Part shown: in pieces, positions 1 to 41,887 of the stretch
How positions within the stretch are numbered: position 1 is the stretch's first letter
How the letters are laid out: each line of letters starts with the position of its first letter
NCBI GenBank assembly: GCA_023663815.1
Contig: JAMPGS010000013.1
Span: 1 to 41,887 of the forward strand
DNA length: 41,887 bases
Reading direction: 5' to 3'
From: Clostridium sp.
GTDB taxonomy: Bacteria; Bacillota; Clostridia; Lachnospirales; Lachnospiraceae
The notes under the pieces: model-generated
What the model saw: only the letters and a program-made list of their open reading frames with translations
The model's database searches: none
What the model was told of the DNA's origin: nothing
Translations under genes and position numbers: made by a program

Positions 1-1
1 G

Positions 2-439
2 GCCGTAAGCTGGGCCGAAGCCGGTATCTCCACCCCCAAGCAGGCGGCAAAATCTGCCGGTAAATACGATAAAGCGGTTTATGCCATCATGAAAGCCCTG
101 GGAAAATCAGGGACGCCCACCAAGGCGGAGGCCGACTTTGCCAACAGGTGGCTGAAGGAATACGGATTTACGCAGGATATTATCACGGAGGCCTGCACCC
201 GCACCGTTATGGCGACGGACAAGCATCGCTTTGAATACGCGGACAGCATCCTCTCCAGTTGGCGCAAGAAAAATGTTCACAACAGGGCTGATATTGCGGA
301 GCTGGACAGCGCTTACGCCAAAAGCAAAACCGCTCCCAAAGCTCAGGGAAATTCAGCGGGAGCCCGCAATTTATTTAATCAGTTTATGCATACCGACTAT
401 GACTTCGAGACATTAGAGCAGGAAATTTTAAGCAATTAG
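2..439 (+). CDS. DnaD-domain replication protein, C-terminal part (5' end outside window)
   Basis: The frame is open from the first bases of the window to TAG at 437-439, so this is the C-terminal ~145 residues of a longer protein. The sequence shows the helical DnaD C-terminal pattern: a 'WxxxG' start, a helix ending in a conserved Trp/Tyr (NRWLKEYGF), then 'A..RT' and a 'YADSILSSWRKKNV' helix. In the DnaD/DnaB family this domain binds DNA and helps remodel origin or primosome complexes. A DnaC-like AAA+ protein follows 22 bases later, the usual clostridial DnaD-DnaC pairing, which suggests a role in helicase loading. The N-terminal winged-helix half cannot be seen. A prophage-type DnaD is possible, but the chromosomal prs gene behind it argues for the housekeeping copy. 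Confidence 0.8.
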   Translation, partial: AVSWAEAGISTPKQAAKSAGKYDKAVYAIMKALGKSGTPTKAEADFANRWLKEYGFTQDIITEACTRTVMATDKHRFEYADSILSSWRKKNVHNRADIAELDSAYAKSKTAPKAQGNSAGARNLFNQFMHTDYDFETLEQEILSN

Positions 440-461
440 GCAATACATAAGGAGAATGGCC

Positions 462-1433
462 GTGGCACTAACTAACTCTCAGTATGATACTATCATGCGG
501 GAATATGAATACAGACAAAGCAAAAACCGCCGTCTCTTGGAGGAGCGCAAAACGCATGTTTTCACACATGTAAAGGGATACAGGGAATTATCCGATTCCG
601 TTGCCGCCCTTTCCGTTGCCCAAGGGAAAAAGCTTCTTGCGGGCGATACGGCCGCCCTCAAGGATTTAAAAGCCTCCATCCATCAGCTTACCTTAGAAAA
701 AGAGCGGCTTCTTGCGGCGGCCGGTTATCCTTCCGACTATCTCATGCCGGTTTACGACTGTCCCGACTGTAAGGACACCGGCTATATTGACGGGCAGAAA
801 TGCCATTGCTTAAGGCAGGCCGTTATACGCCTTCTCTATGAGCAGTCCGGCATCAGTAATACGCTGGAAAAAGAAAATTTTAGCGTTCTTTCTTACGATT
901 ATTATCAGGGCGAACACCTAGAACGCTTTCAAAAAGCGGTAAGCGAAAGCAGAAAATTTATAGAAACCTTTGATTCTGACTACCATAATCTGTTTTTTTA
1001 TGGTACAGTAGGTACAGGCAAATCTTTTTTATCCGGCTGTATCGCCAAAGAATTAATAGAAAGCGGGCACTCCGTTATCTATTTCAGCGCGGCCGGTCTC
1101 TTTGAACTTTTATCCAAAAACATATTCGACTATAAAAATAAAGACGATACTTTGGGGTCCTATGAAAATTTAAGCGGCTGCGATTTGTTAATCATTGACG
1201 ATTTAGGGACGGAATACGCCAAAAATGTGGCGCCTTCCATGCTGTTTTCGCTCTTAAACGAGCGGCATCTTAGCCAAAGGTCAACCATCATTTCAACCAA
1301 CTTGTCGTTGGAGGACATAAGAAACCGTTATTCGGACAGAGTTTTTTCCCGGATAACCAGCCAATATACTGTTTGTAAATTTACCGGATACGATATCCGG
1401 ATGCTGCAAAAAAGACTTCAAAACAGAAAGTGA
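462..1433 (+). CDS. DnaC/DnaI-like AAA+ ATPase (replicative helicase loader)
   Basis: Predicted AAA+ ATPase of the DnaC/IstB family, which loads the replicative helicase. Numbered from the ATG at 456, the protein has an N-terminal coiled region, a four-cysteine cluster CxxC...CxC (C102, C105, C116, C118) resembling the zinc site of DnaI-type loaders, Walker A GTVGTGKS at 183-190 and Walker B LLIIDD ending at D249. Start choice: the ribosome site AAGGAG lies at 449-454, only one base before the ATG at 456 but seven bases before an in-frame GTG at 462, so GTG is preferred (323 residues). It follows the DnaD-type gene by 22 bases and precedes prs by 10 bases, so the three are probably co-transcribed. 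IstB of transposons is unlikely because no transposase is present. Confidence 0.85.
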   Translation: MALTNSQYDTIMREYEYRQSKNRRLLEERKTHVFTHVKGYRELSDSVAALSVAQGKKLLAGDTAALKDLKASIHQLTLEKERLLAAAGYPSDYLMPVYDCPDCKDTGYIDGQKCHCLRQAVIRLLYEQSGISNTLEKENFSVLSYDYYQGEHLERFQKAVSESRKFIETFDSDYHNLFFYGTVGTGKSFLSGCIAKELIESGHSVIYFSAAGLFELLSKNIFDYKNKDDTLGSYENLSGCDLLIIDDLGTEYAKNVAPSMLFSLLNERHLSQRSTIISTNLSLEDIRNRYSDRVFSRITSQYTVCKFTGYDIRMLQKRLQNRK

Positions 1434-1443
1434 GGTACCTTTC

Positions 1444-2634
1444 ATGTCTCAACGTGAAGAAAAAAGAAACTTAGAAACAATACCCGTTGGTTCTCTCGGC
1501 ATGATTCCCCTCGAAGGATGCAGGGCCTTGGGTCAAAAGGTTGACGACTATCTGGTAAAATGGAGAACTGCCCGCGAAAGCGAACACAAGGACAGCCTTG
1601 CCTTTGCCGGATATCAGAGGGATTCCTACATCTTAAAGGCAAAGGTTCCCCGTTTCGGTTCAGGTGAAGCCAAGGGAATGATTTTAGAGTCCGTCCGCGG
1701 AATCGACCTCTATCTTCTTGTGGACGTCACCAACTATAGCTTAACCTATCCCCTGTGCGGCCATATGAACCATATGTCCCCAGACGACCATTATCAGGAT
1801 TTAAAGCGAATCATCGCCGCCGTGGGCGGCAAGGCAAGGCGGATTACCGTGATTATGCCTTATCTATACGAGAGCCGCCAGCACAAGAGGACCGCAAGGG
1901 AATCCCTTGACTGCGCCCTTGCCCTTCAGGAAATGGTGGAGATGGGCGTGGACAATATTATTACCTTTGACGCCCACGACCCCAGAGTGCAGAACGCAAT
2001 TCCCCTTCACGGTTTTGAAACCGTCCAGCCCACCTATCAGTTTATCAAGGGACTGTTAAAGCACGTTCCCGACTTAAGGATCGACTCCGACCATATGATG
2101 GTGATAAGCCCCGACGAAGGCGGCATGGGGCGGGCGATTTATATGGCAAACGTCCTTGGACTGGATATGGGTATGTTCTATAAGAGAAGGGACTACACCC
2201 GCATTATCAACGGCCGCAATCCCATTGTCGCCCATGAGTTCCTTGGTACCTCCGTGGAAGGGAAAACCGTGGTTGTAATCGACGATATGATTTCCTCCGG
2301 CGAGAGCGTCCTTGAGGTTGCCACCGCCCTAAAAGAGCGGAAAGCGGACAAAATTTTCATCTGCGCAACCTTTGGCTTGTTCACCAGCGGACTTGAAAAA
2401 TTTGACAAGGTTTACGAGAACGGCATCATCGACGGAGTGCTCACCACAAATTTGGTTTACCAGACGCCGGAGCTTCTTCAGCGCGAATGGTACGTCGATT
2501 GCGACATGAGCAAGTACATTGCCTACATCATCGACACCTTAAACCACGACGCATCCATCAGCGACCTTTTAGATCCCAACGAGCGCATCCAAAACGTGGT
2601 TGCCCGGTATAAGGCTGGGGAAATTATCGATTAA
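1444..2634 (+). CDS. prs: Ribose-phosphate pyrophosphokinase (PRPP synthetase), long clostridial form
   Basis: Makes PRPP from ribose 5-phosphate and ATP in the cytoplasm, for purine, pyrimidine, His, Trp and NAD synthesis. The PRPP-binding loop is clear near residues 277-290 (VVVIDDMISSGES). An FDAHDPRVQNAI segment matches the catalytic region 'DLHA.QIQGFF' of classical enzymes, and ISPDEGGMGRA matches their 'SPD.GG..RA' motif. At 396 residues it is about 80 longer than the standard ~315-residue Prs. The extra length sits mostly at the N-terminus and in the middle, as in the long Prs variants of clostridia. The start ATG at 1444 follows GAGGT overlapping the upstream stop. A strong hairpin terminator lies 40 bases downstream, so this ends the transcript. 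Confidence 0.92.
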   Translation: MSQREEKRNLETIPVGSLGMIPLEGCRALGQKVDDYLVKWRTARESEHKDSLAFAGYQRDSYILKAKVPRFGSGEAKGMILESVRGIDLYLLVDVTNYSLTYPLCGHMNHMSPDDHYQDLKRIIAAVGGKARRITVIMPYLYESRQHKRTARESLDCALALQEMVEMGVDNIITFDAHDPRVQNAIPLHGFETVQPTYQFIKGLLKHVPDLRIDSDHMMVISPDEGGMGRAIYMANVLGLDMGMFYKRRDYTRIINGRNPIVAHEFLGTSVEGKTVVVIDDMISSGESVLEVATALKERKADKIFICATFGLFTSGLEKFDKVYENGIIDGVLTTNLVYQTPELLQREWYVDCDMSKYIAYIIDTLNHDASISDLLDPNERIQNVVARYKAGEIID

Positions 2635-2670
2635 GCGCGTGCTGTCCCAGCGCAAATTATTTCTGCGCAT

Positions 2671-2711
2671 AAAAAACCTGTTATGCAGTTCGTCTGCACG
2701 ACAGGTTTTTT
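2671..2711. terminator. Rho-independent terminator between convergent prs and the DUF6044 gene
   Basis: Ten-base stem AAAAACCTGT (2672-2681) with ACAGGTTTTT (2701-2710). Inside it is a second short stem GCAG/CTGC (2685-2688 and 2694-2697). The A-run and T-run flank the stem symmetrically, so it should work for both strands. A smaller GCGCA/TGCGC hairpin lies just upstream at 2650-2668. Confidence 0.85.
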
Positions 2712-2738
2712 ATTTTGCCAAGTTTTATTTTTATAATT

Positions 2739-4472
2739 TTACAAGGCCCTATAAACATATAGGGTATAGGGAGATTTCTCATGAGTATAAACGCCCGCCA
2801 GTAAAAGCCCCGCTTCCTCTTCATTGGTTAAATCAATCCTTGAAAAAAGATACCGCCCTCCAAGAGCCTTAAAAGCCTCCGTGTCAATGTAAATATTTTT
2901 ATCCGAAACACTGTAGTCCCGCGACGCGTTCACAATGGACAAGTCCGTTCCCGAATATAGGTAGGCTCTGGCCCCCCAGGTATCAAAATATTCCCTGCTC
3001 TCCTCCACCCGCTCTAAAGCGGGGGCTATCACTTTTCGGAAAGCCTCCTTATATTCCTGCGAGTAAAAACCCAAATACCCGTCCAGCGTTGCAATACCGT
3101 TGTATTCCAAAATAGCCGGATAAAAACCATAAGCCGCGGACCACTCGCCGTCGTACCCAATATCCTTCTTCGCCTCATCAAACAGTTCCTTTGAATAAAA
3201 CTCTCCAAACCCCAACTGGCTTGAGGGCGCTCCTTTCACCAGCCGGTAAGCCTCGCTAAAGCAGGTGTGGTATAAATCATTGTAGCGGGTATCCGACAAC
3301 ACTATAAGCAAAACCGCCTCTATTGCCAGCCCGTTCGCCAAAAGCTTCCAAATCTTTTTCCGCTCGTCGTACATTCGCTTTAAAGCCAGAAAAAAAGCGG
3401 CGTACCACGCAAACGGACTGAAAAATATCGTCCGGTTAAACTGCCAGCCGGTAAGCGGCGGACATAAACGTTCCACCAGCGTCCTAAAGCTCTCCCAATA
3501 ATAAATTCCATAGACCGCGCTGTTAAAGACAAGCACAAGCATCAGCAAGTTATACGCGTCGTGAAAAATACCCCTGCCGTTTTTTTCTTTTATATAGGAA
3601 AAATTCAAATAAAAAAAGTACAGCATACACACCGGCAAAACCAAATAGGTGTGTACGCTCTCCGCGTGGAACATTCCCTTGGCGAACACTTCACCAATGG
3701 TTTTGATAATCTCCGCCGCCGTATAGCTTCCCGCCTCCATGGTGGAGCGGATTGTCACCTCGTCCCCAAACAGCATCATTTTAAACAATCTGTACTCGCA
3801 GGCAATACACCCCGCCGACAGCGCGCAGACTGCCCCCAAAAGCCTTGCCGGAAACTTCCTGTCCTTTATCCAAAGCCAGATAAGCGCAAGAACCATATAA
3901 CCCAAAATAAATAGCCCAAAATAGGAAAAATAAGAGAGAAGCGGATAAAAAAACAAAAAGACAAACCACTTTGCCCTCGGCTCCCTGTAAATCCTGCGGA
4001 ACAGATAAACGGCAAGGGGAATCGACGCAAAGGGAATCCCAAAAGCGGGAAACACGTTGAGCGCGCCGTAGGCAAGCCCCAAAAGCCACGCAAGAGGCTT
4101 ATAGTCGCCGTACTCTTCCCCGCAGACATCCCTCGCCAGCAAAATACAGGAAAAAACCGCTATCATTATCTTGAGCAGATATCCCGCAATATAGGCCGGG
4201 TAGGCCGGTAAAATCATATATAAGATTGTATACAAAGAAAACTCCGCCGGGAGAACGTCCCTGCTGATACCTCCAAGAAAGGGAACCTCGGCCCCCTGGC
4301 TCCAAAAAGTTCCCGTATCCTTCATCATTTGAAACTGCGGAATAAACAAATCCAAATTGTCATGGACGGCTATCACGCTGTTTTCCCCGCAGATGAAAAA
4401 CACAAGACCGGCGAAGAAAAAGAACCCTATCACCATCAGGAGATACCACTGCGAAATCAGTTTTTTCAACAC
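2739..4472 (-). CDS. DUF6044 (YkoS-like) polytopic membrane protein, probable glycosyl-transfer role
   Basis: Large integral membrane protein of 577 residues with about 10-12 hydrophobic segments and a C-terminal soluble region. The N-terminus (ICGENSVIAVHDNLD) and the aromatic-rich helices look like the DUF6044/YkoS family, whose B. subtilis member sits beside the GT2 enzyme YkoT as here. The 'HDNLD' stretch after the first helix resembles the acidic loop of GT-C lipid-linked glycosyltransferases; that link is inference. Start choice: the longest frame would overlap the upstream gene by 61 bases, but AAGGAG followed nine bases later by GTG at 4472 gives a 7-base overlap with the upstream stop, typical of translational coupling. 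Function unproven. Likely partner of the GT2 enzyme in making a glycolipid or surface glycan. Confidence 0.7.
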   Translation of the reverse strand: MLKKLISQWYLLMVIGFFFFAGLVFFICGENSVIAVHDNLDLFIPQFQMMKDTGTFWSQGAEVPFLGGISRDVLPAEFSLYTILYMILPAYPAYIAGYLLKIMIAVFSCILLARDVCGEEYGDYKPLAWLLGLAYGALNVFPAFGIPFASIPLAVYLFRRIYREPRAKWFVFLFFYPLLSYFSYFGLFILGYMVLALIWLWIKDRKFPARLLGAVCALSAGCIACEYRLFKMMLFGDEVTIRSTMEAGSYTAAEIIKTIGEVFAKGMFHAESVHTYLVLPVCMLYFFYLNFSYIKEKNGRGIFHDAYNLLMLVLVFNSAVYGIYYWESFRTLVERLCPPLTGWQFNRTIFFSPFAWYAAFFLALKRMYDERKKIWKLLANGLAIEAVLLIVLSDTRYNDLYHTCFSEAYRLVKGAPSSQLGFGEFYSKELFDEAKKDIGYDGEWSAAYGFYPAILEYNGIATLDGYLGFYSQEYKEAFRKVIAPALERVEESREYFDTWGARAYLYSGTDLSIVNASRDYSVSDKNIYIDTEAFKALGGRYLFSRIDLTNEEEAGLLLAGVYTHEKSPYTLYVYRAL

Positions 4473-5434
4473 CCTTTTTCCTCTCCTTCTTTCTCTTCCT
4501 GAACCTTCCGCTGTTCCTTCTCGCAAACCAGCGTAAGGCGGTACTCAAAATCCCTTCGGTTTTTCATCGCCATATTGGACAAAATCAAGCCCGCAAAAAA
4601 AGACTGGATTGCCGCCATCATCACAAACCCGCAGACAATCAGCGTAGGGAATTTCAACACAAGTCCCGTTTCCAGATATTCAAGCAGCACCGGTATAAAG
4701 AAAAGCACCGCCGCCGCCGCCAATACTAGGGCTAAAATACTGAAAAAGCCAAAGGGCTTGTAATCCCGGTACAGCCTAAAAATCGTGCCCAGCACTTTAA
4801 AGCCGTCGGAATAAGTGTTTAACTTGGAGACGCTCCCCTCCGGTCTGTCCCTGTATTCCACCACTACATTTTCAATCTGCATATGATTGTAGACCGCATG
4901 TATCGTCATCTCCGTTTCAATCTCAAAGCCCTTGGAAAGCACCGGAAAGGTCTTTACAAACCCGTAGCTGAAGGCCCGAAAGCCCGTCATAATATCCTTT
5001 ATCCTACAGCCAAACAAATGGTTAATGCTGGCCCGCACCAAGGAATTCCCCATATTATGGAAAGGCCGCTTGTTTTCCTCAAAATAAGTGGAGGAAAGCC
5101 TGTCTCCCACCACCATATCCGCATTTTGGCGCAAAACCTTGTCCACCATAGCGGGGGCAAACTCCATGGGGTAGGTGTCGTCCCCGTCCACCATAATGTA
5201 ACACTGCGCGTCTATTTCCCGAAACATTCTCCTGATAACGTTGCCTTTGCCCTGCATGTACTCCCTGCGCACCACCGCCCCTTCGCCTGCGGCAATTTGC
5301 GCCGTGCGGTCCGTGGAATTATTGTCATATACGTAAACAACCGCCTCCGGCAAGGCCGCCTTGCTGTCCCTTATCACCTTGGCAATGGTTTTTTCTTCGT
5401 TATAACATGGAATTAAGACTGCAATTTTGTCCAT
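4466..5434 (-). CDS. Family 2 glycosyltransferase (polyprenyl-phosphate sugar synthase type, YkoT/GtrB-like)
   Basis: Transfers a sugar from a nucleotide donor, probably to undecaprenyl phosphate on the inner membrane face. The N-terminal GT-A fold shows AVLIPCYNEEKTI at 5-17, DNNSTDRT at 37-44 and the metal-binding D83-G-D-D motif. Two C-terminal membrane helices (about residues 230-255 and 262-290) match dolichol-phosphate-mannose-synthase relatives. Start choice: ATG at 5434 begins directly with the conserved 'MDKIAVLIPCYNEE'. The in-frame ATG at 5446 and GTG at 5497 are upstream alternatives, but no ribosome site is convincing for any of the three. The gene overlaps the DUF6044 gene by 7 bases, so the two form one unit. 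The sugar is unknown. A structured leader precedes it. Confidence 0.85.
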   Translation of the reverse strand: MDKIAVLIPCYNEEKTIAKVIRDSKAALPEAVVYVYDNNSTDRTAQIAAGEGAVVRREYMQGKGNVIRRMFREIDAQCYIMVDGDDTYPMEFAPAMVDKVLRQNADMVVGDRLSSTYFEENKRPFHNMGNSLVRASINHLFGCRIKDIMTGFRAFSYGFVKTFPVLSKGFEIETEMTIHAVYNHMQIENVVVEYRDRPEGSVSKLNTYSDGFKVLGTIFRLYRDYKPFGFFSILALVLAAAAVLFFIPVLLEYLETGLVLKFPTLIVCGFVMMAAIQSFFAGLILSNMAMKNRRDFEYRLTLVCEKEQRKVQEEKEGEEKGC

Positions 5435-5447
5435 ATTTTTACCCATT

Positions 5448-5526
5448 TCTGCGCTGCTTTTTGCGCATAACGGAGTTTGTGGATGCAGCGCAGACACAAA
5501 CTCTTTGAGCGAAAGATTTATCTTTC
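5448..5526 (-). promoter_or_regulatory. Structured leader of the GT2 gene: pseudoknot-capable hairpin plus second hairpin
   Basis: Read on the minus strand, a 9-base stem GAGTTTGTG (5503-5495) pairs with CACAAACTC (5481-5473). Its loop begins with TCTGCGCTGC (5494-5485), a perfect complement of GCAGCGCAGA (5457-5448), which ends 13 bases before the chosen start codon. The two pairings cross, so this is either an H-type pseudoknot or a pair of alternative structures near the translation start. A second perfect inverted repeat GAAAGAT-tt-ATCTTTC lies at 5511-5526. The rest of 5435-5750 holds only AT-rich sequence and the forward promoter of the next gene. Confidence 0.45.
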
Positions 5527-5671
5527 ACTCTTTCCTCTTTTTCCGTTCTGATGTAGTGTAAGCGTTTCTTTATTTTATCAGAGATTAGAAGGGAAGTCCA
5601 GACGGCGGGGGATAAAATTGTTCTTCTAAAAACTTCAACGTTTTTTGGAATATTTTTTTCTTGTCTTTGCC

Positions 5672-5700
5672 GTGACGCTAACGTTTAGGTATGATATAAT
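5672..5700 (+). promoter_or_regulatory. Extended -10 promoter for the restriction-modification genes
   Basis: GTGACG (5672-5677), a 17-base spacer and TATAAT (5695-5700), with TG one base before the -10 element, giving the extended form TGaTATAAT. It lies 50 bases before the endonuclease start. No separate controller (C) gene or C-box is seen. Confidence 0.7.
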
Positions 5701-5750
5701 TTTTTAAGTGGAAGATAGTAAGTATATGTTATTAACGCAAAGGACGAGCT

Positions 5751-6713
5751 ATGGATAAAAAATTTAATTGCTTTATTACAAAGCCGCAGGATTTAGTCAC
5801 GACGTATGAGCAGACCCGTGCGGGCTTTTTAAATATTGCGCTGGAAAAAAATATAATTGGGGACCCATATGTCAAAAATGCGTTGGCGTTTAAAGCCATG
5901 GCGGCCAACACGACAGGGCCTGACGAGTTTCTTAAAATTTCTTCTATACGCCCATTTTTGCTTACCGCATCTGGGTTATCAGACAAATCAATGCATTACT
6001 TGGATAAAGACGACCAAACGATGGCAATTAAAGAGCTGATAGAGAAATTTCTTAAACCTGCCGGTGAAAATTATATTGACGAAGCAATTTATAGGTATTT
6101 ACTGATAAAAGGCGATGCTGTAGGCGGAATGATGAGAAATCGCGTCGGGACGTTAGGGCAGGAAAAATTTATCCGCACCGTACTATCCTGTATGAATGTT
6201 CAGGGAATTATTTATAATTGGATGCCTAATAAAAATGGTTTACGCACATGGATACGTAAAAGTGAAAATGACGTTGACATTGAAAAAAATTTAAAGGCTA
6301 TCTATTGGAATTGCGGCCATGGAGACAAGATTCTTGCATTTAATCTTAATATTCCAATTGTAAAGAAAAATGTAGATATTTGCTTGTTCGAGGGAAATAT
6401 GCAAAGCTATGATAATGGTAAAATTGTTAAGTCGGCAGATAAAATAATTATGCTTGGGGAACTTAAAGGCGGAATAGACCCAGCCGGGGCTGACGAGCAT
6501 TGGAAAACAGCTAACACCGCCCTTGATAGAATCAGAACCAGTTTTACAAATGAGGGCTACGCTGTTCAAACATCGTTTGTAGGCGCAGCAATAGCAAACG
6601 CTATGGCAGTTGAAATTTTTGGGCAGCTACAAACGGGAGTAATGACAAACGCGGCCAATTTAACCAATAACAACCAGCTTGTAGAGTACTGTAATTGGCT
6701 TCTTAGAATCTGA
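5751..6713 (+). CDS. Type II restriction endonuclease, AvaI/BsoBI family (predicted CYCGRG)
   Basis: Predicted Type II endonuclease. Length (320) is close to BsoBI (323). The catalytic set remembered for BsoBI is D212, E240, K242 and H253. Here D209 (in VDICLF), E237 and K239 (in GELKGG) and H250 (in DEHWK) are each shifted by exactly three residues, so the order and spacing are identical. By family knowledge it should cut C^YCGRG; that specificity is inference. The start ATG at 5751 is preceded by AAAGGA at a six-base spacing. The gene comes before its methyltransferase and is separated from it by 8 bases, the gene order recalled for BsoBI rather than AvaI. Base composition is clearly more AT-rich than the surrounding housekeeping genes, pointing to acquisition by transfer. 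Confidence 0.85.
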   Translation: MDKKFNCFITKPQDLVTTYEQTRAGFLNIALEKNIIGDPYVKNALAFKAMAANTTGPDEFLKISSIRPFLLTASGLSDKSMHYLDKDDQTMAIKELIEKFLKPAGENYIDEAIYRYLLIKGDAVGGMMRNRVGTLGQEKFIRTVLSCMNVQGIIYNWMPNKNGLRTWIRKSENDVDIEKNLKAIYWNCGHGDKILAFNLNIPIVKKNVDICLFEGNMQSYDNGKIVKSADKIIMLGELKGGIDPAGADEHWKTANTALDRIRTSFTNEGYAVQTSFVGAAIANAMAVEIFGQLQTGVMTNAANLTNNNQLVEYCNWLLRI

Positions 6714-6721
6714 GGTAAAAA

Positions 6722-8236
6722 ATGGAACAAATATATGAACAGCTTTCGTTTATAAAAATACCAGTTGATGATTTTTTGATAGACAATTTTTCTGCAAATA
6801 GTTTTTGTTCAGATAAAGCAAGAAAAGAAATTGAGAAAAAATATTCAAAAATGCTCAAAATAACAGATAAATTCAATCGCCAAAACGTTAGTTATCAATT
6901 AAATAAAAAAGATGTTCTGCATAGCTGGCTGAAATATAAGGAAGGATTTTCCGCTAATCTTGTGAACCTTCTTCTTGACGAAATGAACGCCCAGCCGGGA
7001 GATTGGGTGATGGACCCGTTTATGGGTTCAGGAACCACAGCGTTAGTTTGTCAAATGAAGGGAATTAATAGTATTGGTTATGATATTCTACCTATTTCCT
7101 CCGTTTCTATAAAGGCAAAAGCCGCTATATTTAAATACGATTTAAATGAAATCAAGGCTCTTATTAAAGATGTTGAAGCGTTAAATGTACCCCCGGTTTA
7201 TCATAAATGTACGCCCTATATTACAATTACGCAGGATGCATACCCGGAAGAAAACGAAAAATTTCTTCATTATATCGCCAAGTGGAGAGATAAGGCTGAA
7301 TATTCCGAGGCAGTTAAAAATCTTTTAACTCTTTGTATTTTAAATTCATTGGAACGATGCAGTTATACGTCAAAGGCGGGACAATATCTTAGCTGGGATT
7401 GCAGGTCAAAAAAAGTGATGGCGGTAAATAAACTTAGAACGGAAAAAGGTCAAAAGCTTTTGCCTCCAAAATATGTTAGAGAGACAATTCTTGATTCTAA
7501 AGAAACGATTCTTGAGGAACTGCGCCATGTTTTGACCGACATTGAAACCATACAAAATAATGAAAAAGAAAATGAAGAGGCTGAAATTAAATTTATACCA
7601 GACAGCGTATTATATAATCTGCCTAAATTACAGGAAAATTTTTTGACAGGGGTAATAACTTCGCCTCCTTACTGCAATCGATACGACTATACAAGGACGT
7701 ATGCTCTTGAATTAGTATATTTAGGGCTTGGGGAACAAGAAATAAAAGATATGCGGCAAAGTTTATTGTCCTGTACCGTTGAAAGTCATTCTAAAATCAA
7801 TGAACTCAAAAAATATTATGAAAGTATCGGACAAAAAACTCGATTTGATTTTATTTATAACACTATCAAGAACAATGCTGTCTTTAATGAAATAATGTCT
7901 GCGCTTGAAAAACGTAAAAAAAATGGAGATTTAAATAATAACGGCGTTATCCGCATGGTTGAAGGGTATTTCACTGAACTAGCGTTTGTTTATGCCGAGC
8001 TTTATAGAGTGTGTAAGCCGGGAGCAACAGTCGCTTTTGTAAACGACAATGTTCGATATGGGGGGGAAGTAATCCCTGTGGATTTTTTGAGCTCATCCTT
8101 TGCAGAACAATTTGGATTTAAGGTTAAAACCATATACTCGCTCAAACAGCAAAAAGGAAACAGCAGCCAGCAGATGGCAAAATTTGGCCGGGTCGCGCTT
8201 CGGAAAAGCATCACAATTTGGATAAAGGAAGAGTGA
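6722..8236 (+). CDS. DNA methyltransferase of the AvaI/BsoBI-like system (probable N4-cytosine type)
   Basis: Predicted SAM-dependent amino-methyltransferase that protects the host from the adjacent endonuclease. It carries SAM-binding motif I as DPFMGSGTT (98-106) followed by GYDI at 119-122, and catalytic motif IV as TSPPY (313-317). TSPPY is typical of N4-cytosine enzymes, fitting a GC-rich CYCGRG target. The ~205 residues between motifs I and IV probably hold the target-recognition region. That order (I, recognition, IV) differs from the usual beta-class layout. Length 504 is near M.AvaI (recalled as ~480). The ribosome site GAGGT overlaps the endonuclease stop codon (TGAGGT), so translation is coupled. 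Composition is AT-rich, like the endonuclease. Confidence 0.87.
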   Translation: MEQIYEQLSFIKIPVDDFLIDNFSANSFCSDKARKEIEKKYSKMLKITDKFNRQNVSYQLNKKDVLHSWLKYKEGFSANLVNLLLDEMNAQPGDWVMDPFMGSGTTALVCQMKGINSIGYDILPISSVSIKAKAAIFKYDLNEIKALIKDVEALNVPPVYHKCTPYITITQDAYPEENEKFLHYIAKWRDKAEYSEAVKNLLTLCILNSLERCSYTSKAGQYLSWDCRSKKVMAVNKLRTEKGQKLLPPKYVRETILDSKETILEELRHVLTDIETIQNNEKENEEAEIKFIPDSVLYNLPKLQENFLTGVITSPPYCNRYDYTRTYALELVYLGLGEQEIKDMRQSLLSCTVESHSKINELKKYYESIGQKTRFDFIYNTIKNNAVFNEIMSALEKRKKNGDLNNNGVIRMVEGYFTELAFVYAELYRVCKPGATVAFVNDNVRYGGEVIPVDFLSSSFAEQFGFKVKTIYSLKQQKGNSSQQMAKFGRVALRKSITIWIKEE

Positions 8237-8260
8237 TTAATTTATGCATATGGCAATCGC

Positions 8261-8290
8261 TTGCCAAAATCCCCTTTTATCCCTTATACT
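8261..8290 (+). promoter_or_regulatory. Sigma-A type promoter for plsC
   Basis: TTGCCA (8261-8266), an 18-base spacer and TATACT (8285-8290), 41 bases before the plsC start codon. It separates plsC from the restriction-modification transcript. Confidence 0.65.
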
Positions 8291-8331
8291 AGAAGAATGT
8301 AAAACCCACCTGAAAGGAAACACTATTCACT

Positions 8332-9072
8332 ATGATTCGATTTATTTCTGTGGTTATCTTTGTAATTTTATTTCTCATTTTGAGCATCCCGCTCCTGATA
8401 ATCGAGTGGATTATCGGCAAATTCAATATGGATATCAAAAATAAAAGCTCCCTTGCCATCGTAAACTGGGCTTTCAGAGTAGTTTTGCTCCTGGCCGGAA
8501 CCTCCGTCAGCGTAAGGGGCGAAGAAAACGTCCCAAAGGACGAGCCGGTGCTTTATATAGGGAATCACCGCAGTTATTTTGATATTTTGATTACCTATGT
8601 CCGCGTTCCCAGACCCACCGGCTATATCGCCAAAAAAGAAATGCTGCGCTATCCCTCCCTTGTCAACTGGATGAAAAATCTCCACTGTCTGTTTTTGGAC
8701 AGAAACGACATCAAGCAGGGCCTGAAAATTATCTTAGCCGCCATCGATAAAGTAAAATCCGGTATTTCTATCTGCATTTTCCCGGAAGGAACCAGAAACC
8801 GGGTAAACCACACCTTTATAGATTTTCACGAGGGGAGCTTTAAGATTGCCTCCAAGACAGGGTGTCCCATCGTGCCTATGACTATCTATAACTCCGCCGA
8901 TATTTTCGAGGACCACCTCCCAAAAATCAAAAAGACCCGCGTTATCTTAGAATACGGCAAACCCTTCCGCGTTAAGGATCTTTCAAAAGAGGACCAAAAG
9001 CGGGTAGGCGCTTATACGCAGGGCATTATCAAGGAAACTTATTTTAGGATAAAAGAAGAAGCAGGTTTTTAG
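8332..9072 (+). CDS. plsC: 1-acyl-sn-glycerol-3-phosphate acyltransferase
   Basis: Acylates lysophosphatidic acid to phosphatidic acid at the membrane, in phospholipid synthesis. An N-terminal hydrophobic helix (about residues 3-26) anchors it. The acyltransferase signature HX4D is NHRSYFDI with H79 and D84, and the substrate-binding block FPEGTRNR lies near residue 150. The length of 246 is normal for PlsC. The start ATG at 8332 follows AAAGGA at a rather long 13-base spacing, but the N-terminal helix supports it. The stop codon sits in the loop of the terminator shared with murF. Confidence 0.9.
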   Translation: MIRFISVVIFVILFLILSIPLLIIEWIIGKFNMDIKNKSSLAIVNWAFRVVLLLAGTSVSVRGEENVPKDEPVLYIGNHRSYFDILITYVRVPRPTGYIAKKEMLRYPSLVNWMKNLHCLFLDRNDIKQGLKIILAAIDKVKSGISICIFPEGTRNRVNHTFIDFHEGSFKIASKTGCPIVPMTIYNSADIFEDHLPKIKKTRVILEYGKPFRVKDLSKEDQKRVGAYTQGIIKETYFRIKEEAGF

Positions 9073-9088
9073 AAACCTGCTTTTTTTT
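9060..9088. terminator. Shared bidirectional terminator containing both the plsC and murF stop codons
   Basis: Perfect 9-base stem AGCAGGTTT (9060-9068) with AAACCTGCT (9073-9081), loop TTAG, then a T-run to 9088. The plsC TAG (9070-9072) and the murF TAA (minus strand, 9071-9069) both lie in the loop. The palindrome is read as coding DNA on both strands, so both proteins end in Ala-Gly-Phe. The T-run is strong on the plus side and weaker (CTTCTTCTTTT) on the minus side. Confidence 0.85.
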
Positions 9089-10499
9089 GCAAAAATTCTG
9101 CTACTTTCTCAAATTTCATTCCATGGGAGGCCTTTATCAAAATGGTATCTCCTTCTTTTATCAGGATGGGAAGTTCCTTCAGCATCTCATCCCTATCCTT
9201 AAAATAGTAAACTGTCGTTTTCTTTTCTTTGTCCTCCGCGCTCCTTTCAGCCGCTGCATACATATTTTCGGAGAGCTTTCCCACGCAGATAAGGACGTCG
9301 ATTCCCTGAGCCGCCGCATAATCGCCCACCTCAGCGTGAAGCTGCTTTTCCTTTTCTCCCAGCTCAAACATATCGCCCAGCGCCGCCACCTTTCTGCCCT
9401 CCGCCAAAGTGAGCAGTCCGATAGCCGCCTTCATGGACTCTGGATTTGCATTGTAGCTTCCATCAATTAATGTGTATCCGGGAAGGGAAACCACATTGCC
9501 CCGCCCGCCTACTTCCTCCACCTCCGCAATGCCCTGCCGCACTTCCTTGCTGGAAAGACCAAGCTGTATCCCAACGCCTGCTGCCGCCAGCGCGTTCATG
9601 ATCATATGCCTCCCAGGAAGGGGAACCTCCACGGGGAAAATTTCCATAGGATGCCCTTCCAGCCGTGTATGAATCACCGCATGGGAGCCAAACAGCCCCC
9701 GGCCCTCGATATCGCTTGCAAAAATTTCATTTTCAGGGCCAAATCCAAAATGCACCGTCTTATGACTGCCCTTTTTCCGCACCAGCGCAAGAAGATTGTC
9801 GTCCCCATTTACAAACACGTACCCGTCCGGGTTCATAAAATCAAAAATCTCCGATTTGGCCTTGAAAATGCCTTCCCGCGTGCCCAAATTTTCTAAATGA
9901 CACCTGCCGATATTTGTCATCACACAGATATCCGGCCTTGCTATTTTACTTAAGCGGTGCATCTCGCCAAAATTGCTGATGCCCATCTCAAGCACCGCAA
10001 TTTCATGCTCCGACCTGATAGAAAGCACCGTCAGAGGAAGACCTATTTCATTGTTAAAATTTCCAACGGTTTTTAAAACCTTATACTTCTGGGAAAGCGC
10101 CGCGGCTATAAACTCCTTGGTGCTGGTTTTTCCCACGCTACCGGTAATCCCTACCACCTTAATTTCTAACTGCTGCCTGTAATATTCCGCAATCTCCTTT
10201 AAGGCTTGAAAGGAATCCTCCACCAAAATATAAGGAACCGGGCAGTTTTCCGGCGCCTTTTCACAGACGACGCCCAAGGCTCCCTTTGCCGCCACGTCAA
10301 AAATAAAGGAGTGGCCGTCCACCTTTTCTCCCCTTGTTGCGATAAAAATACCGTCTTTTTCTATCTTCCGGGAATCAATCACAACGCAGGAGGCCTCCTT
10401 CTCTCCTGCTGAGCCCCTTTCCTTCGATACCTCAAGCCCATATAAAACGCCCTTGCAGGCCTTTGCAATATGAGGCAGGGTCATATTTTTCATAGACAT
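9069..10499 (-). CDS. murF: UDP-N-acetylmuramoyl-tripeptide--D-alanyl-D-alanine ligase
   Basis: Adds D-Ala-D-Ala to UDP-MurNAc-tripeptide, the last cytoplasmic step of peptidoglycan precursor synthesis. It shows the Mur-ligase ATP loop GITGSVGKTSTKEF near residue 118, a central domain with NFNNEIGLP and EMGISNFGEM, and the C-terminal motif LIDGSYNANPESMKAA. Length 476 is slightly above the family's ~450. The start ATG at 10499 lies six bases after GGGAG; other Met codons follow closely at positions 3 and 6. It is 36 bases downstream of ddl, which makes its substrate dipeptide, so the two form an operon. Confidence 0.95.
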   Translation of the reverse strand: MSMKNMTLPHIAKACKGVLYGLEVSKERGSAGEKEASCVVIDSRKIEKDGIFIATRGEKVDGHSFIFDVAAKGALGVVCEKAPENCPVPYILVEDSFQALKEIAEYYRQQLEIKVVGITGSVGKTSTKEFIAAALSQKYKVLKTVGNFNNEIGLPLTVLSIRSEHEIAVLEMGISNFGEMHRLSKIARPDICVMTNIGRCHLENLGTREGIFKAKSEIFDFMNPDGYVFVNGDDNLLALVRKKGSHKTVHFGFGPENEIFASDIEGRGLFGSHAVIHTRLEGHPMEIFPVEVPLPGRHMIMNALAAAGVGIQLGLSSKEVRQGIAEVEEVGGRGNVVSLPGYTLIDGSYNANPESMKAAIGLLTLAEGRKVAALGDMFELGEKEKQLHAEVGDYAAAQGIDVLICVGKLSENMYAAAERSAEDKEKKTTVYYFKDRDEMLKELPILIKEGDTILIKASHGMKFEKVAEFLQKKAGF

Positions 10500-10535
10500 T
10501 TTTTACTCCCATCACCTATTTTAATTGCCGCCCGT

Positions 10536-11594
10536 TCAGGACAAAGCGTTTTCCATAATCTTCTCGCAGAGCTCCCCAAAATCCATTCCCGCGGCGGCCG
10601 CCTCCTGAGGCAGAAGGGATGTCGGCGTCATGCCTGGCAGCGTGTTGGCTTCCAAGCAGAATATCTCTCCCTGCCCGTTCATCATAAAGTCCATCCTAGC
10701 ATAGTTTTTCAGCCGCAGAACCTTAAAAACCTTCTCCGCACAGCTTTGAATTTCCGCCGTCTTTTCGGGGGAAATATGGGCTGGGCAGGTCTCTAGGGTC
10801 GCGCCGGGCTGATATTTGCTTTTATAGTCATAAAATCCCGCAAGAGGGGCAATTTCAATCACCGGAAGGGCTTTCCCGTCTATTACTCCTACGGAAAATT
10901 CTCTTCCTTCAATGTACTGCTCCACAAGGGCTTCCCCGTCATATTTAAACGCTTCCTCAAGAGCTTTGTCATAATCCTCCGGCGTCATTGCAACGCTGAC
11001 CCCCACGCTGGAACCTCCGCAACAGGCCTTCACAATGCAGGGAAAAGGAATCTCCAGCGATAAATTTTCTCTTCTTTCATATACTTCCCTTCCGATTCGC
11101 ACGCTGGCCGGCGTGGGAATTTTGTGGTAGGCAAACAGCTCCTTGGAAAGTCCCTTATCCATGGAAAGGGCGGAGCTCACATAATCCGTGCCGGTATACT
11201 TAATTCCCATAAGGTCAAAGCAGGCCTGTATCTTACCGTTCTCCCCGCTTTCTCCGTGAAGCGCCAGAAATACCACGTCCGCCGCCTGACAAATCATAAT
11301 CACGCCCGGCCCGAAAAAATTTTTCTCCCCGTCCGGCCGCATGGCCTTAATCCGGCTGATATCGGGATTTTCCTCCGTGATATCCCCCATGCCTACCGCC
11401 CAATCCCTGTCAAGCTCAAAAATACCGCCCGCCTCCGCGGAACTTTGAAACGCTTCTTCCGTATATCCCAGATACACATCCAGCAAGACCGCCCTGTGCC
11501 CCTTTTCCCTTAAAGCCCGGTAAATCATAACCCCGGAACTTAAGGATACGTCCCGCTCCGTGCTAATTCCGCCTGCCAACACCACAACCCTCAT
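10536..11594 (-). CDS. ddl: D-alanine--D-alanine ligase
   Basis: ATP-grasp ligase that joins two D-alanines for MurF, whose gene follows directly. Visible landmarks are the N-terminal GGISTERDVSLSSG, LHGESGENG, the ATP-grasp segment PCIVKACCGGSSVGVS and the C-terminal CLEANTLPGMTPTSLLP. The omega-loop reads FYDYKSKY with the Tyr typical of D-Ala-D-Ala ligases, not the changes seen in VanA-type (lactate) or VanC-type (serine) enzymes, so this is a housekeeping enzyme rather than a vancomycin-resistance ligase. The start ATG at 11594 follows GAGGA. The 153 bases upstream hold the terminator of the preceding amidohydrolase gene and no clear promoter. Confidence 0.95.
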   Translation of the reverse strand: MRVVVLAGGISTERDVSLSSGVMIYRALREKGHRAVLLDVYLGYTEEAFQSSAEAGGIFELDRDWAVGMGDITEENPDISRIKAMRPDGEKNFFGPGVIMICQAADVVFLALHGESGENGKIQACFDLMGIKYTGTDYVSSALSMDKGLSKELFAYHKIPTPASVRIGREVYERRENLSLEIPFPCIVKACCGGSSVGVSVAMTPEDYDKALEEAFKYDGEALVEQYIEGREFSVGVIDGKALPVIEIAPLAGFYDYKSKYQPGATLETCPAHISPEKTAEIQSCAEKVFKVLRLKNYARMDFMMNGQGEIFCLEANTLPGMTPTSLLPQEAAAAGMDFGELCEKIMENALS

Positions 11595-11701
11595 ACTTTC
11601 CTCATTTCCCGCGGCAAATATCCGCCGCTGTCTATCGCTTCTTTTTTATTTTACAACCGCGGCGCCTATAGCAAAAGAGAATATACTGCCGCCCGCCTTG
11701 C

Positions 11702-11734
11702 AAAAAATGCCCGACTGTTCCTTGCCGAGCATTT
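11702..11734 (-). terminator. Rho-independent terminator after the amidohydrolase gene
   Basis: On the minus strand AAATGCTCG (11734-11726) pairs with CGGGCATTT (11713-11705), nine pairs with one G-U, followed by a run of six T from 11707 to 11702. It closes the spoIID-spoIIQ-amidohydrolase unit before ddl. Confidence 0.8.
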
Positions 11735-11747
11735 ATATTTCCTTTTA

Positions 11748-12944
11748 TTATACAGTTTTCTGGCTGGCAGGTAAAGGAAAAGTGTCGTCCGCATAGACAA
11801 TTTTACCCTCTATCATCGTACACATGGTTTTTGCTTCTATCTTAATAGGAAGATTGTCAAAAATGGCGATATCTGCATCCTTTCCAATCTCCAGCGAACC
11901 TACTCGATTCTCTGTCCGGCATATCTGCGCCGGGTAAATGGTAATGGATTTTAAGGCTTCCGTCTCGTCAAGCCCGGACTTTACCGCCAGCCCCGCGCAG
12001 ACGGGAAGCGACTGAATCAAGGAAACCGGATGGTCTGTGGTGATGGCCGTCTTTATTCCCGCTTTATTTAAGATTCCAACGGTCTTAAAGGCCATATTTT
12101 GGACTTCAATTTTGTTCCGGCTGGCAAGGTCGGGCCCTACAATCGCTGGAAATCCCGATTTTTTAATTGCTTCGGTAATCAAATGCCCTTCGCTGCAATG
12201 GTCTAACGTCATATCTAAATGAAATTCCTTTGCAATGCGGATTGCCGTTTGAATATCGTCTGCCCGATGTACGTGGGCTTTCAAGGGAATTTTTCCCTCA
12301 AACACCGGAATCCAGCACTCATAGCGAAAATCCTCTTCCTCCGGGCTCATGCCCTGACGCTTTTTTTCAAAATACTGCCGGGCCTTAAAAAGCTCCTCCC
12401 TGAGCATGGCCGCGATTGCCATCCGCGTGGAGGGCGACTTGCCCTGCCCGGAATAATTTACCTTTGGGTTTTCCCCAAAAGCAATCTTCATGGCTGCGGG
12501 AGATAACACCGTAAGCTCATCGATGCTTCTTCCGCAGGTTTTCACAAAAGAAAAAGTACCTCCCACCACGTTGGCGCTGCCCGGCCCTATCATAGCCGAG
12601 GTAATTCCCGCCCGCAGGGCGTCGTCAAAGGCTGCGTCCATGGGATTAATCGCATCGATGGCCCGCAGGTAGGGAGTAATAGGATTTACCGTTTCGTTGC
12701 AGTCGTCTCCCTCCATCCCCTTCTTTTCCTCGGTGATTCCCATATGACAGTGGGCTTCAATTAAGCCGGGCATCACAATACAGCCGAGGGCGTTTATGAC
12801 CTCCGCGCCCTCCGGCAAAGGAAAAGGGGCTCCATCTTTCATAGGCCCCAACTCCTTTATCCTTCCGTTTTCGATGCACAGATATCCCTTTTCCCAGATA
12901 TCCCCGGCCATAGTCAACACTTTACCGCCGATAATATACATCAT
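11748..12944 (-). CDS. Amidohydrolase (imidazolonepropionase-like, COG1228 type)
   Basis: Metal-dependent hydrolase with the amidohydrolase TIM barrel. Landmarks are the metal site HxH in GLIEAHCHMG near residue 66, a second histidine block LKAHVHRADD near 222, LDHCSEGH near 246 and the late TTDHPV near 307. The C-terminal beta-sandwich strand GKDADIAIFD is the typical end of the urease-like composite domain. The length of 398 is normal. No substrate can be read from the sequence; relatives are usually annotated only as 'amidohydrolase'. It starts 20 bases after the spoIIQ-like gene and probably shares its transcript, a link whose meaning is unknown. ATG at 12944 and 12941 are both possible. 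Confidence 0.85.
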   Translation of the reverse strand: MMYIIGGKVLTMAGDIWEKGYLCIENGRIKELGPMKDGAPFPLPEGAEVINALGCIVMPGLIEAHCHMGITEEKKGMEGDDCNETVNPITPYLRAIDAINPMDAAFDDALRAGITSAMIGPGSANVVGGTFSFVKTCGRSIDELTVLSPAAMKIAFGENPKVNYSGQGKSPSTRMAIAAMLREELFKARQYFEKKRQGMSPEEEDFRYECWIPVFEGKIPLKAHVHRADDIQTAIRIAKEFHLDMTLDHCSEGHLITEAIKKSGFPAIVGPDLASRNKIEVQNMAFKTVGILNKAGIKTAITTDHPVSLIQSLPVCAGLAVKSGLDETEALKSITIYPAQICRTENRVGSLEIGKDADIAIFDNLPIKIEAKTMCTMIEGKIVYADDTFPLPASQKTV

Positions 12945-12964
12945 TTTATTTAACCCTTTCCCTA

Positions 12965-13924
12965 TCAGCTCAGCTTTGCCATGGGATTTACCGGCTCGCC
13001 GTCCTTCGTCAGCTTAAAATACACGTTGGTTCCCTCCACGCTGAAATACTTGGTGGGAGAGGCCACCTCGGCAATCACGTCGCCGGCCGCTACATAGCTG
13101 CCCTCCGACACAAGGATGTTGGTAAGCTGCCCGTAAGTCACCTCATAGCCGCCGCCCAATTCCATGGTGACCCCGTTTCCAATCTGCGGGTCGGAAAACA
13201 CGGAGATTACCTTTCCCGCCGAAGCCGCAGTGATTAAATCTCCTTGATTTGCCTGAATAATAATAGCGGGATTATATTTATACTGCTGAAGGGTAGGGAA
13301 ATAAACGGTCTTGTCCATGCTGTAATTTACCAGAATATTCCCCACAACGGGCCAAATCAACGTGTCCGAATCGCTGAAGGTAAGAGCGGGCTGCATAGCC
13401 GTTGAAAGAGCGGGCGTGCCCTCGCCTTCTTCCGCTTCTCCTTCTGAGTTTTCCTCATCGCTCTTGCGCGCCGCGCTGTCTCCATCAGTTTTCTTTTCGT
13501 CGCTCTTTCCGGCCGCGCTGCTTTCCTCGGCTTTATCCTCGCTGCCATTTCCGGCCGCGCTGCCCGCGTCGGTTTTCTTTTCTCCGTTCTCGCCCTGCGC
13601 GCCCTCCGACATGCTTTCACTGTCGGACTCATCGGGATTTTCTACCCTCTGAGAATTTGTCTCCTGAAAATAAGGGTCATAATCCAAATCATCGGTAGAA
13701 ATATCCTGCCTTATGCTCTCCGCTAGGGTTCCCTCGCCCTCTCCCGCCTGAGCCGCAGTATTGTTTTCAATTGCGCTTAAATCTACCACATATTCCTCGT
13801 CTTTGCTTTTTCCATCTCTCCCTAACCACAATCCGGTGGCTGTCAGGGACCCCAGCACCAGCACAGCCGAGGCAACCATAAGAAACCTTTCTTTCGCAAG
13901 GCCTTTTCTTCTACTTCCTCTCAT
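12965..13924 (-). CDS. spoIIQ: SpoIIQ-like sporulation protein with a degenerate LytM (M23) domain
   Basis: Predicted forespore membrane protein of the SpoIIQ-SpoIIIAH engulfment channel. It has one N-terminal membrane helix (about 14-35), a long acidic low-complexity linker (about 60-175) containing a 3x14-residue repeat, and a C-terminal LytM fold (about 186-317; NPAIIIQANQGD, GDVIAEV, FKLTKDGEPVNP). In active M23 peptidases the metal is held by HxxxD and HxH. Here those positions read N218/I222 and N300/Y302, so no zinc site remains and the domain should be structural only. It directly follows the SpoIID-like gene, the order seen in many Firmicutes. The start ATG at 13924 has a strong AGGAGG site. 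Assignment rests on fold plus neighbour; the long linker is unusual. Confidence 0.75.
   Translation of the reverse strand: MRGSRRKGLAKERFLMVASAVLVLGSLTATGLWLGRDGKSKDEEYVVDLSAIENNTAAQAGEGEGTLAESIRQDISTDDLDYDPYFQETNSQRVENPDESDSESMSEGAQGENGEKKTDAGSAAGNGSEDKAEESSAAGKSDEKKTDGDSAARKSDEENSEGEAEEGEGTPALSTAMQPALTFSDSDTLIWPVVGNILVNYSMDKTVYFPTLQQYKYNPAIIIQANQGDLITAASAGKVISVFSDPQIGNGVTMELGGGYEVTYGQLTNILVSEGSYVAAGDVIAEVASPTKYFSVEGTNVYFKLTKDGEPVNPMAKLS
13439..13564 (-). repeat. Three 42-base tandem units in the SpoIIQ-like linker
   Basis: Residues 121-162 form three imperfect 14-residue units, GSAAGNGSEDKAEE, SSAAGKSDEKKTDG and DSAARKSDEENSEG, coded by exactly 3 x 42 bases. The conserved core is SAA(G/R)-KSDE. 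The unit is acidic and disordered, so it probably acts as a spacer of variable length. Confidence 0.7.
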
Positions 13925-13987
13925 TTTTCTCCTCCTAGAACTTCTTTTAAATGGTTCTTATGGTTAGTTTTTCCCTTTTTTCCTTCT

Positions 13988-15001
13988 TTATTCAAATTTT
14001 GTAATTATTACGCTGTCAAAAAAATAATTTAATATCTCTATGTAATCGCTTCCCTCCTTCGCCATTTCATTGGCCCCAAACTGGCTCATTCCAAACCCAT
14101 GCCCCTCGCCCTTTACCGCCATATGCACCTGATTGCCCTCCCCGCTTAAATGGAAGCTGGCGGAGGAAAGGCGGAAGCTTTCCCGAAACTGCTCTCCCAG
14201 CACAAATTTTCCGTTCCGCAATAGATACAACACGTACCCCACGCTGTCCCTGTACAAAGTGACATCCTCTAATTCTGTTTCCGCTGTGACTTTTCCTTTT
14301 TTTAAAATCTCCTCCTCCGTTATGGTAAAAGAAGGAATTTCTCCCCAAATTTTATCAAATTCGGCCCTGCTATAGTCCAAGGAGCTTGTATAAGCCTCCG
14401 AGAGAAAATCCCTCGCGCACAATACGCTTTTTAAATAAGGATACTCCTCAGAAAATAATTCCTCTCCGTTTCTTGTAGCGCCGTTGCTGACCGCAAAATA
14501 AGCTCCGTTTACGGGCTGTTCCTCGCAGGTGAGGCATACCCCCATCGTCTCCGCCACAGCTTCCAAAATTTTTTCCGAAGCGGGCATACTCCCGTAATCC
14601 GCATCTTCCACCTTTATTTCACTGACCGCCCTCTTATAATTCTCTTCCTTATATAAAGAGGACCAGAGGGAAGAGCGGATAAGAACGGCCTGCGCCTTTA
14701 GCGTTTCTAACTCAAAATCTTCATCGATACTCCGTGCAAGTCTATCCGCTACATACGCCTCCAGCGGAATACTTTCACTTCCGTAAGCGGTAGTATTGTT
14801 TACAAAAACAAGTCCTTCATGGAAGCTGCCCTCAATAATATCCAGCTTCCCAGCGCCGCCCTCCTTTACGTTCCCTGACAGGGAAGTAATTAAGTAGGGA
14901 AGCAGCAGCAAAAGTAAAAGAATCGTACCAAGATTTTTTGGGAAAAACCCTGATACGATTCTTTTCTTTTTGAAAGTTTGAAAGACTCTAAGTTTATTCA
15001 T
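13988..15001 (-). CDS. spoIID: SpoIID-like (SpoIID/LytB domain) sporulation protein with altered active site
   Basis: Member of the SpoIID/LytB family. In sporulation SpoIID is a mother-cell lytic transglycosylase that degrades peptidoglycan during engulfment. The protein has an N-terminal membrane helix (about 24-42), then the family core IPLEAYVADRLARSID...ETLKAQAV, NGAYFAVSNGATRNG, and the C-terminal block GHGFGMSQFGANEMA with ILNYFF. Aligned without gaps to the B. subtilis motif 'YLIGVVASEMP', the catalytic Glu (E88 there) is Ser91 here. The start ATG at 15001 has GGAGGTG at a good spacing. The SpoIIQ-like gene follows 63 bases later. A catalytically inactive scaffold, or a paralogue of the true SpoIID elsewhere, are both possible. 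Confidence 0.8.
   Translation of the reverse strand: MNKLRVFQTFKKKRIVSGFFPKNLGTILLLLLLLPYLITSLSGNVKEGGAGKLDIIEGSFHEGLVFVNNTTAYGSESIPLEAYVADRLARSIDEDFELETLKAQAVLIRSSLWSSLYKEENYKRAVSEIKVEDADYGSMPASEKILEAVAETMGVCLTCEEQPVNGAYFAVSNGATRNGEELFSEEYPYLKSVLCARDFLSEAYTSSLDYSRAEFDKIWGEIPSFTITEEEILKKGKVTAETELEDVTLYRDSVGYVLYLLRNGKFVLGEQFRESFRLSSASFHLSGEGNQVHMAVKGEGHGFGMSQFGANEMAKEGSDYIEILNYFFDSVIITKFE
14916..14965 (-). repeat. Perfect 12-base inverted repeat inside the start of the spoIID-like gene
   Basis: AAAAGAATCGTA at 14916-14927 and its exact complement TACGATTCTTTT at 14954-14965, with a 26-base loop. It spans codons 12-29 (KKRIV...GTILL), so the mRNA would form a strong hairpin soon after initiation. 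Confidence 0.6.
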
Positions 15002-15017
15002 AGAACACCTCCAGCTT

Positions 15018-15047
15018 ATTTTATGCTGGAATGTCCGTTTCTTATAC
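15018..15047 (-). promoter_or_regulatory. Possible sigma-E type promoter of the spoIID-like gene
   Basis: On the minus strand GTATA (15047-15043), 17 bases, then CATAAAAT (15025-15018), close to the mother-cell sigma-E -10 pattern CATAYAMT. The element lies 17 bases before the start codon. Only the -10 box is convincing. A small inverted repeat TCCAGC/GCTGGA (15010-15030) overlaps it. Confidence 0.35.
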
Positions 15048-15051
15048 CTTT

Positions 15052-16305
15052 TTACATGGCCATATCATACAGCCATTTTTCATATTTGCTTTGGTTTCTC
15101 CTAATCTCCTCCTGTTTCTTTTGTTCGTGCAAGGCCAAATCCACATGCTGAACGGTTCCCGCGTTCCCATTTTCATACAAGAAAACGCCCGTCTTGCGGA
15201 TTACCCCTTTTGTCTCGTTGTTTTCATCCTTGATTGCAAAATTTGTGGCGGCGTTCTGCAGGCAGATAGCGCCTACTCCTTTTTCCGCAAGGGAATAAAG
15301 CTTTTGTTCGCCGTTTTCGTCTGTCACCCAGATTTTCAATTGATTCCAGATTTCGTCGCCCTCGTCGATAAATCCGTTGTTGTCGGTATCGTAGGCCGCA
15401 AGGTCCGCAAAACCGTCGCCTGATTTCGTTCCAAAAAGCTCCGTCCCGTCGTTGATAATCCCGTCGCCGTTTTTATCTAACGCTAGAAAACCGCTGCCTG
15501 ACGCAAGGCGATTGATTTCATCCTCTTCACCATCCCCATCTAAATCAAACAAAAAGGTCTGGTCGGATAAATCAGCTATGTTTCCGTTTAGGTTAATCAC
15601 CAGCGGATCGCACAGAGAAGCCTGCCTCATGCTCACGTTTTCCTCATAATACTCCTGAAAACTGCGGCTCATTTCCAGATTGAGGTTAAAATTGATTTCC
15701 CTGCCGTCGGCGCATTTAACTGTTCCCTGCGTTGAAAATCCGGTAACCTCCGTCTCTTCATGGTAGTACTGATTGCTGAAGATAAAGGTTTTGACATTTA
15801 CTCCCGACACGGAAGCAGCATTGTCCGATTCAAACCCATCTAAAACAGAACCGCTTGAACCAGCCCCCTCCGAGCCCGAAGAGCCGTCGCTGTAACTCCG
15901 GCTGCTTCCCGTTTGGCTGCCGCTTCCCCAAAGGCTTCTTCTCCGCTCCGGGAAAAGAAGGTCAATCAGGTAATTGATGCACTGCTGCCGAATTTCATTT
16001 AGCTGTTCGCGGACTGTGGATACATCGATACTGCGCACGCTTCCCGAAGTGAACATACTTGTTCTACTATTCATCCCATCAAAGGCGCTCCATAACATTC
16101 CCTTGGAATTTTTCTGTCCCTCGCCTTTTTTCGCCTCCGCAGCTTCGCTCTCCGACTCATTGTTTAAAGTGTTTCCAAGCAAAGTCCCGGTTCCATCCTT
16201 AAGGCTTTGCCTGCCGTTTGTAATAACTAATCTGCTTACCCTCCCAGAAATGGAAGAGTAGCTTCTGGCGGATTCCATTCCTATTGTGCCGGAATTTATT
16301 CGCAT
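15052..16305 (-). CDS. Calcium-binding EF-hand-loop protein of unknown function, probable motility regulon
   Basis: Not assigned to a named family. The 417-residue protein has no signal peptide. Its N-terminus MRINSGTIG is followed by a Ser/Gly-rich region (about 125-165) and a C-terminal region with three EF-hand-type loops: DLDGDGEEDEIN at 254-265, DKNGDGIINDGTE at 277-289 and DTDNNGFIDEGDE at 306-318. Such 'LDKNGDG.I..G.ELFG' blocks also occur in large RTX-like secreted proteins. The start ATG at 16305 has a strong AGGAGG site. A near-consensus sigma-28 promoter lies 58 bases upstream, which suggests expression with flagellar genes. It could be a flagellar-secreted or surface protein; nothing in the sequence proves that. 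Confidence 0.7.
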   Translation of the reverse strand: MRINSGTIGMESARSYSSISGRVSRLVITNGRQSLKDGTGTLLGNTLNNESESEAAEAKKGEGQKNSKGMLWSAFDGMNSRTSMFTSGSVRSIDVSTVREQLNEIRQQCINYLIDLLFPERRRSLWGSGSQTGSSRSYSDGSSGSEGAGSSGSVLDGFESDNAASVSGVNVKTFIFSNQYYHEETEVTGFSTQGTVKCADGREINFNLNLEMSRSFQEYYEENVSMRQASLCDPLVINLNGNIADLSDQTFLFDLDGDGEEDEINRLASGSGFLALDKNGDGIINDGTELFGTKSGDGFADLAAYDTDNNGFIDEGDEIWNQLKIWVTDENGEQKLYSLAEKGVGAICLQNAATNFAIKDENNETKGVIRKTGVFLYENGNAGTVQHVDLALHEQKKQEEIRRNQSKYEKWLYDMAM

Positions 16306-16313
16306 TCTTCCTC

Positions 16314-16333
16314 CTGTTAAATTTTTTTAACAG
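16314..16333 (-). repeat. Perfect hairpin next to the ribosome site of the EF-hand gene
   Basis: CTGTTAAA (16333-16326) and TTTAACAG (16321-16314) with a four-base loop, in the leader downstream of the sigma-28-type promoter. The last two stem bases (AG) are the first bases of the AGGAGG ribosome site, so folding may limit translation. Confidence 0.6.
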
Positions 16334-16362
16334 TATTATGGCCATAAATATCTGTGTAATAT

Positions 16363-16389
16363 TTATCGACTTTTAAAAAGATTAATTTA
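16363..16389 (-). promoter_or_regulatory. Sigma-28 (sigma-D/FliA) type promoter for the EF-hand protein
   Basis: On the minus strand TAAA (16389-16386), exactly 15 bases, then GTCGATAA (16370-16363). The flagellar sigma consensus is TAAA-N15-GCCGATAA, so there is one mismatch. It leaves a leader of about 50 bases before the start at 16305. Confidence 0.7.
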
Positions 16390-16581
16390 GCCGGAAAGAA
16401 ATTTTTGCCAAGCCATATGTAATGAAACAAGTTATTTTGGGAATAAACTGCCTTCCATCGCTGATTATTTCTAATAAAAAGTCTAGTAAAAAGCTCTAAC
16501 AAAAAGGTAATAAAAATCCCTCCATATCTCATAAAATAAATCACATACTTTTTGTGCAGGGCTGCACGGAAATGGGGAAAG

Positions 16582-17403
16582 ATGGTTCTGATAAAAATAA
16601 TGTTTCGGATTTTTCAAGGCGCGCTTATCGGGCTAGGGGCCGTCCTGCCCGGCATCAGCGGAGGGGTTTTAAGCGTTATGTTTGGAGTTTACAAACCCGT
16701 TATGGAATTTCTCTCCGACCCCGTCCACAGATTTAAAACCCATATGCCAAGGCTTTTTCCGTACTTTATCGGGTATATTCTAGGCTTTATGGGCGTTGCC
16801 AATATTTTAGCTTTCTTTTTAGAAAAATACCCCGCTCCCTCTATCTGCCTTTTTGTGGGACTAATTATGGGGATGCTCCCGTCTCTTTGGCGGGAGGCGG
16901 GATTGTCCGGCCGAAATAGCGCGTCTATTATCTCTATGCTCACGGCCATACTGATTATTTTTTCCCTGCTTTTCTGCCTAAAAAAAACCTCCGCCGTAAT
17001 TCAGCCGAATTTTATTTGGTTTTTGTTCTGCGGCTTCTGTCTTGCCCTCAGCATTATTGCGCCGGGCATGAGCTTTTCCACCCTCCTTATGCCCTTAGGG
17101 CTTTATACGCCCTTTGTTGACGGCATCGGCCATTTGACCCCGGCGGTGCTTATCCCTGCGGGAATCGGCGGGGTGATTACCATTGCTGCTCTTTCCAAAA
17201 CGGTAAACTCTTTATTTGATAGGCATTACTCCGTAGCTTTCCACGCCATTGTGGGGACGGTTGTTTCCGCTACCTTTATGACGATTCCCTTTGAGAGCTT
17301 TAAAATTTCCGCTGCCTCTTGTCTTATCAATGTATTTTTTATGGCGGCGGGCGTGTTTATTGCTTCGGTGATGGATAGGGTGAATGAGAAATTAAAAGCT
17401 TAA
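16582..17403 (+). CDS. popT: DUF368 membrane protein, undecaprenyl-phosphate transporter (PopT family)
   Basis: Polytopic membrane protein of 273 residues with about 8 hydrophobic segments. It contains the DUF368 hallmarks GALIGLGAVLPGISGGVLSVMFGVY near the N-terminus and the matching second-half motif SIIAPGMSFSTLLMPLGLY, indicating an internal duplication. DUF368 proteins were identified as PopT, one of two families that return undecaprenyl phosphate across the membrane for reuse in wall synthesis. Start choice: ATG at 16582 follows GGGGAAAG and begins at the first helix; an upstream frame adds only ten polar residues. A GTGCAG-gg-CTGCAC hairpin at 16554-16567 lies in its leader. It is read alone, divergent from the EF-hand gene, and faces the hydratase terminator. 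Confidence 0.82.
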   Translation: MVLIKIMFRIFQGALIGLGAVLPGISGGVLSVMFGVYKPVMEFLSDPVHRFKTHMPRLFPYFIGYILGFMGVANILAFFLEKYPAPSICLFVGLIMGMLPSLWREAGLSGRNSASIISMLTAILIIFSLLFCLKKTSAVIQPNFIWFLFCGFCLALSIIAPGMSFSTLLMPLGLYTPFVDGIGHLTPAVLIPAGIGGVITIAALSKTVNSLFDRHYSVAFHAIVGTVVSATFMTIPFESFKISAASCLINVFFMAAGVFIASVMDRVNEKLKA

Positions 17404-17410
17404 ATTGCAG

Positions 17411-17448
17411 CAAACAAAAAGAACGCCTGCCCAAAAGCAAGCGCTCTT
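17411..17448 (-). terminator. Rho-independent terminator after the hydratase gene
   Basis: On the minus strand AAGAGCGCTTGC (17448-17437) pairs with GCAGGCGTTCTT (17430-17419) over 12 bases with two G-U pairs and a six-base loop. A T-rich tail (17420-17411) follows. On the plus strand the same positions would be A-C mismatches, so it serves the minus strand. Confidence 0.8.
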
Positions 17449-17453
17449 CCCAT

Positions 17454-19748
17454 TTACATCTTCCTATTATTATAGTTAATCAAACATCCCTTCAAAATAA
17501 TCTGCCGTTCTTCCTTGGTAAGCTCTCCAAGCCTTAAGGTAAATTCGCTCAGGGAATCCTCGCCTACCCTATAGGCCTTAATCTCCTCGGCCTCCTCCTC
17601 AACGGCTTTTCTGATGCCGGGGAAGAAAAGATAATCCTTATTCTTAAAGGGAAGCTCGCCCTCCGGGATAAGGAAAGGAAGCATACCCCAGTTAATCAAA
17701 TTGGAACGGTATCTCTTGGTGGCGTACTCGTTTGCAATGTTCGCCCAGCCGCCCAATACTTTCTGACAGGAGGCCGCCTGCTCTCTCGCCGAGCCGTCGC
17801 CGGGTTTTACCGCGAAAATGGTAGAACCGAATCCTATGTTTTTCTTTCCTACTTCCGGGTAATCCTTTTTTATCACTTCCATCACAGCCTTAAGTTCCGG
17901 TTTTGCCTCCAAAGGACATTTATCCTCCATCACGGCCTTTTGGGCAGCCTGAATGTCCTTAGCGAGCCCCACGTACGCGGGGTCTTTTCTGGATAAAGTA
18001 AACTCCGCAAGCCCTAAAGGATTGGAGCGATAGGAGGAGGTTTCCCCTGAAGGAATCAGCTCGTCCGTAGTGGTAACCGGGTCGTGAATCTCCGACACCA
18101 CCCGGAGCACCAGATTTTCCGGCAATTCCGTCATAACCGGCCAGTCCTTAATATTGGGGCCAAGCTGAATTTCAACGGAAGGGTCGGCTATCCCCTTGGA
18201 ATCAAACACCCTGTTGGCATAAATATTTGCGTCAAAATGATACTGATACCGGTTAATCGTTCCCTCAAACTCCGTTGCCGCCGTGAGCGCACCCTTGTTT
18301 GCCGCCGTCGCCGCAATGGAACGCGCATCCATAAGGGCCACCGAGGAAATCTGCCCGCTCTGCAGCTTGGATCCTTCCCTGTTAGGGAAATTCCTTGTGG
18401 AATGACGGATACTGAACGCATTGTTGGCAGGCGTATCCCCCGCGCCAAAGCACGGCCCGCAGAAAGCGGTCTTTATCACCGCGCCCGTCTCAAGAAGCGC
18501 AGCCGCGCATCCGTTTTTAATCAGCTCCATATAAATCGGCATGGAGGCCGGATACACGCTCAAGGTAAAGCCGTCGGAGCCGATATAGGAATTTTTCATA
18601 ATATCCGCCGCCGCGCAGATATTTTCAAAGCCGCCGCCGGCACAGCCCGCAATAATTCCTTGGTCCACATAAAGTTTTCCATCCCTTACCTTATTTTTCA
18701 AAGTAAAGTCCACGGCCCCGTCCAAGAAAACCGCCGCCTTTTTCTCCACATCCTCCAAAATATCCAGAAGATTTGCATTTAACTCTTCAATAGTGTAGGT
18801 ATTGCTGGGATGGAAAGGCATGGCAATCATGGGCTTTATTTTCCCAAGGTCAACGGTAATCATGCCGTCATAGTAAGCCGTCTCACCGGGATTTAATTCT
18901 TTGTAGTCTTTGCTTCTTCCATGAATCTCATAAAATTCCTTAATCACATCGTCGGTCCGCCAGATGGAGGATAAACAAGTGGTCTCGGTCGTCATAACGT
19001 CGATGCCGATTCTGAAATCAGCGCTCAAGGAGGACACGCCCGGCCCCACGAATTCCATCACTTTATTTTTTACATACCCGTTTGCAAACACCTGGCCGAT
19101 AATCGCAAGGGCCACGTCCTGAGGGCCGACGCCCTTTACCGGCTCTCCCGTGAGATACACGCCGACTACACCCGGCATACCGATGTCATAGGTCTGCCCA
19201 AGAAGCTGTTTCACAAGCTCCGGGCCGCCCTCGCCGATTGCCATGGTTCCCAGCGCGCCGTAGCGGGTGTGGGAATCGGAGCCCAAAATCATTTTTCCGC
19301 CGCCCGCAAGCATTTCCCTTGCATACTGGTGAATAACCGCCTGATGAGGGGGCACGTAAACGCCCCCGTATTTCTTCGCGCAGGAAAGACCAAACATGTG
19401 GTCGTCCTCGTTGATGGTCCCGCCCACCGCGCACAGGGAATTGTGGCAGTTGGTGAGCACATAGGGAACGGGAAATTTTTCAAGCCCCGACGCCCTTGCG
19501 GTTTGGATAATTCCCACAAAGGTAATGTCGTGGGAGGTCAGCTTATCAAATTTAATTTTCAGCTTGTCCATATCCTCCGACGTATTATGTTCCTTCAAAA
19601 CGCCGTAAGCAATGGTCTGCCGCCTTGAATCTTCCTTTGTAACCTCTTTCCCTGTCTTGGCCTTAACTGCCGCCGCCGCTTCCGGCCCGTCGGGTACAAT
19701 TTCAGTGCCGTTTACCAGATAAGCGCCGCCTTCAAGTATTGATATCAT
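17454..19748 (-). CDS. Aconitase-family hydratase (YbhJ-like)
   Basis: Four-domain aconitase-superfamily enzyme that should hydrate and dehydrate a tricarboxylic or related acid with a [4Fe-4S] cluster. Cluster ligands appear as C369 (IIAGCAGG) and C430/C433 (FCGPC). Other family blocks are [13 protein letters not shown] at 99-110, [12 protein letters not shown] at 156-167 and a C-terminal swivelling domain with [14 protein letters not shown]. Length 764 and overall pattern fit the YbhJ-like 'hydratase' subfamily better than AcnA (~890) or AcnB (~860). The substrate is unproven. The start ATG at 19748 follows AGAGGAAA. It lies 19 bases after glgP, so it is likely the last gene of that operon. 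Confidence 0.85.
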
Positions 19749-19767
19749 ATTATTTCCTCTTCACTCA

Positions 19768-22260
19768 TTAATTTTTATTCGGAAGCTCCACCTTATCCAG
19801 ATGCCATATTTCATCCACATATTCCTGAATGGTTCTGTCGGAGGTGAACTTGCCGCTGCACGCCACGTTTAAGATTGCGCTTCTCGCCCATCTCTTCTCG
19901 TCGCGGTAGGCTTCCTCTACCTTCTTCTGCGCTTCCGCATAGGCCCTGAAATCCTTCAAAATAAAGTACATATCAGCCTTCGACGTGCTGATGGTGTTCA
20001 ATAGCGAGTTGTAAAGGGTTCTGAACCTGTCGGGGTCGTCGGGCGCAAAGGTTCCGTTGATAAGCTGCATTAAAACTCTTCTTACATCAGGGTCGTTATT
20101 GAAAATTTCCATTGGATTATATCCGCCGTGATTTTCGTAATTAATGACCTCGTTGGAGGAAAGGCCAAAGATAAAGGCGTTTTCCTCTCCCACTTCTTCT
20201 ACAATCTCCACGTTTGCGCCGTCCATAGTGCCAAGGGTAAGGGCGCCGTTTAGCATAAACTTCATGTTGCCCGTACCGGAAGCCTCCTTGCTCGCCGTGG
20301 AAATCTGCTCGGAAACATCGGAGGCGGCAAAAATCAGCTCCGCGTTTGACACTCTATAATTTTCAATAAACACTACTTTAATTCTGCCCTTTATGGCGGG
20401 GTCGTTGTTTACCACATCGGCCACGGAGGTAATCAGCTTGATAATCATTTTTGCGTTATAGTATCCCGCGGAGGCCTTTGCGCCGAAAATAAAGGTTCTC
20501 GGATAAAATTCCATCTCCGGGTTATCCTTCATTTGATTGTACAAATACATTACATGAAGGATATTCAGAAGCTGACGCTTGTACTCATGAAGCCTCTTCA
20601 CCTGAACGTCAAAGATGGAGCGGGGATCTACCTCGATTCCGTTGTGCTTCAAAATATACTCCGCCAGACGGACCTTATTCTGGTACTTGATATTCATAAA
20701 TTCCTGCTGGGCCTTCTCGTCGTCCGCATAAATTTTTAGCCTGCTTATCTGAGAAAGATCCGTAATCCAGTCGGTTCCTATGTGATCGCTTACCCAATCC
20801 GCAAGAAGAGGATTCCCGTGAAGAAGGAAACGTCTTTGCGTGATGCCGTTGGTTTTGTTGTTGAATTTCTCCGGCATCATTTCATAGAAATCCTTCAACT
20901 CCTGATTCTTCAATATCTCTGTGTGAAGCCTTGCAACGCCGTTTACGGAATAGCCGGTAGCGATTGCCAGATGGGCCATCTTCACCTGCCCGTCGTAAAT
21001 AATCGCCATCTTGCGGATTTTTTCCTGATTGCCGGGGTACATTTCTTGTATTTTAATGATAAATCTGCGGTTAATTTCCTCTATAATCTGGTAAATTCTG
21101 GGAAGCAGCCTTGAGAACAGCTCAATAGGCCATTTTTCCAACGCTTCCGCCATAATGGTGTGATTTGTGTAAGCGCAGGTCTTTGTGGTGACGTTCCACG
21201 CTTCGTCCCATGTAAGATAATATTCGTCCATGAGAATCCTCATAAGCTCGGCTACAGCCACCGTAGGATGGGTATCGTTCAACTGGAAGGTAGCCTTCTC
21301 ATGGAACCTTCTGATATCGTCATGGAATCTCATATATCTGGCAACTGCTTCCTGCACGGAAGCGGAAATAAAGAAGTACTGCTGTTTTAAGCGGAGCTCC
21401 TTCCCCGCATAGTGATTGTCGTTGGGATAAAGAACCTCAACGATATTTCTTGCCAAATTTTCCTGCTCCACCGCCTTCTGATAATCGCCCTTGTCGAAAG
21501 AGTCAAGCTGGAAGCACTCCACAGCTTCCGCATCCCAGATGCGAAGGGTATTTACAATGCCGTTTCCATAGCCCACAATGGGAAGGTCATAGGGAACAGC
21601 CTTTACGCTTTGATATCCCTCTTGGACAAAGTTGCTTCTTCCGTTCTCATCAATACGAACGTTTACATAACCGCCAAATTTAACTATTTTAGAATATTCG
21701 GGCCTGCGAAGCTCGAAGGGATTGCCGTCAACCAGCCAGTTGTCCGGCACTTCCACCTGATAACCGTCTTTTATTTCCTGCTTAAACATACCGTAGCGGT
21801 ATCTGATTCCACAGCCGTAAGCAGCGTATCCCAATGTGCTTAAAGAATCCAAAAAACATGCGGCAAGACGCCCCAAACCGCCGTTTCCAAGGGCCGCGTC
21901 AGGTTCCTCGTCCTCAATCACGTTAAGGTCAAGTCCCAGCTCGTCCAAAGCTTCTTTTATCGGCTTATACGCACGCAGATTAATAATGTTGTTTCCAAGG
22001 GCGCGCCCCATCAGGAATTCCATCGACATATAATAAACCATCTTAGGATCCTGCTTTTCATATTCCTTATGGGTAATCATCCAGTTGTCAATCACAACGT
22101 CCTTAATCGTGTGGGCCACCGCCTGAAAAATCTGCTGCTGGCTGGCCTCCTCCAACGTTTTCCTGTATAAAGTTTTTACATTGGCAATCACATTTTTCTT
22201 AAAGGTTTCCTTGTCAAAAACAGCGGATACCGGAGCCGATTCGGCTTTCTTAAATATCAT
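19768..22260 (-). CDS. glgP: Glycogen/alpha-glucan phosphorylase
   Basis: Releases glucose 1-phosphate from alpha-1,4-glucans using phosphate and pyridoxal phosphate. The family signature EASGTGNMKFMLNGALTLGT is present, with the cofactor lysine at K667. Earlier landmarks are EPDAALGNGGLGRLAACFLDS and QLNDTHPTVAVAELMRIL. Length (830) matches the family. Start choice: an upstream ATG at 22275 would itself overlap the ribosome site, because GGGAGG lies between it and the ATG at 22260. The second ATG is therefore used (MIFKKAES). No other glycogen genes are in view. The phosphoribosyltransferase-like gene lies 103 bases upstream and the hydratase 19 bases downstream. Confidence 0.95.
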   Translation of the reverse strand: MIFKKAESAPVSAVFDKETFKKNVIANVKTLYRKTLEEASQQQIFQAVAHTIKDVVIDNWMITHKEYEKQDPKMVYYMSMEFLMGRALGNNIINLRAYKPIKEALDELGLDLNVIEDEEPDAALGNGGLGRLAACFLDSLSTLGYAAYGCGIRYRYGMFKQEIKDGYQVEVPDNWLVDGNPFELRRPEYSKIVKFGGYVNVRIDENGRSNFVQEGYQSVKAVPYDLPIVGYGNGIVNTLRIWDAEAVECFQLDSFDKGDYQKAVEQENLARNIVEVLYPNDNHYAGKELRLKQQYFFISASVQEAVARYMRFHDDIRRFHEKATFQLNDTHPTVAVAELMRILMDEYYLTWDEAWNVTTKTCAYTNHTIMAEALEKWPIELFSRLLPRIYQIIEEINRRFIIKIQEMYPGNQEKIRKMAIIYDGQVKMAHLAIATGYSVNGVARLHTEILKNQELKDFYEMMPEKFNNKTNGITQRRFLLHGNPLLADWVSDHIGTDWITDLSQISRLKIYADDEKAQQEFMNIKYQNKVRLAEYILKHNGIEVDPRSIFDVQVKRLHEYKRQLLNILHVMYLYNQMKDNPEMEFYPRTFIFGAKASAGYYNAKMIIKLITSVADVVNNDPAIKGRIKVVFIENYRVSNAELIFAASDVSEQISTASKEASGTGNMKFMLNGALTLGTMDGANVEIVEEVGEENAFIFGLSSNEVINYENHGGYNPMEIFNNDPDVRRVLMQLINGTFAPDDPDRFRTLYNSLLNTISTSKADMYFILKDFRAYAEAQKKVEEAYRDEKRWARSAILNVACSGKFTSDRTIQEYVDEIWHLDKVELPNKN

Positions 22261-22324
22261 TGCTTTTCCTCCCATTCGTTTTTATATCATCTAAACTCGC
22301 AAAACCGCGCTTTCAGCGTTTTTT

Positions 22325-22341
22325 GTCCGATTTCATCGGAC
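22325..22341. other. Intergenic hairpin between the phosphoribosyltransferase-like gene and glgP
   Basis: Perfect 7-base stem GTCCGAT (22325-22331) and ATCGGAC (22335-22341) with a three-base loop. On the minus strand it is followed by AAAAAA, not T, so it is not a normal terminator for the upstream gene. It may be an mRNA-processing or stability element inside the operon. Confidence 0.5.
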
Positions 22342-22363
22342 GCTTGTTTTTCTTTTGCGGTTA

Positions 22364-23002
22364 TTAAATCTTGGAATAACCAAATCCATTTGCAAAGGCG
22401 TCAATCTCTTTTCCCTCTTTGCAAAGCTGGCAGCCCTCAGGGTCATAGGTCTTATAATCGGGAATATCCCCAATTGTAAACAACGAATTAATCGGCAGGC
22501 CCATCACACTGTTAGCGGCGCTGAAAATCGCGCTGATTCCGCTGATTTTTGCCCCGTAATACTTTAACGCCCTGCTGGCCTTGACGATTGTCTGCCCGGT
22601 TGTAGCCGAGGCCATAAGCAAAAGTACATTTTTGCCCTTAATCATGGGAATCATGTTTTCCCGCAGAACAAGCTGTCCTGAATTTACATACTCAGGCGTT
22701 ACAATATAAATAGTGTTATGAGAATTCATCGAGTAAATTCCCGCCTTTGTCAGCTCTTCCGCCAAAAAAGCTCCGATAATCTCGCAGCCGTCAATGCATA
22801 CAATGGTATCCACTATAGTGGTGGCGGATATCTGCTCGCTGAGCGCTTTCGCGGCGGCGGTGGCCTCGCTTAATCTGGACTTTAAGGTAGCCATGTCCAA
22901 AAAATAATTCACGTGGGAATTCGGCGTTACAAAATGCCCCGGTATTGCCTTGAGCTCAACATCGGGATGGTTCTTTGAATAAATATGTATGGTTTCCTGC
23001 AT
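22364..23002 (-). CDS. Phosphoribosyltransferase-fold protein with degenerate PRPP loop
   Basis: 212-residue protein with a type I phosphoribosyltransferase fold related to orotate phosphoribosyltransferase: an early VDTIVCIDGCEIIGAFLAEEL block, a beta-strand with NVLLLMASATTGQTIVKA at the PRPP-loop position, and a C-terminal CQLC pair. In active enzymes the loop reads 'VDD..TTG'; here the two acidic residues are replaced (MASATTG), so PRPP catalysis is doubtful and a regulatory or other role is possible. Start choice: ATG at 23002 has a perfect AGGAGG six bases upstream; a longer frame from 23065 would pass through the promoter. It is probably the first gene of a unit with glgP and the hydratase. 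Confidence 0.75.
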   Translation of the reverse strand: MQETIHIYSKNHPDVELKAIPGHFVTPNSHVNYFLDMATLKSRLSEATAAAKALSEQISATTIVDTIVCIDGCEIIGAFLAEELTKAGIYSMNSHNTIYIVTPEYVNSGQLVLRENMIPMIKGKNVLLLMASATTGQTIVKASRALKYYGAKISGISAIFSAANSVMGLPINSLFTIGDIPDYKTYDPEGCQLCKEGKEIDAFANGFGYSKI

Positions 23003-23022
23003 AGAATACCTCCTCTTGAAAG

Positions 23023-23086
23023 ATACACGTCCGTGTATGGTTAAATGCACAGTAACAGTATACACCTATGGCAACTGCCATGTAAA
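23023..23086 (-). promoter_or_regulatory. Promoter of the phosphoribosyltransferase-glgP unit with two dyad sites
   Basis: On the minus strand TTTACA (23086-23081), 18 bases, TATACT (23062-23057). An inverted repeat ATGGCA-ac-TGCCAT (23068-23081) fills the spacer and touches the -35 box. A second perfect dyad ATACACG-tc-CGTGTAT (23023-23038) lies in the early leader. Both positions suit repressor binding; the second could also fold as RNA. AT-rich sequence upstream of the -35 box may act as an UP element. Confidence 0.55.
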
Positions 23087-23108
23087 TTTATAAATTTTAA
23101 AATTTATT

Positions 23109-24359
23109 CTATTCCAACGTATAACTGTTTAAATACTTTTCCTGCTCCGGGGTCAGCACATCAATTTCTTTTCCAAGGAACGACAGCTTTCTTTTTGCCA
23201 CGTCCATGTCCACCTCTCTTGGAACGTCGATTAACTTTTCTGTGAGCCCGCTTCCGTGCTCAACCAAATATTTTGCAGAAAGAGCTTGAATGGCAAAGCT
23301 CATATCCATAATTTCTGCGGGATGCCCGTCGCCTGCCGCCAGATTTACCAATCTTCCCTCTGCAAGAACAAATATCCACTGGCCGGTGGGCAGCTTGTAC
23401 CCCATAATATTCTTTCTCTGCTCTCTGGTTTCCACTGCAATTTCACGCAGCCCCGCCATATCAATTTCGCAGTCAAAATGGCCCGCGTTGCAGAGAACCG
23501 CCCCGTCCTTCATCACCTTAAAATCTTCCTCGTCGATTACCTTATCGCAACCGGTAACCGTCACAAAGAAATCGCCAACCTTGGCGGCCTCGTTCATGGG
23601 CATAACGTCAAATCCATCCATAACCGCCTCGATTGCCTTAATCGGGTCAATCTCCGTAACGATAACCCTTGCGCCAAGGCCCTTTGCCCGCATAGCGGTA
23701 CCCTTTCCGCACCAGCCGTAACCGGCAACCACCACTATTTTGCCCGCTACAATTAAATTTGTCGTGCGGTTGATGCCGTCCCACACGGACTGGCCTGTGC
23801 CGTAACGGTTATCAAACAAGTGCTTGCAGTCCGCGTTGTTCACCCGAACCATAGGGAATTTCAGTTCTCCCGCCCTGTTCATTGCTTCCAGACGGATAAT
23901 CCCCGTGGTGGTCTCCTCGCATCCGCCGATAATATTCGGTATCAGCTCCGGCATCTGCGTATGAACCATGTTTACCAAATCGCCGCCGTCGTCGATGATT
24001 ATGTTAGGCCCCGCCTCAAGCACGTGACGGATGTGCGCGCTGTATTCCTCGGCTGTGCAGTCATACCATGCGTGTACCTCAAGTCCCTCTTTTACAAGGG
24101 CCGCCGCCACATCGTCCTGCGTGGAAAGAGGATTGGAGCCCGTCACAAACATCTGCGCCCCTCCCGCCTTCAACACCAGACAAAGATAAGCCGTCTTTGC
24201 CTCCAAATGGACGGAAAGAGCAATTTTCTTTCCCTCAAAAGGCTTTGTCTCGCTGAATTCCTGCTCAAGCGTGCGAAGCAAATCACAATTTCTTTTTACC
24301 CACTCGATTTTCCGTTCCCCGGATTCCGCCAAGTTAATATCCCTGATTTCACTGTTCAT
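23109..24359 (-). CDS. ahcY: AhcY-family hydrolase (S-adenosyl- or S-inosyl-homocysteine hydrolase)
   Basis: NAD-dependent hydrolase that splits the nucleoside thioether formed after SAM-dependent methylation, releasing homocysteine. Family blocks are present: DDGGDLV, EETTTGIIRL, NNADCKHLFDNRYGTGQS (with the catalytic Lys/Asp pair), the Rossmann motif GYGWCGKGTA and HPAEIMDMSFA. The substrate-binding segment reads HLEAKTA at 51-57; the position of the adenine-contacting Glu of human enzyme (E59, from memory) is Lys55 here. Together with the SAH deaminase gene just upstream this suggests S-inosylhomocysteine as substrate. Start choice: ATG at 24359 has AGGAGGG upstream; the longer frame adds 13 residues that cover this site. 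It lies 101 bases after the deaminase. Confidence 0.88.
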   Translation of the reverse strand: MNSEIRDINLAESGERKIEWVKRNCDLLRTLEQEFSETKPFEGKKIALSVHLEAKTAYLCLVLKAGGAQMFVTGSNPLSTQDDVAAALVKEGLEVHAWYDCTAEEYSAHIRHVLEAGPNIIIDDGGDLVNMVHTQMPELIPNIIGGCEETTTGIIRLEAMNRAGELKFPMVRVNNADCKHLFDNRYGTGQSVWDGINRTTNLIVAGKIVVVAGYGWCGKGTAMRAKGLGARVIVTEIDPIKAIEAVMDGFDVMPMNEAAKVGDFFVTVTGCDKVIDEEDFKVMKDGAVLCNAGHFDCEIDMAGLREIAVETREQRKNIMGYKLPTGQWIFVLAEGRLVNLAAGDGHPAEIMDMSFAIQALSAKYLVEHGSGLTEKLIDVPREVDMDVAKRKLSFLGKEIDVLTPEQEKYLNSYTLE

Positions 24360-24393
24360 TTTACGTACCCTCCTATAATATTTATTGTTGACA

Positions 24394-24409
24394 GGCAAAA
24401 ATTTTTGCC
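24394..24409. repeat. Perfect 16-base palindrome upstream of ahcY
   Basis: GGCAAAAATTTTTGCC reads the same on both strands and lies in the 101-base gap between the deaminase and the AhcY-family gene. It could be an operator or a weak hairpin between co-transcribed genes. The TTGACA-like bases on the plus strand next to it lead to no plus-strand gene. Confidence 0.45.
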
Positions 24410-24460
24410 CGCGAATTCTTTAATTAATAAGCGTAGATTCTTCATGCCGCAATTTTCCGC

Positions 24461-25744
24461 TTATTTTAGGCGGTTAATAATCTCATTTACCTTTTTAAAT
24501 ACAAGCTCCTCGTCCATAGTGAGAATTTTTCTGTTTTCCATGGTTATCTTTCCGTCGATTATCACCGTCTCCACCTCGGAACCATTGGCGGAATAAGAAA
24601 GCCCGGCAATCAAATTGTTTCTCGGCGTTAGGGAAGGGGTGTTCAAATCGAGAATTGCAATATCCGCTTTCTTGCCTGCTTCAAGGCTTCCCGTTTCCTT
24701 TTCAAGCCCTAAAGCCCTTGCGCCGTTTATTGTGGCGATGCGGAATCCCTCCTTTGCGCTGATACATTGGGGCGTTTTTCCCACTCCCTTATGAATAAGC
24801 GTTAAAAGATTTAATTCATGGAACATATTAAGGCTGTTGTTGCTGGCAGCCCCGTCCGTCCCAAGACAAACGTTGATTCCCTTTTCAAGCATGGCGGGAA
24901 CCGGTGCAAAACCGTTCCCCAATTTCATGTTGCTCGCGGGATTTGTCACCACGCTGACATTTTTTTTCTTGAGAATTTCCATGTCGCTTTCGGTTACCTG
25001 CACACAATGAGCGGCGATTGCCGGAACGTCAAACAAGCCGTTTTTATCCGCCATTTCAATGGGAGAACAGCCGTATTTTTCCCTAATCTGCTGTATTTCG
25101 CTTTCGCTCTCCGACAGATGCACGTGAATTCTCATGCGATTTTTTTTCGCCTCATTAGACACAATGCGCATATAAGCGTCGTCGCAGGTGTAAGGGGCGT
25201 GAGGACCCAGCATAAAAGTCAGCCTGTCGCAGTCCTTCGCGGCGTCTCTCTCCTCATAGGCTTGTCTCAGCCTCATCTGTCCGGCCTCGTCGTCCCCGCT
25301 TCCAACCAAACCGCGGCATATTACGGCCCTCATGCCGGATTCTTTTACCGCCCTTGTGGTCTGGTGAATGTTCATCTGCATATCGTTAAAGCAGGTTGTA
25401 CCGCTTTTCATCATTTCAATGATTGCCAGACAAGCCCCCCAATAGGTATCCTCATCCGTCATTTTCTGTTCGATAGGGTCTATGGTCCCAAAAAGCCAGT
25501 CCATAAAGCTTAAGTCGTCGGCCACGTTTCTCATAAACGACATATAAGAGTGGGTATGACAGTTGATAAGCCCCGGAATGGCAAGCCTGTCCTTCCCATC
25601 AATCACCTTGTCCGCACGAAAACCGGCGGGCTCTTCGCCAATCGATGTGATTCTATTTCCTTCTATATAAATGCTCGTCTGTTTAATTACGTCCCCGCCG
25701 CCCTCCGGCAGCACGGCAAGAATATCTTTTAAAAGTATTCCCAT
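24461..25744 (-). CDS. mtaD: 5'-methylthioadenosine/S-adenosylhomocysteine deaminase
   Basis: Zinc-dependent amidohydrolase that deaminates methylthioadenosine or S-adenosylhomocysteine to the inosine forms. It has the metal HxH in LINCHTHSYMSFMRN near residue 65, the substrate segment ADDLSFMDWLFG, LGPHAPYTCDD near 178, HVHLSESESE near 212, AAHCVQ near 244 and LGTDGAASNNSLNMF near 297, all typical of the MTA/SAH deaminase subfamily. Length 427 is normal. The start ATG at 25744 has AGGAGG four to five bases upstream. It lies between a 2-hydroxyacid dehydrogenase (33 bases upstream) and the AhcY-family gene, so it probably feeds its product to the latter. Confidence 0.9.
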   Translation of the reverse strand: MGILLKDILAVLPEGGGDVIKQTSIYIEGNRITSIGEEPAGFRADKVIDGKDRLAIPGLINCHTHSYMSFMRNVADDLSFMDWLFGTIDPIEQKMTDEDTYWGACLAIIEMMKSGTTCFNDMQMNIHQTTRAVKESGMRAVICRGLVGSGDDEAGQMRLRQAYEERDAAKDCDRLTFMLGPHAPYTCDDAYMRIVSNEAKKNRMRIHVHLSESESEIQQIREKYGCSPIEMADKNGLFDVPAIAAHCVQVTESDMEILKKKNVSVVTNPASNMKLGNGFAPVPAMLEKGINVCLGTDGAASNNSLNMFHELNLLTLIHKGVGKTPQCISAKEGFRIATINGARALGLEKETGSLEAGKKADIAILDLNTPSLTPRNNLIAGLSYSANGSEVETVIIDGKITMENRKILTMDEELVFKKVNEIINRLK

Positions 25745-25777
25745 GGCTCCTCCTATTATAATTACGCTTTATCTCCA

Positions 25778-26737
25778 TCACAGATTTACAATATTTCTGT
25801 CCTCTCCCTTAAGAAAGGCCTCGATATTTTTACAGGTTTCGGACACGCACCTATTTCTCGCCTCAATGCTTGCCCACGCGAGATGAGGAGTGATAATCAG
25901 CTTATTGCTGTCCTTAATTTTTCCCAAAGGATTGCTCGCCTTGATGGGCTCCGCGCTAAGCACGTCCAGCCCGGCGCCCGCGATATACTCTTCCGTCAAA
26001 GCTGTGTATAAATCCTCGTCGTTTACCACAGGACCTCTCGCCACATTGATTAAAATTGCGCTTTTTTTCATTTTCTTAAGGGCGTCTAAATTGATTAAAT
26101 TTCTGGTCTTGTCGCTTAAAGGACAGTGAAGGGAAAGAAAATCCGATTCCGCAAGAAGCGTGTCAAAATCTACTCTTTCATATTCCGTGCAAGTGCTATT
26201 ACCGGAAGCCGAATAAAAAATAACCCTGCATCCAAAAGCTTCCGCGACGGAAGCTACCTTCTTTCCAATATTTCCCATTCCTACAATGCCCCAAGTTTTC
26301 CCCGCAAGCTCCGTAAAGGGAATATCAAAATTAGAAAATCTGTCCTGCGCCCCGTAAGCCCCTGATTTCACATACTCGTCGTAATGATGAAGTTTTTCAA
26401 GCACATAAAAACAAAGGGCAAAGGTATGCTGGGCTACCGCGTCGGTGGAATAGTTTACCACATTCGCTACCTTAATTCCCCTGCTTTTACAATAGGAAAG
26501 GTTTATATTGTCATAGCCCGTGGCAAACTCGCAGATTAACTTTACATTTTTTGCATCTTTCAAAGTTTCCTCATTTAAAGGGGCTTTGTTTGCCACAATA
26601 ATATCCGCATCCCCTACCTTTTCTTTCACGTCCGCCGCCGTGGTATTTGGATAAATTGTAACGTCTCCTAACTTTCCAATTCCGTCCACAGAAACGTCCA
26701 ATCCGACGCTGTTTCTTTCCAGCACAACTATTTTCAT
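25778..26737 (-). CDS. D-2-hydroxyacid dehydrogenase (glycerate dehydrogenase-like)
   Basis: NAD(P)-dependent oxidoreductase that interconverts a 2-keto acid and a D-2-hydroxy acid. The Rossmann motif is GIVGMGNIGKKVA near residue 150. The catalytic Arg lies in INVARGPVV, the Glu in SAEPI and the His in TPHLAW, the complete triad. A Leu/Cys-rich substrate loop (FATGYDNINLSYC) resembles glycerate/hydroxypyruvate reductases more than lactate or phosphoglycerate enzymes, but the substrate cannot be fixed. Length 319 is normal. The start ATG at 26737 follows AAGGAG. It is first in the unit with mtaD and ahcY, behind a good promoter. Confidence 0.88.
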   Translation of the reverse strand: MKIVVLERNSVGLDVSVDGIGKLGDVTIYPNTTAADVKEKVGDADIIVANKAPLNEETLKDAKNVKLICEFATGYDNINLSYCKSRGIKVANVVNYSTDAVAQHTFALCFYVLEKLHHYDEYVKSGAYGAQDRFSNFDIPFTELAGKTWGIVGMGNIGKKVASVAEAFGCRVIFYSASGNSTCTEYERVDFDTLLAESDFLSLHCPLSDKTRNLINLDALKKMKKSAILINVARGPVVNDEDLYTALTEEYIAGAGLDVLSAEPIKASNPLGKIKDSNKLIITPHLAWASIEARNRCVSETCKNIEAFLKGEDRNIVNL

Positions 26738-26770
26738 AGGCTCTTCTCCTTAATTTTTTAATTCCTTATC

Positions 26771-26799
26771 ATTATATAAAAATTATTTAATTTTGACAA
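26771..26799 (-). promoter_or_regulatory. Sigma-A type promoter for the dehydrogenase-mtaD-ahcY unit
   Basis: On the minus strand TTGTCA (26799-26794), exactly 17 bases, then TATAAT (26776-26771), 34 bases before the dehydrogenase start codon. Confidence 0.75.
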
Positions 26800-26894
26800 C
26801 AATGCAATAAAATTGAATTCTTCTTTTCCTAAACTGAAATTCCACCACAAAATTCCACTATATTAAATAGGTAGATACGAAAAATATAAGTATA

Positions 26895-26921
26895 AACCAT
26901 AGCTTAAAGCATGGTTATAAT
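26895..26921 (+). promoter_or_regulatory. Inverted repeat overlapping a -10 element upstream of the lipoprotein remnant
   Basis: AACCAT (26895-26900) and ATGGTT (26911-26916) with a ten-base spacer. The second arm runs directly into TATAAT (26916-26921). No good -35 box lies 17 bases upstream, so an activator- or repressor-controlled promoter is possible. Other parts of 26738-26953 are plain AT-rich sequence. Confidence 0.35.
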
Positions 26922-26953
26922 AGAATTATAGTTTATAGAAACAGGGGAGAGAA

Positions 26954-27209
26954 ATGAAGAAAAACCATTTATTTATAGTTATCATTATATCGGCGGCCTG
27001 TCTCCAGTCAACACCCCTCCCAGCAGCAACAGGCAGTACAACAACAGCAGACCCAGCAAGCAGACCAACAAACACAAAATATGTCAGATTCTGAAATTAA
27101 AAATTTCTTGATGGAAGGGTATAGCAGTGGGTTAAGCCTAGACAACTTACCCAATCATGAATACAATGAAAATGTAGCAAGTGGTATGGAGCATTATCAT
27201 GCGGAGTAA
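26954..27209 (+). pseudogene. Frameshifted Gln-rich small lipoprotein
   Basis: ATG at 26954, after GGGGAGAG, opens MKKNHLFIVIIISAACLQ, a short lipoprotein signal with lipobox SAAC. That frame then reads only a biased tail and stops at 27092. From about 27005 the +1 frame gives a far more protein-like continuation: a Gln-rich stretch with QQQQAVQQQQTQQ, then SDSEIKNFLMEGYSSGLSLDNL and EYNENVASGMEHYHAE, ending at TAA 27207-27209. One base gained or lost near codons 17-24 would rejoin the two parts into a lipoprotein of about 84 residues. Either a recent frameshift or a sequencing error. No family recognised; composition is AT-rich like the genes that follow. Confidence 0.55.
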
Positions 27210-27230
27210 AATAAATATAGGCATTACTGA

Positions 27231-27257
27231 TAGGGATGTTCATTAAGAATATCCCTA
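27231..27257 (+). terminator. Probable terminator after the lipoprotein remnant
   Basis: Stem TAGGGATGTTC (27231-27241) with GAATATCCCTA (27247-27257), eleven pairs including one G-U, loop ATTAA. The tail TTATTATCC is only weakly T-rich, so termination strength is uncertain. Confidence 0.55.
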
Positions 27258-27307
27258 TTATTATCCAAAAATAATTCAAAAATATTTTGAATTTAATAAA
27301 ATCTTAC

Positions 27308-27336
27308 TTGTAATAGTTTAATTTTTACGTTATAAT
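27308..27336 (+). promoter_or_regulatory. Sigma-A type promoter for the retropepsin two-gene unit
   Basis: TTGTAA (27308-27313), exactly 17 bases, then TATAAT (27331-27336), 30 bases before the first start codon. Confidence 0.7.
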
Positions 27337-27366
27337 AATATAAATTTAAAGGTGGTGAAGTGGATA

Positions 27367-27636
27367 ATGAGAAATACAGAGAATAAATATACTATTGGAG
27401 AACTTAAAAAAAATATGAGAGTTAAAGTATCTCAGCTTAATTGTATACTAGATGTTCCTATGATTTTAGTGGATACAAAAGTAATAGCAGACGGTGGAGA
27501 TTTAGAGGGAACTTTAGTTTATTTTGGAAAGGCTGAAACAGAAGAATATGAAGGGTGGTTTCGTCAAACAAAGCCTATAACCCCTATATATTTTAATAGT
27601 ACAGAATTGGGGGATGATGTGGTATATGATGAATAA
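27367..27636 (+). CDS. Small protein of unknown function, partner of the retropepsin-like gene
   Basis: Not recognised. The predicted protein of 89 residues (MRNTENKYTIGELKKNMRV...) is acidic at the C-terminus (ELGDDVVYDE), has no membrane segment or signal, and looks like a compact alpha/beta protein with a KVSQLNCILDVPMILVD strand pair. Start choice: ATG at 27367 lies behind GGTGGTG; in-frame GTG codons at 27352 and 27355 sit too close to that site. It has its own promoter and overlaps the next gene by 8 bases, so the two products are probably made in fixed ratio. It could be a substrate, inhibitor or chaperone of the protease; that is only inference. Confidence 0.7.
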   Translation: MRNTENKYTIGELKKNMRVKVSQLNCILDVPMILVDTKVIADGGDLEGTLVYFGKAETEEYEGWFRQTKPITPIYFNSTELGDDVVYDE

Positions 27637-28216
27637 ATACATTAGAATAGTTATGAAAGAAACAAAAGCAGGCGGCGGTGTAATAAGTACATTAGCATCA
27701 TTCAAATTGAATAACGTAACAGCGCCATTTGAGAATGTAGATGTTAAAATTGATACCGGATGTTCTTTAAGTACAATTCCTTTAGCAAAATTCAAAGCTA
27801 AATTATTATGTAATATGTTAAAACATAATGATATACAAAAAGGTGTAAATTGGGTGACGAGCTATGGGGTTGAAACAGGAGGAGAAAAACACGATATGCC
27901 TGTGACATATGATGAAAAAATGTGTTGCACAGCATTAAAATTCAAACATGGTATTTCAAATTTTGTTATAGGTGGCATTGATATTTCAACTGAAAATATA
28001 TATGTAAGTTATGATAGGAAGTCTAATATACTAATTGGAATGGATATACTCAAAGAGTGGGATATACATATAGGAAAAAGTTTCGTACCGAAAGAAAGAG
28101 GTAAAACAGTATTTATTGCCTGCCCGTATGGCATGTTAAATGATGATTATTTTAAAGAACTTGATAGAACATTTCTTATAGCAACATCGGCATCAGTAGT
28201 TAAATTCTCAAAATAA
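27629..28216 (+). CDS. Retropepsin-like (clan AA) aspartic protease
   Basis: Predicted single-domain aspartic protease of 195 residues. The catalytic motif is KIDTGCSLSTIP with D42-T-G, and the second family hallmark, a hydrophobic strand with Gly-x-Asp, is NILIGMDIL near 133-141, as in 'LLGxDxL' of retroviral and bacterial retropepsin-like proteins. One such domain gives only one catalytic Asp, so activity would need a homodimer. There is no signal peptide or membrane helix, so it should be cytosolic. Start choice: ATG at 27629 lies across the partner's stop; ATG at 27626 and 27614 are alternatives. AT-rich composition and isolation between unrelated operons suggest acquisition by transfer. 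Substrate unknown. Confidence 0.78.
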   Translation: MNKYIRIVMKETKAGGGVISTLASFKLNNVTAPFENVDVKIDTGCSLSTIPLAKFKAKLLCNMLKHNDIQKGVNWVTSYGVETGGEKHDMPVTYDEKMCCTALKFKHGISNFVIGGIDISTENIYVSYDRKSNILIGMDILKEWDIHIGKSFVPKERGKTVFIACPYGMLNDDYFKELDRTFLIATSASVVKFSK

Positions 28217-28288
28217 TGCAGCGTAAGAGTTATATATATTAGCGTCTATAGCTTTTTCTTTTGTTCTCATTCAAATCCTAAAAAACAA

Positions 28289-30520
28289 TTAAAATGCAGC
28301 TGTCCGCATGATAACCTCGTCCTGAAGGTTTTTATTCAATTCCGTAAAGTAAGCGCTGTATCCTGTTACCCGGACAATCAGCCCTGTGTATTTTTCCGGT
28401 GATTTTTGCGCTTCCATTAACTCCTTGGCAGACAAAAAATAAAGCTGTATCTGCATCCCTCCCTCTTTAAAAAAGGTTTGCAAAATTTGAGAAAGAGCAC
28501 GAACGCCATTTTCTCCTGAAAATAAATTTAGAGGAAGTTTTACATCCAAAGTAGCCGCGTTATTGGAAAGGGAATAATCCAATTTGGCAGCAGAACGAAG
28601 CATAGCTGTCAAACCTTGATAATCCCGCCCATGAGTTGGGCTTACTCCATTGGCAAAAGGCTGCCCTTTGCGATGTCCGTCAGGCAAAGCCGCGCAGCTC
28701 TCCCCATTCATAAATTCTAAATAGCTAAATAACCCCGGTCTTAACAAAGTACCGGAAAGATGCCGTCTTTTTTGAATTGCTTCACACAAATACTGCCCTA
28801 ATTCCCGAACGGTATAATCAGCTTCATCGCAGTCATTTCCATATTTAGGAGCCTTATTAATTAATATGGCTTGAAGCGCTTCATCCTCGGCAAAATCAGT
28901 ACAAAGTCCTTTCCACAATCTCTCCATTGACAAAGATTTTTCTTCAAACACCAATTTTTTTATAGCGGTAAAACTATCTGCCGTTTGAATCAAACCGCTC
29001 ATCCGCACCCCTATTGTAGTTAAAGCGGCGCCAAACTGCGTTACGTCTTTCCCTTTTTGAATACACCCCTCTATTAATACCGATTCCAGCGTATGGGGGA
29101 GCATCAAACTGTGGCGCAGCGTTTCATAAAGCAATTGTTGTTCCAACATATCTAAGGCATATTCCACCTGCTTTTGAAATGCTTCCTTCAATTGCTTTAA
29201 ATCCTGAAATTCATTTAAATATCCAGTTTGCGGCCCAAGCTGCTCGCCAGTTGTCATGGAAACGCCGTTATTCATCGCTAATTCAAAGCATTTTCCTATA
29301 TTAACAGCCGCCCCCATGGGGTTCCCACACTCTTTTCCGGGAGCAGCCATCTCGTAGCAGCCAATAAGACCGTAATCCATGGCGTCTTCCCGAACATAAC
29401 CATACTTTTCCAAAGCTTGAATCGAAATTTCATCACAGTAAAACATAGGCCCGCAGTTTCCCTGAGCTGTCCGAACGCACGCCTCAATATATTCTTTTGG
29501 CGCATCGTTCCAGATACGGGCGTTAAGTTTCGGTTGAAAAATCTTTAAACGGCGGGTAGCGTTAAGCATTAAATAAGTTAAAGAATTTACCCCGCTGCCG
29601 CCATTTGAAAGAATTCCTCCCAATGTCAAAGCCCGTCCCGGATCAAGCATTTTAGAGGGATACCGCCAGTTTTTTAACCAAAACAAATCAATCAGTTCCT
29701 GAGCTTCATCCTCGCTTAAAATCCCGCTTTCCAAATCCTTTTGATAAAAAGGATACAAATATTGATCCATTCTTCCATAAGAAAACGCTGACACCCCCGA
29801 CTCAATTTCCAAAAGAAGCTGAGTAAACCATAAAAGCTGCAATGCTTCCCGAAAATTTGCTGCAGGCGATGCGGCAATACGAGAACATACCCTTCCTATT
29901 TCCCGCAATTCTTCGGCGCGGCCAAATTCCACTGTTTCTGCTAAGTGAAATGCTTCCTCCCCGTACCTCTTAATGAAAAGCTCGCTTCCTAAAATGGTTT
30001 CTTTTCCAGAGAGCAAAAAATTACGCTGATTTTCTTCTAAAGCAGAATCCTCCAGCCGCCGGTTTATTTCCTCCTTCAATCCGCCAAAACCAATCCGCAA
30101 TACTTTCTCATAATCTACAATAACATGCCCAAAATTAAGCCCGCCATAAAATACTTCGCTCCATTTATCAAAATTTGGAGTTTGACTTAAACCAGTATGC
30201 TCCAAAAATTCTCTATTTATCTGCGTCAACGCCTGTTCCCGCTCTCTTGGCAATATAGGATCGGGCAGACAACAGCGATTACAGTCCCATTCTTTATAAA
30301 GAAAATGGCCTACGATTATTTCATTATCATAGATGGGGGTGACAACCTGTCCCATACAAAATTTAAAAAATTTTCCCTTGCGATAAAAATAATCTTCTTC
30401 ATATTTCCCTGTTTTTTCCCAAAGAGATAAAAATTCTTCCGTTGAAAATTCCGGTTCTTCTTTTGAGATATTATCCATTACCAGTTGAACGCGTTTCGTT
30501 ACTTTGTCTTTCATTTCCAT
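28289..30520 (-). CDS. Glycyl-radical enzyme, divergent dehydratase-like (PFL2/GD) group
   Basis: Oxygen-sensitive radical enzyme of 743 residues. The glycyl-radical loop near the C-terminus is RVTGYSAYFTEL with G720, followed by NLQDEVIMR. The active-site Cys and Glu lie in DYGLIGCYEMAAPGKE (C388, E390); the CxE pair is the dehydratase/lyase hallmark, as in glycerol dehydratase 'GCVE'. Other family blocks: GHVIVDYEKVL near 133 and QLLWFTQL near 231. The second acid expected about 14 residues after the Cys in glycerol dehydratase is Met here, and the N-terminus is shorter than usual, so this is not one of the well-known types. Its activase precedes it by 54 bases and two glycosidases lie upstream. 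Start ATG at 30520; a TTG at 30529 and ATG at 30514 are alternatives. Confidence 0.88.
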   Translation of the reverse strand: MEMKDKVTKRVQLVMDNISKEEPEFSTEEFLSLWEKTGKYEEDYFYRKGKFFKFCMGQVVTPIYDNEIIVGHFLYKEWDCNRCCLPDPILPREREQALTQINREFLEHTGLSQTPNFDKWSEVFYGGLNFGHVIVDYEKVLRIGFGGLKEEINRRLEDSALEENQRNFLLSGKETILGSELFIKRYGEEAFHLAETVEFGRAEELREIGRVCSRIAASPAANFREALQLLWFTQLLLEIESGVSAFSYGRMDQYLYPFYQKDLESGILSEDEAQELIDLFWLKNWRYPSKMLDPGRALTLGGILSNGGSGVNSLTYLMLNATRRLKIFQPKLNARIWNDAPKEYIEACVRTAQGNCGPMFYCDEISIQALEKYGYVREDAMDYGLIGCYEMAAPGKECGNPMGAAVNIGKCFELAMNNGVSMTTGEQLGPQTGYLNEFQDLKQLKEAFQKQVEYALDMLEQQLLYETLRHSLMLPHTLESVLIEGCIQKGKDVTQFGAALTTIGVRMSGLIQTADSFTAIKKLVFEEKSLSMERLWKGLCTDFAEDEALQAILINKAPKYGNDCDEADYTVRELGQYLCEAIQKRRHLSGTLLRPGLFSYLEFMNGESCAALPDGHRKGQPFANGVSPTHGRDYQGLTAMLRSAAKLDYSLSNNAATLDVKLPLNLFSGENGVRALSQILQTFFKEGGMQIQLYFLSAKELMEAQKSPEKYTGLIVRVTGYSAYFTELNKNLQDEVIMRTAAF

Positions 30521-30574
30521 AAAATACAATATCCCCTCTCCTGTGGCGCACCTGTCATATCTTTATTTTTAAAT

Positions 30575-31501
30575 TTATAATCCCCGGCAGACAACCGGAA
30601 TTGAAAGCCTTTGCTTCATTCTTTCTTCTATCTGCTTCAAAGTTTTAGAATCCGGCGGTTCTAATTCAGCGGCTTTATAGTCCATTCCTAATTGTTGATA
30701 TTTTGACAAAGCGGTTCTATGAAAAGGAAGTAAATCTATCCCTTTTAATTTCGGATACCTGGCTAAAATTTCCGCCATTTTTTCCTGTTCCTCCAAAGAA
30801 GTATTTACCCCCAAAATCAATGGAATCCGAATTCTAATGAAAGCTCCTTCTAAGTACAACCTTTCTAAATTCTCCAAAATAAGCTCATTAGAACTTCCGG
30901 TAACCTGTCGATGTAGTTTAGGGCTTGCCGTTTTTAAATCAAACAGAAATAAATCCGTTTTATTCAACACTTTTTGAAAAGCCTCCCATGGAACATTTCC
31001 AGCAGTATCCACAACTATAGATATTCCCTCAGCCTTAAGCCTTTCCATAACAGAATACAAAGCCTTTTCTTGAAGCAGCGGCTCTCCGCCTGAAAAGGTC
31101 ACTCCTCCGCCGCTGCCCTCATAATAGGCTCTATCCGCCAACAATAACGAAACAAGCTCATCCCTTTCATATAATCGAACAGTAGGAACAATTGCCTGCG
31201 CCGGACACTGCTCCGAGCATTGAACACACTTGCCGCAGGTTTTATGCATCTTTGCATATTCTACCAAATCTTTAGGAGAATATATACTCTTTATACCAGA
31301 AATTTCTTTACAAACCGATAGGCACATTCCACAGTGGATACAGCGGGAAGAAATATATCGAAGCTCACAGCTGGAACGAAGCGTTTCCGGATTATGACAC
31401 CAAAAACACCGCAGAGAACATCCTTTTAAAAAAACAGTAGTTCTAATTCCCGGCCCATCGTGAAAGGATGCCCTTTGAATGTTCGTAATCGACAGCTGCA
31501 T
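30575..31501 (-). CDS. Glycyl-radical enzyme activase (radical SAM, with ferredoxin-like domain)
   Basis: Installs the glycyl radical on its partner using SAM and a [4Fe-4S] cluster. The radical-SAM motif CX3CX2C is GCSLRCFWCHNPE near residue 25. Two further cysteine sets follow, RCIHCGMCLSVC and CGKCVQCSEQC, the extra two-cluster insert of dehydratase-type activases. GGGVTFSGGEPLLQ near 130 is the SAM-binding GGE-type block. Start choice: ATG at 31501 has GGAGG nine bases upstream; the frame from 31522 would contain that site. It lies 30 bases after the DUF6259 gene and 54 bases before the glycyl-radical enzyme, so the pairing is clear. Confidence 0.93.
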   Translation of the reverse strand: MQLSITNIQRASFHDGPGIRTTVFLKGCSLRCFWCHNPETLRSSCELRYISSRCIHCGMCLSVCKEISGIKSIYSPKDLVEYAKMHKTCGKCVQCSEQCPAQAIVPTVRLYERDELVSLLLADRAYYEGSGGGVTFSGGEPLLQEKALYSVMERLKAEGISIVVDTAGNVPWEAFQKVLNKTDLFLFDLKTASPKLHRQVTGSSNELILENLERLYLEGAFIRIRIPLILGVNTSLEEQEKMAEILARYPKLKGIDLLPFHRTALSKYQQLGMDYKAAELEPPDSKTLKQIEERMKQRLSIPVVCRGL

Positions 31502-31531
31502 GAATCTTTTCCTCCACTTCATGCTTCGTTT

Positions 31532-33163
31532 TTATTTCAGATAAAGCTCCTCATACTTCCTCGCATCCTCAAATATCTGCGCCGCCTTTTCCGGGGCTTT
31601 ATCCAGCGTTCCGTCCACAATTGTAATTGTGGGGATTATCCCCTTGCGCAGCGGACAGCGCCAGATAGGATTGTATCCCAGCTCATGGGCTCCCGTGCTT
31701 CCCCTCGACGCATCTCCTAAACACAAATGCCCAAAACCGCGGGCGTAAGTATCGAACATGGGCGGATACGCCTCGTCGTGCCAGTGAAGCGCTCCCTTTG
31801 TGTGCCCGCACTGAAGAAGCGGTATACAGGAGGCTAAACCGTCGTACCAGCCCTCCCCGGCTAAAAGCATATCGGGGTTATACTGCTTAAAGCGTTCCAT
31901 AAGCTTCTTTACGCCCTCGTACAGATAATGGTTCGGGTCGTTCACCCACACCGCCGAAATATCAAAGAAGACGGCGTCAAAACCGTACTTTTCCATAAGA
32001 TTCGTGACCTGTATGTAAAGCCGGTTCTGCCATCTTGGAGCGGCGGGATTTAAATTCCGGTTGGAATTGTGGTCGTAATGTCTGGAACCGTCCCAGTCCA
32101 CGCTTCCCCCGTATACGCTGCCCGCAGGGCCTCTAAATTCAGAGGGAAATCCCCATTCCTCGTAGCCGTCAAAATGAGTTCCCGCTAAATTAATTCCAAA
32201 CATGGGCATAATATGAACACCCAATTCCTTCGCTCCCTCGCACAGCTTTCGGAAGCCTTCCTCTCCGCCCATCCGCTCGTCGGGGGTATAATTTCCATAT
32301 TTCCAGTAATACCGCCCCTCCCAGCCGGGCAAGTAGGCAAGAACCCGGCGGCCCTCCACCTGAGCACAGATTTTTTTCAAATTCTCCAATACCTGATAAT
32401 AGTCGTTAAAAATATATCCCGTCCAGTGCTGACAGTGAATGGAGGCAACTAAAGAAATATCCCTTGCCCAATCGGGCACGTCCGGCCTTGTTTCCCATGG
32501 AACTAGGCCGTAGCTCTGCTCTATATGGAGCCTATGAGGCTCGCAGATACTCTCAAGGCTTTCTCCATACCCAATTTCCCAGACAGGCGTCTGAATCCGG
32601 TTCGTAGTCCTTACGGCCATCTCCTCAAAAATCAATTCCGCGTTTATCCCCTGCTCCGCAGGCACAAAGGCAAACCACTTATCCCGCACAAGATTATCCA
32701 AAGAGCGGAAATAGAGCAGCTTATCCTCCTCATTTTCCATGATAACGAGGGGCGTTCCCACGTCGCGCCAGCCTTCCGGGTATTTTAAAATCAATCCTTC
32801 CTTTGGAATCGGCTTTGGACGCGCATTAATTAAATTGACAATCTGTCCCTTGGAAAGCCCGTGAATAGTCACTTTTATACTGCGAATATCCTCGCTGCTT
32901 CCCTCCATAACAGCAAAGGCCTCCACACGGATACCCTGTCCGCAGACCCAAGCTTTCACGGTAACGCTTCCCGGCGCTTCCATTTGGCCGCCAGCCCACA
33001 AAAGCCCTTTACACCGCACAAAAAGGGTATCTCCTTCCCGCTGAATCTCCATATTTTCCGCCTTGGGAGCGTACACATTACGGAACGTGTAAACCATAAG
33101 GGAAAACTCAAATCCTCCCAGACAAAAATGCGGGGTGGGAAAGCTATAGCTTAAATCTTCCAT
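31532..33163 (-). CDS. DUF6259-type glycoside hydrolase-like protein
   Basis: 543-residue protein with an N-terminal beta-rich region (to about 225) and a C-terminal (beta/alpha)8-barrel-like part, as in DUF6259 proteins and clan GH-D hydrolases. Barrel landmarks are RRVLAYLPGWEGRYYW near 272, VHIMPMFGIN near 316, FDAVFFDISAVW with D401 (probable nucleophile) and DMLLAGEGWYDG with E437. No signal peptide is visible, so it should act on imported sugar in the cytoplasm. Substrate unknown; alpha-galactoside-like linkages are the family-based guess. Its ATG at 33163 overlaps the end of the GH31 gene by 13 bases, with AAAGGA upstream, so translation is coupled. Confidence 0.72.
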   Translation of the reverse strand: MEDLSYSFPTPHFCLGGFEFSLMVYTFRNVYAPKAENMEIQREGDTLFVRCKGLLWAGGQMEAPGSVTVKAWVCGQGIRVEAFAVMEGSSEDIRSIKVTIHGLSKGQIVNLINARPKPIPKEGLILKYPEGWRDVGTPLVIMENEEDKLLYFRSLDNLVRDKWFAFVPAEQGINAELIFEEMAVRTTNRIQTPVWEIGYGESLESICEPHRLHIEQSYGLVPWETRPDVPDWARDISLVASIHCQHWTGYIFNDYYQVLENLKKICAQVEGRRVLAYLPGWEGRYYWKYGNYTPDERMGGEEGFRKLCEGAKELGVHIMPMFGINLAGTHFDGYEEWGFPSEFRGPAGSVYGGSVDWDGSRHYDHNSNRNLNPAAPRWQNRLYIQVTNLMEKYGFDAVFFDISAVWVNDPNHYLYEGVKKLMERFKQYNPDMLLAGEGWYDGLASCIPLLQCGHTKGALHWHDEAYPPMFDTYARGFGHLCLGDASRGSTGAHELGYNPIWRCPLRKGIIPTITIVDGTLDKAPEKAAQIFEDARKYEELYLK

Positions 33164-35454
33164 TCTTCTTTCCTTTCCATCATAGCATCATGTACGGTTA
33201 CTGTATATCTTTTTTCACAGAGACTGCCGCAGGTATGTACATTTTCTCTGGACAATTCCTGTTTTTCCTCATTCCATAAAAGGTTTACAAGGGAATACTC
33301 CCCTTTTTCATAAGCATAGGTTTTCCCATCGTCCGAATAAAGGGGGAAGGATGCGTCTGTGCCGGGATATATGTGAATTTCAATTTCCCGCTGCTCGCTT
33401 TCACTGTTAGAAAGCACTTCCCCCATAGGAAGAAGAGATCCTGCCTTCACGAAAAGCGGAAGGATATCAATGGGCGCTTTTACTGTAATCGTCTGCCCGC
33501 CTGACAGCTTTTCTCCCGTCCAAAAATCATACCAGTCATGTCCAGCCGGAAGATAAACCTTTCTTGAAGCCGCCCCCTGCTCCGTCACAGGAGCTGCTAA
33601 AAGAGATGGGCCAAACATAAATTCATCGCTTATTTCCGCACATTTTTCCTCCGAAAAATCCATCCACAGCCCGCGCATCATAGGCGCGCCCGTCTCCGTC
33701 ACCTGATAGGCCAAAGAATAAATATAAGGCAGCAATTTGTAGCGCAGACGCAAATATTTAGCCAAAATCTTTTCCGCTTCCTCTCCGTAGGACCACAACT
33801 CGTTTCCTTTTCTAGTGCCGTGAGTGCGGAAGGTGGGGCAGAAAATACCAAACTGAAACCAACGGACATACAATTCAGCGTAATTTTTCCGGGTCACAGC
33901 CCTGTTTCCCTCACTGGAGGTCTGCAGCAGCAAAGAACTGTAATCCTCCTGCGCATCCTCGTCAGGCAGCGCCTGCCAGCCGCCGATATCCGAGGACCAA
34001 TAAGCCATGCCGCTGGCGCAGAAATTAAGGGCGGTTGGAATCTGTCTTTTCAGAACATTCCATTCGGGGAAAATGTCCGAGGACCAAAAAGTCGTCCCGT
34101 ATTTTTGCGCGCCAAGGTAGGCGGCTCTGGATAAAATCAGACAGCGGTGGGAAAAGCTGTCCCTGTGCCCCTCGTAAATGCACTTGGTGTGAGTGAGCGG
34201 ATAAATATTGTGAACGCGGGCCCCCATCCCGGCGTATAAAAAAGATTCATGAGGGCTGATATCCGGCTCATCCTCGTCCGTCCAGTAATACTTATATCCC
34301 AAATCTCCGTAATTTTTTTTAATCGTCTCAAAATACCACTTTCCGCACTCCGGGTTGGTTGTGTCAATCAGCGCGCCCCTTTGATCCTCAGGGGTACCGT
34401 AAACCGTATTGTCCTGAGAATCCTTCATAAACCAGCCCCTTTGCTCCAAATAATCGTAATTGTTACTTTCCTTCATAAACCGGGGCCAGCAGGATATCAT
34501 GGTGTCATAACCCATTTCCTCCAGCTTCCGGTTCATCTCCGCGCTGTCCGGCCAGAAAGTAGTATCCAGACTTAAATCTCCTAATACTTTCCAGTGAAAC
34601 CAATCCACCACAAAAATATCGCAGGGATATTCTTTTTCCTTGTAGGTGGACGCTACCTCCATTAATTCCTGCTGGGATGCATATCTCTGCTTACATTGAA
34701 TAAAGCCTAACCCCTTTCTGGGAGGAAGCGGGGTAATTCCCGTAAGAAGCCGGAAGCCCCGGTAAATCTCATCCGTTTTTTCTCCGATAATGATAAAGAA
34801 AGAAATCTCTTCTCCAACCTCAGCCTGCCACAGAGTATGCCCGTCCATACCGGGAAAAACCTTTATGCGGGAGGGATTGTCAAAGACAATACCGTATCCC
34901 CTGTTGGTAATCAAAAAGGGAACAGCCACAATCTCGCCGCCCTTGTGGCTGTAATCGTGCCATAATATCTGCTCCCGGCCTCCAAGATTTAACATACCGT
35001 CCTGATGCTGCCCCAATCCAAAATATTTTTCATTTTCCGAGGCCGAAAAATCTGCCTGAATATGGTAGGTAGATTCACCTAAAATAACGGCGGGCTCTAA
35101 AGCGTAATCCAAAAGCTTAACAAGCTCCTTGCCGGATGCATCCATAAAGGTAATCGCGGTATCCTCCGAAAGAACAGCTTTCAAGCCCGGAATACTAAAA
35201 TACGTCCCGGAACTGTCGTCGGAGCAGGAGGAGGAAATACCTAAATCCGGGCGGGCTTCTATCCCCCACATATCCAGTTCCTTAAATTTGCATGTTTCCT
35301 GTAAATTTTCCGCCTTACTATTAAAAGACGGAGAATATATAAAATGAAGAACATTATCCGCATAGGGAATAAGACGGATAACTCCCTGATTACAGACTGC
35401 CGTCAATCTGTTTTCTTCCATAGCGCAGGAAATGATTTTTTCAGGTTTTACCAT
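33151..35454 (-). CDS. Glycoside hydrolase family 31 (alpha-glucosidase/alpha-xylosidase type)
   Basis: Retaining alpha-glycosidase of 767 residues. Domains in order: N-terminal beta-sandwich (1-235), TIM barrel (about 245-590), C-terminal beta domains. The nucleophile lies in KYYWTDEDEPDIS (D393), matching the 'WxDxxEPD' variant seen in Xyl31A-like enzymes rather than the YicI or YihQ forms. The acid/base block is TTFWSSDIFPEW (D460). Further support: VVDWFHWKVLGD near 283, where the aromatic residues line the -1 site. No signal peptide, so cytoplasmic. The start ATG at 35454 follows AAGGAG. It is 82 bases downstream of the permease genes. Exact sugar (glucose, xylose or galactose) cannot be told. 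Confidence 0.88.
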   Translation of the reverse strand: MVKPEKIISCAMEENRLTAVCNQGVIRLIPYADNVLHFIYSPSFNSKAENLQETCKFKELDMWGIEARPDLGISSSCSDDSSGTYFSIPGLKAVLSEDTAITFMDASGKELVKLLDYALEPAVILGESTYHIQADFSASENEKYFGLGQHQDGMLNLGGREQILWHDYSHKGGEIVAVPFLITNRGYGIVFDNPSRIKVFPGMDGHTLWQAEVGEEISFFIIIGEKTDEIYRGFRLLTGITPLPPRKGLGFIQCKQRYASQQELMEVASTYKEKEYPCDIFVVDWFHWKVLGDLSLDTTFWPDSAEMNRKLEEMGYDTMISCWPRFMKESNNYDYLEQRGWFMKDSQDNTVYGTPEDQRGALIDTTNPECGKWYFETIKKNYGDLGYKYYWTDEDEPDISPHESFLYAGMGARVHNIYPLTHTKCIYEGHRDSFSHRCLILSRAAYLGAQKYGTTFWSSDIFPEWNVLKRQIPTALNFCASGMAYWSSDIGGWQALPDEDAQEDYSSLLLQTSSEGNRAVTRKNYAELYVRWFQFGIFCPTFRTHGTRKGNELWSYGEEAEKILAKYLRLRYKLLPYIYSLAYQVTETGAPMMRGLWMDFSEEKCAEISDEFMFGPSLLAAPVTEQGAASRKVYLPAGHDWYDFWTGEKLSGGQTITVKAPIDILPLFVKAGSLLPMGEVLSNSESEQREIEIHIYPGTDASFPLYSDDGKTYAYEKGEYSLVNLLWNEEKQELSRENVHTCGSLCEKRYTVTVHDAMMERKEEWKI

Positions 35455-35536
35455 AAATTTTTACTCCTTCCGCCGTCCAAACGGCCCATAAAAACTAAAG
35501 CTTATAAAAAACTAAAAGTTAATAACTTTACGAAAA

Positions 35537-36373
35537 TTAACCCTTTACCGCACTGTCAATGGTTCCCTGAATAAAATATTTCTGCAGGAAAATGTAAGCA
35601 AAAATTAAAGGGAAAATTGCAACGCTGGCCGCCGCCGCCGCACCGTTTAAATCCTTCCCGCCTGTTGAGAAATATTGGGAAATTGTCAAGGTCAAAGTGT
35701 ACAGCTTGGGTTTTTGCAGTACATAAAGGCTGTAGGCGTATTCATTCCATATGCTGACCCCGTTTAAAATAATAATCGTTACCGTCACAGGCTTTAGCTG
35801 AGGCAGGATAATAGTAAAAAAGGTCTGCGTGACGCTGCATCCGTCGATGGCGCTTGCTTCATCCAAGGAAACGGGAATCGCCGATATAAAATTGGTGAAC
35901 ATATAAATTGTCATAGGAAGGCCAAAAGCCGCCGATACAAGGATAATCCCCCAAAGCGTGGATATTCCATGTATGGACACCAGTAGGGAGTAAACGCCTA
36001 CTAAAATACTCAAGGAAGGAATCATCATAATGCCCAAAACAATGTTTTTTACCATTGCGTTCCCCTTGCTCCTATTCCGCGCAAGAGGATAAGCGGCAAG
36101 CCCGCCCACCGCTATTTCAACTAAAAGCACGCAGACGGTGATAATTAAAGTATTTTTTACAGCGGAAAGAAGGGTTCCGGCCTCAAAAACTTTCGTATAA
36201 TTACCTGTATAAAATACCTCCGGCAAGGAAAGCAGGGAGGAGGCATCCGTTTTTGTCTTAAAGGACATGACAACTAAAACATACATGGGAAGCAGATGGA
36301 AAATAATGATTGCAATACCCAGCAGATATTTCCACCAATCTCTTTTTAACTCTTTTTTTGTTGCTTTTTTCAT
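35537..36373 (-). CDS. Carbohydrate ABC transporter permease (MalG/UgpE type)
   Basis: Inner-membrane subunit with six predicted helices over 278 residues. The cytoplasmic EAA loop that docks the ATPase is EASAIDGCSVTQTFFTIILPQLKP-like, near residues 186-209 (key residues E, A, G, P). It pairs with the MalF-type permease upstream: the stop and start share one base (TGATG), and AAGGAGG lies inside the end of that gene. No ATPase gene is present, as is common for clostridial sugar importers that use one shared MsmX/UgpC-type ATPase from elsewhere. The substrate is presumably the oligosaccharide or glycoside cut by the following glycosidases. Confidence 0.92.
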   Translation of the reverse strand: MKKATKKELKRDWWKYLLGIAIIIFHLLPMYVLVVMSFKTKTDASSLLSLPEVFYTGNYTKVFEAGTLLSAVKNTLIITVCVLLVEIAVGGLAAYPLARNRSKGNAMVKNIVLGIMMIPSLSILVGVYSLLVSIHGISTLWGIILVSAAFGLPMTIYMFTNFISAIPVSLDEASAIDGCSVTQTFFTIILPQLKPVTVTIIILNGVSIWNEYAYSLYVLQKPKLYTLTLTISQYFSTGGKDLNGAAAAASVAIFPLIFAYIFLQKYFIQGTIDSAVKG

Positions 36374-37242
36374 CACATATCCACCTCCTTTTTATTAAAG
36401 TAAGTTGTAAATATATTAGACACCACCATGATAAACAGGAAAGTAAAAATACCAACGGCGGCGGAATATCCCGCGTTTTGCGCTTTAAAATATTGATTAC
36501 TCACATAGGAAGCAAGGGAGTGGGTGGAAAAGCCCGGTCCTCCGCCCGATAAAGAAATAATCACATCGTATAGCTTTAACCCTCCGATTAAGTTTAGCAC
36601 AACCGCAGAGGAAATTGAGGGAAGAAGCAGCGGAAACGTAATGTGGCGGAAACGCTGCCAAGGGCTTGCCCCGTCAATCTCAGCCGCCTCAAGGTACATA
36701 GCCGGAATATTCTGCAGGCCGGCCATATAAATCACCATAGCAATTCCCACATACTGCCATGAATTCATCAATGTAATAATGATAACTCCCCTGTTGCCGG
36801 AAGCCATCCAGTCGATGGGAGCCGCTCCAAATAAACCGATAAGCTCGTTAAAAATGCCGTGATTATACTGAACAAAAAAATAAATAATATAACCCACAAT
36901 CAAACTGGAAATCATAACCGGCATATAAATAAAAGTACGTACTATCGCGTGCCCCTTAAATTTGGAATTTAAAAAAACGGCATAGGCTAAACCCAACAAA
37001 TTCTGCAAAAGCGTGCTTCCAAAGCCGTAAATAATCGTGTTGCGGAATGAAATCCGAAAATTACTGTCGGTAAATAATTTCAAGTAGTTTTTAAATCCAA
37101 TATATTTATAGTCCTGGGAATATCCGTTCCATTGCGTGAAAGAAATTCTAATCGCCTCGGTCAAGGGACCTACGACAAAAAATAAAATAAGAAGCAATGC
37201 TGGGATATAAAATAAATTCATTCTTGAATATCTTTTTTTCAT
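36373..37242 (-). CDS. Carbohydrate ABC transporter permease (MalF/UgpA type)
   Basis: Membrane subunit of 289 residues with six predicted helices. The EAA loop reads EAAEIDGASPWQRFRHITFP near residues 188-207. N-terminal RYSRMNLFYIPALLLILFF is a typical CUT1 permease opening. It follows the binding-protein gene after 109 bases that contain a strong hairpin, and is coupled to the MalG-type gene. The ribosome site before ATG 37242 is weak (AAAGG at a long spacing), which together with the hairpin should lower permease synthesis relative to the binding protein. Confidence 0.92.
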   Translation of the reverse strand: MKKRYSRMNLFYIPALLLILFFVVGPLTEAIRISFTQWNGYSQDYKYIGFKNYLKLFTDSNFRISFRNTIIYGFGSTLLQNLLGLAYAVFLNSKFKGHAIVRTFIYMPVMISSLIVGYIIYFFVQYNHGIFNELIGLFGAAPIDWMASGNRGVIIITLMNSWQYVGIAMVIYMAGLQNIPAMYLEAAEIDGASPWQRFRHITFPLLLPSISSAVVLNLIGGLKLYDVIISLSGGGPGFSTHSLASYVSNQYFKAQNAGYSAAVGIFTFLFIMVVSNIFTTYFNKKEVDM

Positions 37243-37301
37243 ATGGAATTACCATACCTTTCCATTTAGCTCTGCCAACAAGTCATACCATGATATGAGA
37301 C

Positions 37302-37327
37302 GAGGCGCTGGCAACAGCCGGCGCCTC
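37302..37327 (-). promoter_or_regulatory. Intercistronic hairpin between binding protein and permease genes
   Basis: Eleven-base arms GAGGCGCTGGC (37302-37312) and GCCGGCGCCTC (37317-37327) with a four-base loop. On the minus-strand mRNA one C-A mismatch occurs. No T-run follows on that strand, so it is more likely an mRNA-stabilising or attenuating structure than a full terminator, as often found after binding-protein genes. Confidence 0.6.
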
Positions 37328-37351
37328 TTTAAAATCTTATAGGAATATAAA

Positions 37352-38728
37352 TTACTGAGCTATCTTTTCCTCATAAGCAGTCTTAATTGTCTCAACACAC
37401 TTATCAACTCCCTGTCCGGGATTCATAAACACTTCATTTCCAGATACGCCCATGTCGTTCCACATACCGCTGGGAAGATATACGCGGTCGAAGTAATTAA
37501 CGAAAATTAAATCGTCGCCAAAAGCGTCCATCATGATGTTGAACTCTTTTGTCACATACTCGTCGTCGTTGGATACGCCTTCCATCGCGGGAATCTTACC
37601 ATTGATAGTGGCAATCTGTACGGAAATGTCGTCTCTTGCAAAGAACTCTAAAAGCTTCTTGCACTCTTCAGGATGCTCGCTGTCCTTCCACATACCATAG
37701 CAGGTACCCTCGCCGGAGCTCACATACAGCTTTCCGCCCTCATTGGGAGAAGGAATTGCCATAATGCCAAGCTTTGCATCAGGGTTATATCCAAGAGCCT
37801 GCGTAATCGTATGATTTCCGCTAATTACTATAGCGCCCTCGCCGTTTGCCAAAGCCTGAATAGCGGCGTCGTCGCTTGCGGTAAGAATATCGGAATTGAA
37901 ATATCCTTTTTGCTGCCACCCGTCAAGCATCTCCGCTATAGGAGCCCAATGAGCTGCCCAATCAAAGGAACCGTCTAAAAGAGCGTCGGCCTGATTGTCG
38001 GCAACATCCTCGTTGGTGAGGAAACCGGGAGCCATAACTTCAAACAGGTTTGCAATGTTGTTTACAGATTTTCCGCCTACATATACGGGAACCTTGCCCG
38101 TTGTTAAAATCTTGTCGCAGGCAGCCTCAAAATCAGCCCATGTGCGGATTGTGGTAGCATCCACGCCTGCTTCCTCAAAAATTTCTCTGTTGTAGCAGAT
38201 AGATGCAGGGTCAATGGAAAGAGGAGCTACATATACGTTGCCATCTGGGTCTGTAACCGTCTTTTTAATAGATTCCTTAACTTTGGAAAGCCAAGGCTGG
38301 TCGTTTACTGTTGCAAGGTACTCTGCATATCTTGTGGTGCTCCATCCGTGAGTTTCCCATAAATCCGGCAAATCTCCAGAAGCCATTCTCGTCTTCATAA
38401 CGTTCTCGTAATCATCGCCGGGAGCAATCAGTTCAACGCCGATTCCTGTCTCCTCGGTAAATTGATTCATAAGTACCTGAAGGCTGTCTAACATATCTCC
38501 TGTCCATGAAGTCTCAACCTCCAAAACTACGTCGGACTCTGCAGGGGTTTCCGCCTGAGCGGGAGCTTCGCTCTCATTGTCCGCTTCCGTCGCTGCTTCC
38601 GCCTGAGTATCCGCTGCAGGCGCATCCGACGACTGGCTTCCACTTCCTGAGCCGCATCCTGTAAGTAACGCAGCTACCATGGAAATGCCACAAATTAAAG
38701 CGGTTAATTCTTTTGTGTGCTTTTTCAT
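37352..38728 (-). CDS. Extracellular sugar-binding lipoprotein of an ABC importer
   Basis: Family 1 solute-binding protein (CUT1 type) of 458 residues. The N-terminus KKHTKELTALICGISMV carries a lipoprotein signal ending LLTGCGSGSGS, so the Cys is lipidated. An Ala/Glu-rich flexible linker follows (about 30-70), then the binding fold with LWETHGWSTTRYAEYLATVND and YVAPLSIDPASICYNREIFEEAGVD. Start choice: ATG at 38728 lies eight bases after AAAGGG; GTG at 38737 overlaps that site. First gene of the minus-strand catabolic unit. No clear promoter or CcpA site was found in the 241 bases shared with the divergent kinase gene, so the response regulator may activate it. Confidence 0.92.
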   Translation of the reverse strand: MKKHTKELTALICGISMVAALLTGCGSGSGSQSSDAPAADTQAEAATEADNESEAPAQAETPAESDVVLEVETSWTGDMLDSLQVLMNQFTEETGIGVELIAPGDDYENVMKTRMASGDLPDLWETHGWSTTRYAEYLATVNDQPWLSKVKESIKKTVTDPDGNVYVAPLSIDPASICYNREIFEEAGVDATTIRTWADFEAACDKILTTGKVPVYVGGKSVNNIANLFEVMAPGFLTNEDVADNQADALLDGSFDWAAHWAPIAEMLDGWQQKGYFNSDILTASDDAAIQALANGEGAIVISGNHTITQALGYNPDAKLGIMAIPSPNEGGKLYVSSGEGTCYGMWKDSEHPEECKKLLEFFARDDISVQIATINGKIPAMEGVSNDDEYVTKEFNIMMDAFGDDLIFVNYFDRVYLPSGMWNDMGVSGNEVFMNPGQGVDKCVETIKTAYEEKIAQ

Positions 38729-38903
38729 AATAATCACCCTTTCTTTTTTATTTGCCGCAGACTTTTCTTTACTGCCTGCGTATGTTTTTCCCGGATAAAT
38801 TTCCGATTAAATTTATGATATCACATATTAAAAACCCTTTTATGTCTGTTTTTTTATGCAAATTGTACTTTTTTTTGTGATATAAATATATTTTCTGATT
38901 AAT

Positions 38904-38933
38904 TTGACAAACTATTTTTACTATGCCTATAAT
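38904..38933 (+). promoter_or_regulatory. Strong sigma-A type promoter for the two-component genes
   Basis: Consensus TTGACA (38904-38909), 18 bases, consensus TATAAT (38928-38933), 36 bases before the kinase start. Both boxes are perfect, so the kinase and regulator should be made constitutively while the minus-strand unit is regulated. Confidence 0.85.
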
Positions 38934-38969
38934 TATATACAAAAAATTTTTTCAAATACGGAGGTCTTT

Positions 38970-40745
38970 ATGGATGAACTGAAAAAAAGGCTGAAAGAGC
39001 ATCAATCTCTGCGCTCTTCCTTCATGTTTGCCTTTGTGGTATCCTTTTTAATTCCCTCTTTTATATTGATAATCATTTTATTTTTCTGCTATGCTAGGGT
39101 AACGGTGGCTTCTCAGGAAAAAGAATACCGCAATACAATGAAAATATTATCCTCCCACTTGGTAAACCATATTAACGCCAATTCCGGTTTATCCCTCACC
39201 TATTTGTTTGACACGGAATTTTCCAATATGTACTATTTTTTAAATAGAAAGGATTACACAGAAAATTATGTGGATTACACCCACTATGTTCAGGCCTACA
39301 ATAAAACGCTGAACACCCGGATGACCCTTCTTGGGGACAGTATTATCGGCGTTGGCTTTATTCCCAATAATAAAAATCAGGATTTGCTGTTTTATGTAAA
39401 AAAATACGATAATCTTCAAGAGATAAACAATTACAGCTATAAGGATTCCGATTGGTATAATCAGCTTCAAAATAATAATCAGCTAGTTTTATATGTTCCC
39501 TCGGAAACCTCCACAAAGGAACATACAATTTCCATGATTCGGGCGGTAAAGGATGTGGACAAACGGATTGTAGTAGGCTATGAGATTTTAGATATCTCGC
39601 TGGATTTTATTTTTGAGCCTTTGAAGGATATTTCCATAGGAAGCTATTCCGGCATTTTTCTGGAATCTCCCCAAGGCGAGCTGCTTTTTTCCACAAACGA
39701 TGAACTGATACCGGATTTTAACTCCATGCTGTCCGGTGAAAACAGTAGAAGCCGGCTTATAAGAGGCTATGACTTATACTCCTACACAGATAAAAACTTC
39801 CGCTTTACTTTTTATTATTTATCTTCCAGATATGATTTGTACAACAGCCTCCTGTATGCCACCGGGATAGTATTTTTGTTTTATTTGGCAATGATTTTTA
39901 TGGCGGCGGCAATTTTCCGGCGGACCTCCAATACTATCAGAAATTCTGTGGAACCTGTCCTTACCACTATGGAAAAATACCATGCCGGGGATTCCCATAT
40001 CCAATGCGATACTTCAAAGTGCAGTATCTCGGAAATTGAAACCATTGCAATCAACTTAAATGAAATGATACAAAAAATAAATTTTCATATTGATAAGGAA
40101 TATAAATTTCAAATGGAACAAAAGGCCGCGGAATATCAGGCCCTCCAAGCGGAAATCAACCCGCATTTTTTACACAACGTACTAAATCTTTTGATTGCCC
40201 TAAACCGCTTGGGGGACAGAACCGGACTAGAGCAGTCCATTATCAGCCTTTCCAAAATGTTCCGATATACTTGCGAACACAATTTTAACAGCACGATACA
40301 GCAGGAATTTGATTTTATCAGAAATTACCTGTTTCTTCAAAAAACCCGCTTTGACGAAAGGCTGGAATTTCAAATTTATATAGAGCCGGGATTGGAGGAT
40401 TTTGAAATTCCCAAGCTCTTGGTACAGCCCTTGGTAGAAAATGCAATTGTCCACGGATTGGAACCCTCGGACGGCAGCGAAACCATACAGCTTTCGGCAA
40501 TAACTGCATCGGGCTTTAACGGGGATACCTTCATTATTATTAATGTAATTAATAACGGGCTCCCGTATATTGAGAACAAATCCTATAAGCGGGTGGGGCT
40601 TAAAAGCATTGAGGAACGTCTGGCAATCTTTTCCCCGAATTCCTTTTTTATCATTCGGGGAGGAGTGGACAAGCCTTCAAAATGTACGATTATGATTCCA
40701 CAAAAGAAAGGAGAATCAAATGTTTATACTGATTGCCGACGATGA
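38970..40745 (+). CDS. YesM-like sensor histidine kinase
   Basis: Membrane kinase of 591 residues. It has a first helix (about 18-42), an extracellular sensor region of roughly 240 residues, a second helix (LYATGIVFLFYLAMIFMAAAIF), a HAMP-like linker, then the His_kinase (PF06580) and ATPase parts. The phosphoacceptor is H399 in AEINPHFLHNVLNLL. The ATP-site N-box is LVQPLVENAIVHGLE. This class usually senses extracellular sugars or the loaded binding protein. Start choice: ATG at 38970 has GGAGG five bases upstream; the frame from 38904 would begin inside the promoter. It overlaps the regulator gene by 26 bases. Confidence 0.92.
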   Translation: MDELKKRLKEHQSLRSSFMFAFVVSFLIPSFILIIILFFCYARVTVASQEKEYRNTMKILSSHLVNHINANSGLSLTYLFDTEFSNMYYFLNRKDYTENYVDYTHYVQAYNKTLNTRMTLLGDSIIGVGFIPNNKNQDLLFYVKKYDNLQEINNYSYKDSDWYNQLQNNNQLVLYVPSETSTKEHTISMIRAVKDVDKRIVVGYEILDISLDFIFEPLKDISIGSYSGIFLESPQGELLFSTNDELIPDFNSMLSGENSRSRLIRGYDLYSYTDKNFRFTFYYLSSRYDLYNSLLYATGIVFLFYLAMIFMAAAIFRRTSNTIRNSVEPVLTTMEKYHAGDSHIQCDTSKCSISEIETIAINLNEMIQKINFHIDKEYKFQMEQKAAEYQALQAEINPHFLHNVLNLLIALNRLGDRTGLEQSIISLSKMFRYTCEHNFNSTIQQEFDFIRNYLFLQKTRFDERLEFQIYIEPGLEDFEIPKLLVQPLVENAIVHGLEPSDGSETIQLSAITASGFNGDTFIIINVINNGLPYIENKSYKRVGLKSIEERLAIFSPNSFFIIRGGVDKPSKCTIMIPQKKGESNVYTDCRR

Positions 40746-41887
40746 AAAAATGATACGTTTAAGTCTCCAATCCATGTTGGAAGAACTGTATCCCAACGAG
40801 CACATGTATATCCATGCAATCAACGGAAAAGCGGCGGTTGAGAAGGTAAAAAAGCTTCCGCCTGATTTGGTTTTTCTGGATATACGGATGCCCCTCATGA
40901 ACGGGCTTGAAGTTCTTGAAGCCTGCAAAACCCTTTCACCTAAAACAAAATGGGTTATTTTAAGCGGTTATGCAGAGTTTGAGTATGCCCAAAAAGCTCT
41001 CAATCTCTCGGCTTACTCCTATCTTCTTAAGCCTGTGGATTTAGATACTTTAAAGAAACTGGTGGATGATATCATAGAATTAAAGCAAAAAGAAACGGAA
41101 CAAAATAACAGGTTATTCACCTCTGACATTATCCGCTCCTTCAATATGGCCGACCAGTTAGGCTCCGACGAGGTTGCTTTCCTTCCTTATAAAAAAGGAA
41201 ACTATGTAATTTATCACATTTACATAGATAAGCAGGAAAAAGAACGGCAATACTTTTTAAAAGACGCCTTATTTCGGAATATCAGTCAGTTTTGCGCAGA
41301 CAATCAATCTATAACCTATTCCGCCGTATTTTTTAATACCAACGGGGAGCTGTGCGCAGTTTGTCTGGCACAGGATTCTTCCCATTTAAACTTTTTTATT
41401 AACTCGCAGATTAAAAAGTACCCCAAAGACCCTGTATCCGCCCTTTTTGGAAATGCAGATTTCCTCTCGGAAATTTATAAAATCAGTCAATCCATAGAAG
41501 AAATTTCGGATATTCGGCTTATCTACAACTGCCGAACCGCAACAAATATTCAAGACATTATGAATATTCCTAAATTAAAAGACTATCTTTATTTTTGCGC
41601 TAACATAAACCGCTTCATTCAAAATATGTTAATTGGAAACAGAGAAACCGTCAGGCAGCTTTCCGCTGCCTTTGAGCAGGATAGGAAAATGGCGGATATT
41701 TTTGACAGTACAAACCACGATATATTGTATTTATTTCTGAAAGATATTTTGTCATGTCATTTTCAGGCGGAAACTTTTCAAGATTTTATCAAGGAACTTT
41801 ACCATGGGGCCTCCTTCTTTTCCTCGGAAAAGCCCTTGCACAACTTTGATATCACGGTTATCAAGGATTTTGTATATCAAAACTATG
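40720..41887 (+). CDS. YesN-like response regulator, AraC-type (3' end outside window)
   Basis: The frame is open from ATG 40720, behind AAAGGAG, to the end of the window (389 codons). An N-terminal receiver domain shows the acidic pair D7-D8, the phosphoacceptor D54 in VFLDIRMPLMNG, and a Lys in YLLKPVD. A long middle region of about 250 residues follows. The visible end, FDITVIKDFVYQNY, matches the lead-in helix of the AraC-type DNA-binding domain, which should lie just beyond. It is partner of the upstream kinase and the likely activator of the divergent sugar and glycyl-radical operon. Confidence 0.9.
   Translation, partial: MFILIADDEKMIRLSLQSMLEELYPNEHMYIHAINGKAAVEKVKKLPPDLVFLDIRMPLMNGLEVLEACKTLSPKTKWVILSGYAEFEYAQKALNLSAYSYLLKPVDLDTLKKLVDDIIELKQKETEQNNRLFTSDIIRSFNMADQLGSDEVAFLPYKKGNYVIYHIYIDKQEKERQYFLKDALFRNISQFCADNQSITYSAVFFNTNGELCAVCLAQDSSHLNFFINSQIKKYPKDPVSALFGNADFLSEIYKISQSIEEISDIRLIYNCRTATNIQDIMNIPKLKDYLYFCANINRFIQNMLIGNRETVRQLSAAFEQDRKMADIFDSTNHDILYLFLKDILSCHFQAETFQDFIKELYHGASFFSSEKPLHNFDITVIKDFVYQNY

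Follow-up and report, generated by a model that had tools for sequence, protein, structure and literature searches.

The window analysed here, a stretch of 41,887 nucleotides from a gut bacterium, carries genes for an oxygen-sensitive glycyl-radical enzyme (GRE) and its activase at the end of a sugar import operon. Our best explanation, held with moderate confidence, is that the two form an apparently mobile module of a new GRE subgroup, located behind a self-standing alpha-glycoside operon, and that the module's recurrent partner is an AglA-like glycosidase of family GH4. Gene content across genomes suggests that the GRE works with a different sugar-cleaving enzyme, encoded elsewhere in the genome, and not with the adjacent operon. 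Among the known GRE eliminases, several have each given anaerobes access to a single nutrient (choline, hydroxyproline, isethionate, or anhydrohexitols). Here, an altered pocket together with a recurrent glycosidase partner makes components of alpha-glycosides the place to look for a new gut substrate.

As originally predicted, the genes for the importer, GH31, DUF6259 protein, activase, and GRE form a tight series of seven on the minus strand, with a divergent YesM/YesN-type pair, and the assignments are supported by Pfam (Table 1). From the lipoprotein gene to the GRE gene, the intergenic spacings are 109, -4, 82, -13, 9, and 45 nt. In the regulatory pair, the PF06580 kinase and the receiver are present and the AraC-type output domain would lie beyond the contig end; a dCache_1 match in the histidine kinase (29 bits) falls under its cutoff of 45. 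The GH31 protein retains both catalytic Asp motifs, its DEDEPD and WSSDI aligning to DADEPD and WSGDI of an alpha-xylosidase, and its top four PDB matches are all alpha-xylosidases. The DUF6259 protein barely passes the PF19773 cutoff of 28.7 bits, has no PDB relative better than E 0.014, and is a putative alpha-glycosidase. No microcompartment shell family was matched among the 30 window proteins scanned (open reading frames of at least 120 amino acids, or at least 100 from 25 kb on), no Rfam RNA reached the gathering score between 22000 and 41887, and the window holds no tRNA.

Table 1. Features of the GRE locus, in window coordinates
Feature	Coordinates	Strand	Evidence
Sugar-binding lipoprotein	37352..38737	-	PF13416 + PF01547 (SBP_bac)
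ABC sugar permease 1	36373..37242	-	PF00528 (BPD_transp_1)
ABC sugar permease 2	35537..36376	-	PF00528 (BPD_transp_1)
GH31, alpha-xylosidase-like	33151..35454	-	PF01055, 294 bits
DUF6259 protein, putative alpha-glycosidase	31532..33163	-	PF19773, 29.4 bits, residues 225-406
Radical-SAM GRE activase (Radical_SAM/Fer4)	30575..31522, likely start 31501	-	TIGR02494, 316 bits
GRE, 746 aa, eliminase type, divergent clade	28289..30529	-	PFL-like + Gly_radical; C391-Y-E393, H135, radical G723
YesM-like histidine kinase, divergent	38904..40745	+	PF06580, 74 bits
YesN-like response regulator, truncated by contig end	40720..41886	+	PF00072, 84 bits
Segment present in window, missing from the G006 syntenic locus: activase, GRE, AT-rich tail with ORF 27614	26825..31530		blastn
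2-Hydroxyacid dehydrogenase, first gene downstream of GRE	25778..26737		

The catalytic motifs that had been read from the GRE sequence are in place: C391-Y-E393 and the radical G723 are present, the C-terminal Gly radical domain scores 88 bits (PF01228), and the predicted fold has the GRE barrel. The activase lies far above its TIGR02494 cutoff of 174 bits, and at each of the five GRE loci compared, its gene immediately precedes that of the GRE. A GGAGG site before position 31501, 30 nt past the DUF6259 stop codon, makes this the more likely true start of the activase, rather than 31522. Across a 24-row alignment, C and E of the CXE motif in the Cys loop are invariant; PMC7077986 and PMC8473560 describe the role of this motif in eliminases and that of the His in HypD. 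Judged from its sequence, the GRE retains eliminase hallmarks and is without the glycerol/diol-pocket residues: H281, S282, and D447 of the Clostridium butyricum glycerol dehydratase, which we take to be pocket residues of that enzyme, align to S247, A248, and M405. Glycerol, proposed in the original prediction as a possible substrate, is therefore less likely.

Could the GRE nevertheless be a glycerol or 1,2-propanediol dehydratase of the usual kind, which has moved and acquired its neighbors by chance? The C. butyricum enzyme is its best PDB match by sequence and ranks near the top by fold, and reductases are encoded close to the GRE in three relatives. However, besides the pocket replacements, identity is only 31 to 33%, a second GRE with diol-dehydratase pocket motifs is already present in the window genome (contig C139), and GH4 accompanies the GRE in all five genomes found to have it (see below), all of which makes this explanation distinctly unlikely. 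The enzyme belongs to an uncharacterized, new subgroup. It scores 458 bits for TIGR01774 (PFL2/glycerol dehydratase subfamily; curated cutoff, 678) and 393 for the HypD NCBIfam model (cutoff, 1100). In a GRE tree that omitted L012, both G027 parts, L004, L040, and duplicate loci, the clade itself has support of 100/100. The nodes that attach it to other GREs are weakly supported (84/64, 89/76, and 50/71), and we therefore claim no nearest known family from the tree. Most GRE classes tied in the fold-based PDB listing, from which we infer no absence, and the 143 records matching the GRE in a plasmid collection are all below 60% identity.

Comparison with a genome of the same genus (G006) separates the pair from the operon. 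G006 carries this operon and the genes downstream of it but no activase-GRE pair. Homology ends 1 nt past the DUF6259 stop codon and restarts 4.7 kb further on, with blastn breakpoints at 31531 and 26824 in the window and at 11276 and 11788 in the syntenic locus (L052), where the 511 nt in between have no match to the window. The activase and GRE genes have a GC3 of 37 to 38%, and the five upstream operon genes and the regulators have values of 45 to 57% and 43 to 45%, respectively. Apparently, the pair is a mobile two-gene module. The repeats around the segment are only short two-copy ones, and neither Pfam nor PHROGs gave a match to its ORF 27614.

The GC3 gap between the pair and the regulators or permeases is modest. 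A simple relocation of the pair from contig C159 (see below) to C44 was also considered and is possible, but no activase or GRE remnant is detectable on C159, with locus L010 as the positive control, and the GREs of L010 and G027 are at roughly equal distances from that of the window.

The draft state of the assembly (214 contigs), the low GC3 of the pair, and a relative (L012) whose GRE copy is without an inner part would all be in keeping with a passenger that has no present function, or with a junction that is an assembly fault. Yet the catalytic residues and both reading frames are intact, and since both flanks of the segment are syntenic with G006 on one contig, an assembly fault would need two wrong joins. 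We rate this as the least probable of the explanations considered here.

The original prediction had GH31 and DUF6259 supplying the GRE substrate, proposed a search of related genomes for the same gene set, and named a pair found mostly without these glycosidases as evidence against itself. For GH31 and DUF6259, this is what the search gave: in the stretches compared, neither occurs in any of the four GRE loci of other genomes (L010, L012, G027, and G036), and none of the five other DUF6259 loci (G006, G007, G035, G087, and G289) holds the pair. A GH31 gene of G036 (38% identity) lies about 21 kb from the GRE and adjoins other permeases. It could still be argued that GH31 and DUF6259 release the substrate of a cotranscribed GRE, the insertion having created a new pathway in this lineage. 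The pair sits tight behind DUF6259 and no promoter-like site of at least 10/12 precedes the activase, in keeping with a link to the GH31 operon, and an alpha-glycosidase in either setting, GH31 here and GH4 elsewhere, would permit one aglycone. Given the distinct composition of the pair, the complete operon of G006 without it, and the counts above, this scenario appears unlikely though not negligible, and the proposal that GH31/DUF6259 feeds the GRE is weakened on the gene content compared.

What survives of the predicted link between a glycosidase and the GRE in a glycoside pathway is the idea itself, now with GH4 as the partner. Among 37 genomes of the genus, the GRE (E≤1e-120) occurs in three, namely the window's own (G000), G027, and G036, and an AglA-like GH4 (E≤1e-100) occurs in exactly the same three; the naive chance of this pattern is 1 in 7770 with kinship ignored. 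In a family sample of 397 genomes, for which just part of each genome's weaker candidates was scored, the GRE and GH4 were each found in one, both times the own genome, and a class sample searched for GH4 only, partly overlapping the family sample, likewise gave the own genome alone (1 of 391). G432 and G433, the two remaining GRE genomes, have GH4 as well, at 58% identity. Altogether, GH4 is present in 5/5 GRE genomes and in none of the 34 other genus or 396 other family genomes. The GRE-bearing genomes are all drafts (G036 is 59% complete), and because the related-locus search missed the G036 GRE (47 to 49% identity), further members near 50% may exist. The clade is known from five genomes only, three of one genus. 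The two genes appear discordant in descent, as the G432 GH4 has 82% identity to that of G036 and 58% to that of G027, and its GRE is closer to that of the window (77%) than to that of G036 (47%), so that the two may have been brought together on more than one occasion. Even the closest packing of genes can thus be deceptive, as the genes that look like operon partners also exist where the GRE is absent and the partner that recurs lies on another contig.

The arrangement of GH4 varies among these genomes. In G036, it adjoins the pair (GH4-activase-GRE), and in G027, three genes intervene (GH4-FGGY-Gfo-ADH-activase-GRE), provided that the two G027 contigs join inside the GRE gene. In the window genome, GH4 belongs to a sugar/polyol cluster on contig C159, and the whole contig is without a GRE; of the 16 G027 cluster genes compared, 14 have counterparts there (69 to 94%), the missing two being the activase and the GRE. 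Two observations speak against GH4 as partner: it is on a different contig from the GRE in G000, G432, and G433, which gives no linkage for shared regulation, and an SMP30-FGGY2-ADH2 core is also found in two genomes that have no such GRE, G006 and G029. FGGY2 passes the xylulokinase cutoff and is therefore no pointer to a cyclitol. The CHG motif had suggested an alpha-glucuronidase (PMC8618192 deals with Agu4B), an assignment that was dropped, since the GH4 has CHGH as in AglA (1obb), versus CHGV in 1vjt and 3u95. The earlier remark that no aldehyde or alcohol dehydrogenase is adjacent holds for the window operon, where no alcohol or aldehyde dehydrogenase was found within it or immediately flanking it, but not for the wider set: in G027, the gene immediately before the activase encodes a zinc alcohol dehydrogenase, an aldo/keto reductase is the next gene downstream of the GRE in L012, an Fe-alcohol dehydrogenase is the fourth gene downstream in G036, and alcohol dehydrogenase genes are present in the C159 cluster.

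With GH4 as the partner, the likely role of the GRE is dehydration of a polyol or cyclitol derived from an alpha-glycoside. The glycoside would be imported and then cut by GH4, and the freed polyol- or cyclitol-like part would reach the GRE directly or after conversion by the FGGY kinases and the IolG-like and zinc dehydrogenases whose genes are close to GH4. After the activase has put the radical on G723, C391 would abstract a hydrogen, and E393, tuned by H135, may support 1,2-elimination of water; the carbonyl product could be reduced or degraded further by the dehydrogenases and the KDPG-type aldolase that the cluster encodes. The window genome has these partners on C159, with the pair positioned for read-through with the GH31 operon. 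It is tempting to speculate, if with somewhat less confidence than in the module itself, that this is an undescribed radical branch of glycoside catabolism, in which a GRE subgroup dehydrates a cyclitol or polyol aglycone (or its oxidized form) freed by an NAD-dependent GH4, the genes having met repeatedly by gene exchange and the module having been newly coupled to a GH31/DUF6259 import operon in the window lineage.

Among the matches listed, a literature search covering few subscription papers returned no pathway with this gene set, but parts of it resemble known systems. YbiW/PflD of radical-mediated glycolysis are GREs of sugar catabolism that act on a ring polyol, as our GRE may, and according to PMC12441222, they cleave 1,5-anhydrohexitol 6-phosphates, with 1,5-anhydrofructose as a possible GH31 side product. 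Together with the sugar context at several GRE loci, this could mean that a 1,5-anhydrohexitol, free or phosphorylated, is the substrate of our GRE, the anhydro sugar stemming from side reactions of GH31 or GH4. However, identity to YbiW/PflD is 29 to 31%, the HD of PflD aligns to P404-M405, and PflD is flanked by PTS genes, whereas ABC importer genes flank the pairs of the window and G036; we regard this as improbable, a shade more so than the dehydratase alternative. From the B12-independent glycerol/1,2-propanediol dehydratases, the GRE differs in the S/A/M pocket and in the clade-specific residues Y697, D662, and T722. With HypD it shares the CxE motif, the His (HypD H160, here H135), and an AF/AY after the acid position, but identity is 30% and the catalytic Asp278 of HypD aligns to S247, at variance with HypD membership. 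The GH4 partner, finally, shares the CHGH motif with the Thermotoga AglA-type alpha-glucosidase but scores 440 against the AglA NCBIfam cutoff of 650 and, unlike AglA, is tied to a GRE.

The window does contain the gene set of the original prediction, with seven genes on the minus strand and a regulator pair running divergently from them. The glycyl-radical enzyme (GRE) combines a PFL-like with a Gly radical domain and features the motif C391-Y-E393 and the radical site G723, while its radical-SAM activase scores above the TIGR02494 cut-off. Since only 9 nt separate DUF6259 from the activase (30 nt if a better activase start is used) and no promoter-like site scoring at least 10 of 12 was found ahead of the activase, operon transcription may plausibly read through into the activase-GRE pair. 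However, the proposal that GH31 and DUF6259 release the compound converted by the GRE was weakened by comparison with other genomes. Neither gene occurred in the compared stretches of the four other GRE loci (positive control, the syntenic locus L052 of genome G006), and a GH31 of genome G036 (38%) lies ~21 kb from its GRE. Conversely, the pair was absent from the compared stretches of all five other DUF6259 loci (positive control, GRE locus L010), and whole-genome searches did not find this GRE in these five genomes. Thus, the gene neighbourhood is real, but the link of GH31/DUF6259 to the GRE is unconserved.

G006, from the same genus, contains the window locus, including its kinase and regulator parts (SBP, 84% identity; permeases, 94 and 93%; GH31, 75%; DUF6259, 83%), and shares the downstream 2-hydroxyacid dehydrogenase (89%), amidohydrolase (92%), and S-adenosylhomocysteine hydrolase (96%). 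DNA homology stops at window position 31531, 1 base beyond the DUF6259 stop codon, and restarts at 26824, with 511 nt in G006 in between that lack a match to the window. Given these breakpoints, the absence of such a GRE from G006 (whole-genome search, E<=1e-120), and a GC3 of 37-38% in activase and GRE versus 45-57% in the five upstream operon genes and 43-45% in the regulators, the pair is part of an extra ~4.7-kb segment of the window or was cleanly lost from G006. The segment also holds two small ORFs, one of which has no match in Pfam or PHROGs and bears a DTG motif reminiscent of retropepsin-like aspartyl proteases.

The GRE clade is rare. It was found in 3 of 37 genus genomes, namely the window's own, G027 (two contig-end parts, 73 and 76% identical to the window GRE), and G036 (49%), and in 1 of 397 family-sample genomes, again the window's own. 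In genome_contigs, a collection with a single genome per species (84,980 species), a pattern scan returned 31 loci, with L010 in G432 (77%), L012 in G433 (76%), and L011, part of the G027 gene, as clade members and all others at most 39% identical. The activase precedes the GRE in 5/5 GRE loci. The window's genome encodes a second GRE (L002, contig C139; 843 aa, 30% identity) with diol-dehydratase pocket motifs.

Coordinates of the radical pair and of further features in the window and compared loci
Sequence	Position	Strand	Feature
Window	28289-30529	-	GRE
Window	30575-31522	-	Radical-SAM activase
Window	27614-28216	+	AT-rich opposite-strand ORF with DTG motif
Window	27352-27636	+	AT-rich opposite-strand ORF
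Window	5751-8236	+	BsoBI-like restriction endonuclease, then DNA methylase
Window	2739-5497	-	DUF6044 protein (590 bits) adjoining family 2 glycosyltransferase
L052 (G006)	693-3968		YesM-like kinase, split; 426-aa opposite-strand ORF between parts
L012 (G433)	10001-11716		GRE read as 571 aa without inner part of clade's protein; real loss or assembly gap
L013 (Candidatus Aerophobetes)	3-1988 and 3135-5543		Tandem GREs, 39 and 38% to window GRE, then ORFs resembling, by eye, ABC transport genes

The recurrent partner of the GRE is GH4, an AglA-like alpha-glycosidase. Within the genus it is present in exactly the three GRE genomes (of 37; E<=1e-100), and both in the family sample (1 of 397) and among 391 class genomes only the window's own genome carries it. 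G432 and G433 also encode GH4 (58%), on contigs that differ in length from those of the GRE and with no GRE in the compared stretches around it, so that GH4 is found in 5/5 GRE genomes. The gene order in G036 is GH4-activase-GRE-SBP-permease-permease-Fe-ADH-GH88-Gfo-ADH-SMP30. In G027, one contig ends after GH4-FGGY-Gfo-ADH-activase-GRE (first part), and another reads GRE (second part)-SMP30-FGGY-ADH-GPI-like cupin-shikimate-DH-like-PTE-KDPG aldolase-2HADH; the two probably join within the GRE gene.

A cluster of the G027 type lies on contig C159 of the window's genome: DeoR (89%), GH4 (94%), FGGY (75%), Gfo (87%), and ADH (80%); another ADH, importer, Gfo, GH88, and cupin (69%); SMP30 (89%), FGGY (89%), ADH (83%), and shikimate-DH-like (86%); and PTE (71%), KDPG aldolase (83%), 2HADH (78%), and Gfo (77%). 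Across the entire contig, neither activase, GRE, nor remnants of them were found. 14 of the 16 compared G027 cluster genes are on C159, and the missing two are the pair, which is located after the GH31 operon on contig C44, that of the window. The SMP30 part is not GRE specific, since SMP30 is encoded not just by the three GRE genomes of the genus but by five of its 37 genomes. In the compared loci (L062, L063, L064, L011, and L041), the SMP30-FGGY-ADH core lies near importer genes in the window's genome, G006, G029, and G036 and adjoins the GRE in G027, with GH88-like genes nearby in four of these five genomes.

From established GRE chemistry, the activase would generate the G723 radical, C391 would take a hydrogen from an OH-bearing carbon, and elimination of the adjacent leaving group, most simply water, would yield a carbonyl product. 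Such a product is consistent with the reductases encoded close to the GRE, an ADH in G027, an Fe-ADH in G036, and an AKR in L012. A cyclitol or other polyol derived from an alpha-glycoside is tentatively suggested as the substrate by three proteins that each score below their cut-off: GH4 as the partner enzyme, an IolG-like Gfo (293 bits versus 355), and a Tdh/IolM-like ADH. By contrast, the FGGY kinase encoded with SMP30 reaches the xylulokinase cut-off and would rather fit a pentulose. Taken together, the sequence comparisons support a new GRE subgroup that would act in glycoside catabolism.

The three genomes from the genus count for less because they are related; nonetheless, GH4 and GRE differ in their histories: the GH4 of G432 is close to that of G036 (82%), whereas its GRE is close to that of the window (77%, versus 47% to G036). 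The GH4-GRE link is conserved across the five known genomes, and all five GH4 proteins share the CHGH motif that is also found in AglA.
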